Assembly: GCA_019912395.1 (NCBI GenBank)
Contig: JAIOIH010000087.1
Location: forward strand, 1 to 64,000
Length of the DNA stretch: 64,000 nucleotides
Direction of reading: 5' to 3'
From: Flavobacteriales bacterium
GTDB lineage: Bacteria > Bacteroidota > Bacteroidia > Flavobacteriales_F > PHOS-HE28
The notes under the pieces were generated by a model. That model was not told the DNA's origin, ran no database searches, and saw only the letters and a list, made by a program, of their open reading frames with translations. Of the stretch, positions 1-64,000 are shown piece after piece. Positions within the stretch are counted from its first letter, which is position 1; every line of letters begins with the position of its first letter. The translations under genes were made by a program, and so were the position numbers.

Positions 1-135
1 ACCCCGAGTTGTTCACAGAGCTAACAGTGATCAACAAAGAGAAAAGGACCAAAAGAGAAAAATCACAACACAACCAACAAATCGAGTTGACAGAACACTG
101 AAAAGAGGTCAACGTCTGGCAGGACTTGACAGCCT

Positions 136-152
136 GACAACCGACAACTGAC
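136..152. repeat. Dispersed palindromic element, single arm
   Basis: The 17-mer GACAACCGACAACTGAC is identical to the right arm of the element inside argS at 35091-35107 and shares its first 14 bases with 48489-48502. The left arm is not recognisable here. It lies just downstream of the DUF1573 gene stop, in an otherwise gene-free window edge (1-163). Confidence 0.7.
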
Positions 153-163
153 AACCGAAGAAC

Positions 164-694
164 TTACTTCTGCACGTCGGCCAGGATGCGCAAAATCGTC
201 TGCGAGGGCTGGGTATTGGCCGTCACCGTCACGGTCTTGTTCTGCTGCCCTTCCTGCATGCCGGGCTTGTATTCGATCCGGAGCTCGCCGGTCTCACCGG
301 GAGCGATCGGATGCTTCGGGTATTCAGGCACCGTGCAACCGCAGCTGCCCACGGCATTGGTGATCACCAAGGGTTCCTTGCCGGTATTGGTGAACTTGAA
401 GCTGTAATGGTTATCGCTGTTCTGCTTGATCTTCCCGAAATCGTGGCTGGCCGTGGCAAAACCGATGGTGGTGGTGGGGCCGGTCACCTCGGGCATTGCT
501 GCTTCCGCCGGAGGGGTCAGCGGGTCGAAGGTGTTCTTCGGGACAGTGGTCACCGGTGCTGCGGCAGTCTTGGCCGCCGGGAGCGGGGCAAAGGTGGACG
601 GTGTGTTGGATGGACCGGTGCGTTGACCGACAACGATGAATATGACCGCACCGGCAATAATGGCCAGCAGGGCGATCTTGATGTTCTCCTTCAT
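164..694 (-). CDS. DUF1573 domain-containing protein
   Basis: A 176-residue protein anchored by one N-terminal hydrophobic segment (about residues 5-23), followed by a Pro/Ala/Thr-rich linker (about 27-70) and a DUF1573 immunoglobulin-like domain (about 75-174). The domain shows the family hallmarks: HDFGKI, FTNTGKEPL and a GSCGCTVPEYP segment with the paired cysteines, then PGETGEL. Such proteins are common exported proteins of Bacteroidota with unknown molecular function. The ATG at 692-694 places the hydrophobic segment directly at the N-terminus. A weak -7-like TATTTTCG (one mismatch) lies at 719-726 on the same strand. Family call is firm, function is not. Confidence 0.88.
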   Translation of the reverse strand: MKENIKIALLAIIAGAVIFIVVGQRTGPSNTPSTFAPLPAAKTAAAPVTTVPKNTFDPLTPPAEAAMPEVTGPTTTIGFATASHDFGKIKQNSDNHYSFKFTNTGKEPLVITNAVGSCGCTVPEYPKHPIAPGETGELRIEYKPGMQEGQQNKTVTVTANTQPSQTILRILADVQK

Positions 695-823
695 GTTGAT
701 CTCTGGTGTTGAACGTCGCGAAAATAGGAGCTATGCCGATCAAACAGGGTTCGGCACCGCAGTGTTAACAGGTATTTGATCCTCCCGATCAAAAAGGACA
801 GGCCCAAGGCATGCCCTTCCCGA

Positions 824-2410
824 TCATCGCTCGGCCAACGTGGTTCGCTGGAGCTCCGGATCGGTGATCACCCGCAGGGCCTCATCGTAGCTCCGGTCCA
901 CGGGGTTGTCCGCATTGATGATCTGCCAGTAGGCGGAAGTGTTCCACAGGTCCCGGGCGATCAGGGCCTTCAGCCGAAGGTCCACCAATGGCTTGGATCG
1001 GGCCATGCCGGCACTATCGGGCTCGATCTTCGCCTCTTCGGCCAATTGCCGAATGGCTTCGTCCAAGTCCGGTCCCACGACGAAGTTCTTGCGGAAGGCG
1101 TCCACATCCTTGTATGAACGAAGCAGCGCCGCCCGGTTCTTATCGACATAGTTGATCCCCGCCGTGTTGGTGATCCCCTTGCGCACCAATTGGCCGAACC
1201 AGGCCGAGCTCAAAGTGGTGTCGATCGGCACGAACACGTCCGGCACAATTCCGCCGCCGCCATAGACCACGCGCTTGTTGTTCGTGAAGTATTTCACGGT
1301 GTCCTGCAAGTGGATGCTGTCCGCGCTGGTAAGCTCACCCTCGCGCAGCCGGTCCATCCGCTCGTGCCGATAGGCCTCCACGCCGTCCGCGTACGATTTC
1401 TGGATGCAGCGGCCGCTGGGCGTGAAATAGCGCGAGACCGTTAGCCGCACCGCGGAGCCGTCCGGCAACATCACCGGGCGCTGTACCAGGCCCTTCCCGA
1501 AGGAGCGGCGACCCACCACCACGCCACGGTCCCAATCCTGCACGGCACCGGAAACGATCTCGCTGGCCGAGGCACTGCCCTCATCGATCATCACCACCAG
1601 CCGACCCTTCTTGAACTTGCCGCCTTCGGTGGCATGGGTGTCCTCGCGCGGCGTGGTGCGCCCGTCGGTGTATACGATCAACTTCCGGTCCCCGAGGAAC
1701 TGGTCCGCCATCTCGATGGCTGATCGCAGATAGCCACCGCCATTGCCCTGCAGGTCAAGTACCAGGTCCTTCATGCCCTGTTTCCTCAGCTCATCCAGCT
1801 TGTCGGAGAATTCCTTGGTGGTGGTGGCCCCGAAACGGCTGACCTTGATATAGCCCACGTCCGGAGCTGCCATGTAGGCCGCCTCCACGCTGTAGATGGG
1901 GATCTTGTCACGCGTGATCGTGAATTCCAATATGGCGTCCTCGCCATGGCGCACAATGCCCACGTTCACCTTGGTGCCCTTGGGCCCGCGCAGTAAACGG
2001 ATCACATCGGCGTTCTTCACACCCGTGCCCGCCACCGTCTGACTATCCACTGTAATGATGCGGTCACCGGCGCGGATGCCCACCCGCTCGCTGGGGCCAC
2101 TGGCGATCGCATCCACCACGTAGATGGTGTCGCGTACGATGTTGAACTGGATCCCCACACCCTCGAAGTTGCCCTTCAAGGGTTCGTTCACTTCCTCCAG
2201 GTCCTCCTTGGGAATGTACACGCTGTGCGGGTCCAGTTCCGCCAACATGGCCACGATGGCCTTTTCCACCAGCTTGTTGTCATCCACGCTGTCCACGTAC
2301 ATGTGGTCGATCTGGTACAACAGCGCCTGTAGCTTGGTGGCAGCAGGGGTGGGCTGGGAAAAAGCAGGGACGGCCGCGAGCACGGCAAGGGCGAACAGGA
2401 GTTTCTTCAT
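824..2410 (-). CDS. S41 family C-terminal processing peptidase
   Basis: A 528-residue exported serine protease of the CtpA/Prc type. It has a signal peptide (1-18), an N-terminal helical region, a PDZ domain (about 80-165) that would recognise substrate C-termini, and an S41 catalytic domain (about 180-370). The Ser/Lys dyad is visible as GSASASEI with Ser281 and SFGKG with Lys306, 25 residues apart as in the family. A further ~150-residue C-terminal region is typical of Bacteroidota members. It would act in the periplasm on misfolded or processed envelope proteins. The gene stands alone between the DUF1573 gene and the MORN-like gene; the flanking 228 bp upstream (2411-2638) show no gene or clear signal. 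Confidence 0.93.
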   Translation of the reverse strand: MKKLLFALAVLAAVPAFSQPTPAATKLQALLYQIDHMYVDSVDDNKLVEKAIVAMLAELDPHSVYIPKEDLEEVNEPLKGNFEGVGIQFNIVRDTIYVVDAIASGPSERVGIRAGDRIITVDSQTVAGTGVKNADVIRLLRGPKGTKVNVGIVRHGEDAILEFTITRDKIPIYSVEAAYMAAPDVGYIKVSRFGATTTKEFSDKLDELRKQGMKDLVLDLQGNGGGYLRSAIEMADQFLGDRKLIVYTDGRTTPREDTHATEGGKFKKGRLVVMIDEGSASASEIVSGAVQDWDRGVVVGRRSFGKGLVQRPVMLPDGSAVRLTVSRYFTPSGRCIQKSYADGVEAYRHERMDRLREGELTSADSIHLQDTVKYFTNNKRVVYGGGGIVPDVFVPIDTTLSSAWFGQLVRKGITNTAGINYVDKNRAALLRSYKDVDAFRKNFVVGPDLDEAIRQLAEEAKIEPDSAGMARSKPLVDLRLKALIARDLWNTSAYWQIINADNPVDRSYDEALRVITDPELQRTTLAER

Positions 2411-2638
2411 GGGGAGCGGACCGGGGTAGGTGGGGAAGGTCTCGGCCCAACATGGGCCGTTCCGTACCAGATCGCCGGAGCGAGCACGAATTTAACGGAA
2501 GCGATGGAATACGGTTGCTCTTCGCACGGTTAACGCATGTTAAGTGGAGGTGTGGGCGAAAGTTGAAAGCTGAAAGGTGAAACTGGAAAAACGACCGGCT
2601 TCCAACATCGATCATCGACGCCAGCGTTTTCCGCGCAA

Positions 2639-3160
2639 CTACAGTCCGAACAGGAAGGTGTTCCCGGGCTTCAGGTCCCCCTTGTGCCACTTCTCCTTCC
2701 GCACCAGCTTGCCGTTCTCGTAGTATTTCCACGAGCCGTGCTTAAGGCCTGCCTTGTAGTGCCCCACGATGCCTTGATCGCGGAACGCCCATGTGCCTTC
2801 GCGCTTCCCCATGCGATATTGGCCCTTTACGGTGATGCGGCCCGTGGGGTCGTACTCGGTCCAGTCGCCGTGGAGGCTGCCCCATCCGTAGACGGCGAAG
2901 AGAAGCTGCTGGCCTTCCGGGTAAAAGGCGCGGTAGATGCCACTGGGCTTGCCCCGTTTGAAATCCATCTGCACGGCGATGCGCGCGGTGTCCATGGCGT
3001 ACTTGCCCACGAGCCGGAAGCGCTCCACGTCCTGGATGGGTTCATAGACGACCGCATAGGCCTCCGTGACGCCGTTCTCGGTGATGTAGAGGGTATCGGG
3101 TTGAGCGTGAAGGAAGGAGGCCAGTACAAGGGCGGCAGGGAGAAGGAGCTTACGGAGCAT
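2639..3160 (-). CDS. Secreted MORN-like repeat protein
   Basis: A 173-residue protein with a signal peptide (1-19, MLRKLLLPAALVLASFLHA). The body carries several MORN-variant repeats visible as FKRGKPSGIYRAFYPEG, GSLHGDWTEYDPTG, GKREGTWAF and GLKHGSWKYYENGK. This is the pattern of the widespread YwqK-like proteins of Bacteroidota; their role is unknown and the antitoxin label often attached to them is not supported here. Its start overlaps the end of the PBP1C gene by 11 bp, so it is probably the second gene of that transcript. Confidence 0.75.
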   Translation of the reverse strand: MLRKLLLPAALVLASFLHAQPDTLYITENGVTEAYAVVYEPIQDVERFRLVGKYAMDTARIAVQMDFKRGKPSGIYRAFYPEGQQLLFAVYGWGSLHGDWTEYDPTGRITVKGQYRMGKREGTWAFRDQGIVGHYKAGLKHGSWKYYENGKLVRKEKWHKGDLKPGNTFLFGL

Positions 3161-5543
3161 GTGCGTTCGTGGCGTTCTTGGCCCCGGTTACGATGGTGAA
3201 GGAGCGGTGCAACACGTGGCCGGCGCCGTCGGTCAAAGTTAACCGGTGCTGGCCTTCCGGTGGGGAAAGCGCCATGCGGTGGTCGCCCGTGGTGGTGCCG
3301 ATGAAACTGCCGTCGAGGTCCCAGAACAGCGTGGCCCTGGGATCGCGGTGTGCCACCTCCACCACCATGTTCCCGCGGCTGCGGTCCAGTTGCACGGGGA
3401 TCAGGAGCGTTGCCCCGGCATCGGGATACAGGATCTCCATGGGGGCATCATTGCCAAGCATGCCGCTTTTCCACGGAGGAAGTGGTCGGTAACCGGGGCT
3501 GCGCCGGGCGTAGTAATGTTCCATGGCCGGGGGCAGCACGAACCACGGGGTGGGGATGCCCTGACCACCGCTGACGCGCCAAGTGCCCGTGGGGTCCAAC
3601 AGGATCCGGTGGTGATAGGGGCATACCGGAGTGCGCATGCCCTCGGATTGTATCCACGTGGTGTCCACTTGCGGGCAATCGATCCCGGCGCGGAAGCCGG
3701 TGGTGCGGCATAGCGCTGCACGTACCAGCTCGTCATAAGGAGGGTCAGAATTCCTGCTTTGGGGGAGCAGGCCGAAGAGGTCGAAGAGCAGTGGTGCCGC
3801 CGCCAAAGTTCCCGTAAGGCCGGGACGCCCTTCTCCGCTGGCGTTCCCTGTCCACACGGCCACGCAGTAGCGGCCGGTGAGGCCGATGGCCCAGGCATCG
3901 CGGTGGCCATAACTGGTGCCGGTCTTCCATGCGATGTGTTTCTGACCGCTGAAGTGGCTCCAGCCCTGTTCATCGGCGGGGCGGGCCACCTCGCGCAGCG
4001 CCTTCAAGGTGAAGTGGATGGCGCTGGCATTGAGCACCGGTGGCCCCTGCAATGCGATGGCACTGTCCGGGTGTGCTTCTGTGGCAACCAGCACCTGCGG
4101 TGCCCGGATGTCGCCTTCCCGATAGGGCATGCCCATGCGACCATAGTGCTCCAGGACCCTCCCCATGCTGGCATAGGCACCAGCCAATTCCCAGAGTGTG
4201 GATTCCGCCCCGCCAACGATCAGCGATAGTCCGTAATCCGCTGCGCTGCGATCGATGCCTTGCAGGCCGATGGCGCGCAACATGCGCAGCGTCCGCTCCA
4301 CGCCGTGGGTGCGCAAGGCGCGTACCGTGGGCACGTTCAGCGAGCGGGCCAGGGCTTCCGAGGCAGGCACGGCCCCGCTGTAGTGCTCATCGTAGTTGCG
4401 CGGCGAAAATCCGTCGTAGCGCGTGGGGATGTCCGCGAGCAGCATGTCCGGAAGCAACTCGCCGTTCTGTAGCATGTCCGCAAAGAGAAAAGGCTTCAGC
4501 ACGCTGCCGGTGCTGCGCCGTGCGCGGATGATGTCCACTTGGCCCGCATGATCCCGGCCCGCATTGCTCAGGTTGCCCACATAGGCCAGCACCTCACCGC
4601 TCGGCACGTCCACGATGATGGCCGCGGCGTTGTGTACTTCGTTGGCGTTCAAGCGGGCGGCATAGCGGTCCGCGGCCTCCACCGCGCGGTCCTGCAGGCT
4701 TCCCTGGATGGTGGTGCGCAGCAGCTGGCCTTCCCGACCCTCCGCCTTCAAGGTGGTCAGTAGCTGCGGCGCGCGCTGGGGCAGGGCGTGCGCCCGTTGC
4801 GGCAAGGGCTCCTCCTTGGCCAAGGACCATTCCAGGGAGTCGATGGCGTGTACCTCAAGCAAGCGGTCCAGCAGGCGGTCGCGCTTGGCCCGCAACGCTG
4901 CATGACCCTTTCCGGGGTAGATGGCCGAAGGTGCATTGGGCAGTACGGCGAGGGTGGCGCTCTCGCTCCAACTGAGCTGGCTTGCCGAACGGCCATAGTA
5001 GCGCCAAGCTGCGGCGTCCAGCCCGACGACGTTGCCACCGAACGGGGCGTTGGCGGCGAAGAGCTTTAGGATGTCGGACTTGCTCTCGCGGATCTCAATG
5101 CGCAAAGCCAGCAGTGCCTCCAGCAGTTTCTCCCCATAGGTGCGTGGCTGGTTCCCCCTGGCCATGCGGGCCACTTGCATGGTGATGGTGCTGCCGCCGC
5201 TCACCACGCGGCCGGCACGGCGGTTCTGGTTCCAAGCCCGGAATAGGGACTGCGGTCGGATGCCGAAGTGGCTCCGGAAGTGGCGGTCCTCGAACTGGAT
5301 CAGGCAGGTGGCGAAGCGCACGGGTACGGCATTCGTTGCGGGGAAACGCCACTGGCCATCAGTGGCGACCGTGGCGCCCAGCAGACCGCCATCGCGATCG
5401 AGCATCACGGTGGAGCAGGGTGTGCGGAACAGCGGCCCCATCGGCCACCACCGTGCCCAGACGAACAGCAGGGCCAAGCCCAGCACGGAGGGTGCGAGCC
5501 AACGGCGCTGCGCGAAAATCCTTGTGCGCATCCGGTTCAGCAT
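3150..5543 (-). CDS. pbpC: Penicillin-binding protein 1C (bifunctional peptidoglycan synthase)
   Basis: A 797-residue class A penicillin-binding protein that polymerises and cross-links peptidoglycan. Order: membrane anchor (about 15-33), glycosyltransferase GT51 domain (about 60-230, with FEDRHFRSHFG containing the catalytic Glu85, and GGSTITMQVAR), transpeptidase domain (about 300-570) with SxxK in STGSVLKPF (Ser347/Lys350), SLN in ARSLNVP and KTGTSYG, and a C-terminal BiPBP_C beta-domain (about 690-797). This architecture and length match PBP1C. It often sits beside an alpha-2-macroglobulin gene; none is visible here. The downstream MORN-like gene overlaps its 3' end by 11 bp. Confidence 0.95.
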   Translation of the reverse strand: MLNRMRTRIFAQRRWLAPSVLGLALLFVWARWWPMGPLFRTPCSTVMLDRDGGLLGATVATDGQWRFPATNAVPVRFATCLIQFEDRHFRSHFGIRPQSLFRAWNQNRRAGRVVSGGSTITMQVARMARGNQPRTYGEKLLEALLALRIEIRESKSDILKLFAANAPFGGNVVGLDAAAWRYYGRSASQLSWSESATLAVLPNAPSAIYPGKGHAALRAKRDRLLDRLLEVHAIDSLEWSLAKEEPLPQRAHALPQRAPQLLTTLKAEGREGQLLRTTIQGSLQDRAVEAADRYAARLNANEVHNAAAIIVDVPSGEVLAYVGNLSNAGRDHAGQVDIIRARRSTGSVLKPFLFADMLQNGELLPDMLLADIPTRYDGFSPRNYDEHYSGAVPASEALARSLNVPTVRALRTHGVERTLRMLRAIGLQGIDRSAADYGLSLIVGGAESTLWELAGAYASMGRVLEHYGRMGMPYREGDIRAPQVLVATEAHPDSAIALQGPPVLNASAIHFTLKALREVARPADEQGWSHFSGQKHIAWKTGTSYGHRDAWAIGLTGRYCVAVWTGNASGEGRPGLTGTLAAAPLLFDLFGLLPQSRNSDPPYDELVRAALCRTTGFRAGIDCPQVDTTWIQSEGMRTPVCPYHHRILLDPTGTWRVSGGQGIPTPWFVLPPAMEHYYARRSPGYRPLPPWKSGMLGNDAPMEILYPDAGATLLIPVQLDRSRGNMVVEVAHRDPRATLFWDLDGSFIGTTTGDHRMALSPPEGQHRLTLTDGAGHVLHRSFTIVTGAKNATNAHAP

Positions 5544-5653
5544 GGCAGTTCCTTTCCCCGTGGATCGTGCATCCTACGGGCAAAGATGAAGCAGCTCGTG
5601 GCAAGGTACCGGAGCGGAGAACGTACCTTGCAGCCTATAAACCACGTGACCCC

Positions 5654-7312
5654 ATGCTCAGGAACGGAACTCTCTTGGCCTTCAGTACACTACTTTCCCT
5701 ATCGCTCTCCGCACAGATCTCCACGGGTGGAATGCCCTATGGCCTTCGCACCGGGCTGGAACTGAGCCCGGTACCAAGCGTGCATGGCGTGGCCTTTGAT
5801 GCGGTCGCGGTGGCCGAGGAGGATGCCCGGCGTGCAGCAGCAGGCCAGATTCCAGCGTACTCCCGTGTGTTGCCGGTGCATGCTGGCCTGGACGATGCCG
5901 GCGCATGGCGGGACCTTCCCAATGGCGATCGCCTGTGGCGTCTTCAGGTGATCAGCGACGGGGCGTTGGCGACCGAACTGTACTTCTCCGACCTCTTCAT
6001 GCCGGTCAATGCCTCCCTGTACGTGTACAGCCCTGATGGGCGACATGTGCTGGGCGGGTTCACGGCATTCAACAACAGCGAGGATGGCCGCTTTGCCACG
6101 GTATTGATCCCGGGGGAAGCCTCCGTGGTGGAATACTACGAGCCGCATGCCGTGCGAGGCGAGGGCCGTGTACGGGTGGCCTCCGTTGGCCATGCCTATC
6201 GCGATGTGGATGATGTGGCTGGAGCCTCCGATTTCTGCGAGGTGGACGTGAACTGCAGCGAGGGTGCGAACTGGACGGAGCAGCGGGATGCGACGGTGCG
6301 CGTCGGCATCGTGGACGGCGGAGTGGGGGCGTGGTGCAGCGGAGCACTGGTGAACAACGTGGAGCAGGACTGCAAACCCTACTTTCTCACTGCACAACAT
6401 TGCGGCGATGGCACCTCGGCCTCGGACTTCAACCTGTGGAAGTTCTACTTCAACTACGAGAAGTCCGGTTGCGGCTCGGGCTCCTCCACCTCCAGCCATT
6501 CCGTGGTGGGTTGCACCAAGCGCGGGGCCAGCAACGACGGGGGCGGGGACAGTGGCTCGGACTTTCTCCTGTTGGAGGCCAACAATGCCACCATTCCCTC
6601 GGGCTATCACCCCTATTGGGCGGGATGGGATGCCTCGGGCAGCGGAAGCAGTGGTGGTGTCTGCATTCATCATCCCGCCGGTGATAGGAAGAAGATCAGC
6701 ACGTTCATCGGTAATACCTCCAGTAACACCTGGGGCGGGGTGCCGAATACCCACTGGCGCGTTGGCTGGTCGGCCACTGCCAATGGGCATGGCGTTACCG
6801 AGGGAGGTTCCTCGGGTTCTCCCTTGTTCAACAGCAACCACCGCATCATCGGTACCCTTACGGGTGGTGGCTCCAGTTGCACCAACACCAACTTCCCGGA
6901 TTATTTCGGCAAGGTGAGCTACCACTGGCAGAGCAATCCGGGCCCCACCAGTACGCGCCTCAAGAACTGGCTCGACCCGCAAAGCACCGGTACCCTTATC
7001 CTTGATGGCAGCTACGACCCCTGTGGAATGACCGTGGGCGTGGCGGAACCGATGGAGGCCCCGCTCCGCATGGAAGTCCACCCCAACCCGGCCACGGACG
7101 GGGTAGTGGTCGCACTTCCGGAGGAGATGAAGCCGAACGGAACGCTTGAAGTACGGGACATGGGGGGGCGGCTCGTGGCGACAATGAGCGCAGGAAGCTC
7201 AAGCACCGCGCGCCTCGATACTTCCCCGTTGGAGAGCGGTGCCTACCTGTTGCGGTTGCTGGGCGACGGAAAGCTGCTGGCCACCGCGCCGCTTATTGTG
7301 GTGCACCACTAG
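5654..7312 (+). CDS. T9SS-secreted trypsin-like serine protease (lysyl endopeptidase-like)
   Basis: A 552-residue secreted protease. Start chosen at ATG 5654 because it gives a signal peptide directly (MLRNGTLLAFSTLLSLSLSA); the frame is open further upstream but without such a leader. A pro-region (about 22-190) precedes a chymotrypsin-fold domain resembling Achromobacter lysyl endopeptidase: His249 in TAQHCGDG, Asp303 in GSDFLLLE, Ser387 in EGGSSGSPLF, plus several cysteines. The last ~75 residues are a type A T9SS sorting domain (VHPNPATDG, GAYLLRL), so it is probably exported by T9SS and attached or released at the cell surface. Its 3' end overlaps the convergent gene at 7293 by 20 bp. 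Confidence 0.9.
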   Translation: MLRNGTLLAFSTLLSLSLSAQISTGGMPYGLRTGLELSPVPSVHGVAFDAVAVAEEDARRAAAGQIPAYSRVLPVHAGLDDAGAWRDLPNGDRLWRLQVISDGALATELYFSDLFMPVNASLYVYSPDGRHVLGGFTAFNNSEDGRFATVLIPGEASVVEYYEPHAVRGEGRVRVASVGHAYRDVDDVAGASDFCEVDVNCSEGANWTEQRDATVRVGIVDGGVGAWCSGALVNNVEQDCKPYFLTAQHCGDGTSASDFNLWKFYFNYEKSGCGSGSSTSSHSVVGCTKRGASNDGGGDSGSDFLLLEANNATIPSGYHPYWAGWDASGSGSSGGVCIHHPAGDRKKISTFIGNTSSNTWGGVPNTHWRVGWSATANGHGVTEGGSSGSPLFNSNHRIIGTLTGGGSSCTNTNFPDYFGKVSYHWQSNPGPTSTRLKNWLDPQSTGTLILDGSYDPCGMTVGVAEPMEAPLRMEVHPNPATDGVVVALPEEMKPNGTLEVRDMGGRLVATMSAGSSSTARLDTSPLESGAYLLRLLGDGKLLATAPLIVVHH

Positions 7313-7682
7313 CGGGTGCGGCTCTCGCGGGCGTTGGCGGCGTGCGTGGCATCGGGTCCGCCTCGATCAGGTGTACCGGGAGTTTCCGCAACCCGTATTT
7401 CGCCTTCAGCGTTTGCCGGTTCTCCTGGCCTCCCTCGATATCCGTGAAGAAGAGCACGTCGATGTCGGTGGTGTCGGTGAAGAAAGCAGGCCACTGCTCC
7501 CGAACCCATTGGATCACTTGGGGCGTGGTATACATCTCGGAGGTCTCGAACAGGGGCGAGATCTCCACTGTGGGACCGTTGCGCCAATTGCCAACGGCGT
7601 AGCTGTAGATGGCCTTTTGCGCATATGCCGCAGTGGAAAGGAAGATCACCGCGAACGGAAGGAGAATGTGTTTGGTTTTCAT
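7293..7682 (-). CDS. Small exported protein of unknown function
   Basis: A 129-residue protein with a clear signal peptide (MKTKHILLPFAVIFLSTAAYA). The mature part has no family I recognise; it contains an acidic stretch FFTDTTDIDVLFFTDIEG and ends in a Pro/Ala-rich tail. Its last six codons and stop are antisense to the end of the upstream protease gene, so the two are convergent with 20 bp shared. The signal peptide and composition support a real gene; the overlap means the C-terminal tail may have arisen by loss of an earlier stop codon. Confidence 0.65.
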   Translation of the reverse strand: MKTKHILLPFAVIFLSTAAYAQKAIYSYAVGNWRNGPTVEISPLFETSEMYTTPQVIQWVREQWPAFFTDTTDIDVLFFTDIEGGQENRQTLKAKYGLRKLPVHLIEADPMPRTPPTPARAAPASGAPQ

Positions 7683-7791
7683 GCTACCGGAGTGATGTCA
7701 CAAAGATGGGACCGGTTGTGCGGAATGCTCCATCCCCGTCGCTGCGGTCCGAACGGCGCGAGCCCGGATCACTGATCGCGCCGGTGCGTGT

Positions 7792-9378
7792 TCAACGGAC
7801 CTTCAACATGCTCTTCACTTGTTGCCTGCCCTCATTCTGCAAGCGACAATAGTAGATGCCGGACGGCATATTGCCCAGGTCGCAACCCGCAGTGTGCGTG
7901 CCTGCGGGCATGTCCCGGTTCACGAGGACTTGCACGGTCCGCCCTTCCTCATTGAACACCTGCAGGATGACGCGGCCACCGGAACTGGAGAACCGTACGG
8001 AAGTGCTTTCCGTGAACGGGTTCGGCAGGATTTCCAACAGCGAATTTCCCGATCCCTGGTTCAATGCGTGGAGGCCCGTACTGAGGCAGCCTGCGGGGTC
8101 CACCAGTGTGAGCGGCTGGTAAAAGTCCATCAGCACTTGGTCGATCTCCGCCTGTGGGACGCAGAACCAGTCCTTCAGCACCGAGGCATAGACGCTGCGG
8201 AAGTCGTACTGCATCGGCAGGTTGGTGTTGTAGGTCGTGTTCGGATCGATCTGCGGATTGTCGCCCAGCAGGCCGGGAACCACTTGCGTTCCAAAGAGGA
8301 AGATCGGTTCGGCGGAGCCATGGTCCGTGCCTCCGGAACCGTTGCTGGTGATGCGCCTGCCGAACTCGGAGAAGGTCATGCCGATCACGCGGTCCTCGAG
8401 GTTGAGCAGGTGCAAGTCGTCCTGGAACGCGCGGATGGAATCGCTGACACCCTGCAACAGGTTGGCATGCGCGCCGATGGTGTGGTCCGTTGCGTCGGTC
8501 TGTTGCGCATGGGTGTCGAAGCCGTTCAAGCTGACCCAGTAGACGCGCGTCTTGAGGCCGCCGCAGATCAGTTGCGCCACGATCTTCAGGGCCTGCGCGA
8601 GCTGGGCACCGGGCTGGTTGCCGGAGGGGTAGAGCGTACTCTGGTTGCAGCCTTGTATTGCGGCGGCATTGATCACATCTCCGTATTCATCGGTCTGCCG
8701 CTGTACGGTTCGCACAAAGTTGAGCTTCTCACCTCGGCAGTCCGGGGTGATGGGGTCCACGTAGAGGCTGCCGGTGAGGTTGAGCGGATCGCTCGTGTTG
8801 TTGATCGCCACGCCCATGCTCACGCCGATGTTCTGGAGGCCCACCGTGATGGGGCCGCCCACGCGGATGGCCAGCGGGTCCGGCATGTTCGCGTTGGGGA
8901 AACCGACGGGGTAGTTCGGGAACTCGTTGTTGAGATACCGGGCCACCCAACCCGATTCCACGACCTGGTCCGAGCCGGACCCGGTCTCCCAAATGTCCGT
9001 GGCGCGAAAGTGTGAATAGCTCGGATCGGGATAGCTCACCCCTTGCACGATCGAGAGCTTGCCATCGTTCCACAGGTCCTGCAAACCGGTAAGCGAGGGG
9101 TGAAGCCCCGTGGCACCGCCCGATCCGGGAAGGCTCAGCACCTGCGGTTCGGGAATGAGGATGTTGCTGCGGAACTGCGACAAGAGCGGGTATTGGTCCA
9201 GCGGGATCACGGTGTTCAATCCGTCGTTCCCGCCATAGAGCTGCACCAGGACCAGCACGCGATCCTCCTCCACGCCCGATGCCAACAGGGGAGCGAAGAG
9301 CGGGCTGCTCATCCCGCGCAGTGCGAAGCCGCCCAGCGTCGCCAGTGAGGTGCTCCGGATGAAATCCCTTCTGTCCAT
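7792..9378 (-). CDS. DUF1501 family protein with Tat-like leader and T9SS sorting domain
   Basis: A 528-residue protein of the DUF1501 family (alkaline-phosphatase-like fold). The N-terminus MDRRDFIRSTSLATLGGFAL is a twin-arginine style leader. The core has VQLYGGNDGLNTVIPL, SYPDPSYSHFRATDIWET, VYWVSLNGFDTHAQQ and MTFSEFGRRITSNGSGGTDHG, the last two resembling metal-ligand motifs of the fold. The C-terminus (about 445-528) is a T9SS type A domain (ILPNPFTES, PSGIYYCRL). It lies 12 bp downstream of the DUF1800 gene; the two families occur together across bacteria and probably form a functional pair, role unknown. Confidence 0.9.
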   Translation of the reverse strand: MDRRDFIRSTSLATLGGFALRGMSSPLFAPLLASGVEEDRVLVLVQLYGGNDGLNTVIPLDQYPLLSQFRSNILIPEPQVLSLPGSGGATGLHPSLTGLQDLWNDGKLSIVQGVSYPDPSYSHFRATDIWETGSGSDQVVESGWVARYLNNEFPNYPVGFPNANMPDPLAIRVGGPITVGLQNIGVSMGVAINNTSDPLNLTGSLYVDPITPDCRGEKLNFVRTVQRQTDEYGDVINAAAIQGCNQSTLYPSGNQPGAQLAQALKIVAQLICGGLKTRVYWVSLNGFDTHAQQTDATDHTIGAHANLLQGVSDSIRAFQDDLHLLNLEDRVIGMTFSEFGRRITSNGSGGTDHGSAEPIFLFGTQVVPGLLGDNPQIDPNTTYNTNLPMQYDFRSVYASVLKDWFCVPQAEIDQVLMDFYQPLTLVDPAGCLSTGLHALNQGSGNSLLEILPNPFTESTSVRFSSSGGRVILQVFNEEGRTVQVLVNRDMPAGTHTAGCDLGNMPSGIYYCRLQNEGRQQVKSMLKVR

Positions 9379-9390
9379 GGTGCGGCGGCG

Positions 9391-11052
9391 TTACACGAGT
9401 TGATGTTCGGCAGCCCCTTGCATGTCCAAAAAGAGTCCGAGCAACAGCGTGGGGACGAGCTGTGCCGTGGTGTTGGGCGTATTCGGGTCCGCCAGGTAGA
9501 TCAGATAGGCATCAGTCCAATAGTGATCGGCCTGTTGCCCGAAGAGCAGGTAGTTGGTCTTCAGCTGGTCCTTTACCTGTTGCGATACGTCCACCTTGAA
9601 CAACAGGTCCGCAGCTTGTGCCACCAGGGCGTTCGGGTCCTCCGGTGTGGTGAACTGCTGCGTGAGCGCCATGAAGTCGATCTTGAACTGCAGGTCCCGA
9701 CTTTCCAATTGGTAGAGGTTGCTCGGCGTGGAGAGCCCGAAATAGGAAAGGACCTGATAGGCATAGAGGCGGTAGGTGTACGAGCCGGTGTCCATCCAGA
9801 TCCCATCATAGAGCGGGCCTTGGTAGTAGGCGACCCATCCGGCCACGTTGGGCGGTTCGCTGATGCCCTGCCCGGTGAGGTAGAGCAGGCTGAAGATGTC
9901 CTTCCAGATGTGGTATTGCGCCTCGAACCGGGTCGCGTCCGGCATGGGCATTTCCAGCTCGCGCAGGGTGCCGATGATGAAGTCCGCCGGGCCGGAGATC
10001 ATGCAGGCCCGCACGTCCATGCTGAAGAAATGATCGCTGGTGAGCAACGCCTGGAGCACGATGCGCATCTGGTCCGGCGCGGAAGCATTGTCGCGGAAAA
10101 CCTGTGCCAGCGGTTGGATCACGTCCGTCTCCACGGTGGCCGTGATCTCGCCGTGAACGAAGAAGTGGTAGAGCTTGCGCGCCACGTGCAGGCTTACTTC
10201 CTCCTTGGCGAAGATCATGTCCAGGAGGGCGTTGATCTCGGTAGTGCCGCCGCCCGTACCGCCCTGACCTTGGATCACCGTGTTGTTGAAGAAGGCGGAA
10301 AACTGCTTGTCCGTACTGTCGTGCAGGAAGGGGAGGAAACCCACGCTGGGGAGGATGGGGGCGCCACCGCTTTGTAATTGCACGGTCCAACCCGTGAGGA
10401 CACGAGCTGCTGCATGCACATCCTCCTCGGTGTATCCGGTTCCCTCCCCAAGCGTGAAGAGTTCCATCAGCTCCCGGCCGTAGTTCTCGTCCGGTGCGGC
10501 GTTCGTGTTGAGGTAGCCATTGAGGTAGATCAGCATCGCGGCATCCACCGTCACATCGTACATCAAACTGCGGAAGTTCCCCAGGCACTCGTCGCGCAGC
10601 AACTGGTTCATCTCGTAGAGCGGCTCGGCAAGCTGCACCACCGATGCCTGCGTCGCCAGGTTGGTATGCCAGAACAGCACCATCTTTTCCCGGATGTTCC
10701 GCGCCTGGCCGATCATCAAGCCCGTCCACCAGCTTTGGAAGCTCGCCACCCGGGCAACGTTCGGGTTGGGCTGCAGGTTGGGGTCGCGCACCACGGTGGT
10801 CCACGTGCTGCCGAAAGGGACGTCCGGGTCGATCAGCGACGGGTCCGGCTGGTTGTTGCCGTCCGGTGCGGTATAGGCCTTGATCGGAGGCGTGGTGTCG
10901 TTGGTGAAGGTGAGCAGATCGTCCACGACATCCGTCAGCGACATGCCCGCGAAATGCGCGAGGTCGGCAGTGCTTGCACCAAAGAGCGTGCGCCGAAGAA
11001 GGTGGCGCAGCTCGGTGGGGCCGAACGTCCCGGTGTATGGTTGCAGGGCCAT
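9391..11052 (-). CDS. DUF1800 family protein
   Basis: A 553-residue protein of the DUF1800 family. ATG at 11050-11052 was chosen because the protein then begins MALQPYTGTFGPTELRHLLRR, the conserved start of the family; an upstream extension of 25 codons looks non-coding. Family features seen: HLLRRTLFG, WHTNLATQ, LRDECLGNFRSLMYDVTVD, NENYGRELMELFTLGEG-like ENYGRELMELF, and ARKLYHFFVHGE. No signal peptide or sorting domain is evident, in contrast to its DUF1501 partner. Function unknown; the two-gene order DUF1800 then DUF1501 is conserved widely. Confidence 0.9.
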   Translation of the reverse strand: MALQPYTGTFGPTELRHLLRRTLFGASTADLAHFAGMSLTDVVDDLLTFTNDTTPPIKAYTAPDGNNQPDPSLIDPDVPFGSTWTTVVRDPNLQPNPNVARVASFQSWWTGLMIGQARNIREKMVLFWHTNLATQASVVQLAEPLYEMNQLLRDECLGNFRSLMYDVTVDAAMLIYLNGYLNTNAAPDENYGRELMELFTLGEGTGYTEEDVHAAARVLTGWTVQLQSGGAPILPSVGFLPFLHDSTDKQFSAFFNNTVIQGQGGTGGGTTEINALLDMIFAKEEVSLHVARKLYHFFVHGEITATVETDVIQPLAQVFRDNASAPDQMRIVLQALLTSDHFFSMDVRACMISGPADFIIGTLRELEMPMPDATRFEAQYHIWKDIFSLLYLTGQGISEPPNVAGWVAYYQGPLYDGIWMDTGSYTYRLYAYQVLSYFGLSTPSNLYQLESRDLQFKIDFMALTQQFTTPEDPNALVAQAADLLFKVDVSQQVKDQLKTNYLLFGQQADHYWTDAYLIYLADPNTPNTTAQLVPTLLLGLFLDMQGAAEHQLV

Positions 11053-11237
11053 GCGGATCGGCTTGGTACGGAAAGGTAGGATTTCCTGATCTGGGACTTG
11101 TTGAATGATCACAAGTTTGATCCGCACGGAAAAAAAGCAAAGTGGTGAGGAGGAAACCGGAAATGAGCAAGGGCCGCTATCCCCTCACTCCCACGCTCCC
11201 GCCCACCTTCGCCATTGGAAGGTTCTCAGGCCATGTC

Positions 11238-11774
11238 CTACTTGTTGAATGAACCCAGCATCCAGTGGTGCTTCTCGATCTGCTCGATGAAGCCCTTCAC
11301 CATGCGCTCGGTGCCGGCATCGGAAAGTTTCATCGCCAGTTCCACGGTCTCGTACATGTGATCGACCAGTACCACATGATCCGCGAGCAGGTTCTTCACC
11401 ATGTTCGCGGAGCTGGGCACGGTTGGGTCCTCCTTCAGGTCGCTCACCTTCAGGTATTCGGCGAAGGTGCTCAAGGGACGCTCATGGAACACGCGGACGC
11501 GCTCGGCAATGAGGTCGATGTTCATTTGGGATTGAGTGTACTGCACCTCGAGGTTCTCATGGATATCGAAGAAATCCCCGCCAGTGACGTTCCAGTGGTA
11601 GTTGCGGAGCTTCTGGTAGTGTACCTCATAGTTCGCCAGCAGTTCGTTCAATGAATCGGCCAGCAGCTTGCGCTCCTTCGTGGACCAGCGCAAGGAATGC
11701 ATGCGTACGCTTCCTGTGCTCGATTTGCCCTGCTTCTTTTTCTTGGTGGAGGATGTCTTTTTCCTGGTTGCCAT
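11238..11774 (-). CDS. dps: Dps family DNA-protection/ferritin-like protein
   Basis: A 178-residue ferritin-like protein that would oxidise and store iron and shield DNA under stress. A Lys/Ser/Thr-rich N-terminal tail (MATRKKTSSTKKKKQGKSST) precedes the four-helix domain (about 30-178) and may bind DNA. The dinuclear ferroxidase site ligands typical of Dps are visible in LRNYHWNVTGGDFFDIHENLE-type sequence (His, Asp, Glu spaced as in the family), followed by IDLIAERVR. Stands alone between DUF1800 and the TMEM220-like gene. Confidence 0.9.
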   Translation of the reverse strand: MATRKKTSSTKKKKQGKSSTGSVRMHSLRWSTKERKLLADSLNELLANYEVHYQKLRNYHWNVTGGDFFDIHENLEVQYTQSQMNIDLIAERVRVFHERPLSTFAEYLKVSDLKEDPTVPSSANMVKNLLADHVVLVDHMYETVELAMKLSDAGTERMVKGFIEQIEKHHWMLGSFNK

Positions 11775-11826
11775 GGATCGGTTGTTTGGTCTGTAACAAG
11801 GAAGATGCGTTTTTGTGCGCTGCCGA

Positions 11827-12189
11827 TCAGGAACGCTCGCCCCGCTTGGGCAGCGCGAGCGCGAGCATCACCACAAAGGCGATCACCAATCCCAGGAATT
11901 CACGCGTCTCCTCAATGATCGGTCGCGAGTCCTCCATCCGGCCAGCGATGTTGGGATAGCCCCCCTGCACCCAACGGAAGAACGCAGGTGAGGCCGTGAG
12001 CATCCACACTCCGAAGACAACGGTAACACCCCACAACCACCACTTGGGGTATTTGCCAAAAGCGACCAAAGCGCAGGAGATGGCGATCGCCAGGTAGCCC
12101 AAGGTCCAATGGATCGGGTCGGGGTCGTTCAGCTGGAGTCCGGCGAAGACCACGAATACAATGGAGAGGATGAGGTAAAGGATCTTCAT
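11827..12189 (-). CDS. Transmembrane family 220 protein
   Basis: A 120-residue membrane protein with about four hydrophobic segments (residues 1-16, 28-44, 50-66, 95-112). QLNDPDPIHWTLGY near the N-terminus is the recognisable signature of the TMEM220 family. No function is known. It ends 52 bp before the dps start on the same strand. The 170 bp upstream (12190-12359) hold nothing recognisable. Confidence 0.8.
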   Translation of the reverse strand: MKILYLILSIVFVVFAGLQLNDPDPIHWTLGYLAIAISCALVAFGKYPKWWLWGVTVVFGVWMLTASPAFFRWVQGGYPNIAGRMEDSRPIIEETREFLGLVIAFVVMLALALPKRGERS

Positions 12190-12359
12190 CGCAGGTTGGA
12201 TTGGTGGACCCGAAAGTTATGGATCCGACTGGTCAAGGGTCTTCATCCCAACCTTGGCGCTCCTGCCTGCCTTTGGTAAGGGGTGTCAGGCCGAACGATA
12301 CCTGCGGCCATTAGCCGTCCTCCAGTGCCAAGGGCACATGGTCCCCTCCAGTATCCGGT

Positions 12360-14693
12360 TCAGAACTCGATGCGGTAGCTCAGGTTGGGAATGATCCCGA
12401 GCTGATATTTGGTCACCACTTCACCCTTGCGCGAATCGTAGTAACGGAATGCTTCATTCTGCGCGTTCGTCACGTTCTGGATATCCAAGGACCATAAGCC
12501 GGTGCGCCCGGCGCGATCCCTTTTCAGGTAGATGCGCAGGTCGATGCGATGGAACGGTGCCAGTTGCTCGCTCCACTGTGCACCTGTGAAGACGGTACCG
12601 CCGGTGGTTTCGGACATGCCGACATTGATCGGGGTTTCGCGTAGCCCGCCCATCATGTTCAAGCGCCCGCTAACGCCCCAGGTGCGCACGCGGTCCTCTT
12701 TCGTCTTCCTGAATTCCTTTCCTCCGAAGAGGTTGAACAGATAGTTGTTGTCCCAGCGCGTGGGGTGCTCCTCACCAGTCGCGTCCACGTACCGGCTGTT
12801 GAATACCGATGCATTTACTTGATAGAAGAACTGGTTGGCAAAGCGGTGGTCCGCGCTCAGTTCCACGCCCATGTTGCTGGCCGTGCCGGTGCCTTCCAGC
12901 GGAATGAGGACCTGTTCATCCCAAACATTCACCATGCTGAAGTCCTCTCCAAAGTCGAATGCGCTTCCCATCCCGTTCACGGGCACATCCGTGATGTGCT
13001 GGTAGTAGGTTTCCACATGAAGCCTCAAGCGATCATTCACAGGATGGTCGTAGCCCAGCACCACATCCTGGGAGCGTGTGAGGCCGATGTCCTGCTCTGG
13101 GAACGGTCTGTGGGGTTGCGTGTTGAAGGATTGCCACTGCGGTAGCTGCGACTTGATCCCCGCAGCCAAAGCCAAGGCACGCCCCTTGCGCATGCGCCAT
13201 TGCAACGCGGCACGCGGTTCGGCAACGGTCTCCTCCGTGAAGGTGAAGTAGGAGAGGCCCATACCGGCCGTGACCTGCAGTTGGTCGGTCAGGCTCCACC
13301 GGCCATTCAGCCACGGACGTAGCAACCAGCCTGTGATGTCGGTGTTCTGCACGCTGGTAACCCGGCGCTCCAAGGCGCTGGCCCCAACAGTATAGCGGAA
13401 CCTGCCGCCCACTGCGCCGTCCACCTGGGCCATGCCCGTGAGCTTCCGCTCGCTGAGCGTTGCCTCAGTGTGGTAGCCCACGCTATAGTCCGGAAGCAGG
13501 CTGTCCTCGGTGCGTTGCTGATCATTCTCGGAGATCACCACGGCTGCACGCAGCGTGCTCCGCCCGCCGAGCGGAATGCGGATACGCCCACCTGCGGCGC
13601 CCACTTTGGAGGTGTAATCGATGTTGCGGCTATCCTTGTCCACTTGCCATTCCGCAGTGTCGTGTTCAGCCTCGAACACATTGCTGCTGTTGCCGCCCAC
13701 GCCGAAGAGGTGCGCCTCACCGCGCTTGCCCAAAGGCAGTGCTACATGGAAGGCGAGGTCCTGGAAGTTGATCAGCTCATCGCCGAGGTTCACGCCCAAT
13801 GCTCCCAAGATGCCCACGGTGGAGTAGCGGTAGTTCACCAAGTAGGAGGCCCGGCCGCCGTTGCCGATCGGACCTTCCGTGGAAATGTCCAGCCCAAGAA
13901 GTCCGGCCTGTGCTGTCCATTCCTGTTGGTGCATGTTGCCATTGCGCAGGTGCATGTCCAGGATCCCGCCCAATGCGTTGCTGCGGTCCATGGGGAACAC
14001 GCCGGTGAGCAATTGGGACGTGCCGAGCATCTGTGCGCTGAGCATGTTCACCCCGCCACCGCTGAGCGTGGGCAGGTCGCTGGCGGTGCCAGCGTTGCCG
14101 GTGTGGTTCGGGCTCACGATCTCCAAGCCTTCCAGGGTATATGCATTGGCATTGGGCGAGTTGCCGCGAATGATCAAATGGTTGGCCTGATCATTGGCAT
14201 TGGCCACCCCCGGCAGGGCGGACACCAACCGGCCGGGATCGAAAAAGGTGGCGGGCCAGCGCAGGCTCTGTTCCACCGTGAAGGACCGAACGCCCAGCAG
14301 GTCCGGCTGTTCGCGGGCCATCGCGCTCACGGTAACGGCCCCCAGTTCACTCGGGGCCGGTGAAAGCTCCAAGCGTTGCTCGGCCTGCTTGCCCGCGCGC
14401 AGCCACAGCTCGGGTATTTCCAAGGTATCGAAGCCCACTGCTGCAACTCGCAGCGCATAGTGCCCCACGGGTATGGCGGCCATGCGGAAGTGCCCGGCAC
14501 TATCACTGGTGGCGATCAATGAGACGTTGCCCGGAACGAGCATCACCGCTGCGCCGGGCACGGGCTGGAAGGATCGTGCATCCACCACTTGGCCGGTGAG
14601 CACGGCCATGGGCGGCTGTGCGACCGCCAGTAGGGGGGCGAGAAAAAGCAGAAGTGTATTGAACCGCAACAGCTCCTTCGTCAGGTGGAACAT
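12360..14693 (-). CDS. TonB-dependent receptor with carboxypeptidase-like regulatory domain
   Basis: A 777-residue outer-membrane receptor for energised uptake of an unknown ligand. ATG 14691-14693 was chosen because it gives a signal peptide (MFHLTKELLRFNTLLLFLAP); the open frame upstream by 110 codons is Arg/Cys rich and looks non-coding. Order: carboxypeptidase-D regulatory-like domain (about 30-115, VLTGQVVDARSFQPVPGA), plug (about 130-240, with HLIIRGNSPNANAYTLEG), and a beta-barrel to the C-terminal aromatic-like end SYRIEF. No SusD partner gene is adjacent, so a glycan-utilisation role is not indicated. Confidence 0.92.
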   Translation of the reverse strand: MFHLTKELLRFNTLLLFLAPLLAVAQPPMAVLTGQVVDARSFQPVPGAAVMLVPGNVSLIATSDSAGHFRMAAIPVGHYALRVAAVGFDTLEIPELWLRAGKQAEQRLELSPAPSELGAVTVSAMAREQPDLLGVRSFTVEQSLRWPATFFDPGRLVSALPGVANANDQANHLIIRGNSPNANAYTLEGLEIVSPNHTGNAGTASDLPTLSGGGVNMLSAQMLGTSQLLTGVFPMDRSNALGGILDMHLRNGNMHQQEWTAQAGLLGLDISTEGPIGNGGRASYLVNYRYSTVGILGALGVNLGDELINFQDLAFHVALPLGKRGEAHLFGVGGNSSNVFEAEHDTAEWQVDKDSRNIDYTSKVGAAGGRIRIPLGGRSTLRAAVVISENDQQRTEDSLLPDYSVGYHTEATLSERKLTGMAQVDGAVGGRFRYTVGASALERRVTSVQNTDITGWLLRPWLNGRWSLTDQLQVTAGMGLSYFTFTEETVAEPRAALQWRMRKGRALALAAGIKSQLPQWQSFNTQPHRPFPEQDIGLTRSQDVVLGYDHPVNDRLRLHVETYYQHITDVPVNGMGSAFDFGEDFSMVNVWDEQVLIPLEGTGTASNMGVELSADHRFANQFFYQVNASVFNSRYVDATGEEHPTRWDNNYLFNLFGGKEFRKTKEDRVRTWGVSGRLNMMGGLRETPINVGMSETTGGTVFTGAQWSEQLAPFHRIDLRIYLKRDRAGRTGLWSLDIQNVTNAQNEAFRYYDSRKGEVVTKYQLGIIPNLSYRIEF

Positions 14694-15092
14694 GCTGCGA
14701 TGATACGAAGTGCAGAGGAAGGAGGAGGCCAGCTGCACCCCCGCACTTAAACCGTCATCGCGACGAGGCTCTGCGAGGAAGCGGCACGAGTTTACCTGTC
14801 GAGCCAAACCCAATCGTGTAACCATTCCCTCTCCCTCTTCAACGCATCCCATGGTCTCGCCCAACGAGATCCGCGACACGCAGCGGACCCTGAAAGTAGC
14901 GCAAGGAATCACCCCACAATGCGTGTCATCGCGAAGGGGTTGGCTGGCGCGGTGGCGCAGGCCAACCCTGAAGCGCCCGGCAATGTAGCGGGTCAGGCAG
15001 CTCCGATACGTATCGGTTGGCACCGTCAGGCCAAATGCTCCTTTCGGAGACAGCCATTTTCTGATCCACTGATTTTCTGATCGTCTGATTGA
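14694..15092. other. Gene-free spacer with degenerate repeats
   Basis: About 400 bp without a convincing gene. It contains two fragments built on GTCATCGCGA (near 14756 and 14926), the first continuing into GAGGCTCTGCGAGGAAGCGG, which resembles the dispersed repeats with CGTCATTGCGAGGA-type cores seen in many genomes. The right end carries the 18-bp repeat at 15072-15089. The small frame at 14710-14988 has biased, repeat-derived composition and no leader, so I do not call it. Confidence 0.5.
15072..15089. repeat. 18-bp dispersed repeat, copy 1
   Basis: ATTTTCTGATCGTCTGAT, identical to 24865-24882. It is preceded by CTGATCCACTG, giving a run of CTGAT units. Located 3 bp beyond the stop of the T9SS gene at 15093. 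Confidence 0.75.
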
Positions 15093-16085
15093 CTACGGCA
15101 TCACCACCAACCGCCCCGTGTACATGGGTTTTCCGGCTGCGGTGGCTGCGACTCCTGCGGTGGCTGAGGCCCTCGAAGCCACCCGCACCACATACGCCCC
15201 CGGTGCCAGCATTCCCGCAGGCAGGGAATAGCGCTCCGCGCCCGCAGGCCAAGCCCCTTGCCACACCACGCGCCCGCTGGCATCGTGGATGTACAACTCG
15301 GCCTGCGTTAACTGTTCATTTGCGGAAAACACCGTAGCGCCCGCGCTGGGGTTGGGCACAATGGCCAAGGGGCGTGCAGCCTCCAGTTCGTGAATGCCCA
15401 CCGTACCCTCTTGGAAGAGGATGTCGTCGATATAGTACTGGCCGAGAGTGAATAACCAGCCGGATGCGGCCTTGAAGCGAAGGGAACCCAGCACATTGGG
15501 CGCGGGCAGGCCGCTGGGCATGGTGTCAAAGTTCCAGGAACACACCAAGCTGTTGTTCACGAGGAACGAAGCGGTCCGGTCGTCCAGGTCAAAGCCCAAG
15601 GTCACGGTGAACCAGGTATTGTGCGGGTAATTGCCGGTGTATGTGGCCCCATTGGCATCGCAGGTCACCGTGTTCATGGTGGACGGGGTGAAAGTGATCA
15701 CGGCGGCAGGCGCGTCTGAAGCAACATCCTCACCGTGGACCAGCATGAGTATGGCACCCCGCTGCGTTGGAACGAACATGCGCCAGCTCAAAACGTAGCT
15801 GCCCCACACATGGTAACCCAGCAAAAGAACTTCGTCCACCGGACCGCCATCGATATCCTGGATCATCTGGACGAATTCCAAGCTGTTGTTCGGGCTGTTG
15901 GACAGCGTATCGGTGACGGAAGCGTCCTCATTGGTGCCCGCCACGCCGCTCACCGTGCGCCAATGCACCGGGTCGCTTGCGGCAATGCGGTCGCCCGCCT
16001 GCAGGCTGTCGAAGTTCTCCGAAAAGATCACTTGGCCCAAGAGCGATGCCGGCACAAAGGCGAGCAGAAGGAGGAAACCCTTCAT
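15093..16085 (-). CDS. T9SS cargo protein with LamG-like domain (duplicate module, third gene)
   Basis: A 330-residue exported protein: signal peptide (MKGFLLLLAFVPASLLGQ), a concanavalin/LamG-like jelly-roll region (about 20-225, starting VIFSENFDSLQAGD and containing NTWFTVTLGFDLDDR), and a T9SS type A domain (about 235-330, IVPNPSAGA, GAYVVRVA, GRLVVMP). It is a close paralogue of the 338-residue protein at 17966. Its ATG overlaps the stop of the upstream gene as ATGA, indicating translational coupling. A short repeat is inserted in the sorting domain at 15161-15180 and is read in a different frame than in the paralogue. Probable role: surface-exposed binding or structural protein. Confidence 0.85.
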   Translation of the reverse strand: MKGFLLLLAFVPASLLGQVIFSENFDSLQAGDRIAASDPVHWRTVSGVAGTNEDASVTDTLSNSPNNSLEFVQMIQDIDGGPVDEVLLLGYHVWGSYVLSWRMFVPTQRGAILMLVHGEDVASDAPAAVITFTPSTMNTVTCDANGATYTGNYPHNTWFTVTLGFDLDDRTASFLVNNSLVCSWNFDTMPSGLPAPNVLGSLRFKAASGWLFTLGQYYIDDILFQEGTVGIHELEAARPLAIVPNPSAGATVFSANEQLTQAELYIHDASGRVVWQGAWPAGAERYSLPAGMLAPGAYVVRVASRASATAGVAATAAGKPMYTGRLVVMP

Positions 16086-17605
16086 TCCAACACAAGCTTG
16101 GTACCGGTGAGGATGCGCCGCGCATCACTGATGTGGGCACTGTAGAGACCCGCAGGTTGGCGGGAAAGATCCAAAGGGATGGTCTGCGCCTCTTGGGTGC
16201 CCAGTTCCTTGCGTACCACCAACCGGCCCCGAGCGTCGAAGACCTGCAACAGCAGCGTGCCTTCCAAGGGCAAGCCTTCAGGCAACTCCAGCGAGAGGTT
16301 GATGCGCCCATTGCTCGGATTGGGCCACGCCCGCAGCGCATGTTCCAGGCCGTACGCGATCTCGTTGATGCCCACATACTGGCAGCCCGGCACCAAACAG
16401 CCCTCGGCATCCAGCTTCATCAGCCACATGTTCTGGTCGCTGTAGGGTGCTATGGTGTCGCGGTTCCAGGTCTCACCGGTCAGCACCATACCTCCGTCAC
16501 TGGTGGGCTCGATGTCCCAAGGGATCTCCGGATAGAGATTGGTCAGGTTGGCGAAATGCGCATAATCCCGCCGCCAAAGGGAATCGCCGTCCGCAGTGAA
16601 GCGGTAGATCACGGCCCGGTTCCAATAGATCTGTTGGATGGCCCCACAGGCAATAAAAGTGCTGTCGCTGTCCTGGTAGCCGTCGGTAAAGGTTGCCCAT
16701 GTGTAGGAAGTCGGCTTGCACTTCAGCCCACTGTACTGCCATTGCAACGCGCCGTCATCGGAATACATGGCCAAGTACATGGTGTTATCATACGGTTGGC
16801 CGGGGGGGGGCAGCACATTGGTCTTCCATTCCCCCATGCACAGCAGCTTGTTGCCGAAGACATGCTTCACACCCCACCAATTCCCCCTTGGCTTGGGCTG
16901 GGAGGCATGCCAAAGTTCATTGCCTGTGCTATCGATCTTTAAAAGATAGCCTTTACTGTAACTCTTTCCCGCAAGATACATACTGCCGTTTTCGTCCACG
17001 GCCATGGAAAGCGATTCCATTTGTGGATACCGTTGGAAGAATTGGACATTGGCCAAGGTGTCCGTGCGCATGGCGTAGGCGCTGTACGGTATGGTCGTAC
17101 CACCTCCTTCCATACCCGTGAAATAGAAGTGGTTATTTATGGCGATGACCTTACGTGCGTATGCGAATGTGTCGATCAGGATGGGTTTTGTCCAAAGCGT
17201 ATCACCGTTTCCATCGAAACGGGCGGCCCAAAGTGTATCTAAGGGTTCCCCGCCGGAGAGAGTGTATAGCCCAGTAATAAAGCCATTGTCCCATGGGATG
17301 TTTGATACGGGATCAGCATAGCCGCCGAAATTTTCAAATCTAGGCTTATGGATAAAAGAATCAGATATGTATCCTCCTTCGGCGGAGAATGAGGTTACGG
17401 CGCAATCTTGCCAAGTCGTATCCAATTGGGTTTGTACCCCGAATACAATATATCCATTAGGAGTTTCCCTGACTGAAGACCCACTAGCGAACCCACTGGA
17501 TACATTATAATGGGCGATGTTGAAGGTGGTTTGGCCCCGCGCGGCACTTACGGCCCAAAGGAGGCTGGCCGCTATGGCCAGCCTCCAATTTGCCTGCATC
17601 TTCAT
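16082..17605 (-). CDS. T9SS cargo protein, propeller-like (duplicate module, second gene)
   Basis: A 507-residue exported protein with signal peptide (about 1-24, ending AARGQ), a long central region of repeating Bacteroidota-style segments (GDTLWTKPI, GYLLKIDSTGNELW, FTADGDSLWRRDYAHF) suggestive of a beta-propeller, and a T9SS type A domain (about 420-507, RAWPNPSNGR, PAGLYSAHI). It is a paralogue of the 512-residue protein at 18979; the LDAEGCLVPGCQYVGINE stretch is identical. Nine C in a row at 16802-16810 (complement) encode PPP of VLPPPGQ in frame; the paralogue has an interrupted tract there. Start overlaps the stop of the truncated upstream gene and its stop overlaps the next start, both as ATGA. 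Molecular function unknown. Confidence 0.85.
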   Translation of the reverse strand: MKMQANWRLAIAASLLWAVSAARGQTTFNIAHYNVSSGFASGSSVRETPNGYIVFGVQTQLDTTWQDCAVTSFSAEGGYISDSFIHKPRFENFGGYADPVSNIPWDNGFITGLYTLSGGEPLDTLWAARFDGNGDTLWTKPILIDTFAYARKVIAINNHFYFTGMEGGGTTIPYSAYAMRTDTLANVQFFQRYPQMESLSMAVDENGSMYLAGKSYSKGYLLKIDSTGNELWHASQPKPRGNWWGVKHVFGNKLLCMGEWKTNVLPPPGQPYDNTMYLAMYSDDGALQWQYSGLKCKPTSYTWATFTDGYQDSDSTFIACGAIQQIYWNRAVIYRFTADGDSLWRRDYAHFANLTNLYPEIPWDIEPTSDGGMVLTGETWNRDTIAPYSDQNMWLMKLDAEGCLVPGCQYVGINEIAYGLEHALRAWPNPSNGRINLSLELPEGLPLEGTLLLQVFDARGRLVVRKELGTQEAQTIPLDLSRQPAGLYSAHISDARRILTGTKLVLE

Positions 17606-17889
17606 CGTACGATGGAGAACGAGGTGGAAAGCCCGGAACCGCCCATATGGACCTTGTACAACCCTGCTGGCAATGCACTCAGGTCCAAGCGGCTCAAGCC
17701 GTTCTCCTCGGCTTGATGCACCAAGAGGATGCGTCCTTGGGCATCCATGATCCGGATCTCATCACCCTTCTGCTCAACCGGCCATTTGAGGTAGGCCTCG
17801 GTACTGGCGGGGTTGGGGTAGAGGAGGCGGTACGGATCGGATCGTTGTCCTTGTGTCATTTTGTTCGGGTATATGTACGCCATTGCCAA
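17602..17889 (-). pseudogene. Truncated copy of the beta-helix T9SS gene (sorting domain only)
   Basis: A 95-codon frame whose last ~75 residues match the C-terminus of the 20514-24583 product almost residue for residue (YPNPASTEAYL, WPVEQKGDE, LVHQAEENG). The first ~20 residues (MAMAYIYPNKMTQGQRSDPY) have no counterpart and no signal peptide, so the product could not be exported. It keeps the ATGA overlap with the following gene. It may persist because its translation feeds ribosomes to the downstream gene, which is inference. The duplication breakpoint is near 17824. Confidence 0.8.
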
Positions 17890-17965
17890 AGTACTGCGTT
17901 CGTTGGTCCGTGGCCTTCCGGTTTGAGCATCGGTCCGCTACAGAAAGGACCGGTGAACGCGTCTC

Positions 17966-18982
17966 TCACGGCATCACCACCAAACGCCCGGTGTACAAAG
18001 TTGCCCCCGCTGCGGTGGCTGATGTGCCCTGAGGCTGAGATGGCTGAGGCCCTCGAAGCCCCGAAGCCACCTGCACCACATACGCCCCCGCCGCCAGCGT
18101 TCCCGCAGGGAGGGTATACCGCTCCGCACCCGCAGGCCAAGCCGCTTGCCACACGACGCGCCCGCTGGCATCGTGTACCTCTACCTGCGCGTTGCTCGCA
18201 GGCATGTCCATGGAAAGTACCGTGCCGCTCGCCGTGGGGTTGGGTGCCATGGCCAAGGGGCGCACAGCCTCCACCTCGTGTATGCCCACTACGCCAGATC
18301 GGAAAACCACGTCATCAATGTGGTATCGCCCCGGACTGAGCCAGGATCCAGATTGTGCTATAAACCTTACGGCACCAAGGATGTTTGGGGCGGACGTGCC
18401 ACTGGGCATGGTGTCGAACTCCCATGAACCTATTTGTGTGTTGTCGATGCTCAATGTGGCCAACCTCGAATCCAGATCAATGCCAATGGTGACCGTGAAC
18501 CAAGTGTTGCGCGGATAATTACCTGTGAAGACCTCTCCGTTGGCGTAGACCTCGATGGGGCCTTGCGATGAGGTGCCAGCCGGGTAGAAGGCGAAAATAG
18601 CGGCCGGTGCTGCCGAAGGAATGTCCTCGGTATGCAAAAGAGTAATCAACGCACCACCATCATCATGGACATTCATGCTCCAACTCAATACGTAACTACC
18701 AGCAAGGTGATAGCCTAAAAGCAGAGCCACATCCCGGGGTGCGCTGATGTTGGCAACGACAGATTGTATGAATGACAAGCTGTTGGGGATGCTTTGGCTC
18801 AGACTGTCTTGGATAGGCGCATCCTCCGTGGGGCCGGGCGGGTCGCTCCAGGTGCGCCAGTGTACTGGATCGACCGCAGCGATCTTTTGGCCGACTTCAA
18901 TGCCGTCAAAATTCTGCGAATAGATCACTTGGCCTATTACCGTGAAAGGCAGGATGGCAAGGAGGAGCAAAGCCGATCTCAT
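17966..18982 (-). CDS. T9SS cargo protein with LamG-like domain (third gene of complete module)
   Basis: A 338-residue exported protein, paralogue of the 330-residue protein at 15093. Signal peptide (MRSALLLLAILPFTVIGQ), LamG-like jelly-roll (about 20-230, VIYSQNFDGIEVGQ, NTWFTVTIGIDLDSR), T9SS type A domain (about 240-338, MAPNPTASG, GAYVVQVA, GRLVVMP). Its sorting domain contains a repeat-derived insert RGPQPSQPQ. Start overlaps the upstream stop (ATGA, 18979-18982). No catalytic residues are apparent; carbohydrate or protein binding is the likeliest role by fold only. Confidence 0.85.
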   Translation of the reverse strand: MRSALLLLAILPFTVIGQVIYSQNFDGIEVGQKIAAVDPVHWRTWSDPPGPTEDAPIQDSLSQSIPNSLSFIQSVVANISAPRDVALLLGYHLAGSYVLSWSMNVHDDGGALITLLHTEDIPSAAPAAIFAFYPAGTSSQGPIEVYANGEVFTGNYPRNTWFTVTIGIDLDSRLATLSIDNTQIGSWEFDTMPSGTSAPNILGAVRFIAQSGSWLSPGRYHIDDVVFRSGVVGIHEVEAVRPLAMAPNPTASGTVLSMDMPASNAQVEVHDASGRVVWQAAWPAGAERYTLPAGTLAAGAYVVQVASGLRGPQPSQPQGTSATAAGATLYTGRLVVMP

Positions 18983-20517
18983 TGTACAAAAAGCTTGGCA
19001 CCGGTGAGGATGCGATGCGCATCACTGATATGCGCACTGTAGAAACCCGCAGGTTGACCCGTCAGGTCCAATGTGATGTCCTGTGCCAATTGCCCGCCAA
19101 GGTTCCGGTTGACCACCAAGCGGCCCCGTGCATCGTACACTTGGAGTTGCAAATGCCCCTCCAAGTGCAAGCCTTCCGGAAGGTCCAGCGCCAAGTTGAT
19201 GCGACCCGTGCCCGGATTGGGCCAAGCCCGCAGCGCATGTTCCAGCCCGTATGCGATCTCATTGATGCCCACATATTGGCAACCGGGGACCAAGCAGCCC
19301 TCGGCATCCAATTTCAGCAGCCACATGTTCACGTCGCTATAGGGGGGGACCGTGTCTCCGTTCCAGGTCTCGCCAGTGAGCACCATGCCCCCGTCACTTG
19401 TAGGTTCTATGTCCCATGGGATTTCAGGGAATGCGGTTGGATTGACCACATTGCCAAAGTGTGCATAATCCCGCCGCCAAAGGGAATCGCCGTCTGCCGT
19501 GAAACGGTAGATAACCGCCCGGTTCCATGCAAGTTGTTGGATGGGGCCACAGACGATAAATGTGCTGTCGCTGTCTTGGTAGCCGTCGGTGAAGAACGCT
19601 TTGGTATAGGAAGTCGGTTTGCCCTTCAGCCCGCTGTACTGCCATTGCAACGTGCCGTCATCGGAATACATCGCCAAGTACATGGTGTTATCATAAGGTT
19701 CGCCGGGAGGGGGAAGAATATAGGATTGCCATTCACCCATGCAAAGCAACTTGTCTCCGAAGACATGCTTTACGCCCCACCAATTACCCTTTGGCTTGGG
19801 CTGATAAGCATGCCACAACTCGTCGCCCATGCTGTCGATCTTGAGCAGATAACCCTTTCCGTTACCAATGTCCCTACTCTTCCCTCCCAAATACATGTTT
19901 CCTTGGTCATCGACATCCAAGGTCATGGGCATGTCTAGGGTAGGGTCTAGGCGAAAAAGTTCAATGTTTGCCGAAGTATCCGTACGCATGACGTAGCCAT
20001 TGTTGCCCAAAAGCACACCTGAAGCTTCTAAGCCAGTGAAATAGAAATGATCGCCTTTAGCTATGGCCTTGACCGCAGATGCAAAAGTGTCCGATAGAAG
20101 AGGTTTGGTCCAGAGGGTATCCCCAAATGCATTGAATCGAACTGCAAAGACGGTATCCACAGGTTCGCCGCCGCTGAATGTAGTTTGGCCAGCAACAAAC
20201 CCACCACTGGGAATTGTGCCTATCGGGTCTTGGCTTCCGAATCCCTCGAAACGAGGACGATGCAAGTAGTATTCATCTACGAACAATCCCGCTTCATTGA
20301 AGATAGAAATGCTACAATCCTGATTAACGGTATCCAGTTCAGTTTGTGATCCGAAGACAATATACCCGTCGTGTATTTCCCGCACAGAATATCCTACGGC
20401 GAAACCGCTGGACACATTGGAATGGACAATGTCGAAGGTCGTTTGGGCAAAGGATTGAAGGCCCCCCAAAGAGAGGCTGGCCAAAATGGCCAGCCTCATT
20501 GCTTGGGTCGCGATCAT
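18979..20517 (-). CDS. T9SS cargo protein, propeller-like (second gene of complete module)
   Basis: A 512-residue exported protein with signal peptide (about 1-24, LGGLQSFAQ), a central region with repeated motifs (VFAVRFNAFGDTLWTKPLL, GYLLKIDSMGDELW, FTADGDSLWRR) compatible with a beta-propeller, and a T9SS type A domain (about 425-512, RAWPNPGTGR, PAGFYSAHI). Paralogue of the gene at 16082. It overlaps both neighbours by 4 bp (ATGA), so the three genes of the module are translationally coupled and probably made in fixed ratio. Function unknown. Confidence 0.87.
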   Translation of the reverse strand: MIATQAMRLAILASLSLGGLQSFAQTTFDIVHSNVSSGFAVGYSVREIHDGYIVFGSQTELDTVNQDCSISIFNEAGLFVDEYYLHRPRFEGFGSQDPIGTIPSGGFVAGQTTFSGGEPVDTVFAVRFNAFGDTLWTKPLLSDTFASAVKAIAKGDHFYFTGLEASGVLLGNNGYVMRTDTSANIELFRLDPTLDMPMTLDVDDQGNMYLGGKSRDIGNGKGYLLKIDSMGDELWHAYQPKPKGNWWGVKHVFGDKLLCMGEWQSYILPPPGEPYDNTMYLAMYSDDGTLQWQYSGLKGKPTSYTKAFFTDGYQDSDSTFIVCGPIQQLAWNRAVIYRFTADGDSLWRRDYAHFGNVVNPTAFPEIPWDIEPTSDGGMVLTGETWNGDTVPPYSDVNMWLLKLDAEGCLVPGCQYVGINEIAYGLEHALRAWPNPGTGRINLALDLPEGLHLEGHLQLQVYDARGRLVVNRNLGGQLAQDITLDLTGQPAGFYSAHISDAHRILTGAKLFVQ

Positions 20518-23500
20518 CTTACGATGGAGAAGGAAACGGAAAGTCCACTACCGTTCAAGTAGACCTTGTAAAGCCCGGCTGGCAGTTTGCTCAGGTCCAA
20601 GCGGCTCACGCCGTTCTCCTCGGCTTGATGCACCAAGAGGATGCGTCCTTGAGCATCCATGATCTGGATCTCATCGCCCTTCTGTTCCACCGGCCATGTG
20701 AGGTAGGCCTCGGTACTGGCGGGGTTGGGGTAGAGGGCCAGCGCAGGCCGTGCTTTGGTTGCGACCGAGGTTGCGGGTACTAGTCTTGGTGCGGGTCCTT
20801 CCCGGGGGAATTGCACCTCTGGCACGTATTCGGTGAAATGGTGGCTAAATAATATCCCACCGGCCATGGCGGCCCCGGCACCGCCGGCACGCATGTGCTG
20901 GTCCAGTACATCCACTTCGCTACCGGTCAATTGGTCCCATTGCCCGTCGTGGTCGGCCCCGGCTTTCCACAGGTCGGTATACGTTTGCCAGCCGTTGAGT
21001 CTTTCCGCCGGGCCGGTCAGTTCCGTTTCGGCCGCGCTCCAATCCCCGTCGGAGATGTACATGGCCGTTCGGACCTGTGTGTAGTCCGGATCGGTGTCCG
21101 TTGCCAGTAGCAAACGCAGGCTGTCCACACCTCCTTCGTAGGTGCTGTCAGTTCCATACATGTAGCCGAGCGAGGCCAATGCTTGCGCCTTCTCCCTCCG
21201 GCGCTGCTCGATCTCCTGTTCCATCAACTGTTTCCAATCGGCCCCGGACCCCTCTTGGGCATCGTCCACCACGCCGAAATAGAAGGGACTGAGCAGTTCC
21301 TTTGCCAGGGAGATCACTCCGGGGTTCAGTTTCACATTGGCTACCAGCACTTGGGTGAGGTGCCACGGGTCCATGGCGGGTTCCCGTTTCAACATGGTCA
21401 CCATCACCTCGTCGCTCAACGGGCTATTGGCCAACAGGGTATTGCGCAACGTGCTGCTGGGCAAGGGAGGCTCCTGCTTGATGAGCAGATCGATCAGGTC
21501 CGGCTTTTCCCCGGCATCCAAATTTCCGTTGTAGGCATCTAGCGCGGCGTCCAGTTGGCTCTTCGCCAAGTGGTATATTAATACATCGCCCGGTATGGTG
21601 TGCTCATGGTCCAATAACCCGTCTCCGCAGGCTCCGTTCGCGGTCCATATACCACCACCATCACTGGTTCCTACTGGAATGTCAGCAAAATCCGGCCATT
21701 CGCATTGCACATCGCAAACTGGGTCATCGTTGCGGAACACATTGAGGTGCATGTCATTGTACCAGCCTTGCACGTGGTTCCAAGCGGGGTCAAGGTTCCA
21801 GTCCCAGGAATTGGTGCAATTGGCCGTTGTGAGGAAGCGGTTTCCGGAAAGCTGCTGGTTCGGATAACCTTGGTCCGGCTTAATGATGCTGGATTCCAGC
21901 AGGGCGATGTCGTAGATGTTGTCCGTGAAATCACCACAGAAAAGGCTCAGGCCGGCGTCGATCTTACCATAACCACCGTTGCGGTGAATGTCCTTCACGA
22001 TGGAACCTGCATACAATCCGGTGAAGGTGTTGTTGTAGATCTGGTTGTCGGTGTAAACCCAGCTATTGGGGTCCAGCAGGGGTGAAATGCCCTTGAAATA
22101 GATACCCACGTTCTGGCTGTTCCCATCTCCGGTGAACGTGTTCCGTTCAATGGTATACCCTTGGGGCTGCCAGAGGTACATGCCGACGGATGGGATCATC
22201 GTGTTGCCATCCCCAGGCACGTCAAACTGGTTGTTGGTATAGCGCGAATAGCTCGTGGCCAAGTCATGGATGCCCCATACGTTGCGGGTGAAGTGTACGT
22301 TGTTCACCGTAGAGGGTGCCAAAGCACCCGCAACATTGACCACGCCATAGGTCAGATTGTCGATCGTGCCACCGTTCACGTTCACTTGCCCGTTGAATGC
22401 CAGTACACCGATCCCGTTCATCAATGCCGGGTCCCCGGATTGGTTCAGGAAGCTGCAGTTGTTAAAGTAGACGATCCGGGTGTTGCTGATGAGGGCATTT
22501 GCGTAGGGAGGGGCCAGGTCCGGCCTGTCTGTGTCGGTGATGAAGGTGGTGGTGGTGAAGGAAGAGTGCTGGGAATTCGGGTAGTTGGCGATGCGAACCC
22601 CGGTAAGGCAGTTCTTGATGGTGCTGGAGTAGGCACGAACGATGCCGCCGGCATATCCGCCCGCCGGATAATTGCCACTTTCCCTCTCGCACCACACGCC
22701 CACTACCGCGTTGGCCACGGTGGTGTTGGCGAGGTACAGGTAACCTTGAGCACCGTTGACCATAGGGAATTGGCTCGCCGTGGTGTTGCCCTCCACGCGG
22801 ATACCGGGCCAGCGCCTGGGTTCGCAATTTTCATCCAATGTGCCCTGTAGAAGGCAGTTGGTGAACTTCACGAATGCGCCACGTTCTATTATCAAACGTG
22901 CGGTAGGAGCGAACCGCCAGTCCATGTCCTGCACATAAAGCCGGGCCCCGGTATGGACGATGTAATCCTGCTCGAAGTAGGCATGGCCAACGAAGCCCGT
23001 GCTACCCGGAGGCGCCGGGCACAGGATCGGGTCCGTAAGTTCATTGTCGTCCGGGGTCCACGGATCGGCCTGTGTAGTGGTTCCGCTGAAGTCATTGAGA
23101 TGGCTGGCCTCCGGGATCCTCTCATTATCCTGGCAGCATTCCTGCCGTTGCAGGTTCGGTATCTGCTGGTCGCGGTAGTTCTGTTTGTCCATCAGGTACT
23201 GGTTCCACCCCGGTGTTTCCGCAGTGGACAAAATGGAGTTCGGAGGCGGTGCCAACGGGGTCGTCCCGGCGGAAACCGATGCGGTCCAGGTGAAGGTGGG
23301 GGATCCCGGATTTTCAATGTCGTTCAGGCAGCCGATGCCACTGGCGGACGGGAAGTACATGGACCAACCAACACCCCCGGGACCTTTGTTGCAGGCGATC
23401 TGTCCATATCCGAACGCGTTCATGCCGGAAAGCCCCAATTGGGCCACCAGGTCATGTACCGTGTAGGAGGCGTCCAGCATGTCGATGTAGCCAATGTAGG

Positions 23501-24583
23501 GTACTGATGCTTGGGCGAAATACAGGTAGCGTCCGCTGGGGCTGAAGGCAAGGCCATGTACGGTGCCGGCGCCCTGATGGCTGGAGGTGAGGTCGGTATT
23601 GATGGAGGCGAGCACTTGGTCGGTGACCTGTATGCCGGTGAAGGTGACCTGGGAGATCTCGATGGATATATTGTTTGGATCGTTGAGGGGGTACGCATGG
23701 TTGTTCACTGTACGGGCCAAACGCACCACCCCGTCGGTGCTTCCCTTGGAAACGGCATTTGCACCGGACCAGACGAGCACATCGTCGTCAGGGGAATTTC
23801 CAAAGGACCGGAACCACTGCAAGGGGGCAATGCCTTGGTTGCTGATGCTGCCATATTTATAATAGCTCGCCGTTTCCACGAAAAGGGTACGGGGTTCCGC
23901 GTTCGCCGGGCCGTCCAACAGGCACAGGTGGGCATTCTTTGAGCGGGTCGCGGTGGTCCCGGTGCTTCCCAATACGCAGGTGCAGGCCAAGTCCACTTGC
24001 GGGGTCGTTATCCCCAAGCTGTAAGCTTGCATTTGGTCCGCCATGTTCGGTACGGCCTGGTCCACATCGGCAAGGTCCCACACTGCTCCTTTGCGGTCGG
24101 GGTAGTACAGGCTGGGTTTGGAAAGGTCAAGGACGGAATAGCCCAGCGAGTTGTATTCGCCCACCGTGTTCCCACCGATGATGAAGTACTTGTCGCAGGT
24201 GCCCGGCATGGGGGTTATCAAGATCTCCTGCAATCCTTTCACCAAGCAGTTGCGGCAATTCTGGGGGTCGGCGTCATTGTCCGCCATCAGGTATCCGGCC
24301 TGGTCGTAGATGTTACCGTCCACCACAAAGAAAAGCAGCTTGCCGGTTTCATCGTACTGCGCGTTCTGGGAGTATTGCGCCGGTGTGCCGGTATAATCAT
24401 TACCCGTAGGCAGGCTACATGCGGACATCGGACCTTGGGGGTCGTTGAAGTCCAACAGCTGTCCGCCGTTGCTCCAGAGATTATCTTGAGCCATCAGCAA
24501 ACCCGCGCCCACCAAGGGGTTCAGCGGGGGGGGGCTAGGAAAGCCGCTACCAGTAAGCCTTTCAGAAGGTTGTGCGTTTTCAT
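20514..24583 (-). CDS. Giant T9SS beta-helix surface protein, apparent frameshift in a 9-C tract of the signal peptide
   Basis: An exported protein of about 1,355 residues. The main frame is open from 24656 to 20514, but a convincing leader starts at ATG 24581-24583 in another frame: MKTHNLLKGLLVAAFLA, then a run of nine C (24526-24534) and, after eight of its bases, CGC TGA. One extra C gives AFLAPPPLNPLVGAGLLMAQ joined to the long frame, with a plausible signal-peptidase site after MAQ. So the gene as read is off by one base. Domains: an N-terminal propeller-like part (about 40-480), right-handed parallel beta-helix repeats (about 560-950), a helical part, and a T9SS type A domain in the last ~80 residues (LYPNPASTE). 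Either a sequencing error or phase variation explains the tract. First gene of the coupled module. Confidence 0.8.
24526..24534 (-). repeat. Poly-C tract at the signal peptide of the giant T9SS gene
   Basis: Nine consecutive G on the given strand (C on the coding strand). Seven or ten C restore one frame from ATG 24583 to the stop at 20514; nine give a stop at codon 21. Position, length and effect resemble contingency loci. Confidence 0.85.
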
Positions 24584-24861
24584 TTGAGGGTTTGGTTTTG
24601 GGGTATGACAATGCTATGACAGAATGAAGCCCACAAATGTTATTAGGGTGCAGCATGATTTTTGCTGCGGTTCTTAGAGTGCTCTCATAATTATTCCAAA
24701 ATACCGAGCTGGGTATTGCATGTCTGGAGCTGGCACGATATTTAGTGGATCGTCCAAAAAATAGTTTTCAACAGCTGCTCTTTGCTGAAGCAAGCTCCCC
24801 TTTTCGGGGGATGAAGTGCGGCTGTATTAGTGGATCACGGTCGGCGGAAGATGCTGGTCCT
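24584..24861. other. Spacer with possible IS630 transposase remnant
   Basis: Upstream of the giant gene. The leader before ATG 24583 is A/C-rich (CAAAACCAAACCCTCAA). On the minus strand, 24741-24780 reads LLKTIFWTIH then stop, resembling the transposase end TAKHYWTIL of the IS at 57261 and sharing GGATCGTCCAA. The 10-mer TTAGTGGATC occurs at 24742-24751 and 24827-24836. No gene is apparent. Confidence 0.4.
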
Positions 24862-26133
24862 CTAATTTTCTGATCGTCTGATCGTCTGGTCCCCAAACAT
24901 CCTTCGCAGTCGCCGCCCATCCGCCCCATTCGGCCACAGGTCCATGAAGGAGGAACCCGTAATGCGCATGAACGCGATGGTCTGGTACACCGCATTGATG
25001 CAGTAGGCGAGCGTGGCGGTTATGGCCGCGCCTTCAAGCCCGAACACCGGGATCAATGTCAGACCTGCCGCGATCGTTACCACGAGTCCCAGCCCGGAGC
25101 CGATCACGTTATGGATGTTCCGCGCCGTGCCGCTGAAGAAATGGCTGTATGCCTGCGAAGCCGCCATGCTGAGGATCCCCGGGATCAGCAGGGCGATCAA
25201 CGGGGAAATGCCCACTACTTCCGGACCAAAGACCCACTGGAAGACGGATGACGGAAGGAGCACCAGCACCGCGACAACGGCGGTGGCAAAGGCCATGGAG
25301 GTCTTGAGGAAGGTGAGCGTCAACAGCCGTTGTCCTTCCATTCCTTCCGTGTTGCTGATCTTGCTGTAAAGCACTACGGCCAAGCTCTTCGGCACCAACC
25401 AAGCGCCTTCCGCCAGTTGGTTGGCGACGGTGTAGATCCCCAACGCCGCAGTGTTCTGGAATTTCTCGATCAGCCAGTACGCCAATCGATAGTTCATCAG
25501 TTGCATGCCATTGGCCATTTGCACGTATGCGCCTTGGCGCACCAGCAAACGCAACACCTTCACGGGTGGCGCAGCATGTACGGCTACGTTCCTGCGCATG
25601 GCGGCGATGCTCAGCACCAGCGCAACCGCAATGGACAAGTACGAGGCCGTGATGAACACATGGGCATCGGCTCCGGGATCGCGGGCGAGAAAGGCAAAAG
25701 CCGCCACCAGCACCAGCGCTTGCACCACAGCGATCAGGTTGTTCGCCCGGATCCGCTGCTGGCCGATGAGCACGCTGAGGTGTATGGCGTGGACCCCTTG
25801 CAGGAAGGCCAGCACGGCCACAGGCCCGGCGTAGCCTTCCGGCACCAGTGCGAAGAGCTCCACGATGCCATAGCCGGCCACCGCCGCGATCACGGCCCAG
25901 AGGTAGCACGGCCGCAACAAGCGACCCAGCGCCACGCGGGGCACCAAGTACACCAAGGCACTTCCCCCAACCAGGTCCATGCCCAAGCGTACCAAGGTGA
26001 TCCCCAGCACGATCAAGCCGATGGTGCCCAGCCCCGTGGCACCCAGCCGATGCCCGGCGATCACCGCTACCAGCAAGCCCATCGCCGTGGTGATGATGCG
26101 TGCCGCAATGGTGCCGGAGATCGCCTTCAACAT
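24862..26133 (-). CDS. Polysaccharide flippase (Wzx/MATE-like)
   Basis: A 423-residue multi-pass membrane protein with about twelve hydrophobic segments spread along the length. The N-terminus (SGTIAARIITTAMGLLVAVI, GATGLGTIGLIVLGI) and overall pattern are those of O-antigen/oligosaccharide flippases, which move lipid-linked glycans across the inner membrane. It is the third gene of a glycan operon, 3 bp after the formyltransferase-like gene. Its last codons (QTIRRSEN) and stop come from an 18-bp dispersed repeat (24865-24882), so the native C-terminus was probably replaced. Confidence 0.85.
   Translation of the reverse strand: MLKAISGTIAARIITTAMGLLVAVIAGHRLGATGLGTIGLIVLGITLVRLGMDLVGGSALVYLVPRVALGRLLRPCYLWAVIAAVAGYGIVELFALVPEGYAGPVAVLAFLQGVHAIHLSVLIGQQRIRANNLIAVVQALVLVAAFAFLARDPGADAHVFITASYLSIAVALVLSIAAMRRNVAVHAAPPVKVLRLLVRQGAYVQMANGMQLMNYRLAYWLIEKFQNTAALGIYTVANQLAEGAWLVPKSLAVVLYSKISNTEGMEGQRLLTLTFLKTSMAFATAVVAVLVLLPSSVFQWVFGPEVVGISPLIALLIPGILSMAASQAYSHFFSGTARNIHNVIGSGLGLVVTIAAGLTLIPVFGLEGAAITATLAYCINAVYQTIAFMRITGSSFMDLWPNGADGRRLRRMFGDQTIRRSEN
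24865..24882. repeat. 18-bp dispersed repeat, copy 2
   Basis: Identical to 15072-15089 and followed by a further partial CGTCTG unit. Here it encodes the last residues of the flippase. Confidence 0.75.
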
Positions 26134-26136
26134 GCT

Positions 26137-27765
26137 TCACTGGTGATCACGAACGCTTTTCGTTCCCCGCTTTTTCGATGCCTTGTTGCCGGCCTTGCGC
26201 TTGGTTTTTCCGGTAGGGGAACGCATGCCATCCACCAATGTGATGTCGCCCACCTTGCTGAGCGTGCGGAGGCCATGCGACCAAGGTCCCTTCAAGGGCT
26301 CGATGTACTTCACGGGTTCTTCGTGGAAGCGCGTGGGGGAGAGTTCGGTTACGTGGTTCAGCGCGATGCGGCCGCCGGGGGAAATGCTGCCGTCGCGGGC
26401 AGGACGCCACAGTTGCCCTTCGTACCGAAAGGGCGTGCCGGCAGGGCGGGAGGAGGCCAGGTCCACTTTGATCGGATTGAGCAGGTGGGCGGTGTACGGA
26501 CCCTCCAGGCGGTCGGCATGATAGGCACAGAGCATCGCGTCCTCCAGCGGGGCGAGCGTGCCGAACAGCCACCACCGCCCGTCATGCTCGAAAAGCGTCG
26601 GCGAGTACAGCCCTTCTTGGAGCAAGGTGGAGACAAAGGTCAACGAGGAACGGTCCTCATCGAGCAAATAGAGGTCCACCCGACCGGTGGACACTTGTTC
26701 GGGCACGGCAAGGATGGCCCCCCCCTGTTCCACGATGAACGGATAGGAAAGGGAGCCGTCGCTTTCCAACACCGTCCGCGACCGCTTCAGGTTGTTGTCC
26801 TTCTTCGGGCGCAGCCGCCCGATAAGGCCCTTGCCCATCTTCAGGTCGAATTTCTCGTACAGCACGTTCAGCCTTCCTTGGTCCACCAGGCCGAACGGAG
26901 TGGAACGGTACTGTCCGGCGGCAGGCGGGGGCAGCCAGCGTACGTTCAGGCTGGGCTCATCCTTAAGCAGCGTGCCCACCGGGTGGGGAAGCACGCCGAT
27001 GTTCCATTCCTCGCTTGTGCTTTCCGCAGAGGCCTTTGCCAGCCGCTTGCCCGCCCCTTGCTTCAGCAGCACGCGGAGCATTTCAACATTGCCCGGCTGG
27101 CGGTTGGCGCGGGCGATCGGTCCGGCATCCGCACCAGCAGCAGCATCCGCGTCGCCTGCGAGCAGGGCTCGGCAGACCTGGGCGGGCCAGAGGGAGCAGC
27201 AGAGGAGCACACCACCGGCCGTCGCATCGATCGATCCAAGGAAGGTGGGGAAGCGACCGCTCCGGAGAACGGATCCGCCAGCCTCGGTGAGCCGCACCAG
27301 CTTGGCCACAGTGCTGCGGGAATCGTGGAACGCTTCCCACAAACCGGGCACGCCCTGCACCTGTCCGGTGGTATCGCCATGGTGGATCCGCCAGACACCC
27401 GAACGAGGGAGTTGCAACAGTGGTGCAGGGAGTTCCCCGGCGGTGAATTGAAGCAATATGTCCAGGCGGTACGGTTCCAGTTCTTGCAAAAGGTCAGCCT
27501 CGGACCGGTCGGTTGCTTTTATTCGGTGTAGTCCCTCGAGCACAGCAGCGCCGTCCTCCATGCGCAGTGCCGAGGTGCGCGAGGGGCGTTGCAGCCACCA
27601 TCGGTAGAGGATGGAAGTGTTGCCTCTCGAAGGGGGCCTCGTCTCCAGCACCAAGGTGAGTTCCACCCCGGTGACGCGCTGGAGTTCGCGCACACATTCG
27701 GCCTGCCAATGGAGCAGTTGCGGACCATGGCAGACGATGCCGATGCGAAGGACCCGTTCAGCCAT
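26137..27765 (-). CDS. Formyltransferase-like / GIPC-transferase-type beta-propeller fusion protein
   Basis: A 542-residue protein that appears to join two domains. Residues about 1-240 resemble formyltransferase-like proteins (RIGIVCHGPQLLHWQAECV, LLQFTAGELPAPLLQLPRSG, VWRIHHGDT, GVPGLWEAFHD, GGSVLRSGRFPT). Residues about 255-520 resemble the N-terminal five-bladed propeller of glucosamine inositolphosphorylceramide transferase-type proteins (YPFIVEQGGAILAVPE, GLYSPTLFEHDGRWWLFGT, NPIKVDLASSRPAGTPF, RIALNHVTELSPTRF). A basic tail (KTKRKAGNKASKKRGTK) ends it. Between GT4 and flippase genes, it likely modifies or assembles a surface glycan. The GT4 gene overlaps its start by 8 bp. Assignments are from memory of motifs. 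Confidence 0.65.
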   Translation of the reverse strand: MAERVLRIGIVCHGPQLLHWQAECVRELQRVTGVELTLVLETRPPSRGNTSILYRWWLQRPSRTSALRMEDGAAVLEGLHRIKATDRSEADLLQELEPYRLDILLQFTAGELPAPLLQLPRSGVWRIHHGDTTGQVQGVPGLWEAFHDSRSTVAKLVRLTEAGGSVLRSGRFPTFLGSIDATAGGVLLCCSLWPAQVCRALLAGDADAAAGADAGPIARANRQPGNVEMLRVLLKQGAGKRLAKASAESTSEEWNIGVLPHPVGTLLKDEPSLNVRWLPPPAAGQYRSTPFGLVDQGRLNVLYEKFDLKMGKGLIGRLRPKKDNNLKRSRTVLESDGSLSYPFIVEQGGAILAVPEQVSTGRVDLYLLDEDRSSLTFVSTLLQEGLYSPTLFEHDGRWWLFGTLAPLEDAMLCAYHADRLEGPYTAHLLNPIKVDLASSRPAGTPFRYEGQLWRPARDGSISPGGRIALNHVTELSPTRFHEEPVKYIEPLKGPWSHGLRTLSKVGDITLVDGMRSPTGKTKRKAGNKASKKRGTKSVRDHQ

Positions 27766-28909
27766 GGGCTATCGCTTCACGGTAAACGGCATCAAAGCCT
27801 TTGGCCACCGCCTGAGGGCTGAACCGCTGGCTCACGCTGGCGCGGATCACTGCGGGCGAATAGCGGCCATGCTCTTGTGCCATGCGGATCATCGCATCGC
27901 GCAGCGCATCATCGTTCCCCACGGGGATCAGCACTCCGCTCTCCGGCGTGATGAACGATTCCGGCCCGCCACAGCGCGTGGCGATCACCGGTTTGCCCGA
28001 GGCAAGCGCCTCGCCGGTGACCACGCTGAACGTTTCGAAGTTGCTGTTGATGATCACCGTGCCCGTGCTGGCCATCGCGGTGAGCACATCGGCCTGCGGC
28101 AATCGGCCAAGCCAGCGGACACGGGGGGCAACACCAAGGTGGTCGGCAAGTTGATGCAGCAACTCGCGGTCCGGGCCATCGCCGATCACCTCCAAGTGCA
28201 GGTCATGACCGTGGGCGCGTGCGGAAGCCAAGGCTCGAAGCGTACCGCTCACATTCTTGGTACTGTCCACAAGGTCCGCCACCATCATGAAGCGGTCATG
28301 CGGCCCCGGGGGGGGCAGTGGCCTGTCCATCCCGGATATCACGTTCGGAACCACCACATGGTCCCTGCCCAGACCGGCACGCTCCAGCGAGGCGGCAAGG
28401 TGTGCGCTCACCGCTGTGGTGCGTGCTGCATGCCGGAAGAGGAAGCGATCGATGGCTTTTGCCATGCCGCTCTTGCCTTGCCACGTGCCGTTCAGGTGAA
28501 CACTGCTTTGCTCACTCGCCATGTAGGGGATCTTCCACCTCCGGGAAAGTAGGAATGCGGTGTGCACCGGCCGGGTGAGGATGTGTGCATGGACGAGGTC
28601 GGGCAGGCCGCGCTCATGGAGCAAACGGGCCACGCCGGCCCGGACAGCACGGCGATAGCGGATGTAGTTCAGGATCTTGCGTACAGGCATGAAGCCAAGG
28701 GTACTTGGCCGATAATAGCAGCGCAGCTCCCATGCACCATCGGTCTGGTCCAGTATTTCCCCGGGTGCCACGGGCAAGATCAACGGGCACGGATAGATCA
28801 CGCTCACTTGGTGCAATTCGGCCACGGCCATCATCTGCTTCCGGATGAAATCGCCCAGCTGGGGGTCGGGCAGCCCCGGGTACCATTTGGGCAGGACGAG
28901 GACATGCAT
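27758..28909 (-). CDS. Glycosyltransferase family 4 protein
   Basis: A 383-residue GT-B glycosyltransferase, first gene of the glycan operon. N-terminal domain about 1-175 (VLVLPKWYPGLPDPQLGDF, LVHAHILTRP), C-terminal Rossmann domain about 190-370 with LEVIGDGPDRELLHQLAD and ESFIT-type donor-binding segment GEALASGKPVIATRCGGPES. These are the GT4 hallmarks of a retaining, nucleotide-sugar dependent enzyme acting at the cytoplasmic membrane face. It overlaps the next gene by 8 bp. An in-frame run of eight C (28308-28315, complement) encodes PPPG. Substrate not deducible. Confidence 0.9.
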   Translation of the reverse strand: MHVLVLPKWYPGLPDPQLGDFIRKQMMAVAELHQVSVIYPCPLILPVAPGEILDQTDGAWELRCYYRPSTLGFMPVRKILNYIRYRRAVRAGVARLLHERGLPDLVHAHILTRPVHTAFLLSRRWKIPYMASEQSSVHLNGTWQGKSGMAKAIDRFLFRHAARTTAVSAHLAASLERAGLGRDHVVVPNVISGMDRPLPPPGPHDRFMMVADLVDSTKNVSGTLRALASARAHGHDLHLEVIGDGPDRELLHQLADHLGVAPRVRWLGRLPQADVLTAMASTGTVIINSNFETFSVVTGEALASGKPVIATRCGGPESFITPESGVLIPVGNDDALRDAMIRMAQEHGRYSPAVIRASVSQRFSPQAVAKGFDAVYREAIAHG

Positions 28910-28944
28910 ACCAGCGCAAAGTAACGTGGACCCGTGGCACGGAG

Positions 28945-28952
28945 TATATTTG
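28945..28952 (+). promoter_or_regulatory. Promoter -7 element for tRNA-His
   Basis: TATATTTG matches the Bacteroidota consensus TAnnTTTG exactly and ends 31 bp before the tRNA. No convincing -33 TTG is visible upstream. Confidence 0.6.
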
Positions 28953-28983
28953 CGGCCCGTTTGGCGCTTTGTCCAACGGAAAT

Positions 28984-29058
28984 GGTGGATGTAGCTCAGT
29001 TGGTTAGAGCGCCGGATTGTGATTCCGGAGGTCGCCGGTTCAAGCCCGGTCTTCCACC
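28984..29058 (+). tRNA. tRNA-His (anticodon GTG)
   Basis: A full cloverleaf is readable: D-stem GCTC/GAGC, anticodon stem CCGGA/TCCGG with loop TTGTGAT and anticodon GTG at 29019-29021, T-arm GCCGG-TTCAAGC-CCGGT, acceptor GTGGATG/CTTCCAC with one T-T mismatch. The extra G at 28984 and discriminator C at 29058 fit the G-1:C73 identity of tRNA-His. CCA is not encoded. The 3' end lies within a palindrome (29049-29109). Confidence 0.95.
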
Positions 29059-29109
29059 CTTAAATGCGAAAACCCCGAAAGGGGTTTTTTGCATTTAAGG
29101 GTGGAAGAC
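29049..29109. repeat. 61-bp palindrome spanning the tRNA-His 3' end and terminator
   Basis: The 19-mer at 29049-29067 is the exact reverse complement of 29091-29109. Between them lies the terminator hairpin. The left arm includes the last ten bases of tRNA-His, so a read-through transcript could pair the acceptor strand with downstream RNA. Confidence 0.9.
29071..29090. terminator. Terminator of tRNA-His
   Basis: AACCCC-GAAA-GGGGTT followed by four T; A-tract on the other side makes it bidirectional in appearance. Confidence 0.85.
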
Positions 29110-29300
29110 AGCCGCGACAGCGGCTACCGGCCGCGCAGCGGCAGGTGGATTGAAATTTATCCCGCGCTGCGACGCGGGAAGCCCGGTCTTCCACCCTGCA
29201 TGAAGCCCCGAAAGGGGCTTTTTGCATGGGGGAAGACCGCCACGATAGCGGTTATCAATCGCGAAGCGGGGGTAACCCCGAGGTCTGCTTCGTGAGACCT
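29110..29300. repeat. Structured repeat cluster with duplicated tRNA 3' end
   Basis: Three GC-rich hairpins (29110-29125, 29130-29142, 29161-29178) are followed by a 19-bp exact copy of the tRNA tail and flank (29179-29197 equals 29042-29060), then a second terminator-like palindrome (29186-29237) and further small hairpins (ACCGC/GCGGT; CGGGG/CCCCG). The segment 29098-29109 is also the reverse complement of 29186-29197. No protein gene fits here. Confidence 0.75.
29203..29223. terminator. Second terminator-like hairpin
   Basis: AAGCCCC-GAAA-GGGGCTT then TTT, close variant of the tRNA terminator; it may also end the convergent cation-efflux gene transcript. Confidence 0.7.
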
Positions 29301-29305
29301 TGGGT

Positions 29306-30304
29306 TCAGGTGGCGGTTCCCGGCACAACATGCTTCCTGTTTGCCAGTACCGTTGCCAGCGTCCACGGCACGCGCTTTACGAAAGGTGCCTGCCGTACCG
29401 GGCAGTCCATGATCTGGCATACCGGACAGGACGCAGGCACACAGGGATCCGTATGGATGAAGAACTCCACTTCGCGACCGGACGTGCGGTTCACCAATTC
29501 CTCCATGTCCTTGATCTCCGCGTGGCTGCTCTCCAAGGTGTAATACCACGGAAGGGTGACGTGGGCATCAATGTGCAAGGTGCTGCCGAACTTGATCACC
29601 CGGAAATTATGGACATCGATCCATTCGGGTCGGCGGTTGGCATCGATGATCCGCACCAGCTCATCGGCCACGGTCATGTCCGTTTCGTCCATGATGCCAC
29701 CGACGCTTCGCCGCACCATCCGGATGCCCTGCCAGATGATGAGGAGGGCGAACCCGATGGCGAAGAGACTATCCAGCCAGAGCAGGCCGGTCAGCTGGAT
29801 CACTATCAGGCCCAGCACGAGCGCTGCGCTGCTCCATGCATCCGAGAGCAGGTGTACCCCGCTCGCCTCCATCGTCAGGGAGTGTGCCTGCCTTCCCCGT
29901 TTACGCAGCACCAGGCCGAGGGCCAAGTTGGCGGCACCCGTGCCCGCGATCAACAGGGTACCCGCGCCGAGGTGCTGGATCGCCACCCCGGAAAGCCACG
30001 CATCGATGGCGCGATGGATGATCAGCCCGCCTGCCAGCGCTACCAACGACCCCTCCAGGGCGGCGCTGATGAATTCCACTTTTCCATGTCCGTAGGGATG
30101 TTCCCGGTCGTGCGGTTTCGCCGCGAGCGTCAGGCTGTACAGGGCGAAGCCGCCAGCAGCCACGTTCACGATGCTCTCCAAGGCGTCGCTGAGCACGGCA
30201 TTGCTTTGCGTGAGGCGCCAGGCAACAAACTTTACCACCATCAGCAAGATGCCCGCCAGCAGCACCCCGGCCTGCATTCGCACATTCCCTCGCGGTGACC
30301 CCAT
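29306..30304 (-). CDS. Cation diffusion facilitator family transporter
   Basis: A 332-residue inner-membrane exporter of divalent metals. ATG 30302-30304 chosen; the 24 codons upstream lack family similarity. Six hydrophobic segments are spread over about 10-215; the metal-site motifs appear as SDALES (helix 2) and HDREHPYGHGKVEF (loop after helix 3), with SDAWSS in helix 5. The cytoplasmic domain (about 220-332) ends with a cysteine-rich stretch CVPASCPVCQIMDCPVR that could bind a metal. The gene is divergent from nhaA, 83 bp away. Substrate (Zn, Fe, Co or Mn) not deducible. Confidence 0.9.
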   Translation of the reverse strand: MGSPRGNVRMQAGVLLAGILLMVVKFVAWRLTQSNAVLSDALESIVNVAAGGFALYSLTLAAKPHDREHPYGHGKVEFISAALEGSLVALAGGLIIHRAIDAWLSGVAIQHLGAGTLLIAGTGAANLALGLVLRKRGRQAHSLTMEASGVHLLSDAWSSAALVLGLIVIQLTGLLWLDSLFAIGFALLIIWQGIRMVRRSVGGIMDETDMTVADELVRIIDANRRPEWIDVHNFRVIKFGSTLHIDAHVTLPWYYTLESSHAEIKDMEELVNRTSGREVEFFIHTDPCVPASCPVCQIMDCPVRQAPFVKRVPWTLATVLANRKHVVPGTAT

Positions 30305-30387
30305 GCTGCCAAGGTAAACGCCTTCCCTCGCGTTGCTTAATCTTGCACCCCGCATCAGACCGTTTTGGGTTTGCAAGGAACTCCTGT

Positions 30388-31560
30388 ATGAAACCGATCA
30401 GTCTTTTTACCGACCTGCTGAACAATGAGCGCACAGCGGGCATGCTGCTCGTGATCTGTACGATCATTTCCCTGCTGCTGGCCAATTCCCCGGCCGGGGA
30501 AGCTTATCTGGCCGTCTGGCACCTTCCCATGGCAGGCAAGTATTTCGAGTATTGGATCAATGATGGGTTGATGGCCATCTTCTTCCTGATGATCGGGCTG
30601 GAACTGGAACGGGAGATCTACATCGGTGAGCTTTCCGATCGCAAACAGGCGATGTTGCCCATCATGGCCGCTTTTGGCGGAATGCTCGTTCCCGCAGGCA
30701 TCCACATGCTCCTGAACCATGGCACACCCACCGCTTCGGGCGCCGGCATCCCCATGGCCACCGATATCGCCTTCGCCATCGGCATCCTGGCCTTGTTGGG
30801 CGATCGTGTTCCCCTCGCCCTCAAGGTTTTCCTTACGGCCTTGGCCGTGATCGACGATCTCGGTGCGATCTTCACCATCGCCATTTTCTATTCCACCGGT
30901 ATTGATTGGGCCTATCTGGGCGGGGCCATGGGCATCCTGTTGATCCTTTTCATCATGAACAGGGCCAAGGTGATGAACCTGATCCCCTATTTGGCGCTCG
31001 GCGTGGTGATGTGGTACCTGATGCTGCACTCGGGCGTGCATGCCACCGTCACCGGGGTGCTGGTGGCCTTTGCCATTCCTTTCGGCGATGGCAGCCGGAA
31101 GTCCATCTCTGCACGGCTCCAGCATTTCCTGCACCGCCCCGTCTCCTACGTGATACTGCCCCTCTTCGCCCTGGCCAACACCGGAATCGTTCTCGAAAGT
31201 GATTGGTTCGACCACCTCTTCACCCTGAACGGCTACGGGATCTTCCTGGGTCTCGTGGTGGGCAAGCCACTCGGTATCGGACTTTTCTGTTTGGCCACCA
31301 TTGGACTGGGCGTCTCCACACTGCCACCCGGGATCAATTGGAAGCAGCTCCTGGGGGCGGCCATGTTGGCGGGGATCGGCTTTACCATGTCCATCTTCAT
31401 CACCCTGCTGGCCTTCGACGACCTGGAACACGTGGTGTCCTCCAAGACCACCATCCTGGTCTCATCCCTGTTGGCGGCCGTCATCGGCTTTGCGTGGCTG
31501 CGATTTGTGCTCCCGCACCGGCCGCCCGCGAATGCCGCCGTCGAGGAGGAAGCTGGTTGA
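30388..31560 (+). CDS. nhaA: Na+/H+ antiporter NhaA
   Basis: A 390-residue inner-membrane antiporter that exchanges cytoplasmic Na+ for external H+. ATG 30388 gives the canonical beginning (FTDLLNNERTAGMLLVI). Diagnostic segments: FFLMIGLELEREIYIGEL, ATDIAFAIGILALLGDRVP and LTALAVIDDLGAIFTIAIF, whose paired aspartates (VIDDLGA) are the ion-binding site, and GVHATVTGVL. Length matches the family. Divergent from the cation-efflux gene and 77 bp upstream of arginase. Confidence 0.96.
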   Translation: MKPISLFTDLLNNERTAGMLLVICTIISLLLANSPAGEAYLAVWHLPMAGKYFEYWINDGLMAIFFLMIGLELEREIYIGELSDRKQAMLPIMAAFGGMLVPAGIHMLLNHGTPTASGAGIPMATDIAFAIGILALLGDRVPLALKVFLTALAVIDDLGAIFTIAIFYSTGIDWAYLGGAMGILLILFIMNRAKVMNLIPYLALGVVMWYLMLHSGVHATVTGVLVAFAIPFGDGSRKSISARLQHFLHRPVSYVILPLFALANTGIVLESDWFDHLFTLNGYGIFLGLVVGKPLGIGLFCLATIGLGVSTLPPGINWKQLLGAAMLAGIGFTMSIFITLLAFDDLEHVVSSKTTILVSSLLAAVIGFAWLRFVLPHRPPANAAVEEEAG

Positions 31561-31605
31561 CCGCCCGAGGTCCAGTTCGCGGAAGGAACGCTACCGGCCC
31601 TCGAT

Positions 31606-31613
31606 TACATTTG
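31606..31613 (+). promoter_or_regulatory. Promoter -7 element for the arginase-ctlX-argS cluster
   Basis: TACATTTG fits TAnnTTTG and ends 24 bp before the arginase ATG. A -33 element is not obvious. Confidence 0.5.
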
Positions 31614-31637
31614 AGGCCCTAGCGGAAAACCATTCAA

Positions 31638-32579
31638 ATGGAAGTGAGATTGATCGAAGCGGCCTCGGAGATCGGTGCCGGAACGCGCGGTACCAGCATG
31701 GGCATGAGCGCATTGCGCGTGGCTGCTTGGAAATCGGGAAGCGAGCTTTTCGGCCATGCCGAGGAAAGCATCCTGCGCGACGAGAACGATGTGCTCTATG
31801 AGGACGACAAGGATTCGCCCAATGCCCACCACATCGACGGCCTCATCCGTTTCGAATCGGACCTGGCCTATGAGGTGTATAAATTCCTGCGGAACAACAT
31901 CTTCCCGATCGTCATCGGCGGGGACCACTCCATCGCGATCGGATCGGTCTCCGGCACCAAGATGGCATTCCCCAATGAACGTATTGGCGTGATCTGGATC
32001 GATGCCCATGCGGACATGCACAGCCCATGGACCACGCCCAGCGGCAACGTGCATGGCATGCCATTGGCCCTGCTGATGAACATCGAGATGAAAGGCCAGA
32101 ACCGGCCCAGGATGTTCACCTTGGACGTGTGGGACCGCCTCCGGAAGATCGGCTCCAGTGGACCCAAGGTGCTGCCGGGAGACCTCGTGATCATTGGCTT
32201 GCGCGACTATGAGGCGGAGGAAGCGGCGATCATCGAAGAGCACAACATCAAGGTGATCACCGTGAAGGAGCTTCGCGAAAAAGGTCCCGATGCCATCGTG
32301 AAGGAGACCTTGACCTACCTCGGCGGCTGCGACAAGCTCCATGTGAGCTTCGATGTGGACAGCTTGGACCCGAGCATCTCCGTGGGCACCGGAACCCCGG
32401 TACCGGACGGTCTTTTTCTGGACGAGGCCCGCGGTCTGCTCACCGGATTCTGTGCCGAACCCAGGACAGTGACCTTGGACGTGGTGGAGATCAACCCGGC
32501 CTTGGACACCCGGAACGCCATGGCCGAGAACGTGCTCACCGTGATGGAGCCGTTGTTCCCCATTCTTCGTGCCCGCTGA
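31638..32579 (+). CDS. Arginase/agmatinase family ureohydrolase (probable arginase)
   Basis: A 313-residue manganese ureohydrolase that would split arginine to ornithine and urea. The ligand motifs are complete: GGDHSIAIGS (His97), DAHADMHS (Asp122, His124, Asp126) and SFDVDSLDPS. The SLDPS form and following GTGTPVPDG resemble arginases more than agmatinases. It starts a three-gene run with the CtlX-like hydrolase (12 bp gap) and argS (17 bp gap), all touching arginine. Substrate by homology only. Confidence 0.9.
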   Translation: MEVRLIEAASEIGAGTRGTSMGMSALRVAAWKSGSELFGHAEESILRDENDVLYEDDKDSPNAHHIDGLIRFESDLAYEVYKFLRNNIFPIVIGGDHSIAIGSVSGTKMAFPNERIGVIWIDAHADMHSPWTTPSGNVHGMPLALLMNIEMKGQNRPRMFTLDVWDRLRKIGSSGPKVLPGDLVIIGLRDYEAEEAAIIEEHNIKVITVKELREKGPDAIVKETLTYLGGCDKLHVSFDVDSLDPSISVGTGTPVPDGLFLDEARGLLTGFCAEPRTVTLDVVEINPALDTRNAMAENVLTVMEPLFPILRAR

Positions 32580-32591
32580 CCCCGATCCGCC

Positions 32592-33536
32592 GTGGCAGCT
32601 CCAATACGTCCTCATGACCAGGTCGCCGGGAACGTGATCCTGGTCCGGCCGGTGGGGTTCCGGTATTCCTCGGAGACAGCGACCACCAACGGGTTCCAAC
32701 GGGACCTTCCGGGGCCTGACGTGCAGTACAAGGTGGAACAGGAGTTCGATGCGCTCATCAATTCCTTGACCGCATCTGGCATCGGCATCACCGTACTCGA
32801 TCCGAGAGATCCCTCGGCACCCGATGCGGTTTTTCCGAACAATTGGTTCAGCACCGACGAGGAAGGGCGCATCGTGACCTATCCAATGGCCGCGGCCTCC
32901 CGACGCTCCGAACGCGATCCAGAACTGGGCAAGGCATTGGCGGAATTCGGGTTCCGGAACAAGGGAACCCTCGACCTGAGCCATTGGGAAGAGCAACACC
33001 TGGCCTTGGAAGGTACCGGCAGCATGGTGCTGGATCGGAGGACACATACGGCATACGCAGCCCTATCACCGCGAACATCCGGGCAGGTACTGGATGCGTG
33101 GTGCAGGGAGATGAAGTATGAGCCCATCGCCTTCACGGCTACCATGGACGGCACCAAGGGTGGGCAGCCCGTGTACCACACCAACGTCCTGATGAGCATC
33201 GGGGATCGCTTTGCCGTGATCTGCATGGAAGCCCTCCCGGACCTCAATGAGCGGCATCGTGTGGCAGCCGGGCTGGCGGAGTCCCGCAGGGAGCTTGTCC
33301 TGATCACGTTGGCACAGATGCATGCCTTCGCGGGGAATATCCTGCACCTGCGAAGCGGGAAGGGCGACTTTGTTTTCCTCTCCGAACAGGCCCGTGGTTC
33401 ATTGCTGCCCGACCAGGTCCGCCAATTGGGAAAGCACGGGGAGCTGGTGCCGGTGGCCATTCCCACCATTGAAACGATCGGCGGAGGCAGCGTGCGCTGC
33501 ATGCTCGCGGAGAACTTTCTTCCTTTGCGCGCATAG
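32592..33536 (+). CDS. ctlX: Citrulline/arginine-modifying amidinotransferase-fold hydrolase (CtlX-like)
   Basis: A 314-residue pentein-fold enzyme. It begins at GTG 32592; the protein then has the family start with NVILVRPVGFRYSSET. Conserved segments: AVFPNNWFST, GTGSMVLDR, HAFAGNILHL, and the nucleophile Cys303 in GSVRCMLAENF. The family includes citrulline hydrolase CtlX and dimethylargininases. Coupling with arginase suggests arginine or citrulline breakdown. No ATG fits the family start better. Confidence 0.85.
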   Translation: MAAPIRPHDQVAGNVILVRPVGFRYSSETATTNGFQRDLPGPDVQYKVEQEFDALINSLTASGIGITVLDPRDPSAPDAVFPNNWFSTDEEGRIVTYPMAAASRRSERDPELGKALAEFGFRNKGTLDLSHWEEQHLALEGTGSMVLDRRTHTAYAALSPRTSGQVLDAWCREMKYEPIAFTATMDGTKGGQPVYHTNVLMSIGDRFAVICMEALPDLNERHRVAAGLAESRRELVLITLAQMHAFAGNILHLRSGKGDFVFLSEQARGSLLPDQVRQLGKHGELVPVAIPTIETIGGGSVRCMLAENFLPLRA

Positions 33537-33553
33537 ACCGATCCCCGGATACC

Positions 33554-35386
33554 ATGTTCCAAGACCCCCTCCAGGCCCAACTGCTGCCCGCGTTGCAAGC
33601 CGCTTTTCAGGAACTCTTCCAGCATGCGCTGGACCCCAAGGCCATCGCGTTCCAACCCACCCGGCCGGAGTTCGAGGGGGATGTCACGATCAATGTGTTC
33701 CCTTTTCTCAAGCTCAGTGGCAAGGGGCCGGAGCAGACCGCCACCGCCATCGGGAAGCACCTTCATGCGCACGTGGACGTTGTGGAGCGTTTCAACGTGG
33801 TGAAGGGCTTTCTCAACATCGTGATCGCGGATGCCTACTGGACCGATTTTCTGCGGGAAGCAGGGGAGAAGGGCATTCTGCAATTCCCTTCCTCCGGAGA
33901 CCAGGTAATGGTGGAGTATTCCTCGCCGAACACCAACAAACCATTGCACTTGGGGCACGCCCGCAACATCTTCCTCGGCGATTCCGTGAGCCGCATTTTG
34001 CAAGCGGCCGGGAATGACGTGGTGCGTGTGCAGATCGTCAATGACCGCGGCATCCACATCTGCAAGAGCATGGTGGCCTGGCTGAAGTTCGGCAACGGGG
34101 AAACCCCGGAAAGCAGCGGCCTCAAGGGCGATAAGCTCGTGGGCAAGTACTACGTGGCCTTCGATACGGCGTGGAAGGCCGAGGTAGCGGAGCAGATCGC
34201 GGCAGGAATGAAGGAGGACGAGGCGGAGAAGCAGGCACCGATCATGCTGGAAGCCCAGGAAATGCTCCGAAAATGGGAAGCGAACGATCCGGAGGTCCGC
34301 ACCCTCTGGGCGAAGATGAACGGCTGGGTCTACGATGGCTTCAACGCCACGTACGCACGCATGGGTGTGGGCTTCGACAAGATCTACTACGAAAGCGACA
34401 CCTACGTGCTGGGCAAGAAGGACGTGATGGACGGCCTTGAAAAGGGCGTGTTCTACAAGAAAGAGGACGGGAGCGTGTGGGTGGACAACACCCCGGACGG
34501 CCTCGATGAAAAGGTGCTGATGCGCGGTGACGGGACCAGCCTCTACATGACGCAGGACATCGGCACGGCCATCAAGCGGTTCGAGGAGTTCCCCGGCCTG
34601 AAAAGGCTCATCTATACCGTGGGCAACGAGCAGGACTATCACTTCAAGGTGCTCTTCCTGATCCTGAAGAAGCTCGGCTATGCATGGGCCGAAGGGCTGT
34701 ACCACCTCAGCTACGGCATGGTGGACCTGCCCACGGGCAAGATGAAAAGCCGCGAAGGCACCGTGGTGGATGCCGACGAGCTAATGGAGGAGGTGGTCCA
34801 GGAGGCACGCCTGGCCGGGGAGGAGCTGAGCAAGCTCGATGATTTTTCGGAGGATGAAAAGACCATTCTGTTCGAGCAGATCGGCATGGCCGCCCTGAAA
34901 TACTACCTGCTGAAGGTGGACCCGAAGAAGCGCATGCTGTTCGACCCCAAGGCCAGCATTGATCTGCAAGGGCATACCGGGCCGTTCATCCAGTACACGT
35001 ATGCAAGGATCCGCAGCTTGCTGCGCAAGGCGGGGGAGAAGTTCCCAGTTGTCAGTTCTCAGTTGTCAGGCGTTCAAGCGTCGGCAGCAGGACAACCGAC
35101 AACTGACAGCTATCAACTGAACCAAGAGGAACGCACCGTCATCAAGCTGCTGCACCAGCTACCTGCCGTGCTGAACGAAGCGGCCACGAAATTGGATCCC
35201 TCTTCCCTCGCCAATCACACCTTCGAACTGGTGAAGGCCTACAACGGCTTCTACCAGACCGTTCCCGTGCTGAAGGAAGAGGACGGGACCAAACGCAACT
35301 TCCGGTTGGCGCTGAGCAATGCCGTGGGCAGCGCGACAAAAAGGGCCTTATGGTGCCTCGGGATCGAGGTGCCGGAGCGGATGTGA
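33554..35386 (+). CDS. argS: Arginyl-tRNA synthetase with in-frame palindromic insertion
   Basis: A 610-residue class I synthetase charging tRNA-Arg. Order: N-terminal additional domain (about 1-110), Rossmann domain with HLGH at 132-135 in SSPNTNKPLHLGHARN, GNEQDYHF and SYGMVDLPTGKMKSREG (KMSK-equivalent), and the DALR anticodon-binding domain with IQYTYARIRSLLRKA and FELVKAYNGFYQ. Between RSLLRKAGE and EERTVIKLL the gene carries about 22 residues (498-519) encoded by an imperfect palindrome that also occurs between genes elsewhere in the window. The site falls at a linker in the DALR domain, so the enzyme probably tolerates it. Confidence 0.95.
   Translation: MFQDPLQAQLLPALQAAFQELFQHALDPKAIAFQPTRPEFEGDVTINVFPFLKLSGKGPEQTATAIGKHLHAHVDVVERFNVVKGFLNIVIADAYWTDFLREAGEKGILQFPSSGDQVMVEYSSPNTNKPLHLGHARNIFLGDSVSRILQAAGNDVVRVQIVNDRGIHICKSMVAWLKFGNGETPESSGLKGDKLVGKYYVAFDTAWKAEVAEQIAAGMKEDEAEKQAPIMLEAQEMLRKWEANDPEVRTLWAKMNGWVYDGFNATYARMGVGFDKIYYESDTYVLGKKDVMDGLEKGVFYKKEDGSVWVDNTPDGLDEKVLMRGDGTSLYMTQDIGTAIKRFEEFPGLKRLIYTVGNEQDYHFKVLFLILKKLGYAWAEGLYHLSYGMVDLPTGKMKSREGTVVDADELMEEVVQEARLAGEELSKLDDFSEDEKTILFEQIGMAALKYYLLKVDPKKRMLFDPKASIDLQGHTGPFIQYTYARIRSLLRKAGEKFPVVSSQLSGVQASAAGQPTTDSYQLNQEERTVIKLLHQLPAVLNEAATKLDPSSLANHTFELVKAYNGFYQTVPVLKEEDGTKRNFRLALSNAVGSATKRALWCLGIEVPERM
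35046..35110. repeat. Dispersed palindromic element inside argS
   Basis: Arms 35051-35067 and 35091-35107 pair at 15 of 17 positions around a 23-bp loop. The left part (35046-35070) matches 48358-48382 at 23 of 25 bases; the right arm is identical to 136-152. It is read through in frame as part of ArgS. Confidence 0.85.
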
Positions 35387-35458
35387 GGATAAGCCACCTA
35401 CGCAGGCATCGGTTTGAAGGGGCTTCGTGCCCTTCGTGCCCTTTGTGGTACTTCCATG

Positions 35459-36460
35459 TCAGAACTTCGGGCACGGTACCGCCCGGTACCTCCGGTTCTT
35501 GTTGTGCTTGGGCCATTCGTAGATCACCGAGATCTCGTGCGCACCACCGCTCTTCATGGTCAGCTTGGATACGGTGACGTCATAGCTGTAGACGAGCCGG
35601 AGCTGGTAGGGCGTCTCATAGCCGAACATCAGGACCACGGCATCATCGTTCGGATAGCCGGGTTGGTACGCCTTCAGCGCCGGAAGGCCGCGATACCACA
35701 TGCCGAAGGTCACCGTGTTGTAATCAACATAGCCGCCAATGTCCAACTGGTCCCACTTCTCCTGGGCCTTGTAATGTGCAGCCAGGGTCATTTGGGTCTC
35801 GCTGTGCCTGAACGCTCGGCCGTCCAATGCAAAGCGGTAGCCGGCGTGTATGCTTGTTCGCATCGGCAGGTGGGCATCGCCATCCAGGAACAGGCTCTGT
35901 TGGGGTTCGTTCAAGTGGTTCACCGAGAAACCCGCCCAGAACTGCTCGGAGTAGTAGAGCCCCCCGGCGGAGAAATCGAAGTAGGATACGCTTTGCAACA
36001 TGGTCGGCTCGATCGAGGTGGGGGCGTTGTCCCGGATCATCTGGTCCGCGAAGAGCATGTTCCGCGGATCGAAGGAGCGCATGGTGTAGCCCACGCGCAT
36101 GCCACCCCTGATCGCTTGGCGGCGGTTCAACCGCGCCTCGTAGGAATAGCTCAGGGCGGCCTGGGTGAAGCTCAGGCCGAACGAACCGGCCCGGTCGTGC
36201 ATCACCATTCCTCCGATGCCACTGTTCACGGCCGCACTGCGGTGATCGTAAGTGATCGCATAGGTCTTGTATCCCGGTCCGATCGCGGGCCACTGCAAGC
36301 GGTAGTTCAGCCCGATGCGGTCCTGGGGGGTGTTGCCCGTTAGCGCGGGGTTCAGGTACAGCGGTGCCGCGTAGAACTGGGACAGCTGCGGGTCCTGAGC
36401 GGTCGCACGCACTACCAGGAGCACGGCCAAGGCCGACAGAATATGTGTGCGAAAGCGCAT
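35459..36460 (-). CDS. PorP/SprF family type IX secretion membrane protein
   Basis: A 333-residue outer-membrane protein: signal peptide (about 1-21), then the family opening QDPQLSQFYAAPLYLNPALTG and beta-strand-rich sequence to the end (ISVIYEWPKHNKNRRY). PorP/SprF proteins are needed for export or anchoring of a partner adhesin by T9SS. It lies 3 bp after the stop of the CHU_C adhesin gene, the classic SprB-SprF arrangement, so that adhesin is its likely client. Confidence 0.95.
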   Translation of the reverse strand: MRFRTHILSALAVLLVVRATAQDPQLSQFYAAPLYLNPALTGNTPQDRIGLNYRLQWPAIGPGYKTYAITYDHRSAAVNSGIGGMVMHDRAGSFGLSFTQAALSYSYEARLNRRQAIRGGMRVGYTMRSFDPRNMLFADQMIRDNAPTSIEPTMLQSVSYFDFSAGGLYYSEQFWAGFSVNHLNEPQQSLFLDGDAHLPMRTSIHAGYRFALDGRAFRHSETQMTLAAHYKAQEKWDQLDIGGYVDYNTVTFGMWYRGLPALKAYQPGYPNDDAVVLMFGYETPYQLRLVYSYDVTVSKLTMKSGGAHEISVIYEWPKHNKNRRYRAVPCPKF

Positions 36461-36463
36461 CTG

Positions 36464-39400
36464 CTATCGGAACAGGGTGAGGTCGCCTGTTCGTTGTACT
36501 TCCTTGTTGTCCGTGAAGCGCACCCAGAGCTGGTAGACATAGACGTCCTGCTGGCTGATGTGCCCCTTGTAATAACCGTCCCAGCCGTGGTTGATATCGT
36601 TGCTCTCGAACACCAGTTCACCCCAGCGGTTGAACACTCGCATGCGGAAGTCCTTCACGAAACGGACAAAGGGGTAGAACACGTCGTTGCTGAGGTCCAT
36701 CGGGTCGAATGACCCGCCACCACCACCATTCGGATCGGGCGTGAAGGCGTTGGGGACCGTCACGTCGTAAACGGGGTTGATCTGCACTTCATGGTCCACA
36801 CTGCTGGTGCAACCGTGATCATCCGTTACCTGCAGCGATACCTGCCAAGTGCCGGGCTCCAAGTAGTGGTAGGCCGGATCGGGATCGATGCTCATACCGC
36901 CGTCACCGAAGCTCCAATCCCACGTATTGATCGAACCGGTGGATTGATCGGTGAACTGCACATCGGCATGGTCGGCATCGGTCTCCCACGGGTCTGCCGT
37001 GAAGGCCGCCACGGGAAGCGCATAGGCGTGGACCATGCCGGTGTTCAAGGCGTTCGCCACGCAGCCCAATGGCGTGGTGACGGTCAACGAGACGGTATAG
37101 TCCCCGGCCTGATACACGTGTACAGGCATCATGGAAGTGCTGGTGGTGCCATCGCCGAAATGCCAGAGATAGGAGACGGGTTGGTTGGTCAGACCTGCCG
37201 GGAAGTGCGCGGTGACCGGAGCACAGCCCTCGGCGAGGATGGATGGAAGCGTGATCGCCGGAGGCGCTTCCACGGTGATGGCGACGGTGCCCTGGAGGGT
37301 GTTCGCGCAAGCATCCGTGGCGGTCACGGTCAGGTTCCTACTGGATGTTGCCGGTACACTGAAGGGTCCGTTCCCGGTTGCTGGAAGTTGTGGCCAGGTG
37401 ATCGACACATTGCCCGGATAGCCCGTAAGCCAAGCTCCCACCGTGGCCGTTCCTCCAGGGCAAAAGGCTGTGTCCCCGTACGTGTGGAGCGTGGCCAGTG
37501 ATAGGTCGAGCACCGACACCGGAAGGTCCAGCATGGGTCCCGGACATCCGGCCTGGTCCACTACGGACACATGCACCACTTGGGTGGCGGGGAACGAGTA
37601 CTGGAGCGTATCCCCGGTGCCCATGCCCGCCCAGGTGATCGTATAGCCGCCAGACCCACCTGAGGCCTGGGCGGTGAGCGGTACGGGCGTGTTCACGCAA
37701 ACCGTGTCGTCCACTTGCGCCGTGAGCGTGATCGGGGTTGGTGCGGCCAAGGTGGCGGTGGCCTGTGACTGGCAACCGTTGGCATCCGTTACCACCACGG
37801 TATAGGCGCCGGGAGGCAATCCAAAGGCGGTGGAGGTGGTCTGTCCGTTCGTATTGCTGCTCCATTGGAAGGTGTAGCCCGGCGTTCCGCCCGAAGGTTG
37901 CACACTGGCCGAGCCATTGCTTCCCCCGACGCAGGCCGGTGGCGTCGCTGTCACGTTGGCCGCGCTCAGGACCGTTGGTTCCGTGATGAGGACGGATGCC
38001 GTGGTATCACAACCGTAGCTGTCGGTAACATGTACGGTAAACGTTCCGGCCGCAAGGCCGCTGGCTGTTGCGGTGGCCTGCGCTGAAGGGTCATCCCAGA
38101 GGTAGGTGAACGTGGGATCGTTCGGGGTGAACTGGGCGCTTCCCGAATGGTCGCCGTTGCACGCGAGCGGGTTGTTGCCAGTGGCCGCTCCGAAGAAGCT
38201 GGTGGGCAAGGTGATGTGTACGGTATCCTGATCGGCAGGGCAGGTGCTGTTCCCCGTGGTGGTGAGCACGAGGTCCACGCCGTTGGCCATGATCTCGGCT
38301 GAACTGGGCATGTAGCTCTGCTGAAGTCCGGTGCCGCTGAAGGTCCCGTTGCCGCCGGACCAACTACCACCCGTGGCGTTGGTGACGCTGCCGCTGAGCT
38401 GCACCGGCAGGGAACTGTAGCACCCGATGAGGTCGGCCCCGGCATTGGCCAGGTTCGGCTGCCCAAGAGCTTGGATGGTGGCGCTGCCCTGGGCGGGCGC
38501 ACAACCGTTGATATCCGTTACACTGAGCGTGTAGCTTCCCGCACCCGCAAGGATCGTGGCCGTGGTGTCCCCGTTGCTCCAGGTATACTGGTAGGGTGCC
38601 GTTCCTCCGGTCACCGTAGCCGTAATGCTGCCATCACTGTTGCCAGCGCATTGTTCGTCCACCACGGCCAAGTTCGCGATCGCAAGTGCAGCGGGTGCCG
38701 TGATCACTGTGCTCATGGTGGTATCGCAGCCGTAGCTGTCCGTTACCAGTATGCTGTAGTTCCCGGCGGAAAGGCTTGTGGCCGCGGCGGTGGCCTGCGC
38801 CGAGGGGTCGTCCCAGAGGTACGTGAATGAGGGGTCGTTCGGCGTGAAGGTGGCCGAACCCGTTGCCGTTGCATTGCACGTGGCGTTCACTGCGCTTACA
38901 TCGGCAGTAAAGAAGCTGGTGGGCAAGGTGAGGTGTACGGTGTCCTGATCGGCGGGGCAGGTGGCGTTGCCGGTGGTGGTGAGGATGAGGTCCACGCCAT
39001 TGGCAATGATCTCCGCCGGGGTCGGCATGTAGCTCTGCTGGAGCCCGCTACCGCTGAAGGTGCCGCCACCACCGGACCATACACCACCGGTGGCATTGGT
39101 GACCGTGCCGTTGAGCTGGATCGGCAGATCGCCGTAGCATCCGATGATGTCGGTGCCTGCGTTGGCGGTGTTGGGCTGCCCCAAGGCTTGAATGGTGGCG
39201 CTGCCCTGGGCCGTGGTGCATCCATTTTCATCCGTCACGTCCAGTGTATAGGTGCCTGCGCCGGCGTGGATCACGGCCGTGGTATCGCCGTTGCTCCACG
39301 TGTAGTGGTACGGTGCGGTTCCGCCGGTCACCACAGCGGTGATACTGCCGTCGCCATTCCCGGCGCATTGCTCATCCACCACGTTCAGGCTGGCGATGGC

Positions 39401-41278
39401 GAGGGCCGCCGGTGCGCTGATCACTACGCTCATGGTGGTATCGCATCCCGTCCCGTCCGTTACCAGCACGCTGTAACTGCCGGCAGCAAGTCCAGCTGCC
39501 GTGGCAGCAGTTTGTGCAGCGGGGTCGTCCCAGAGGTAGGTGAGGGAGGCGGTGTCGGGCGTGAACGTGGCCGTGCCTGTTCCGTCGCCAGCGCAATACA
39601 GGTCCGTGGACCCGATGGCGGCATTGAGAAAGCTGGTGGAGAAGACGATGTGTACGGTATCCAGGGCCGGACCGCAGGGAGATTCACCCGTGGTGGTCAA
39701 TACAAGATCGACCCCGCCGCTGGCGATCTCCGCCGGCGTGGGCATGTAGGTCGCGTCCAGATCCATTCCCGTGATGGTCCCGTTGCCACCGGACCACGTG
39801 CCACCCGGTGCGTTCGTTACCGTGCCATGCAGTTCCACCGGCAATGCGCCTTGGCATGCCACGAGGTCCTGTCCGGCATTGGCGGTGCTGGCTTGGTTGG
39901 CCTCGCCGATGGTGGCATCGATCGGCCCGTTCACGCAACCGTTGCCGTCGCTGATGGTCACTGTATAGTCCCCGGCACCCGCTACGATGGAGGAGGTGGT
40001 ATCACCGGTGTTCCATAGATAGTGGAAGGGGGCGGTGCCCACGTCCACCTGTACCGAAGCGCTCCCGTCACCGTTCCCGGCACAGGATTCGTCAATGATG
40101 TCCGGACCGATATAGCTGATGCCGGGCAAAACATGTATGGAGTAGACGTAGGTCTGCTGGGCGGGGATCGGGCAGGCACCATCGTCGGCATTGATGATGA
40201 ACGGGAAGAAACCCGTGGACCCCGCGATGCCCGTCCAACAGACGTGGACCGTGATCGGATTAGTACCGCTGAAGGAAAATGTGGCACCGGGCAGGTTCTG
40301 GGTGATGTTGGAGGTGGCGGTGAGGATGTTGCCGGGGTTCGGGTCGGAGATCACCGCATCAAAGCAGAAATCACCCGATTCGCAGATCTCCACCGACCGT
40401 GGACCGGTCTGGGTGGCTTGTCCGCTGAGGTTGGACACGATGCCCGTCGCGGGATCCGGTGGGATATTGGTGCAGGGATAGGCAATGAACTGCATGTCCC
40501 GCATCACCGAGCCGATCCAGTTGCCGGCAGCGTCGTACTGGTCCACGCGCACCACCACCACCCAGTTACCGGTCTGGTTCAAGGTGAAGTTCACCTCTCC
40601 GCTTTGCGGGTCCAGCGTGATACCGGTGATGGGTTGCGTACCAGTGAAGCCCGATACGTACGGGAGGGGCACGGCACCGGTGTTCATCGCACTGATGAAG
40701 GTGTAGGTCAGGGAGTCGTTCTCGGGGTCGAACGTGCCGTAGCTGTAGGATATCGGGTAGCCGGCGCAGACGTACGGTATGGCCGTGTTGGTGAACTGGG
40801 GAGAGTCATCGCAAGGGGCCAGTGCATTGTTCAACTTGGCTTCGATGTATACGTTCTTGTTACCCGGCTGAACCAGGTTCGCGATCGCTCCGTTGCGCCA
40901 ATTCTTGGTCCAGGAGATGGTCCATGAATCACAGGGGGGCAAGGTCACGGTGCCGGTGTAGATGTATTGCTGGATGCCGGGGAGTGTGCCGCCGTTGCAC
41001 GTGCTGTTCGGCAGCTCCAGGTCGCAGAGCTGGGAGATCTCCACGCCGCCCGGTGTACTTACCGTCATGGTCGAGTTCCCGCACGGACTTTGGATATCCA
41101 ATGGGTAGGAAGTGTCCAGGTTGATGCCCGCGCAATCCCGATAAACGACCAACGTGATGCGGTACTGGTTGTTCCCCAAGCAATCGTAGTAGATCTCACC
41201 ACCGGAGATGTGCGTGGCACGCGCCGTGGAGGCGAGCAGCAGGCACAACAGAATGGAAATGATCGGTTTTCGGAGCAT
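36464..41278 (-). CDS. Large gliding/adhesin-type T9SS protein with CHU_C domain
   Basis: About 1,604 residues from ATG 41276-41278 (MLRKPIISILLCLLLASTARA as leader; an ATG 27 bp upstream is less likely). Order: an N-terminal domain common in Bacteroidota surface proteins (THISGGEIYYDCLGNNQ), further Ig-like domains, three tandem 239-residue repeats (about 455-1100) each with an Ig-like part (TVTNATGG, SYMPTPAEI) and SprB-type repeats (TYLWDDPSAQ, GCDTT; YTWSNGDTTA), PKD domains (WHFGDGTTST, WDWSFGDGG), and a gliding-motility-associated C-terminal domain (VPNAFTPD, VFNRWGELVFES, GWDGYYKG) in the last ~90 residues. Likely a cell-surface adhesin exported through T9SS with the adjacent PorP/SprF. 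Confidence 0.92.
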   Translation of the reverse strand: MLRKPIISILLCLLLASTARATHISGGEIYYDCLGNNQYRITLVVYRDCAGINLDTSYPLDIQSPCGNSTMTVSTPGGVEISQLCDLELPNSTCNGGTLPGIQQYIYTGTVTLPPCDSWTISWTKNWRNGAIANLVQPGNKNVYIEAKLNNALAPCDDSPQFTNTAIPYVCAGYPISYSYGTFDPENDSLTYTFISAMNTGAVPLPYVSGFTGTQPITGITLDPQSGEVNFTLNQTGNWVVVVRVDQYDAAGNWIGSVMRDMQFIAYPCTNIPPDPATGIVSNLSGQATQTGPRSVEICESGDFCFDAVISDPNPGNILTATSNITQNLPGATFSFSGTNPITVHVCWTGIAGSTGFFPFIINADDGACPIPAQQTYVYSIHVLPGISYIGPDIIDESCAGNGDGSASVQVDVGTAPFHYLWNTGDTTSSIVAGAGDYTVTISDGNGCVNGPIDATIGEANQASTANAGQDLVACQGALPVELHGTVTNAPGGTWSGGNGTITGMDLDATYMPTPAEIASGGVDLVLTTTGESPCGPALDTVHIVFSTSFLNAAIGSTDLYCAGDGTGTATFTPDTASLTYLWDDPAAQTAATAAGLAAGSYSVLVTDGTGCDTTMSVVISAPAALAIASLNVVDEQCAGNGDGSITAVVTGGTAPYHYTWSNGDTTAVIHAGAGTYTLDVTDENGCTTAQGSATIQALGQPNTANAGTDIIGCYGDLPIQLNGTVTNATGGVWSGGGGTFSGSGLQQSYMPTPAEIIANGVDLILTTTGNATCPADQDTVHLTLPTSFFTADVSAVNATCNATATGSATFTPNDPSFTYLWDDPSAQATAAATSLSAGNYSILVTDSYGCDTTMSTVITAPAALAIANLAVVDEQCAGNSDGSITATVTGGTAPYQYTWSNGDTTATILAGAGSYTLSVTDINGCAPAQGSATIQALGQPNLANAGADLIGCYSSLPVQLSGSVTNATGGSWSGGNGTFSGTGLQQSYMPSSAEIMANGVDLVLTTTGNSTCPADQDTVHITLPTSFFGAATGNNPLACNGDHSGSAQFTPNDPTFTYLWDDPSAQATATASGLAAGTFTVHVTDSYGCDTTASVLITEPTVLSAANVTATPPACVGGSNGSASVQPSGGTPGYTFQWSSNTNGQTTSTAFGLPPGAYTVVVTDANGCQSQATATLAAPTPITLTAQVDDTVCVNTPVPLTAQASGGSGGYTITWAGMGTGDTLQYSFPATQVVHVSVVDQAGCPGPMLDLPVSVLDLSLATLHTYGDTAFCPGGTATVGAWLTGYPGNVSITWPQLPATGNGPFSVPATSSRNLTVTATDACANTLQGTVAITVEAPPAITLPSILAEGCAPVTAHFPAGLTNQPVSYLWHFGDGTTSTSMMPVHVYQAGDYTVSLTVTTPLGCVANALNTGMVHAYALPVAAFTADPWETDADHADVQFTDQSTGSINTWDWSFGDGGMSIDPDPAYHYLEPGTWQVSLQVTDDHGCTSSVDHEVQINPVYDVTVPNAFTPDPNGGGGGSFDPMDLSNDVFYPFVRFVKDFRMRVFNRWGELVFESNDINHGWDGYYKGHISQQDVYVYQLWVRFTDNKEVQRTGDLTLFR
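37975..39900 (-). repeat. Three tandem ~717-bp coding repeats in the adhesin gene
   Basis: Matching anchors recur at exactly 717 bp: AGCTGGTG at 38197, 38914 and 39631; GCGCTGCCCT at 38481 and 39198. This equals 239 residues per unit. Copies 2 and 3 are closest in sequence; copy 1 is more diverged. Confidence 0.85.
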
Positions 41279-41546
41279 GCGAGCGTAGCTTGGCTTCCCC
41301 GACACTCCTACGGATCAAGGACCGGGAGGTTTCAAGGACAGGTTGCCCGATCGGGGTGGTATGAGCGGGTTTCCCAACCTCAGCCGGGAGGGGGGGCATA
41401 CGCCGACCGGATCACCTCTTTGTGAGCTGCCCGGATCAACCCGGGCCCGGGATGCGCGTGCCGGGATATTCCCCACGCGCTGCCCGACGCAGTGGTACCC
41501 GTGGTGAATCGGCCTGGTTTACCTTCGCAACCCCCAACCCATTTCG

Positions 41547-42884
41547 ATGTTCGAGAATTTAAGCGACAAGCTCGAAAGAGCATTCAAAGTACTCAAGGGC
41601 CAAGGCCAGATCACGGAGATCAACGTGGCCGAGACCATGAAGGAAGTGCGGCGCGCCCTGCTGGATGCCGACGTGAACTTCAAGACCGCCAAGGAATTCA
41701 CCGACCGCGTGAAGGCCAAGGCACTGGGACAGAACGTGCTGACGGCCGTTAGTCCGGGGCAGCTGCTCACCAAGATCACCAACGACGAGCTCGCGGAGCT
41801 GATGGGTGGCAAGAACGCTGGCATCAATCTGGGTGGCAATCCCACGGTGGTGCTGATGAGCGGCCTGCAAGGCTCGGGTAAGACCACCTTCAGCGGCAAG
41901 CTCGGCAACTACCTCCGCAAAAAAGGAAAGCGCGTACTGCTCACCGCCGCCGACGTGTACCGCCCCGCTGCCATCGACCAGCTGGAAACACTGGGCAAGC
42001 AACTGGAGATCGAGGTCTACAGCGAACGGGAGAACAAGGACCCGGTAAGCATTGCCAAGAACGCGATCGCACACGCCAAAACGCACGGCTTCACCGCCGT
42101 GATCATCGATACCGCCGGCCGTTTGGCGGTGGATGAGAAGATGATGGACGAGATCGCCGCGATCAAGAAGGCGATCAATCCGCAGGAAACGCTCTTCGTG
42201 GTGGATGCCATGACCGGCCAGGACGCGGTACACACGGCCAAGGCCTTCAACGAGCGGTTGGACATCGATGGCGTGGTGCTCACCAAGTTGGACGGTGATA
42301 CCCGCGGTGGTGCGGCGCTCACCATCCGAAGTGTGGTGGACAAGCCGATCAAGTTCATCGGCACCGGCGAGAAGATGGAGGCGCTGGACGAGTTCCATCC
42401 GGACCGTATGGCCGGGCGCATCCTCGGCATGGGCGACGTGGTGTCCCTGGTGGAACGTGCCCAGGAGCAGTTCGACGAGAAGGCCGCGCGCGAGCTGAAC
42501 AAGAAGATCGCGAAGGACCAGTTCGGCTTCGACGATTTCCTGGAGCAGATCGGGCAGATCAAGAAAATGGGGAACATGAAGGACCTCATGGGCATGATCC
42601 CCGGCGTGGGCAAGGCCATGAAGAACCTCGATATCCCGGACGACGCGTTCAAGGGCATCGAGGCCATCATCAAGAGCATGACGCCCTTGGAGCGCAGCAC
42701 CCCGAGCGTGATCAATGGCAGCCGCCGCCAGCGCATCGCGGCGGGCAGCGGCACCAACGTGGCCGAGGTGAACAAGCTGATGAAGCAGTTCGACGAGACT
42801 CGGAAGATGATGAAGATGATGGGAGACAAGAGCAAGATGAAGGCGATGATGCAGCGGATGCAGCAGGCGCAGGGGATGCGATAA
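41547..42884 (+). CDS. ffh: Signal recognition particle protein Ffh
   Basis: A 445-residue GTPase that binds signal sequences and delivers ribosomes to FtsY. N domain (1-90), G domain (about 95-295) with GLQGSGKTT, DVYRPAAIDQL, DTAGRLAVD and TKLDGDTRGGAAL, and a methionine-rich M domain (about 325-445; MKMMGDKSKMKAMMQRMQQA). All GTPase motifs are intact. A -7-like TACCTTCG (one mismatch) lies at 41520-41527. The 268 bp between it and the divergent adhesin gene hold no other recognisable feature. Confidence 0.98.
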   Translation: MFENLSDKLERAFKVLKGQGQITEINVAETMKEVRRALLDADVNFKTAKEFTDRVKAKALGQNVLTAVSPGQLLTKITNDELAELMGGKNAGINLGGNPTVVLMSGLQGSGKTTFSGKLGNYLRKKGKRVLLTAADVYRPAAIDQLETLGKQLEIEVYSERENKDPVSIAKNAIAHAKTHGFTAVIIDTAGRLAVDEKMMDEIAAIKKAINPQETLFVVDAMTGQDAVHTAKAFNERLDIDGVVLTKLDGDTRGGAALTIRSVVDKPIKFIGTGEKMEALDEFHPDRMAGRILGMGDVVSLVERAQEQFDEKAARELNKKIAKDQFGFDDFLEQIGQIKKMGNMKDLMGMIPGVGKAMKNLDIPDDAFKGIEAIIKSMTPLERSTPSVINGSRRQRIAAGSGTNVAEVNKLMKQFDETRKMMKMMGDKSKMKAMMQRMQQAQGMR

Positions 42885-42987
42885 TTGCCGCATAGCCCGT
42901 CTCTTTCATAGGGATGGTTCGTCGCTTCTATCAGTTGTTTTGCCGATCGATCAACCTTTTTGGTCGATCATCGTTCGAGTGGGTCCA

Positions 42988-44874
42988 ATGGACCGAACGA
43001 TGCGCTTTTCCTGCTTTTTAGTTGCCTTTTGTACAGTGCAAGCCATGGCACAAACGGGACCCGGCGGGATCGGCTCCAGTGCGAACAACCCCATTTGGCT
43101 CAGTGGTGATCGCGGCGTGTACAAAAATGCCGGGACCACGCCAGCGGCAAGTGGCGATGCCGTGCAGCAGTGGAACAACCGGTCCGGGAATCCCCGTCAC
43201 GCCCAGCAAGCTACGTTGGCCAATCGCCCCAAATTCGCTCCGGGAGCGGTGAACGGCCTGCCCGTTGTACGCTTCACGGCGGCCAGCGGAAATCGCATGG
43301 CGGCCACTGGACTCAATACGTCCACCGGTGGTAAGGCATCGGTGTGGGTGGTTGCCAGCTATCGCACCTTGCCGTCGCCGAACCCCGGAATGCTGCAAGG
43401 AACGGCCTCCGGGAACGCGTATTCATCGGATCCCTTGGACAAGAACATCGGATTGTGGGTGAACAACACGACCAAAAAAGTATGGGGGAGGGGGATCCAG
43501 ACCAATGGCACCAGCGTGAACGTACCGGCGGTCATGACGTTGAACGCCAACACGTTCCATATCCTCAGCACCCAGTATGATGGTGCGCGGATCACCCAGT
43601 ACGTGAACAACGCTTCGGCAGGAACGGCGACCTACAACGGCACCCTGCGCACATGGCCTGACATGTCCATCGGTGTACAGGCCGGTTCGGAAGGATGGGA
43701 TGGGGACATCGCCGAGGTGATCGGGTATACCACGGTGCTCAATTCCACGCAACAGGTGATCGTGGCCAACTACCTCGCGGCCAAGTATGCCATCACGCTG
43801 GGGACGGATGACATCTATGTGCAGGACGATCCCGCCAATGGGAATTATGACCATGAGGTGGCAGGCATTGGTAGGATCTCAGCTGCCAGCATGCAGACCT
43901 CTTCGAGAGGGAGTGGGATCGTGCAGATCTCGGCTCCCTCCAATCTGGACGACAATGAATTCCTGTTCTGGGGGCACGACAATGGTGCGCTGGGTTATTG
44001 GGGCGCAGGAGACCGGCCCGTTGGAGTACAGGAGCGCTTGGTAAGGACCTGGCGCGTCAGTGAGGTGAACCGCTCCGGAACCGCAGGGGATGTGGGGGCG
44101 GTTGATATCATCTTCGATCTCACCGGGCTGGGCAGCGTTACGGCCAGTGACCTTCGGATCCTGGTGGATACGGACAATGACGGTTCATTTGCCGATGAAA
44201 CCCCGATAGGCGGTGCCGTTTCCGTGGGGGCTGGCCAGTACAAGTTCGCCGGTGTCACAGCGCTTACGAACAATGTGCGCTTCAGCTTGGGTACCGCCAA
44301 CGCGGTTTCCACGCCACTTCCGGTCGAACTCCTTGCCTTCAACGCAATCCCAACAGCGCCACGCACCGTGGAACTGACCTGGGCCACGGCAAGCGAACAG
44401 TACAATGCCTTCTTTACAGTGGAGCGTTCCCCGGACCTCGCGAACTGGTCGGCCATCATTACCCGCCCCGGTGCCGGTAACAGTTCATTCCAGCTGAATT
44501 ACGAAGCCACCGACCAGGATGCTCTTCCGGGGTTGAGCTATTACCGCTTGCGGCAGACGGACCTGAACGGGGCGACCACGCTCTCGGACGTGGTGCCGGT
44601 CCATTCCGCCCCAATGAAGGAGCCATTGCCCATGGTTTATCCGAACCCCACCGTTGGACCGTTCACCGTGCGCTTTCCAGTGCCTCTTTCAACACCTGCC
44701 CGGGTAGAGCTGATCGATGGGGCAGGACAAGTGCTCTTGACCCGGGAGATCACGGCCGAGGGTACGGCCCAGCTGGTGTTCGACCCGGTCGGTATTGCGC
44801 TCGGCACCCACTACCTGCGGGTGATCTCACCTGCGGGAGTGCAGGTGCAGAACATCCTCATTGCGGGGAGATGA
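42988..44874 (+). CDS. Secreted T9SS sorting-domain protein with LamG/DUF8202-like region
   Basis: About 628 residues. Start at ATG 42988 or 43000; the latter begins right at the leader (MRFSCFLVAFCTVQAMAQ). Residues about 40-270 form a LamG-like jelly-roll (NPIWLSGDRGVYKN, NGLPVVRF, YDGARITQYVN, IAEVIGYTTVLNSTQ), followed by a region like DUF8202 (YLAAKYAITLG, NEFLFWGHDNGAL, LVRTWRVSEV), a fibronectin-like segment (VELTWATASEQYNAFFTVER) and a T9SS type A domain (VYPNPTVGP, GTHYLRVIS). Probably a surface or released protein. Function unknown. Confidence 0.85.
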   Translation: MDRTMRFSCFLVAFCTVQAMAQTGPGGIGSSANNPIWLSGDRGVYKNAGTTPAASGDAVQQWNNRSGNPRHAQQATLANRPKFAPGAVNGLPVVRFTAASGNRMAATGLNTSTGGKASVWVVASYRTLPSPNPGMLQGTASGNAYSSDPLDKNIGLWVNNTTKKVWGRGIQTNGTSVNVPAVMTLNANTFHILSTQYDGARITQYVNNASAGTATYNGTLRTWPDMSIGVQAGSEGWDGDIAEVIGYTTVLNSTQQVIVANYLAAKYAITLGTDDIYVQDDPANGNYDHEVAGIGRISAASMQTSSRGSGIVQISAPSNLDDNEFLFWGHDNGALGYWGAGDRPVGVQERLVRTWRVSEVNRSGTAGDVGAVDIIFDLTGLGSVTASDLRILVDTDNDGSFADETPIGGAVSVGAGQYKFAGVTALTNNVRFSLGTANAVSTPLPVELLAFNAIPTAPRTVELTWATASEQYNAFFTVERSPDLANWSAIITRPGAGNSSFQLNYEATDQDALPGLSYYRLRQTDLNGATTLSDVVPVHSAPMKEPLPMVYPNPTVGPFTVRFPVPLSTPARVELIDGAGQVLLTREITAEGTAQLVFDPVGIALGTHYLRVISPAGVQVQNILIAGR

Positions 44875-44936
44875 GTGCGCTATGACACCAGCTGGATGCT
44901 GTCGAATTCTGGATAATGGAGTAGTTTCGGCACCCC

Positions 44937-45827
44937 ATGTCCGATACGACCTCCACCTACCGTTCGCTCAACGGAATTGAATGCGGAAAAGCGCTGCGTG
45001 CGCAGATCGCAAGGCGAGCCCAGGAAGTATTGAAGGAGCGCGGAACTGTCCCGCACTTGGTCGCCGTGCTCGTGGGGGAGGATGCCGCCAGCCAGACCTA
45101 CGTGGGGAGCAAGGTGAAGGCCTGCGAGGAGGTGGGCTTTCGCAGCACCTTGCTCCGAAGGCCAGCGGACACCACCGAGGCCGAACTGCTGGAGGTGGTG
45201 GCCGAACTCAATGCGGACGCGGCCGTTGACGGCTTCATCGTGCAGCTGCCCTTGCCCAAGCACATCGATGAGGAGCGCGTCACCCTGGCCATCAACCCCA
45301 CCAAGGACGTGGATGGTTTCCACCCGCAGAACCTGGGCCGCATGATGCTGGGATTGCCGGGTTACCTGCCCGCCACACCGAACGGTATCGTGGAGCTGCT
45401 GAAGTTCTACGACATCCCCACGGAAGGCAGGCATTGTGTGGTGGTGGGGCGGAGCAACATCGTGGGCACGCCCATGAGCATCCTCATGAGCCGCAACACC
45501 TATCCGGGGAACTGCACGGTCACGATCACCCATAGCCGTACCAAGGACCTGCCCTCCATCACGCGCCAAGCGGACATCCTGATCGTGGCCATCGGCAAGG
45601 CCGGGTTCATTACCGCGGACATGGTGAAGCAGGGCGCGGTGGTGGTGGACGTGGGGATCCATCGTGTGGAGGATGCATCGCGCAAGAGCGGCTATCGCCT
45701 TTCGGGCGATGTGAACTTCGACGAAGTGGCCCCGAAATGCGCATGGATCACGCCCGTGCCCGGTGGGGTGGGCCCCATGACGGTGACCAGCCTCTTGTTG
45801 AACACACTGAAGGCCGCCCAGACCTGA
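44937..45827 (+). CDS. folD: Bifunctional methylenetetrahydrofolate dehydrogenase/cyclohydrolase
   Basis: A 296-residue cytoplasmic enzyme of one-carbon metabolism that interconverts 5,10-methylene-, methenyl- and 10-formyl-tetrahydrofolate. Signature segments: YVGSKVKACEEVG (catalytic Lys), DGFIVQLPLPKHI, NPTKDVDGFHPQN, VVVGRSNIVGTPM (NADP site) and PGGVGPMTVTSLLLNT. Length is typical. A -7-like TAGTTTCG (one mismatch) lies at 44922-44929. Confidence 0.97.
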   Translation: MSDTTSTYRSLNGIECGKALRAQIARRAQEVLKERGTVPHLVAVLVGEDAASQTYVGSKVKACEEVGFRSTLLRRPADTTEAELLEVVAELNADAAVDGFIVQLPLPKHIDEERVTLAINPTKDVDGFHPQNLGRMMLGLPGYLPATPNGIVELLKFYDIPTEGRHCVVVGRSNIVGTPMSILMSRNTYPGNCTVTITHSRTKDLPSITRQADILIVAIGKAGFITADMVKQGAVVVDVGIHRVEDASRKSGYRLSGDVNFDEVAPKCAWITPVPGGVGPMTVTSLLLNTLKAAQT

Positions 45828-45921
45828 GATGACCGGGAAGGCGGAACAGTGCGCGAAGATCCCATCAAGAACATCCGTCCGTTGAACCGGAACCACCACG
45901 GACCACACATCGAAACAAACC

Positions 45922-46572
45922 ATGGCCGAAAGCGCATTCTACAAGCAGGTGTTCGAGAACAACCGCAAATGGATCGCCGAAAAAAAAGCGATCGACAAGG
46001 ATTACTTCACCCGTTTGGCCCAGGGTCAGAAGCCGGAGATCCTCTACATCGGATGCAGTGATAGCCGCGCCACGGCGGAGGAATTGATGGGAGCGGGACC
46101 GGGTCAGGTCTTCGTCCATAGGAACATCGCCAATATCGTGGGCTCCTCCGACCTGAACGCGTTGAGCGTGGTCAATTTTGCCATCGGCACGCTACATGTG
46201 AAGCACGTGGTGGTCTGTGGACACTATGGCTGTGGTGGCGTGAAGGCGGCCATGGTGGCGAAGGACATGGGCCTGCTGAACCCTTGGCTGCGCCATGTCC
46301 GTGACGTGTACCGGTTGCACCGGGAGGAACTGGGCCGCATCACGGACGAGGAGCAGCGCTACCGGCGACTGGTGGAATTGAATGTCGAGGAGCAATGCAT
46401 CAATGTGATCAAGACCGCTGTGCTCCAAAAATCCTACCTCCGGAACAGAACGCCCACGGTGCATGGCTGGGTCTTCGATATGCATACGGGGGAACTGATG
46501 GACCTGCGCTTCGACTTCCCCGGCAAGCTCGAGGAGGTCCGCCAGATCTACGACCTGGGTTCGGAGCTGTAA
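45922..46572 (+). CDS. can: Beta-class carbonic anhydrase
   Basis: A 216-residue cytoplasmic zinc enzyme interconverting CO2 and bicarbonate. Zinc ligands Cys45, His101, Cys104 and the Asp47/Arg49 dyad are visible in GCSDSRATAEEL and VCGHYGCGGVKAAM. Length and motif spacing match the family. Lies 94 bp after folD on the same strand. The 186 bp after it (46573-46758) show no gene. Confidence 0.95.
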   Translation: MAESAFYKQVFENNRKWIAEKKAIDKDYFTRLAQGQKPEILYIGCSDSRATAEELMGAGPGQVFVHRNIANIVGSSDLNALSVVNFAIGTLHVKHVVVCGHYGCGGVKAAMVAKDMGLLNPWLRHVRDVYRLHREELGRITDEEQRYRRLVELNVEEQCINVIKTAVLQKSYLRNRTPTVHGWVFDMHTGELMDLRFDFPGKLEEVRQIYDLGSEL

Positions 46573-46758
46573 GATCCTGAACAGGTTCTAAGGTCCGGTT
46601 CCTTCTCAACGGAGTACTTCGTGGTTACCAACTGTCTTCACGCATGTGATCGGTCAGATGAGTGAGCACGTAAATCGACCGGAGGCATATAGGTCACCGA
46701 TTACCAGTGTCCCAAACTTCCATATTCGCTTCCTTTTTCCCCTGAACACTTCCTCTCA

Positions 46759-48348
46759 ATGCACTCAAAATTAGCACTCCTACTGGCCTTTTCAGTACTG
46801 GCCTTCGTCCCGGCCCACGCCCAGAAAAAGACCGATAAGGCGGATGTGAAGTGGGGAGCGGATATGACCATTAAGGACAACGGCAAATTCCGCTATGTGA
46901 TCGGTGACGTGGACAATTCCAGCTTCATCGTCGTGCGCCGAAAAAAGGACGTGCTGATCCAGCGCATGGACGGCGTGAAGGTGGCTTGGCAAAAGCCCGT
47001 GGACCTTGAACTCGACGAGAAGGACTTGTCGATCCATACCATTATCCTCACCAAGACTGATATACTGGTCTTCTGCTATTACTATGACAAGAAGGATAAT
47101 GAGACCCGCCTCTATTTGAGCAGTTACGATCAGGCCAGCTTCATGCCTTTGAAGCATTTTGAAAAAGTGGCTACCATACCGGCTCTCAAATCTTCCAATA
47201 CGGGAGCATTCATCATCTCCTCTTCACCGGACCGTTCCAAGGTGCTGGTCCAAGTGTTGCCTCCCTTCGATAAGGAGGACTTGGAGCGATCGAGCATGAA
47301 CGTCTATGATGCGGATATGCAGCTCCAATGGTCGCAGGAATTTTCATTGCCCTATACCGATGCGGATTACAGGGTGGAATCGCAACGTGTGGACAATGAC
47401 GGAAGCGTGCTGGTGTTGGGCGTGAAATACGCGGACCGGAAAGAGAAGAAGGCCTTGAAGCGTGCGAACAAATCCACCTATGAATACCATCTGCTGGTCT
47501 ACACAGGCGATTCGCCCACCCCGCAAGACCATGCCATCGCCGTTCAGGACAAGTTCCTTCAGGATATGAGCCTTTCAATGGCAGATCAAGGTGACATCAT
47601 CTGTGCTGGCCTGTTCGGGAATAAGGGCAGCTTCAGTGTGCGAGGGGCCTTCTTCCTAAGGCTTGATCGCACCACGAAAACCATCTCCCATGAAAGCTTC
47701 AAGGAGTTCAGCGACGATTTCATCACTTCATACATGACCGAGAAACAGGCGCAGAAGGCAAAGAAGAAAGCAGAAAAGCAGGATCAAGAGCTGGAATTGC
47801 CTGAATTCGTGCTACACGATATCATCCACCGGGATGATGGGGGGGCAGTCCTCATTGCAGAGCAGTACTTCATGCGGGTGGTCACCACTACGAGCTCTAC
47901 TCCGAACGGAGGAACAACGACTTCGACCACGTACCATTATTACTACAACGATGTAGTGGTGGTGAACATAGACCCGCAAGGGAACATCGAATGGGCGACC
48001 AAGGTGCCCAAGCGCCAACACAGTATCAACGATGACGGAATTTTCAGCAGCTGTGCCGTGGCGGTAAAAGGTGGCAAGATCTACCTCGTTTTCAATGATA
48101 CCGGAGAGAACCTCTTCGTGAAGCCGGGGGATAAGATCAAGCAGTTCGAGCTGAAAGGCAAGGATGCCTTGGTGATATTGGCTACCATCGGAGAGGATGG
48201 CAATGTTTCCCGGGAGGCCTTGTTCACGCCGGATCGCCGCGATGTGATCCTGCGTCCACAGGACTGCGTCCAGCTAAAGGACGATACGATGTTCATCTAT
48301 GCCAGCAGGTATAAGGATTACCGCTTCGGCTTGATCGAGTTCAAGTGA
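46759..48348 (+). CDS. Exported protein of unknown function
   Basis: A 529-residue protein with a signal peptide (MHSKLALLLAFSVLAFVPAHA). The mature part is rich in beta-type segments (FIVVRRKKDVLIQRMDG, HTIILTKTDILVFCYYYDK, ILATIGEDGNVSREALF) and has a highly charged Lys/Glu stretch at about 330-350 (QKAKKKAEKQDQELE) that may form a short coiled coil. It may be a periplasmic propeller-like protein. No sorting domain is present, and I recognise no family. It is followed closely by the dispersed palindromic element at 48358. Confidence 0.8.
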   Translation: MHSKLALLLAFSVLAFVPAHAQKKTDKADVKWGADMTIKDNGKFRYVIGDVDNSSFIVVRRKKDVLIQRMDGVKVAWQKPVDLELDEKDLSIHTIILTKTDILVFCYYYDKKDNETRLYLSSYDQASFMPLKHFEKVATIPALKSSNTGAFIISSSPDRSKVLVQVLPPFDKEDLERSSMNVYDADMQLQWSQEFSLPYTDADYRVESQRVDNDGSVLVLGVKYADRKEKKALKRANKSTYEYHLLVYTGDSPTPQDHAIAVQDKFLQDMSLSMADQGDIICAGLFGNKGSFSVRGAFFLRLDRTTKTISHESFKEFSDDFITSYMTEKQAQKAKKKAEKQDQELELPEFVLHDIIHRDDGGAVLIAEQYFMRVVTTTSSTPNGGTTTSTTYHYYYNDVVVVNIDPQGNIEWATKVPKRQHSINDDGIFSSCAVAVKGGKIYLVFNDTGENLFVKPGDKIKQFELKGKDALVILATIGEDGNVSREALFTPDRRDVILRPQDCVQLKDDTMFIYASRYKDYRFGLIEFK

Positions 48349-48357
48349 GGGAAGCGT

Positions 48358-48502
48358 CAGTTGTTTGTTCTCAGTTGTCAGGGTGACCTCGCCTGAATAG
48401 CGTTGATCGGACTTCTGCCTTTCGTATCGATTCCACTTCGTTTCCGGCACGATCTGGAATTGCGATCCGAAGCTTTTCGACCCAACCAGACAACCGACAA
48501 CT
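48358..48502. repeat. Dispersed palindromic element, diverged copy with long loop
   Basis: Left part 48358-48382 matches 35046-35070 at 23 of 25 bases; right arm 48489-48502 matches the first 14 bases of 35091-35107. The right arm ends inside the ribH stop codon (48501-48503). Confidence 0.75.
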
Positions 48503-48989
48503 ACGAGGTTAGCCTCCGGCGCAGCGCCGCCATTTGCAGTACTGCCACAGCAGCATCAACACCCTTGTTGCCGTGCTTGCCACCGCTCCGGGCCCGCGCC
48601 TGCTCGATGGTGTCGTCCGTGAGCACACAGAAGATCGCGGGGATCCCTGTTTTCAGCCCCACGTCCATGATGCCTTGCGCCGTGGCTTGGCATACAAAAT
48701 CGAAGTGAGGCGTTTCCCCACGCACCACGCTGCCGATGCAGATCACGCCATCCAGTGGGCGATGCTCCAACAGGAGCTGCGCGCCCAAGGCCAACTCGAA
48801 GCTGCCCGGCACGCCTTCCTCGTGAATGTCCTTCAAGGCCACACCGTGCTTGAGCAGGGTTTCCACGGCACCATCACGCATGGCCCCGGTGATCTCCGGA
48901 TTCCAAGCGCTTACCACCAGCCCCAAACGCAGACCGGTGCCCTTGGGGACACCGGCAGCGTCATAGTTCGAAAAATCCGTAGTGGCCAT
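48501..48989 (-). CDS. ribH: 6,7-dimethyl-8-ribityllumazine synthase
   Basis: A 162-residue enzyme catalysing the penultimate step of riboflavin synthesis. Family segments: VVSAWNPEITGAM, VPGSFELALGAQLLL, CIGSVVRGETPHFDFVC (with the catalytic His), and GIPAIFCVLTDDTIEQA followed by RSGGKHGNKG. Seven bp downstream of the TPR gene and probably cotranscribed with it. Its stop codon overlaps the dispersed palindromic element. Confidence 0.96.
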   Translation of the reverse strand: MATTDFSNYDAAGVPKGTGLRLGLVVSAWNPEITGAMRDGAVETLLKHGVALKDIHEEGVPGSFELALGAQLLLEHRPLDGVICIGSVVRGETPHFDFVCQATAQGIMDVGLKTGIPAIFCVLTDDTIEQARARSGGKHGNKGVDAAVAVLQMAALRRRLTS

Positions 48990-48996
48990 TCAATGC

Positions 48997-49677
48997 CTAT
49001 CCGGCCATGGCTTTTGCCCGTGCAGCGTACTTCTTCGCGGTATTGGCATCGGGCGAACCGGGATAGTCGGCGGCGATCCGCTCGAAGCACTTCGCGGCGT
49101 TCTTCCAGTCGTTCTGTTGCTGGTACACGATGCCTGCCTTCATCAGGAACATCGGCGTGGTGTAGTCGCTCTTCACCATGTCGGCGGCTTTCATGAACTG
49201 TGTGGCAGCCTCGGCGGGGCGGTCGAGTTCCACCAGCACATCACCCTGATTGCCAGTGGCCATTACGCGGAGCACATCATCACCGAGGTCCGCTTCCTTG
49301 TAATACTGCAAGGCCGTCTCGTAGTCACCCTTCTGGTGGTTGATCACCGCGATGTAGAACTTGGCCAGGTTGCCCGTGGTGGTGGAACCAAACTCGTCCG
49401 CCACCTGCGCGAAGCCCAAGTAGTTCCCGTCGCCGTTCAGTGCCCTATCGAGCGAATCGATCTCGAAATAGTACTGGGCCTTCCAGATCATTTCCTGGGC
49501 CTCCTTGGCGCGGGGCTCCGAAACGAACTTCCTGTACCCCAGCAGGCCGCCGACGATCACCAGCACGGCCACCACGGCAATGGTGACGGGTGTTTTGTTC
49601 TTCTCAAGGAACAATTCACTCTTGGTGTACATCTCACCGATATCCAGGTCTTTACCCTCGTTTGCTTTCGTCGACAT
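48997..49677 (-). CDS. Membrane-anchored tetratricopeptide repeat protein
   Basis: A 226-residue protein starting at ATG 49675-49677 (MSTKANEGKDLDIGEMYTKS); the open frame upstream runs through the promoter and is non-coding. One transmembrane helix at about 32-53 (TPVTIAVVAVLVIVGGLLGY) is followed by TPR-like helical pairs (about 70-220: GNLAKFYIAVINHQKGDYET, AGIVYQQQNDWKNAAKCFER). Resembles YfgM-type ancillary proteins of the membrane in topology, but the equivalence is inference. Upstream of ribH. Confidence 0.85.
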   Translation of the reverse strand: MSTKANEGKDLDIGEMYTKSELFLEKNKTPVTIAVVAVLVIVGGLLGYRKFVSEPRAKEAQEMIWKAQYYFEIDSLDRALNGDGNYLGFAQVADEFGSTTTGNLAKFYIAVINHQKGDYETALQYYKEADLGDDVLRVMATGNQGDVLVELDRPAEAATQFMKAADMVKSDYTTPMFLMKAGIVYQQQNDWKNAAKCFERIAADYPGSPDANTAKKYAARAKAMAG

Positions 49678-49705
49678 GTGGTGTCCGCCGATTTTTTGTG
49701 GAGCG

Positions 49706-49713
49706 CAAAAGTA
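49706..49713 (-). promoter_or_regulatory. Promoter -7 element for the TPR-ribH operon
   Basis: On the minus strand TACTTTTG matches TAnnTTTG and lies 28 bp before the TPR gene ATG. Confidence 0.55.
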
Positions 49714-49816
49714 GGCGTTCGCCCCGAACACGCACCACAGCGCTTTTTCAATGGCCCGGCGCACGCCCGATAACCACGCGCTTTCCACGTTCCGCACGGC
49801 CCGAATGCCTCGACCG

Positions 49817-49824
49817 TATCTTTG
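49817..49824 (+). promoter_or_regulatory. Promoter -7 element for recF
   Basis: TATCTTTG matches TAnnTTTG and ends 10 bp before the recF ATG, implying a very short leader. Confidence 0.55.
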
Positions 49825-49834
49825 GCCGCTCCCC

Positions 49835-50965
49835 ATGAACGTGCTGCTTCGTCGCCTTTCCGTCCTACAGTTCCGCAATCACCGCGAGGCCGAGCTGGAA
49901 CTGGGAATGCAGGTGAACTGCCTCACCGGGCCCAACGGCACCGGCAAGACCAACCTGTTGGACGCCGTGCATTACCTGGCCATGTGCAAGAGCTACTTCG
50001 AGGCGCAGGACACGCACAACGTGCTCCATGGCGAGGAGTGGTTCATGGTGAAGGGCACGATGGACACGCCCTCCGGCAATGATGAGCTTTCATGCGCCGT
50101 GCGCAAGGGCCATCGCAAGGTGTTCACGCGGAACCACAAGGAGTATGACCGGCTTGCGGACCATGTGGGGCGCTACCCCGCAGTGATGATCACCCCGTAC
50201 GATGGCCAATTGGTGCTGGACGGGAGCGAGGTGCGCCGTCGTTTCCTGGATGGGCTTATCGTCCAGTTCGACAGGGCCTACCTGGACCATCTCATGCGCT
50301 ACAATCGGGCCCTGGCCCAGCGGAACCTGTTGCTGAAGCAGCACAACGGGCCACTTTCGCGCAGCCTGGCCGAGCCGTGGGACGAACAGCTTATCGCACA
50401 TGGCGAAGCGGTGCATGCCGTCCGCAAGGACTTCATGGCCGTGATGTCCCCCTTGCTCCTCCATCACTACCAGGGCATTACCAGCGGGCCGGAGCAGGTG
50501 GCGCTCAACTATCGGAGCGAACTGGACCAGGCGGGCATGCGCGAGGTCCTGGACCGGCAATGGCAGCGCGACCTGTTGGCCCAGCACACCACGGGAGGCC
50601 CCCACAAGGACGACCTGCTCTTCACCATCGATGATCGCCCCTTGAAGAAGTTCGGCAGCCAAGGCCAGCAGAAGACCTTCCTCATCGCGCTGAAATTGGC
50701 GCAGTTCGACCTCACGGCGGAGCGCTCCGGCATCAAGCCCCTGCTGTTATTGGACGATATCTTCGACAAGATCGATCCGCAGCGCATGCGCCACCTGCTG
50801 CGGTTGCTCGGCGACGGACGCTTCGGCCAGGTGATCATCACCGACACGGATGCCCAGCGCATGCACAAGGCCCTCGACGGGCTCGGCCTGGACACCCGCT
50901 TCTTCCACATGGACCATCAGGGGATCACTGCGGACAGCCCGCGCCAAGCCGTACAGAACGCATGA
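49835..50965 (+). CDS. recF: DNA replication/repair protein RecF
   Basis: A 376-residue SMC-like ATPase that helps load RecA at gaps. ATG 49835 gives the family beginning (LRRLSVLQFRNHREAELEL). Walker A is GPNGTGKT (32-39); the signature and Walker B appear as KKFGSQGQQKTFLIALKLAQ and PLLLLDDIFDKID. The middle arm region RRRFLDGLIVQFD is also typical. Its stop overlaps the next start (ATGA, 50962-50965). Confidence 0.96.
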   Translation: MNVLLRRLSVLQFRNHREAELELGMQVNCLTGPNGTGKTNLLDAVHYLAMCKSYFEAQDTHNVLHGEEWFMVKGTMDTPSGNDELSCAVRKGHRKVFTRNHKEYDRLADHVGRYPAVMITPYDGQLVLDGSEVRRRFLDGLIVQFDRAYLDHLMRYNRALAQRNLLLKQHNGPLSRSLAEPWDEQLIAHGEAVHAVRKDFMAVMSPLLLHHYQGITSGPEQVALNYRSELDQAGMREVLDRQWQRDLLAQHTTGGPHKDDLLFTIDDRPLKKFGSQGQQKTFLIALKLAQFDLTAERSGIKPLLLLDDIFDKIDPQRMRHLLRLLGDGRFGQVIITDTDAQRMHKALDGLGLDTRFFHMDHQGITADSPRQAVQNA

Positions 50966-51252
50966 AGCGCAAGAACGAGGTGACCCTACAGGAGGCCATG
51001 GACCGGCTGGTGGATACCTACGGCCTGCGTGAAAAATTGGACGAGCAGGCCGTGGCCAGCCTGTGGGACGAACTGGCCGGAGGCATGGTGGCGCGCCATA
51101 CCGTGGCCGTGAAGTTGCGGCGCGGCAAATTGTACATCAAGGTGGACAGCGCCCCGCTACGGCAGGAGCTCACCTTCATGCGCGACGGCCTGATCAACAC
51201 CATCAACGAGAAGATGGGTCGACGGGTGGTGGAGCAGATCCAGCTGGACTGA
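50962..51252 (+). CDS. DUF721 domain-containing protein
   Basis: A 96-residue DUF721 (DciA-like) protein: KLDEQAVASLWDELAGGMVARHT and LYIKVDSAPLRQELTFMRDGLI. DUF721 members include the DciA helicase-loading factor of many bacteria. Overlap with recF by 4 bp suggests translational coupling and a shared role in replication or repair. The short Bacteroidota version is common; direct equivalence to DciA is inferred. Confidence 0.88.
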   Translation: MKRKNEVTLQEAMDRLVDTYGLREKLDEQAVASLWDELAGGMVARHTVAVKLRRGKLYIKVDSAPLRQELTFMRDGLINTINEKMGRRVVEQIQLD

Positions 51253-51267
51253 GCCGATCGGCCCGGA

Positions 51268-51687
51268 TCAGTACTGCTCACGCGTGGTGAAGAAGAACGC
51301 CCCCTCGATGGCGGCATTCTCATCGCTGTCGCTGCCGTGCACGGCGTTCTTCGCCTTGCTCTCGGCAAAGCGCTTGCGCAGCGTGCCTTCAGCAGCCTCG
51401 GCCGGGTCGGTGGCACCGATCAGGTCGCGGAAGTCCTGCACAGCATTGTCCTTCTCCAGGATCGCCGCAAGCACGGGACCGCTGGCCATGTAGCTCACCA
51501 GCTCGCCGTAGAACGGACGTTCCTTGTGGACCGCATAGAATTGACCGGCCTCCTGCTCGGAGAGGCGCGTGTATTTCATGGAGACCAAGCGGAATCCACG
51601 GGTAAGGATCATGTCCAGGATCTTGCCGGCATGGCCCGCCGCCATGGCTTCGGGCTTGATCATGGTGAACGTTCTGTTGCTTGCCAT
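51268..51687 (-). CDS. ndk: Nucleoside diphosphate kinase
   Basis: A 139-residue enzyme that equilibrates nucleoside di- and triphosphates. ATG 51685-51687 gives the family start ([15 protein letters not shown]). Lys11 and the phospho-acceptor His117 in [12 protein letters not shown] are intact. Convergent with the DUF721 gene, 15 bp apart. Confidence 0.97.
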
Positions 51688-51710
51688 CGTACAATGTTGA
51701 AAAACGGTCG

Positions 51711-51718
51711 CAAAAGTA
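51711..51718 (-). promoter_or_regulatory. Promoter -7 element for ndk
   Basis: TACTTTTG on the minus strand, 23 bp before the ndk ATG. Confidence 0.55.
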
Positions 51719-51809
51719 GCCGCCATGCCCGTGCGATCCATCCCTTCCCCATGTTTTCTTCGCGTAACTCTTCGGCAGGTCTGCCGTTGACGTGACACCA
51801 GCCCCTACG

Positions 51810-52709
51810 ATGCATCAGAAGTACGCTCTCATTGCCCTCGCTGCCTTCCTTGTCTCCTGTGCTTCTCCTGCCGATCGGAAGGACTCCGAGCAGGATACCC
51901 TCATCATCGGCGGGGACGATGCCTCGGACCATACCGAGAACCTGTACCAGATGCCCACGCCGAACGAGCTTTTCCAGATCGTGCGGACAATGTCGGGCGA
52001 AGGACAGAAGCGGATGATGAGCCCGGCCAAGAACGTGGAGCGCTACGCCACCATGCCGAAAAAGGCCCTCAACTTCGGCGTGTACGCCACGGACCTGGTG
52101 TATGCCAGCACCTACAAGATCACCAGCGAGGTGGTGCGCTACTACCTCACCTGCAAGAAGCTCGGCGACGAGCTCGGCCTGGGAGGCTCCTTCAACGACC
52201 AGGATTTTGTTCGGCTCGAACGCAACCTTACCCGGGGTGATTCATTGGACGTGATCAGCAACGAGGCCTATGAACGCGCCTACCGGCGCATGCAGGATGA
52301 GCGCATGGGCCCCACCTTGGCTCTGGTCCTCGCCGGGGGATGGATCGAAAGCATGCACCTGGTATCGCGCCAAGTGCTCCATTTTGATGCCTCGGACCCC
52401 TTGGTGATGCGCGTGGCTGAACAAAAGACAAGCCTCGATCATTTGATCGACATGATGGAACAGTACAAGGATGATCCCGGAGTTGCCGAGGCCAGGAACA
52501 ACCTGCTCGAGCTGCGCGACATCTACGACACCTTTCCCGTGGTCCGAAGCGAGCACCAGGGCGCCTCCCCGAGCGGAAGGATGATCCTGGGCGAGGACGT
52601 CAACGTGATCATGACCCCGGAGGGATTCAAGGACCTGGTGGATACCCTGGAGATCATGCGTGAAGCCATCATCAGGCCCGAGGACATCACCGATCCCTCC
52701 CATACCTGA
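51810..52709 (+). CDS. Lipoprotein of unknown function
   Basis: A 299-residue predicted lipoprotein. ATG 51810 gives MHQKYALIALAAFLVSC with a lipobox cysteine at 17 (an upstream GTG at 51792 is less likely). The mature part is largely helical (LARQVLH-type segments: GPTLALVLAGGWIESMHLV, SLDHLIDMMEQYKDDPGVAE). I recognise no named family; similar lipoproteins occur in Bacteroidota. Followed after 7 bp by another exported protein, probably cotranscribed. Confidence 0.8.
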   Translation: MHQKYALIALAAFLVSCASPADRKDSEQDTLIIGGDDASDHTENLYQMPTPNELFQIVRTMSGEGQKRMMSPAKNVERYATMPKKALNFGVYATDLVYASTYKITSEVVRYYLTCKKLGDELGLGGSFNDQDFVRLERNLTRGDSLDVISNEAYERAYRRMQDERMGPTLALVLAGGWIESMHLVSRQVLHFDASDPLVMRVAEQKTSLDHLIDMMEQYKDDPGVAEARNNLLELRDIYDTFPVVRSEHQGASPSGRMILGEDVNVIMTPEGFKDLVDTLEIMREAIIRPEDITDPSHT

Positions 52710-52716
52710 CCATCCC

Positions 52717-53271
52717 ATGCAGATTCGATCCCTTCTTTCTCCCATCGCCATCGCCCTGGCCGTCTGTACCATGGCCCAGAGCGAATGCTCCGAATACTGG
52801 AAATCAGCCCCTCGGGCCAGCGACGTGCGCTTCAGCGTCAACGGCCAAAGCAAGGGTGCCAGTGTCCAAGTGGGTGTACCCACCGAGCTCAACATCATCA
52901 TCTACAAGGGGCAGGATTACAGGATCTCCTTCGTGTATGATGAAAAGATCATTGGCGATCACGTCGTGGCGCGCATCATCGAGAAGGTGAGAGGTCCGAA
53001 AAAACCGTCGACCTCCGGCGTGAAAGGCCAGGATGGCCAGGTCAAACCCACCTTTGAGGATATCAAGAAGGTGATCTGGGACAACCAGGACCATGACATG
53101 GCCGATGCGGTGGAGTTCACCGCCACATCCACCAAGCGGATCGCCGTGGAGTTGACCGCGCCCGGAGTGCCCGAGGATCCCAAGGATGCCAAACGGGGCC
53201 GTACTCCAAGCGACATCGGATGCGTCGGGATCCTCATCGAGCACATGCCCACACCGGCCATCGGGTTCTGA
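52717..53271 (+). CDS. Exported protein of unknown function
   Basis: A 184-residue protein from ATG 52717 with a signal peptide (MQIRSLLSPIAIALAVCTMA). The mature part contains a compact beta-type segment (VQVGVPTELNIIIYKGQDY, ISFVYDEKIIGDHVVARII) and a conserved-looking Pro/Gly-rich tail. No family recognised. Seven bp after the lipoprotein gene. Ends 56 bp before nrnA. Confidence 0.75.
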   Translation: MQIRSLLSPIAIALAVCTMAQSECSEYWKSAPRASDVRFSVNGQSKGASVQVGVPTELNIIIYKGQDYRISFVYDEKIIGDHVVARIIEKVRGPKKPSTSGVKGQDGQVKPTFEDIKKVIWDNQDHDMADAVEFTATSTKRIAVELTAPGVPEDPKDAKRGRTPSDIGCVGILIEHMPTPAIGF

Positions 53272-53312
53272 TCGAAGGCGGGAACGTACCGCAGCGCTCG
53301 GAATGGCAGGCC

Positions 53313-53320
53313 TATTTTTG
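53313..53320 (+). promoter_or_regulatory. Promoter -7 element for nrnA-FKBP genes
   Basis: TATTTTTG matches TAnnTTTG; it ends 6 bp before ATG 53327, so a transcript from it would be nearly leaderless. Confidence 0.45.
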
Positions 53321-53326
53321 TCGGCC

Positions 53327-54352
53327 ATGCCCTATCCCTCAGCTCCCGCAGCGGCCATTGCCGCATTGATCCCCCTGCTTGAACCCTCGCGGAGGATCGC
53401 CATCACCACCCATTTCAATCCGGATGGTGATGCCATGGGGAGTAGTCTGGGACTTGCCCATGTGCTGAAGGCGATGGGACATGGAGTGCAGGTAGTGCTC
53501 CCCAATCCCGCCCCGGGGAACCTGCACTGGATGCCCGGCCACGCCGAGGCGGTCGACCATGAAAGGTCCAGGGAGGCCAGCGAGAAGGCGATCGCCGAAG
53601 CCGATCTGGTGTTCTGCCTGGATTTCAACCGGATGGACCGCGTCCACGACCTGGAGCCAACCCTGCGCCAAGCCCCGGTTAAGGTCCTCATCGATCATCA
53701 CCGGGATCCCGACAGCATCTTCAACGTAGCGTTCAGCGACATCTCAGCATCTTCCACCTGCCAGATGGTACACGATGTGATCATGGCGTTGGGCAAGGGC
53801 GAACTGATCGATGTGGATGCGGCCACTTGTCTGTATGCGGGGATCATGACCGATTCCGGTTCGTTCCGCTTCCCCAGCACCACGGCGCATACGCTCCGGA
53901 TCGCCGCAGACCTGTTGAAGCGGGGAGCGGTGCCGCACCTGATCCACGGTGCCATCATGGAGGACAACACCATCGACCGCCTGCGCCTGACGGGTTTTGC
54001 GCTGAGTGAGCGCCTGCGCGAGGTGGGGGGCGGTGAAGCCACCATCATTGCGCTCTCCTTGGCCGATCTCGCCCGTTTCCATTATGTTCCCGGTGATACG
54101 GAGGGCCTGGTGAACTATGGGCTGAGTGTTCGCGGGGTGCGTTTGTCCGCCTTTCTTGCGGAGCGAAAGGAGGTGATCAAGATCAGCCTGCGCTCCAAGG
54201 GCAAGTTGCCCGTGAACGAGTTCCTTGCGCGGCATTTTGAAGGGGGCGGCCATGCCAATGCGGCCGGCGGACGGTCGAAGGCTTCGTTGGAGGATACCGT
54301 GGCCATGCTGGAGAAGGAGCTTCCCGCGTTCTTGGCAAAGCATCCCGGATGA
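53327..54352 (+). CDS. nrnA: DHH-family phosphoesterase (NrnA-like nano-RNase/pAp phosphatase)
   Basis: A 341-residue cytoplasmic enzyme expected to degrade very short RNA and/or pAp. ATG 53327 gives MPYPSAPAAAIAALIPLLEP; longer frame upstream is antisense-like. DHH motifs: THFNPDGDAMGSSLGL, CLDFNRMDR, LIDHHRDP, IMTDSGSFRF; DHHA1 end: EGGGHANAAGGR. Its stop overlaps the next start (ATGA). Confidence 0.93.
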   Translation: MPYPSAPAAAIAALIPLLEPSRRIAITTHFNPDGDAMGSSLGLAHVLKAMGHGVQVVLPNPAPGNLHWMPGHAEAVDHERSREASEKAIAEADLVFCLDFNRMDRVHDLEPTLRQAPVKVLIDHHRDPDSIFNVAFSDISASSTCQMVHDVIMALGKGELIDVDAATCLYAGIMTDSGSFRFPSTTAHTLRIAADLLKRGAVPHLIHGAIMEDNTIDRLRLTGFALSERLREVGGGEATIIALSLADLARFHYVPGDTEGLVNYGLSVRGVRLSAFLAERKEVIKISLRSKGKLPVNEFLARHFEGGGHANAAGGRSKASLEDTVAMLEKELPAFLAKHPG

Positions 54353-54876
54353 AGTGGCGGCCCTGCATCCTCCTGGTCCTCGTGGCCATTGCCTGTGGAG
54401 AGGGTCGAACACCCCCGCCCGCACAAGTGGGGCATCGCAGCGCGCCAACGGACACGCGATCGGTGGATGAGAACAGGCGCATGGCGCAAAGGGAGGAACG
54501 CGACATTCAGGAATGGATCGGGCGCCAAGGCATTCCCATGGTCGCCACGGGCACGGGACTCCGTTACAAACTGGTACGGGACGTGCCCGGCGATACCGCT
54601 CGCCCCGGCCAAATGGCCGTGCTGAACTATGCCGTGTTCCTGTTGAACGGTGATACGTGCTACACCTCGGCTCCCGGAAAGCCGGGGTCATTCCGCATTG
54701 AGCACGCCGATGTGGAGAGCGGACTGCAGGAGGGCGTGCAGCATCTTTCGGTAGGCGACAGCGCCGTATTGGTGATCCCCAGCGCGCTCGCCTTCGGCCT
54801 TATCGGTGACAGGGACAAGATCCCCATGCGAAGCACGGTGATCTATCATATCGGCTTGGTGGCCCTGGGGGAATGA
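54349..54876 (+). CDS. FKBP-type peptidyl-prolyl isomerase lipoprotein
   Basis: A 175-residue predicted lipoprotein: MKWRPCILLVLVAIAC with lipobox Cys16, a short linker, then an FKBP domain (about 65-172: LNYAVFLLNGDTCYTS, VGDSAVLVIPSALAFG). It resembles GldI, an FKBP lipoprotein of gliding bacteria, though orthology is not shown. Overlaps both neighbours by 4 bp (ATGA), so nrnA and the two FKBP genes are coupled. Confidence 0.88.
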   Translation: MKWRPCILLVLVAIACGEGRTPPPAQVGHRSAPTDTRSVDENRRMAQREERDIQEWIGRQGIPMVATGTGLRYKLVRDVPGDTARPGQMAVLNYAVFLLNGDTCYTSAPGKPGSFRIEHADVESGLQEGVQHLSVGDSAVLVIPSALAFGLIGDRDKIPMRSTVIYHIGLVALGE

Positions 54877-55757
54877 GGCGTAGCTGCGTCGGTTGCCTGT
54901 TGCTGCTGCTCTTGATGGCCGGCTGCACGCGTTCACCGCTGCGCGGAGGGACCCGGATCGCCGATGATGTGTTCTGGCGATTGAACATGCTCGGTGATGG
55001 GGAGCGCACCCCCACGGACAGCGATAGTGTTTTCGTTCGTGTGCGGATGGCCAGGCCGGGCGCGGAACCCGGATCGATGTACAGCACTGAACGCTGGTAT
55101 GCCATGGGGGAAGGGAAGCGAACAAGTTTGTTCTTCGGACGGATGCGGCAAGGTGACAGCGCCACGGTGCTTCTTCGCTCCGCGTATGCACCTTGGGCCG
55201 AACTGGGGGCTACGGCACCACCATCGGTAAAGGACACTGGATGGGTGCAGATGGAGCTTTCTTTGCGGGAGGTCCGTTCCAGGGAGAAGTCCCGTGCGTT
55301 GGCGCGTGCGATCCTCATGGCCCGCAACCAAGGGGATGAGGACAGGATCCTTACCGATTTCCTCAGTTCATCGAAGTTGCCCTGGAAGAAGTCCATGGGT
55401 GTGTGGTACACCCTGGACACTACGGCGGGTACCGGCCCGAACATCCAGAGTGGCCAACTGGTCACCCTCACCTATACGGCGACCTTCCTGGACAATGGTG
55501 CCGTGTTCGACGAGCAGACAGCGAAGGATGGAGGCCTCACCTTCCGCCTGGGCGATCCCGGGCAGGTGATCAAGGGGCTGGAGATCGCCGCACACCTGCT
55601 GCCTGAAAGAGGAGGGGCAGGCCGGTTCATCATTCCCTCGGAATTGGCATTTGGGCCGTCAGGGTCCTCATCGGGCATCGTGCCACCTTGGACGCCGGTG
55701 CTTTATGAGATCCGAGTGCAACCGTCGATGCCCGATGAGGGTCAAGCTGCTCGTTGA
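54873..55757 (+). CDS. FKBP-type peptidyl-prolyl isomerase lipoprotein, two-domain
   Basis: A 294-residue predicted lipoprotein (MRRSCVGCLLLLLLMAGC; the lipobox is LMAGC with Cys18). An N-terminal FKBP-like half (about 30-135, MRQGDSATVLLRSAYAPW) lacks several active-site features; the C-terminal FKBP domain (about 180-285: LVTLTYTATFLDNGAVFDEQ, LLPERGGAGRFIIPSELAFG) looks complete. Likely folds exported proteins in the periplasm. Last gene of the nrnA transcript. Confidence 0.87.
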   Translation: MRRSCVGCLLLLLLMAGCTRSPLRGGTRIADDVFWRLNMLGDGERTPTDSDSVFVRVRMARPGAEPGSMYSTERWYAMGEGKRTSLFFGRMRQGDSATVLLRSAYAPWAELGATAPPSVKDTGWVQMELSLREVRSREKSRALARAILMARNQGDEDRILTDFLSSSKLPWKKSMGVWYTLDTTAGTGPNIQSGQLVTLTYTATFLDNGAVFDEQTAKDGGLTFRLGDPGQVIKGLEIAAHLLPERGGAGRFIIPSELAFGPSGSSSGIVPPWTPVLYEIRVQPSMPDEGQAAR

Positions 55758-55778
55758 TGGAGCACGGATCGGTCCAGC

Positions 55779-57164
55779 CTATTGCTTGATGATCCTCCGG
55801 GTAGCAATGCCCTTGTTCGTGGTGATCGATAGCACGTAAGCGCCGGTAGTGAGATCGCGCAGGTCTAACATCGACGTGGTGCCGGACAAGCCGACCTTTC
55901 CCACCAATCTTCCAGTGCTGGTGAAGATGGAGTACGCGAGAAGGCCAGTCTTGGAATCCACCTGTACCGCAGCATCGAACACGGTTGGGAACACCGAAAT
56001 ATCCACGGTCTGCACATCAAACTGCGAAAGGCCGGTTGCTATGCTGGCCAGTATTGGATAGCCATCGTTGATGGACGGCTCGATGGTCCAAGGGGCGGGA
56101 ACTTGCGCGGCGTTGAGCAGGTCCACCATGGCAGTGGTCTTCATTTCAGCCGTGGTCTTGCCCGTGATGTCCTGGGGCGTTTCGGGGCCGAGCCAGCCGC
56201 CGATGCCACTTGACAGTCCGGAGGTTTCCAGGTCCCAATATGAGTTGGTGATGTTCATTCCTCCTGCGGCACCGATGAACCCGCCGATCAGCTCGGCGCC
56301 CGTGGCGGTTCCCGTGGAGTAGCAGTTGGTTGCGACCAAGTTGCCGTCCGCCCCTCCGTACAAGCCTCCGGCCCTGCCGTTCACCACGGTGACATCGGCG
56401 CGGGAATAGCAGTTGTTCAAGGTGTTGTCGCGGCCCGGGCCAAAGGCGAAGGTGCAATAACCGACAAGACCTCCGGCGAGAAATTGGGCGCTCACCGTTC
56501 CGGCGGACCAGCATTCAGTGATATTCGTGAGGTCCCAAGGGGAGCCGACCAACCCTCCGATCTGGCTCTCGCCGGTAACGGATCCCGTGGAGGAACACCG
56601 GAGCATGGTGGAGTTGGTGAGCAAGCCGCCCACCAGGCCCCCAACGTTGTAGGATGTGGCCACGATGTCCACCCCGGTCGCATGGCAATCGGTCATGGTG
56701 CTGTTGGTGGCGAAGTTGCCGACGAGGGAACCTGCGGTATCCGAGGCGCGGATGTACACATTGTCGAGCCCGATGTTGCTGATGGTACTATTGATGCAAC
56801 TGCCGAACAGGCCGATCCAATCGCCACCGGGGATCACAATGAAAAGGTTGCTGATCACGTGGCCGTTCCCGTTAACGCTTCCTGAGAAGGGAAGGGTGTA
56901 GTCCGGGCCGATCGGCGTCCACAAATGGGCGCCAAGGTCCAGATCGTTTTGAATGTTGATGGTCTTTCCGGCAAAGTCATTTCCCCCGGCCACGAGAACG
57001 GAAAGGCCAGCAAGATCCTCGGAGGAGCTGATGGAGAATTCACTGTCCGTGGCGTTGTACCATGCCGTGGATGCATTGGCGGACCACTGGGTAGTGGGTT
57101 GGGTGAAGGCGGAGCCGGCAAAAAGCAAAAGAGAAGTTGAAAGCAGGGTAGTCTTAAGGGTCAT
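55779..57164 (-). CDS. T9SS cargo protein with GLUG repeats
   Basis: A 461-residue exported protein: signal peptide (MTLKTTLLSTSLLLFAGSAF), a run of GLUG-type repeats (about 95-320: NIGLDNVYIRASDTAGSLVG, SYNVGGLVGGLLTNS, ESQIGGLVG, GRAGGLYGGADG), a short SYWDLETS segment typical of the end of such repeats, and a T9SS domain (about 385-461, VFPTVFDAAVQ, GAYVLSI). GLUG proteins are usually adhesin-like beta structures. Convergent with the FKBP operon and 97 bp from the IS. Confidence 0.87.
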   Translation of the reverse strand: MTLKTTLLSTSLLLFAGSAFTQPTTQWSANASTAWYNATDSEFSISSSEDLAGLSVLVAGGNDFAGKTINIQNDLDLGAHLWTPIGPDYTLPFSGSVNGNGHVISNLFIVIPGGDWIGLFGSCINSTISNIGLDNVYIRASDTAGSLVGNFATNSTMTDCHATGVDIVATSYNVGGLVGGLLTNSTMLRCSSTGSVTGESQIGGLVGSPWDLTNITECWSAGTVSAQFLAGGLVGYCTFAFGPGRDNTLNNCYSRADVTVVNGRAGGLYGGADGNLVATNCYSTGTATGAELIGGFIGAAGGMNITNSYWDLETSGLSSGIGGWLGPETPQDITGKTTAEMKTTAMVDLLNAAQVPAPWTIEPSINDGYPILASIATGLSQFDVQTVDISVFPTVFDAAVQVDSKTGLLAYSIFTSTGRLVGKVGLSGTTSMLDLRDLTTGAYVLSITTNKGIATRRIIKQ

Positions 57165-57260
57165 GATCCGGAAATTTGAATGGAATTACGCGGTGCGCGC
57201 CAAAGGTATCCGGCAGGCGAGGGCATCGTGGGCCATATCAGCTGTATGTCACGAATAATA

Positions 57261-57271
57261 CCATTTGGAAT
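57261..57271 (+). repeat. IS left terminal inverted repeat
   Basis: CCATTTGGAAT; similarity to the other end continues imperfectly inward. It overlaps the first base of the transposase stop codon. Confidence 0.9.
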
Positions 57272-57828
57272 TAAAGGATCGTCCAATAGTGTTTGGCGGT
57301 CAAGAAGTAGTCAAACCCGCAGATTGAGCAGACGGATGACCGTCCGAGGTTCTTTACTTGCTGTTCGATGAAGTCGCTGACCTGCTCGAGGGATTCGAAG
57401 ACTTTGTTGGAAAAGGCTCGTTTGAAGCGCCACCAGATCTTTTCGGCCGGATTGAGTTCGGGGGAATACGGCGGCATGAACAGTGGACGTATGTTGTCCG
57501 GCCAGCGCAAACACTTGGCCTTGTGGAAGGCTCCGTTGTCCATGAGCATGATCTTTAGTTCATCAGGTTGTTGTGCAGCAAAGTGATCGAGGAAGATCTG
57601 GAAGGTAGCGGCTGAACAATGGGGCAGCTCCAAATGGAAGTGATCACCCGTGACGGGGGAGTATGCCCCGAAGAGCCAAGTGGACTGGAATACCTGTTGG
57701 AAGGGACATACCGGCTTGATCCCCTTGGCCGTGACCCCCTTACCAGCGCGGGTGAAGAGACCGAAGCGGCTCTCGTCTTGGCAATACAGGTTCACACTGG
57801 AACAGCCCGGTGGAGGGTGTGTGATCAA
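57271..57828 (-). CDS. IS630 transposase, DDE catalytic part (orfB)
   Basis: About 185 residues from a weak TTG (57826-57828), better seen as the -1 product of orfA. The catalytic acidic residues of the IS630/Tc1 DDE fold are visible: YCQDESRFGL, IMLMDNGAFHKA and YSPELNPAEKIW. Reading -1 at the A7 run joins ...FKKNFERLCSELITHPPPG... directly into this frame, giving one ~360-residue transposase. Confidence 0.9.
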   Translation of the reverse strand: MITHPPPGCSSVNLYCQDESRFGLFTRAGKGVTAKGIKPVCPFQQVFQSTWLFGAYSPVTGDHFHLELPHCSAATFQIFLDHFAAQQPDELKIMLMDNGAFHKAKCLRWPDNIRPLFMPPYSPELNPAEKIWWRFKRAFSNKVFESLEQVSDFIEQQVKNLGRSSVCSICGFDYFLTAKHYWTIL

Positions 57829-58379
57829 CTCGGAACAAAGTCGCTCGAAGTTTTTTTAAAAGCCGCCACCGCCTCCGGATCCTTTTTCACGTGTGACTTA
57901 CGAGCCACTTTGCACCGGGCTCCAAAATTGCGCTTGACGAACTTGTTCATCGTGAAGTAATTGACCTCCTCATTGAACTGTTCATTGAACCATGTTACCA
58001 ATTCGGTGAAGCCCCGCAACCCGTTGCCCGGTTCGTGCAACTTCACGCGTAAGGCCTCCTGTTGATGGGGTTTGATAACACTGGGCCGGTTCCCTTTCCA
58101 GTTATGCGAAAGCAACCCGGCCAACCCGCCTTGGATGTATGCGTTGCGCCAACTCACAGCGCTGCCCGGGTCTACGCCGAGGGCTTTGGCCACAGCATGT
58201 TTGGAGATGCCCTCGAGTTCATGCTCCTTGTAGAAGATCAACACCTGGATGCGACTACGCATCGTCTCGGTCTTAACGCGCCGGAGTTCTCGGCGCAAAG
58301 TCCCGATGTCTTCTTTGATCGTGAATCGTTTGGGATGGGCCATCGTGCTGTGCGTTTTCCCCACAAGGATCCAAAACAC
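57825..58379 (-). CDS. IS630 transposase, DNA-binding part (orfA)
   Basis: A 184-residue N-terminal part with helix-turn-helix segments (GISKHAVAKALGVDPGSAVS; RGFTELVTWFNEQFNEEVNY). The run of seven A at 57851-57857 (complement), read as AAA AAA AC, precedes the in-frame stop and is a typical -1 slippery site. Unshifted translation ends KKTSSDFVPS. Confidence 0.9.
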   Translation of the reverse strand: MFWILVGKTHSTMAHPKRFTIKEDIGTLRRELRRVKTETMRSRIQVLIFYKEHELEGISKHAVAKALGVDPGSAVSWRNAYIQGGLAGLLSHNWKGNRPSVIKPHQQEALRVKLHEPGNGLRGFTELVTWFNEQFNEEVNYFTMNKFVKRNFGARCKVARKSHVKKDPEAVAAFKKTSSDFVPS

Positions 58380-58434
58380 AGATCACAAGATCAAGACCCT
58401 GCGCAAAATGATATCAACATTGGACGGTATTTAT

Positions 58435-58445
58435 ATTCCAAATGG
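58435..58445 (-). repeat. IS right terminal inverted repeat
   Basis: ATTCCAAATGG, exact reverse complement of 57261-57271. Confidence 0.9.
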
Positions 58446-58526
58446 TATAACGCGGCCTACCTCGGCACAGGATAGGATTCTTATTCCCTCCGGATCACGC
58501 GGACGAGTGGGCGATGTGCTAATTTT

Positions 58527-59021
58527 TCAATCCGCGTCCGGCACGGCCCCCGGCGGATTGAACAAGCCCCAATCATCCCAGAAGTAGTCGGAGTCCTTGA
58601 AGGTGGCCACCCATTCGGCGAACAAGGGCCGGAACTCTTCCACGGCCTTGCGCAGCAAGTTGAAGTGGTCTTCCTCCAGATGCCCGGCGATCTCCAGGCC
58701 GCGCAGGCAGGTCACCAGCTCCCGGCAGGCCCTGCGCACCAAGCAGGCGTACTCCATCTGCAGGTCGTACATGTTCATGGATTGGGCACCGGAGAGCTTC
58801 ACCACGATGGTGCGGGCCAAGTCGATCATGTCCCGCTTCGTACCCTCCAACAGCGCGGTCTCGTACTCCGCGTTTTCGGGGTCTCCCCGATCGACCTCGG
58901 GAGCATCGGGCGCTGCTTCCACGATCGCCATGGCCAGTTCCATGATTTCCTCTGCCTTTTTGTAAAGCGGCGTATTCCGGAGGTTGTGCCGTTCTTCGAA
59001 ATCGTCGTCATCGTCGAACAT
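58527..59021 (-). CDS. Acidic protein of unknown function
   Basis: A 164-residue, mostly helical cytoplasmic protein with a strikingly acidic start (MFDDDDDFEERHN). Segments such as EEIMELAMAIVEAAP and EYACLVRRACRELVTCLRGLE suggest a helical bundle; the C-terminus holds DSDYFWDDWGLFNPPG. No family I can name; similar small proteins occur in Bacteroidota. Base composition is like the core genome, unlike the adjoining restriction genes. Confidence 0.72.
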   Translation of the reverse strand: MFDDDDDFEERHNLRNTPLYKKAEEIMELAMAIVEAAPDAPEVDRGDPENAEYETALLEGTKRDMIDLARTIVVKLSGAQSMNMYDLQMEYACLVRRACRELVTCLRGLEIAGHLEEDHFNLLRKAVEEFRPLFAEWVATFKDSDYFWDDWGLFNPPGAVPDAD

Positions 59022-59116
59022 TGCATCGAAATTTACAGGATAGGCAGGCTCGTTCTGTCTTTCACCTTATCGAAGGGATTGCGCTTCGAATTTTGAAGTG
59101 AAAGCCGAAAGTAGTC

Positions 59117-60070
59117 CTATTCAACGATCTCGATGCGGGTGTCGATCTCCACGGCTACCGCGTCGTGCATGTTCAAGCCAGCATCATGCTCAACGATCGC
59201 TTCAGCCACGAGGCGCGCAAGATTCACCGGAACGGCATTGCCGATCAATTGCTCCAAATTCGTCTTGCTTGGAACAGGCCAACGGAATGCAGCGGGAAAA
59301 GTTTGGATCTGGGCGCGTTCACTCGTGGTCAAGGGCCTTACTTGAGTAAGGTCATTCGTTGCATCAACCGGGTGGAACTTGTATTTCGGTGGAATGGGCC
59401 TGTTCACACCTCGGATCGTTGCGCTCGGTTCGTCGATGCTGTAAATACCACGACGTGCATAACTACGGGCATGGCGGTAGTAGAACTCCGTCCCCAATCG
59501 GGTTCCAAAGTGATCCCGGACGGTCATCTCCTTTTTGGCCAACTTGGATAGGATGCCAGGTTCCAAAAAGCCATCGCGTTCTCCCATGCAGCCGATGAGG
59601 AACACGCGTTTACGCCGCTGTGGAACACCGCAAAGACTGGCGTTCAGAATTACTTCCGTTAAGCCATATCCCGCTTTTCCGAAGCGTTTCTTCACGTCGT
59701 TGAAGATCGCCGTGTTCTGGATGCGGGTCACGTTCTCCATTAGGAACCAAGTGGGCTGAACTGTGCAAACGATGGAGCAATAATCCGTCGTAAGGTCCGC
59801 GCGATCGCCTTTGTCCTTTCGGTGCCCTGCGCTGGAAAAGTCCTGGCAGGGTGGGCCGCCCGCGATCAAGTCCGGCGCGTATCCACTTATCAGTTCAGTA
59901 GCCTTTTCCACATCGCTCAAGTCGACTTGGTGCAGATCATGGTCGAAGTTCGCATTGTAAACGTTGCAAGCGTCCTTCCATAGCTCAAAAGCGGCCGTCA
60001 CCTCGATGCCTCCACGAGAAAGGCCCAGGCTTAGTCCGCCACAACCGGCGAAAAGATCAACAGCTACCAT
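59117..60070 (-). CDS. DNA (cytosine-5-)-methyltransferase, type II
   Basis: A 317-residue C5-cytosine methyltransferase. Motif I DLFAGCGGLS begins at residue 5; motif IV GGPPCQDFS holds the catalytic Cys75; motif VI MENV, motif VIII QRRKRVF and motif X IGNAVPVNLA are all present. It should protect host DNA from the endonuclease encoded immediately upstream: the endonuclease stop (60071-60073) abuts this ATG (60068-60070) with no spacer. Base composition is visibly A+T richer than the neighbours, suggesting transfer. Confidence 0.95.
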   Translation of the reverse strand: MVAVDLFAGCGGLSLGLSRGGIEVTAAFELWKDACNVYNANFDHDLHQVDLSDVEKATELISGYAPDLIAGGPPCQDFSSAGHRKDKGDRADLTTDYCSIVCTVQPTWFLMENVTRIQNTAIFNDVKKRFGKAGYGLTEVILNASLCGVPQRRKRVFLIGCMGERDGFLEPGILSKLAKKEMTVRDHFGTRLGTEFYYRHARSYARRGIYSIDEPSATIRGVNRPIPPKYKFHPVDATNDLTQVRPLTTSERAQIQTFPAAFRWPVPSKTNLEQLIGNAVPVNLARLVAEAIVEHDAGLNMHDAVAVEIDTRIEIVE

Positions 60071-61150
60071 CTACACGAAAAGTTCAGGCGAACTTACAAT
60101 TAGCGCATCGAGCCTACGCTCTGGTGACAGAAGATTTTGTCCACCACCGAGAATGATGTTCTTGAGTTCGTGTTTGGAAATCCTTGGCGTCGTCAACTCC
60201 TTGCACGCCATCAGCGCATTGGTCTTACGTCCGGGGATTGAGAAGGCCTTGTCGTTTTTCATGGTGTACGACAACTTGTTGAAAATGTCCACCGGGTCGA
60301 AACTGCCATTGCGGGCAAATTCGTTCAACATGAAAAAAAGCTGGATCATTGCACGAGTGGGCCGATTGACGGCGATGGTGGGGTCCGCAGGAGAAGAGCG
60401 GGCATCGGGCATGAACAATTTGGTAAAGGCCATGTCCGACCATACGAAGACATCGAAACAGTTATCGGCTAGTATTCCGGTCTTTCCGTTGGTTTTCCAG
60501 ATAGGCTGGATCATGAATGGCTTTTGGCTCGGAACGTTCGCGAGAATCAAGTCGTTCAACCGCTTCGAGATCTCACCCAATTGAGGATTTACCTGCGCAG
60601 CCTCCACATAGTTTGCTGCATTACCAAATCCGTTCTTCCCGAAATACTTCTCCAATTTCCTATGCTCCCCTTTGTACGCCTTGGCCAAGCTGCATGCAAG
60701 GAAATGGATTGAAGGCATTCTGATCACCAGCTCACATCCCTGTTTTTCCGCTGACAACTTGTGTGTGCTTTCATCCGGCAACGTGGTCAGTTTGATCTCA
60801 TATCCAGAAATCACCTTCGCGGAATTGGTGTCCAACAACATGAGGTCCACCGTTGGAGGCTTCCCAATTGTGATGGGCTGGAATGGAGTGTAGGCGGATT
60901 CGAACGAGTAGTAAAGATCCGGATCAAGCGGGGATTTCCCGAAAAGTTCTTTAGCCGTGATCGCCTTCTTCACAACGTTCCCCTTTCCGTCCATCGTAAG
61001 ATAGACGCAAGGAAGACCCTTGCTATCCATGTAAGCTATCAAGGACGCTGGAAACGATGAATTGAACTTGTTCTTGCTCCAACTGTCCCGGGACGAAAAG
61101 TCCCTATTGGAGTTCTGCACGCCGAATAGAGATGGAGTGCTTTTGGCCAT
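60071..61150 (-). CDS. Type II restriction endonuclease, probably HindVP-like
   Basis: A 359-residue protein preceding the methyltransferase. The N-terminal pattern (NRDFSSRDSWSKNKFNSSFP, then ISGYEIKLTTLPDEST with an ExK-type catalytic core) is what I recall for HindVP-type enzymes, whose site is GRCGYC and whose partner is an m5C methyltransferase; a HaeII-type enzyme is the alternative. Composition is A+T richer than flanks. The gene order endonuclease then methyltransferase, with no controller gene visible, is notable. Confidence 0.7.
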   Translation of the reverse strand: MAKSTPSLFGVQNSNRDFSSRDSWSKNKFNSSFPASLIAYMDSKGLPCVYLTMDGKGNVVKKAITAKELFGKSPLDPDLYYSFESAYTPFQPITIGKPPTVDLMLLDTNSAKVISGYEIKLTTLPDESTHKLSAEKQGCELVIRMPSIHFLACSLAKAYKGEHRKLEKYFGKNGFGNAANYVEAAQVNPQLGEISKRLNDLILANVPSQKPFMIQPIWKTNGKTGILADNCFDVFVWSDMAFTKLFMPDARSSPADPTIAVNRPTRAMIQLFFMLNEFARNGSFDPVDIFNKLSYTMKNDKAFSIPGRKTNALMACKELTTPRISKHELKNIILGGGQNLLSPERRLDALIVSSPELFV

Positions 61151-61182
61151 TGATCAAGTGCTGTCTTTTTAGTGGCGTACGC

Positions 61183-62109
61183 TTAGTCCTTCACCTTCTC
61201 GAACACCATCCGGTAGTGCTCGAACACCTCGCGCTCGAACACCTGCAGGTTGGGCTGGATGCGGTAGCGGCGCACCCATTTGCGGAAGTCGCTGCTCGCG
61301 AGCTTCGGCAACAGCGTGGCGTATAGCATGTACTTCTCCAACTGGAATTTGTTGAACGCCTTGGTCCACCGGTCGATCGTCTCGATGTAGTCCAAGCGGC
61401 CGCTGTCGATGGAGACGAGCTTGAAGTGTGCCTTCGCCGGTTCGGTCATGCCCTCGCTTCCGTATGGCAGCCAGGAGCCGGGGAACACGTCGCACACCAG
61501 GTCCATCAGTTCCTCATTGCTGTAGTCGTGCTTCTTCTTGTACACGTTGGTCTCCCCGAACTTGATGTCCTCGAACTTCACCATGTTGGGGCCGAAGACC
61601 ATGGTCTGACAATAGAAACGGCCGCCCACCGGGAGCAGATCGCTGATCTGCTTGAAGTAGGTCTTGTAGATCTCCTCCTGCTTGCCGGCCTTGTATTCCT
61701 CCACAGAGCAGAGGTGCTCCGGGCTGCCCATGGCGGCCACAGCGTCGAACTTCCCAAAGGTCTCCGGCGTGATGTCCTTGGAATTCATCTGGTGGACGTT
61801 CAGCCCGTTCTTCTTGCACGCATCGGCCTGGCCTTGCGCGAGCACCACGCCGTACGCGTCGGCACCGTGCCGGTCCAAGTAATCCACGAAGGCGCCCCAG
61901 CCGCAGCCGATGTCCAGCACCTTGTCGCCCTTCTTGATGTGGAGGTTGTCCCAGATGAACTTGTGCTTCTTCTCCTGGGCCTGCTCCAGCGTCATGCTGA
62001 AGTCGCCGTCGAAGCGCGCACCGCTGTAGCCGCCTTTCTCTCCCAGGCTGAGCCGGAAGATCTTGTCCATGGTGGTGTAGTGCGCGTCGAGTTCTTTCTG
62101 ATCGGCCAT
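61183..62109 (-). CDS. Cyclopropane-fatty-acyl-phospholipid synthase-like methyltransferase
   Basis: A 308-residue SAM-dependent methyltransferase. SAM-binding motif VLDIGCGWGAFVDYLDRHG lies at about 63-82; GVVLAQGQADACKKNG and FDAVAAMGSPEHL follow. The body resembles CFA synthases but lacks their N-terminal extension, and the catalytic set is not fully recognisable, so a different lipid or small-molecule methyltransferase is possible. Separated from the efflux genes by 67 bp. Confidence 0.8.
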   Translation of the reverse strand: MADQKELDAHYTTMDKIFRLSLGEKGGYSGARFDGDFSMTLEQAQEKKHKFIWDNLHIKKGDKVLDIGCGWGAFVDYLDRHGADAYGVVLAQGQADACKKNGLNVHQMNSKDITPETFGKFDAVAAMGSPEHLCSVEEYKAGKQEEIYKTYFKQISDLLPVGGRFYCQTMVFGPNMVKFEDIKFGETNVYKKKHDYSNEELMDLVCDVFPGSWLPYGSEGMTEPAKAHFKLVSIDSGRLDYIETIDRWTKAFNKFQLEKYMLYATLLPKLASSDFRKWVRRYRIQPNLQVFEREVFEHYRMVFEKVKD

Positions 62110-62176
62110 CTGGTTGTATTTCGGGGGCTGAATGTAGGCTGGGCTGGTGGAACGCAGGCGCTAAGGCGCGGGGAGG

Positions 62177-63337
62177 TCAATGGTTGTGCTCTCCGGTCCC
62201 CTTGGTCAATTCGCTCAGCAGGTAGTACGCGCCCTTCACCACCACTTTCGCATCCGCCGCCAACGCCGTCAAGGGCACCACTTCGGTGTAGCCCAGTTCG
62301 CTGGCGCCGGTGCGCACGGCCAACTGCATGAACGTATTGGGTTCGTCCTCCACGAAAATGTAGTGTTCATCGCCGTTGCTGACGATCGCCTCGCTCGGTA
62401 GGCTCCACGCGGATGTGCTGTCGGTCATGATCAATGCCTCGATGTACATGCCCGGTAGGAGTTCTTCGCCGTTGTCATCCAGTTTCGCATGTACCAGCAC
62501 GGCCTGTTGATCGCTCTCGAAGGCCTTGTTCACCGCATACACCGTGGCCGTATGGCGACCGACCGGTTCGCCAGCGTGACCGAAGACGACCTTCTGGCCC
62601 GCTCGAACGCGCGCCACATCCCGCTCGAAGACGTTGAGGTCGATGTGCAGCCCGCTGTTGTCCACCACGGTGAAAAGCGGCTTGTTCGGCTCCGCGAATT
62701 GCCCCAAGGTCACTGCGATGTGTTGGAGATTCCCGGCGATCGGGGCGCGCACGGCGAAGGACGAACTGATGCTTTCCGGTGAGAGCCGCGACGGGTCCGT
62801 GCCGAATAGCCGAAGCTTCGCGGCCATGCCCGCCTGTTTCGCCAAGGCCACGGATTGATCCGCCTGGGCGCGTTCCAAGGTCTTCGTGGCGTTGATGCGC
62901 TCGTCATGCAGGTCCTGCTGACGCTTCAGGTCCGCGTTCAATGCGCGCAGGTTGGCACTGGTCTCCAAGTAATCCTGCTGCAGTTGCAGGAATTCCATGT
63001 TCTCCATGGTGGCCAGCACTTGCCCCTTGGTAACGGCCTGTCCTTCCTGCACGGGGATATCGCGCACCAGCCCGCCCACGAGCACGCTCACTTGCGCGCT
63101 CTTGTCCGGTGGAAGCACCAAGCGGCCATTGGCCTTCAGCGAAGTCGTCAGGCCGCGCTTTTCCATGGGGCCTGTTACCAACCCGATCGCGTTGACCTGC
63201 TCGGCGGTGAGGTGTACTTCAGCGCCGTGTGCAGCCGTTTCGTTCGCGTGGTCATCGGCGGCACCAGCAGGGTCAGCCGCACCGCATGCGGCGAGAAATA
63301 AAGTGGTGAGGAGAAGAGGAAGAAAGAGGTTTTTCAT
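62177..63337 (-). CDS. RND efflux periplasmic adaptor subunit (HlyD/CusB-like lipoprotein)
   Basis: A 386-residue membrane-fusion protein. It has a lipoprotein leader (MKNLFLPLLLTTLFLAAC, Cys18), a biotinyl-lipoyl half (VSVLVGGLVRDIPVQEGQAV), a helical hairpin (about 115-190), the second lipoyl half (FAVRAPIAGNLQHIAVTLGQ) and beta-barrel/membrane-proximal parts (VLVHAKLDDNGEELLPGMYI). Acts as periplasmic bridge of an RND efflux pump, perhaps for metals given the CusB-like form. Follows the TolC gene by 35 bp on the same strand. Confidence 0.9.
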   Translation of the reverse strand: MKNLFLPLLLTTLFLAACGAADPAGAADDHANETAAHGAEVHLTAEQVNAIGLVTGPMEKRGLTTSLKANGRLVLPPDKSAQVSVLVGGLVRDIPVQEGQAVTKGQVLATMENMEFLQLQQDYLETSANLRALNADLKRQQDLHDERINATKTLERAQADQSVALAKQAGMAAKLRLFGTDPSRLSPESISSSFAVRAPIAGNLQHIAVTLGQFAEPNKPLFTVVDNSGLHIDLNVFERDVARVRAGQKVVFGHAGEPVGRHTATVYAVNKAFESDQQAVLVHAKLDDNGEELLPGMYIEALIMTDSTSAWSLPSEAIVSNGDEHYIFVEDEPNTFMQLAVRTGASELGYTEVVPLTALAADAKVVVKGAYYLLSELTKGTGEHNH

Positions 63338-63372
63338 TTTGGTTCGGTGTTGGGGCGCGAGATCTCGCGTCC

Positions 63373-64000
63373 TTACTGGCCTTTCAGGGCGTTGAGGTGG
63401 ATCACGGTGAGTGCGAGTTCGTAGCGGACGCGCAAGTGCTCGGCTTCGATGCGCCGCGCTTGTTCGATGCCTTGGATGAATTCCAGGTAGCCCGCGTCGC
63501 CGTTGAGGTAGGCGCGTTCGGCGTCATTGCGAAGCGTGTTGGCCAGGGCAGCGCCGGAGGCTTCGTAGTAGCTCAAACTCTCCCGCAGTTGGGCGAGCCG
63601 GGCTTGCGTGCGGGCCAGTTCCGTACTTCGACTGCGGCGCAGTTCCTCCAGTTGCTGCTGCGCGATCTCGCTCCGCAATCGGGCAGCCCTGGTGCGCGCG
63701 CCTTGGCCACTCCCGGGCAACGGGATTGACGTGCCGATGAGGTAGCCCGTGAAGGGCGATGCCCCATCGATGGTCTGGTAGAAGCCGCCACCTTGCAGGC
63801 TCGGGGCCCATTGGCTGCGTTGCATTTTCCATTCTGCTTCGGCAACGCTTGCACGTTGCTTTTCCGAGGCGAGCACCGGATCAGTGCCCCCGCCGGGATC
63901 GGGTGCATGGGCGGTTTTCCGCAACGCGGAAGTATCCGGTACCGCGCTGCCGATCGGACCGGTCCAGCGTTCCAGTTCCGCAGCGAATACGGCCATGTCC
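63373..64000 (-). CDS. TolC family outer-membrane efflux protein (partial)
   Basis: The C-terminal ~207 residues of an outer-membrane efflux factor; the gene runs off the right window edge. Visible are the family pattern of long helices and strands (FTGYLIGTSIPLPGSG, RTRAARLRSEIAQQQLEELR, GDAGYLEFIQGIEQARRIEA). The ATG at 63996 is probably internal. It would form the exit duct for the adaptor encoded next. Confidence 0.88.
   Translation of the reverse strand, partial: DMAVFAAELERWTGPIGSAVPDTSALRKTAHAPDPGGGTDPVLASEKQRASVAEAEWKMQRSQWAPSLQGGGFYQTIDGASPFTGYLIGTSIPLPGSGQGARTRAARLRSEIAQQQLEELRRSRSTELARTQARLAQLRESLSYYEASGAALANTLRNDAERAYLNGDAGYLEFIQGIEQARRIEAEHLRVRYELALTVIHLNALKGQ

Follow-up and report, generated by a model that had tools for sequence, protein, structure and literature searches.

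What looks like an ordinary palindrome behind the tRNA-His gene is a tRNA-linked repeat (TLR) in an unexpected phylum, and the feature is real and non-random. We consider it probable that the palindrome forms the left edge of this repeat and that the repeat works in the manner proposed below. In the window (the whole 64-kb stretch of DNA analysed here, which lies on contig C62 of a 4.13 Mb genome in 87 contigs), the palindrome occupies positions 29049-29109 as a perfect inverted repeat with 19-nt arms around a terminator-like hairpin. The first-pass annotation, which had described a perfect 19-bp inverted repeat embedding the 3′ end of tRNA-His, was thus confirmed. No other perfect inverted repeat in the 64 kb is as long (loop of at most 60 nt; the runner-up has 15 nt), and a chance match as its origin is ruled out by 30 dinucleotide shuffles of the window, whose longest perfect inverted repeats reached 10-13 nt. 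The outer arm takes in the final 11 nt of the tRNA-His gene plus 8 flanking nt (partner at 29091-29109), and the inner part is the terminator-like hairpin with six T (29085-29090). When imperfect pairing is allowed, the arms extend to 28 nt (29049-29076 and 29082-29109, 93% complementary), and the fold of 29049-29109 is predicted at -47.3 kcal/mol. A search of the own genome with 28985-29320 ruled out a high-copy genomic repeat: among its 23 matches at E<=10, those longer than 50 nt were limited to the locus, the inverted copy of the locus, tRNA stretches of 54 and 58 nt, and a single match of 63 nt (E 1.2). A simple terminator scan reported neither of the two hairpins of the locus (T1 and T2), though the T1 hairpin and its T run are plain in the sequence, and a repeat search over the whole window with a maximum distance of 30 did not pick up the palindrome.

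Beyond what had been noticed initially, positions 29099-29109 also have an exact complement at 29186-29196, where an 18-nt direct copy of the tRNA tail ends. The inverted arm is part of a repeat unit closed by its own tail copy. The features of the locus are as follows.

28984..29059, + strand: tRNA-His gene, anticodon GTG (ARAGORN 28985-29059; Rfam tRNA 66.6 bits)
29042..29059, + strand: A0, the 18-nt tRNA-His tail that recurs downstream (AAGCCCGGTCTTCCACCC)
29060..29098, + strand: T1, terminator-like hairpin with six T (29060-29097 predicted to fold at -19.8 kcal/mol)
29099..29109, + strand: A′, inverted copy of the tRNA 3′ end (GGGTGGAAGAC), complementary to A0 and to the downstream copy
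29110..29178, + strand: body of unit 1, hairpins followed by a GATTGAAATTTATCCCG..CGGGA element
29179..29196, + strand: A1, exact 18-nt direct copy of the tRNA-His 3′ end, closing unit 1
29197..29228, + strand: T2, second terminator-like hairpin, resembling T1
29229..29305, + strand: incomplete second unit with a degenerate A′ (GGGGAAGACCG, 29229-29239) and hairpins

The anatomy and its tandem repetition are observed directly: the order is tRNA tail, T1, A′, hairpins, tail copy, T2, and second A′. Unit 1 spans +1 to +137 after tRNA-His, and a partial second unit follows in the same orientation, in which no further tail copy was found (29229..29305). A second, poorer palindrome (29184-29239, 85% complementary) repeats the whole arrangement. 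Unit 1 alone (29060-29197) is predicted to form the T1 hairpin and a domain closed by the helix between A′ and the copy (-80.1 kcal/mol), and the same helix closes the fold of 29098-29197 (-59.2 kcal/mol). The tRNA-His gene encodes G-1 (at 28984) and does not encode CCA; as read from the sequence, its acceptor stem has a U6-U67 mismatch, and A′ complements the same 3′ strand perfectly.

TLRs were first seen in 1978, and the processing of a co-transcribed TLR to a defined RNA has been shown for a few E. coli members. In PMC8144298, the class is named tRNA-linked repeats, with 22 members at ten E. coli loci (citing Rudd 1999), and its hallmark is given as identity over 18-19 bp with the 3′ end of the upstream gene. 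The same source places the rrnB member between the terminators T1 (87% termination) and T2, reports RNase E as the proposed cutter at the copied end of the TLR, and states that TLRs have no known function so far and that an earlier claim on amino acid starvation was retracted. The window unit shares this hallmark in 18 of 18 nt of the tRNA-His end (29179-29196), lies directly downstream of its host gene in the same orientation, and is followed by a tandem partner, as is often the case in E. coli. Like the window unit, the E. coli TLRs carry an 18-19 nt copy of the upstream gene's 3′ end in one to several units per locus, and at rrnB the unit is likewise enclosed by terminators (T1-rrB-T2), a layout for which we follow PMC8144298, since an exact 14-nt string test for a copy of the 5S tail found none in E. 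coli rrnB. The RrA/RrB/RrF units of the E. coli rRNA operons resemble the window unit in having two terminators and, according to PMC8144298, are co-transcribed by read-through; they differ from it in their hosts (rRNA operons) and in the known binding of Hfq and CsrA.

The tyrT locus of E. coli served as positive control. Exact 19-nt copies of the tRNA-Tyr tail were found at +159, +337, and +515 behind tyrV (period 178), the Rfam family RtT (RF00391) matches four times, and the arm A′ of the first unit (GGGGAAGGAT) is complementary to the copy. The RtT RNA (rttR) of tyrT thus resembles the window in having several units in tandem after a tRNA, all of which finish with the tRNA 3′ end, and in its inverted arm that pairs with the terminal copy; the corresponding helix in the window is formed by 29099-29109 with 29186-29196. 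The differences are that the hosts in the own genome are His, Lys, Leu, and Ser instead of Tyr, and that, compared with E. coli TLRs, the window unit stems from another phylum, does not match RtT, and has an inverted arm that is a perfect 11-nt complement and makes a visible palindrome with the tRNA itself. RF00391 gave no match in the window at the gathering threshold and none at E<=1 in the loci of the own genus, including the His locus (L056). Homology of the window unit to RtT is therefore unsupported; the unit is filed as a TLR by anatomy and not as RtT, and shared ancestry with the E. coli TLRs cannot be claimed. Rfam sX4 gave hits below cut-off on tRNA-Ser itself, which we did not count as evidence of homology for a unit.

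The occurrence of such copies at other tRNAs is a direct observation as well. In the own genome, seven of the 43 distinct tRNAs are followed by one or more further copies of their own terminal 18 nt (up to 3 mismatches allowed, in a downstream stretch of 131 to 1600 nt depending on the tRNA), namely His (1), Leu-gag (4), Lys-ttt (3), Ser-cga (1), Ser-gct (1), Ser-gga (1), and Ser-tga (2), with a copy spacing of 92-181 nt. The control with the tails of other tRNAs gave zero in 36 of the 43 rows; its hits fell on the four Ser tRNAs and on Ala-cgc, Arg-tct, and Pro-tgg, three tRNAs that, as we read it, sit upstream of Ser arrays. Among genomes of the genus, tail copies were found at 3 of 36 tRNAs in G032 (His, Ser-tga, and Ser-cga) and at 2 of 39 in G010 (Pro-ggg, exact; Pro-cgg, 3 mismatches), both read nearly whole, and at one of the nine tRNAs read in G004. 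The tRNA-Lys gene (L047, G000:C62:68704-68776, - strand) is followed by three near-identical units of 99-100 nt, each with its own terminator-like hairpin and a Lys tail copy. Behind tRNA-Leu-gag (L078, G000:C9), the first unit (181 nt) seems unrelated in sequence to the next three (92-96 nt), and all four end in the Leu tail.

The sequence of the Ser units of the genus is highly variable, and compensatory changes are seen directly: across 12 Ser units, 31 of 49 predicted pairs keep pairing with both sides changed at least once, which points either to maintenance of a structure or to the perfecting of palindromes. A′ is clear in the genus for His only, where 4 of 7 units score at least 24. It is absent from the Ser units (own tail 17.5, other tails 17.9) and from the Pro units (15.5 and 17.9, respectively) of the genus. 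When arms were permuted against tails across the genus (29 units), the observed sum was reached in 28 of 5000 cases, a weaker signal than that in the RtT-bearing gammaproteobacteria (see below).

A search for relatives at tRNA-His matched 56 of 58 genomes. One or two tail copies per locus (at most 4 mismatches) occur in 6 of the 32 tRNA-His loci of the genus, the own locus included. The first-pass annotation had named a lack of conservation of the outer arms as grounds for rejecting its proposal; such a lack was not seen, as the inverted copy of the tRNA end (p<=0.01, score >=20) was recovered in 7 of the 32 loci, again including the own one; both A′ and tail copy are present in four, and two further loci (L013 and L024) reach p 0.04-0.05. 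The palindrome is thus common to only a minority of the genus. Since the remaining 26 loci lack a tail copy, including two that end at a contig edge too early to show one (L018 and L021), the unit appears to be dispensable or short-lived. The His locus of G032 (L014) contains two near-identical tandem T1-A′ stretches.

For read-through, processing, and any function of the released RNA, we infer the following course of events. Most transcripts would stop at T1, and a minority would read through, as suggested by the 87% termination measured at T1 of E. coli rrnB. In the read-through RNA, A′ would pair with the unit's own terminal copy, and this helix would recreate an end resembling the acceptor and T-stem of a tRNA at the 3′ end of the unit. 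The enzyme that matures the tRNA 3′ end (RNase Z or RNase E/G) would then cleave after the copy just as after the tRNA itself and set free a structured small RNA of ~100-137 nt; such release has been reported for RtT and RrB of E. coli. As the copy would compete with the tRNA's own 3′ end for A′, the tRNA could stay folded. Both RNase Z (294.9 bits) and RNase E/G (428.6 bits) are encoded in the own genome.

To place the unit in a wider context, 84,980 species genomes were scanned with one Ser-tail pattern, which returned at least 118 stretches, of which 80 loci were readable; the pattern requires 16 nt and a period of 150-180 and is thus blind to copies that are shorter or differently spaced. 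Among the matches listed, 66 of the 80 readable loci show a complete tRNA-Ser followed by a copy without recognised tRNA identity (75 rows). The other 14 were set aside (seven with true tRNAs at both ends, six without a recognised tRNA, and one with the copy upstream). The matches listed include Gammaproteobacteria, Opitutae/Verrucomicrobia, Desulfuromonas, Saccharibacteria, Gracilibacteria, Actinobacteria, Bacillota, and Flavobacteriales, the last with the Ser arrays L243, L260, and L272. These Flavobacteriales records, together with gene content, are the basis on which the phylum of the window is assigned. Exact identity stops at 18 nt in 21 and at 19 nt in 35 of the listed rows (56 of 75), and position 20 is identical in 14 of 49, which is near chance. 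The copy would thus run from nt 58/59 of the tRNA to its end (in our own numbering). At L271 (6091-6257), and in contrast to the other loci, two truncated copies resembling tRNA-Ser stand behind a tRNA-Ser at a period of 82-84 nt; two rows of the 75, both from this locus, look like truncated tRNAs rather than TLRs. In the same class outside the genus, one of the 19 loci examined (L187-L205) has copies (L191 in G075, four exact, period ~170), and a single copy is present in each of two additional genomes of the phylum (L207 and L208). A search for literature on tRNA-tail repeats beyond E. coli returned, in the text portions available, only papers on TLR/RtT in E. coli and Enterobacteriales and one on Pasteurellaceae (PMC4986893). 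The kind of element is thus already known, and its presence in Bacteroidota and its breadth are apparently undescribed within the literature searched.

The match between unit and host was followed in those genomes where RtT can be recognised. RtT matches 12 of the 19 genomes reached through the listed Ser-scan loci (2 over cut-off) and, in a draw across the class, 45 of 369 gammaproteobacterial genomes (23 of them over cut-off). This gave 50 distinct RtT units at 39 of 49 loci (the other ten hold no new unit with a tail copy), whose hosts are Ser (28), Gln (11), Tyr (9), Lys (1), and Val (1), and each of the 50 carries the tail of its own host (at most 3 mismatches). A′ also fits the tail of the own host better than permuted tails, with a sum of 1116.5 against a permutation maximum of 1057.5 (5000 permutations; 49 units, after two of the 50 with N in their sequence were left out and the E. 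coli unit was included). This test is biased upward because the loci were found with a model that itself rewards pairing, and only for 13 of the 49 units was the tail of the actual host the best-scoring one. An unconstrained complement test on the 75 listed Ser rows reached p<=0.05 in only 9. A motif test on these pattern-found rows is free of the pairing-model bias: AGGGAT occurs in 17 of the 75 listed rows (shuffled mean 3.8, maximum 10), and a following GAGAAC, TTGAAC, TGAGAA, or TCGAAC in 41 (shuffled mean 12.8, maximum 20). In several phyla the arm is GGGATTCGAACC or near it, which we read as the putative reverse complement of a tRNA T-arm.

A different reading of the palindrome, put forward in the first-pass annotation, is that on read-through the 3′ strand of the tRNA pairs with A′ over the terminator; such pairing would inactivate or mark the precursor. 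As A′ is equally complementary to the tRNA-His end and to the downstream copy, such a fold is possible, and part of the proposal stood: for a transcript ending at 29109, folding favours the long hairpin with the opened tRNA (~-65.7 kcal/mol) over the separate tRNA and terminator hairpin (-47.4 kcal/mol), a gain of ~18 kcal/mol, and the arm is retained in some relatives. The preference is lost once the copy is transcribed, as intact tRNA plus closed unit (-107.7 kcal/mol) and the switched form (-111.1 kcal/mol) are predicted to be equal within error and thus leave the partner of A′ undecided; the unconstrained optimum (-118.2 kcal/mol) pairs the downstream copy with the 5′ acceptor strand of the tRNA. 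The tRNA folds first, and its tertiary contacts are ignored by the folding program; kinetics and tertiary structure would, from established knowledge, favour the native tRNA. Moreover, A′ is missing from most tail-copy units of the genus, and in the gammaproteobacterial members the inverted arm tracks the host's tail. The downstream copy is thus the more natural partner of A′ and, as the energies do not decide between the two, the switch is not favoured; we regard it as quite unlikely, and the palindrome can be accounted for without invoking a read-through sensor.

The locus could also be neutral debris: short repeats of the tRNA end would have duplicated in tandem and recombined with one another, palindromic mobile repeats would have become fused to them, and the copies would survive only through their youth or through conversion by the tRNA gene. 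The widely differing array sizes among relatives, the near-identical units within the Lys array (as after recent duplication), and the many loci without any copy agree with this origin, which we nevertheless consider unlikely in view of the sharp copy edge at nt 58/59 in unrelated species, the shared motif flanking the copies in unrelated phyla, and the compensatory changes, part of which could be mimicked by template switching at palindromes. A strong two-way terminator and nothing else would suit the convergence of tRNA-His (+) with the cation-efflux gene (29306-30376, - strand) and the symmetrical hairpins; it is very unlikely, as it explains neither the exact 18-nt tail copy nor the copies of the same kind behind Lys, Leu, and Ser tRNAs. 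Integrases are known to duplicate tRNA 3′ ends (PMC9897764 and PMC3119063), so that the displaced tail might be a scar of integrated elements. Such fragments share the duplicated tRNA 3′ end with the window but flank kilobase elements with integrases, whereas here ~120 nt lie between the copies, with no integrase gene or element among them. With a tandem spacing of only 92-181 nt in the own genome, a structured and recurring unit body, no integrase-like Pfam family among the eight proteins tested (24862-35386), and no hit of the Ser pattern in viral contigs, a prophage or island scar was rejected as highly improbable.

The tRNA-linked repeat thus being the preferred reading, it may tentatively be asked whether all these units form one bacteria-wide class, a portable RNA module that adopts the last 18-19 nt of its host and, at least in the RtT branch, a matching arm; we see this as a possibility that falls well short of an expectation. 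If it holds, the host-matched tail and arm would mean that the module is re-templated from the tRNA on moving, or that it is held in register by selection, in that case for a tRNA-like 3′ end. The copy edge at nt 58/59 gives the same length as a retroviral primer site, and the sharpness of this edge would be compatible with copying from a template. Now that this anatomy is seen in Bacteroidota and, through one Ser-tail pattern, in several other phyla, what was an E. coli oddity becomes accessible to comparative work, and the host-specific inverted arm makes the arm-copy helix concretely testable.

Elsewhere in the window, the second-longest perfect inverted repeat (15-nt arms) lies at 55666-55740, and an arginase-family gene, a dimethylarginine dimethylhydrolase-family gene, and an arginyl-tRNA synthetase gene stand in a row at 31638-35386.

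Follow-up and report, generated by a model that had tools for sequence, protein, structure and literature searches.

The arginyl-tRNA synthetase gene (argS) of this Flavobacteriales bacterium contains, read through in frame, an imperfect palindrome built of 7-nt units, and the enzyme linker that it occupies is repeatedly colonised by unrelated repeats, which is the interesting part of the finding. We consider it probable that a dispersed repeat, spread by some machinery, inserted into this tolerant linker and is carried there as a neutral passenger. The gene lies at 33554..35386 (+) of the window, by which we mean the whole 64,000-nt stretch of DNA that was analysed, and encodes an intact protein of 610 aa with matches to Pfam Arg_tRNA_synt_N, tRNA-synt_1d, and DALR_1. 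With 384.6 bits against a cut-off of 261.65 over residues 13-610, it is a full-length match to TIGR00456, and the frame is open, as the preliminary description of this region had it. ArgS was present in 57 of the 58 relatives searched.

The palindrome is real and exceeds what is expected by chance. It spans 35041..35122 (+), as delimited by DNA folding and self-complementarity, is 82 nt long and corresponds to ArgS residues about 497-523 (FPVVSSQLSGVQASAAGQPTTDSYQLN). The left array (35046..35069, +) comprises 3.4 heptamers (CAGTTGT, CAGTTCT, CAGTTGT, CAG) and was recovered by Tandem Repeats Finder at period 7 and through further copies in the genome, to which we refer as family A. It is followed by a 22-nt spacer (GCGTTCAAGCGTCGGCAGCAGG; 35070..35091, +) and by an inverted right array of about four heptamers (CAACCGA, CAACTGA, CAGCTAT, CAACTGA; 35092..35119, +), which is a stop-free variant in the argS frame, so that (CAGTTGT)n stands opposite inverted (CAACTGA)n. 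Between the arms AGTTGTCAGTTCTCAGTTGTC and AGCTGTCAGTTGTCGGTTGTC, 18 of 21 positions are paired; this self-complementarity was equalled by 1 of 5000 random 74-mers from the window, and the single-stranded DNA fold has a z of -2.49 with pairing from 35041 to 35122. A palindrome had been described here as a 65-bp element at 35046-35110, and these values bear out the palindrome while extending its limits. The motif CAGTTGTCAG occurs three times in the window against 0.15 expected. An Rfam search with the element returned no family match, and of the tags GTAG and CGTC the former is absent from it and the latter is present in its spacer only.

The repeat encodes ArgS residues 498-519 plus a few more, in line with the 22 or so residues that had been attributed to it, but the net lengthening of the protein is smaller. 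Following the motif SLLRKA, this ArgS has a linker of 32 aa; the shortest congener linkers (G011 and G013) measure 15 aa, which puts the net gain at about 17 aa, or at about 12 aa if the commonest length of 19-20 aa is taken as the reference. Linker length is variable in all species, and part of the stretch may therefore be native sequence. In an AlphaFold2 model of ArgS (mean pLDDT 87.8, pTM 0.87), residues 499-516 are the sole long stretch with a pLDDT below 50. Helices 476-496 and 524-546 of the DALR (anticodon-binding) domain flank this stretch, which agrees with the location that had been proposed, and the prediction fits a disordered loop that would leave the ArgS fold undisturbed.

Using BLAST against its own genome, we found 68 family A matches merging to 40 places, counts that are lower bounds, with the best other copies matching the argS element at E values down to 5.5e-7. 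At least eight of the places are inverted pairs, with an inner boundary that is typically CAGG...CCTG, and many others are one-sided arrays. Copies between genes elsewhere in the window, as previously noted, are an array at 130..158 (-) and an inverted pair at 48358..48503 (arms 48358-48382 and 48483-48503), which is flanked by an ORF that ends at 48348 and by ribH, whose end is at 48501. The former adjoins a segment common to the starts of four contigs (C29, C38, C62, and C66): the first ~130 nt of the window are identical in all four and run directly into the family A array, after which the contigs diverge. A multi-copy segment, perhaps the leader of an rRNA operon or some larger mobile unit, thus has its border at this array.

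The recommended count of genic and other copies places family A inside genes at five of the 40 places: in ArgS, at two sites in MiaB, in a geranylgeranyl-reductase-type (GGR-type) flavoprotein (WELSVVSSQLPGQTTDNRRLTTLSCR), and in a PMT-type glycosyltransferase. The ArgS and MiaB inserts were compared with relatives. In the flavoprotein and the glycosyltransferase an in-frame copy is likely, as judged from repeat and domain context and, for the flavoprotein, additionally from alignment to a solved relative. If a coding density of 0.88 is assumed, the genic share falls far short of expectation (binomial p 2e-27), and therefore most insertions into genes have evidently been lost.

Several other features were observed in the window. 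A repeat with an 8-nt period and TCTGATCG units (family C, the type found in the ArgS linker of G010, G009, G021, and G025) is present at 15045..15094, with a second copy at 24854..24895. Two head-to-tail copies of a ~2.9-kb segment, 77-91% alike, occupy 15095-20740, each with a hairpin GAGGCTGGCC...GGCCAGCCTC (17554-17585 and 20466-20497). A 28-nt near-perfect hairpin at 29049-29109 overlaps the 3' end of a tRNA gene (28985-29058) and is likely a terminator. A PorP/SprF type IX secretion gene neighbours argS and indicates a Bacteroidota-like genome, and three 717-nt (239-aa) repeats lie at 38001-39926 within a large surface protein gene (36464-41305).

Alignment of ArgS from related genomes had been expected to show the inserted residues missing. 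In many congeners and outgroups the linker content is indeed missing or unrelated, but by score it is shared with seven congeners. Of 32 species, 8 have a linker whose likeness to (CAGTTGT)n attains the lowest p that the test allows (0.005), namely this genome (G000) and congeners G022, G005, G028, G032, G006, G018, and G019. Signals are weaker in G002 (p 0.04) and G004 (p 0.11), presumed to be older carriers, and this speaks against an old insertion. All scored carriers of a family A linker have at least 11 genomic matches to the family (Fisher p 0.0012, Mann-Whitney p 0.0006; the species are related, so that the points are not independent). The heptamer register of the right arm is the same in the ArgS genes of G000, G022, G005, G032, G002, and G028, and the linker residues of G022 are similar to those of this genome; among congeners the residues drift and the palindrome decays. 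The insert is shared with relatives and old in the lineage, not private to the species. More distant ArgS proteins carry unrelated residues at the linker, so the sharing of these residues with distant ArgS, which would have marked them as native, was not observed.

Other species fill the same linker with other repeats. In G024, G015, G033, G008, and others it consists of an 8-nt (GGGCACAT)n repeat encoding the peptide MGTWAHGHMGTWALL (family B), and in G010, G009, G021, and G025 of an 8-nt (GATCAGAT)n repeat encoding SDDQM (family C), both types being assigned by eye. Both units are dispersed repeats of the genomes concerned, GGGCACAT with 26-31 genomic matches in G024, G033, and G008, and GATCAGAT with fewer. 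G048 and G051, which represent two further families of the class, build the linker from other heptamers: (AAGTATC)5 in G048, whose genome contains eight more matches, and (ATCAACG)n in G051, where there are 26 others. That these lineages carry heptamers of their own is the strongest sign that the linker has been filled repeatedly by whichever repeat is resident. The linker is a naturally variable segment that several unrelated repeat families have taken over.

In an ArgS tree built without the linker, most family A carriers fall in one ten-species clade (support 85/98), with G005 and G018 outside; GGGCACAT carriers lie in two clades and GATCAGAT carriers are scattered. Constraining the carriers to one clade was rejected for A, B, and C (AU p 5e-33, 0.001, and 1e-94, respectively). 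The simplest history for family A would be one old insertion, since decayed, plus later colonisations of the same linker; the carrier pattern may fit independent insertion, loss, gene transfer, or conversion alike. The preliminary description is thus partly supported: its idea was largely right, with an insert that is older and more shared, and a net gain that is smaller, than it assumed.

The same pattern recurs in other enzymes and in a spacer. In MiaB of this genome (L091, G000:C2:10452-12071), family A is found in the loop after GQNVDSY, alongside two further heptamer arrays of the ACTGCCC and GGTGATT types, and again in the TRAM region. A solved MiaB has neither insert and aligns cleanly on either side of both. 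Ten relatives have the native loop (RWNVDSRGEVKDP or close), G022 and G004 carry family A in one MiaB loop, G006, G015, G009, and G022 have a peptide of the GATCAGAT type in the loop, and G012 has another heptamer. The corresponding loop of G005 MiaB (L154), PLSSGEGPGVR, looks like a translated copy of a further common GC-rich palindrome. A nucleotide cyclase of G026 and G033 contains family A between TYRLV and FTFTPRGKV, where G008, G025, and G023 have a different heptamer repeat and paralogues have nothing. In the rpsM-rpsK spacer, family A is present in G026 and G024, decayed in G023, and missing from G008 and G033.

We propose that an ancestor of several species of the genus acquired, in the anticodon-binding domain of its ArgS, a non-autonomous dispersed hairpin repeat made of two inverted arrays of 7-nt units, which settled in the variable linker that joins helices one and two of this domain. 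Only copies that kept the frame by their length and whose units avoided the TGA of the inverted heptamer would have survived. The encoded residues would form a flexible surface loop, tolerated rather than used, which has since drifted with the frame kept open, and the ArgS linker, like the MiaB loops, may have served as a safe harbour that different repeats entered independently in other lineages. The data themselves show the repeat family, the open frame, its absence from relatives, the several families at one site, and the predicted disorder; insertion as a mutational event, spread by some machinery, and neutrality are what we infer. The earlier view of a mobile repeat that invaded an essential gene without breaking it holds for dispersal and frame; because neither a mobiliser nor a target duplication was found, mobility follows from the dispersal only. 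A MITE would be marked by a target duplication and a transposase acting in trans. Among the genomes compared, no strain pair had an exact empty and an exact filled site, which would have given a target duplication or a dated event. The nearest species pair compared, G026 and G023, offered no clean junction at two elements, because G023 has a decayed copy in its rpsM-rpsK spacer and the cyclase has paralogues.

A broader reading is that inverted arrays of 7-8-nt units constitute one unrecognised class of mobile DNA, occurring across phyla, with a shared copying machinery, a unit whose sequence changes at constant length, and the ArgS linker as a preferred and not merely tolerant landing site; we regard this as unlikely. 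Exact matches to the inverted element, with two or more heptamers in each arm, occur in 18 contigs, titled as Bacteroidota (Lewinella, Hymenobacter, Bacteroidales), Planctomycetes, Acidobacteria, Desulfobacterales, and Sulfuricella. In a Phycisphaerales contig (L135, about 987-1127), family A is nested in inverted AAAAAGT/AAAAAGG arrays, as if arrays insert into each other.

Instead of arriving from elsewhere, the repeat could have grown in place, with replication slippage amplifying a chance heptamer of the linker and template switching folding it back. Units of 7-8 nt in tandem arrays and a linker whose length varies in all species fit such growth, but the units match a family at 40 places, the arms are inverted, and the spacer is partly shared with the copy at G000:C62:247481 (81% over query 34-76 in the BLAST of the own genome). 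Moreover, the linker type follows the repeat family of the genome, and the same families are found in MiaB and cyclase loops, so we consider local growth quite unlikely. Movement as a REP-like repeat by the Y1 (RAYT) transposases of the genome appears still less probable. Seven PF01797 matches were found in this genome and matches in 47 of 58 relatives, but the Y1 loci examined have GC-rich palindromes or inverted repeats of their own and no family A arrays nearby, the GTAG tag is lacking in the argS element, and in G007 (only 84% complete) 11 family A matches stand against none for Y1. A RAYT mobiliser is accordingly not supported by the loci examined, and no transposase could be linked to family A. 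Several of the Y1_Tnp genes (L112, L114, L115, and L117) are each flanked by different inverted repeats of their own, e.g. GCACTCGCGACACGCGAGCGC and CCCCGAAGGGGTCGCAGC.

It is very unlikely, too, that the insert is functional, with an mRNA hairpin or the extra loop tuning ArgS and the repeats kept by selection. The filling of the same site by different repeats in many species would agree with this, but neither sequence nor length is conserved, congeners G011 and G013 manage with short linkers, the loop is predicted to be disordered, and the palindrome decays in relatives. Native ArgS sequence resembling the repeat by chance, which the presence of a linker in all ArgS and the similar residues of G022 might suggest, is rejected as next to impossible on the copy matches (E 5.5e-7), the palindrome statistics, and the different content in most congeners.

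Under the preferred reading, a dispersed repeat accommodated in a tolerant linker, these data show protein-coding palindromes made of heptamer arrays in Bacteroidota-like bacteria, and at least five unrelated repeat families, spread over three bacterial families, that occupy one and the same linker of an essential enzyme. The case amounts to a replicated experiment of nature, testing which loops in essential enzymes can take up new sequence, and it is a good system for studying how heptamer arrays spread. It also calls for caution, as the sequence of such loops ought not to be taken as conserved or functional.

In outcome, the ArgS insert is a protein-coding palindromic repeat like the Rickettsia palindromic elements (RPEs) and the intragenic REPs. 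RPEs (Ogata 2000, 2002) are protein-coding palindromes of ~100-150 bp with a conserved peptide (PMC10969869, PMC2229807). As described there, they share with family A many palindromic copies, located in frame in unrelated housekeeping genes that remain unbroken, and such in-frame coding palindromes are found here in ArgS and, twice, in MiaB. In contrast to RPEs, family A has arms of 7-nt tandem arrays, an ArgS copy of 82 nt, a drifting peptide, and a Bacteroidota-like host instead of Rickettsia. The equivalence to the Rickettsia elements suggested earlier thus extends to the outcome and not to length, conserved peptide, or host: family A lacks the defining features of RPEs.

REPs of the GTAG and CGTC types have been recorded inside many genes, those of tRNA synthetases among them, different REPs lie at about the same recB site in two Xanthomonas species, and tolerance of such REPs in flexible linkers or loops has already been suggested (PMC3733652). 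Family A likewise consists of palindromes within genes, tRNA synthetases included, but has heptamer arrays in place of the end tag and single short stem of GTAG/CGTC REPs (PMC3733652); nor do its copies flank a RAYT gene as GTAG REPs do, the Y1 loci of this genome being free of family A. Lacking REP tags as well as the lengths and host range of RPEs, these arrays work like coding palindromes and are members of neither group.

Our literature search, which most subscription journals lay outside, brought up no report of ArgS genes with inverted heptamer arrays, and for the exact unit it returned one repeat, Nostoc csR1.1 (ttgtcagttgtcagttgtca), a direct array without a hairpin present in 44 copies between genes (PMC2408588). 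Its heptamer unit is identical to that of family A (PMC2408588). The TAACTGA repeats (MacGregor 2015) of Beggiatoaceae, Cyanobacteria, and five Bacteroidetes are direct and thought to be regulatory; in the type genome most of them closely precede start codons, and cases inside ORFs have been reported; stop codons in one of their orientations were noted by MacGregor (PMC4679880). Family A has a period of 7 and a unit that differs from theirs by one letter (TCAGTTG versus TCAGTTA), and its arrays are often inverted pairs and lie in frame in loops of conserved enzymes (PMC4679880).
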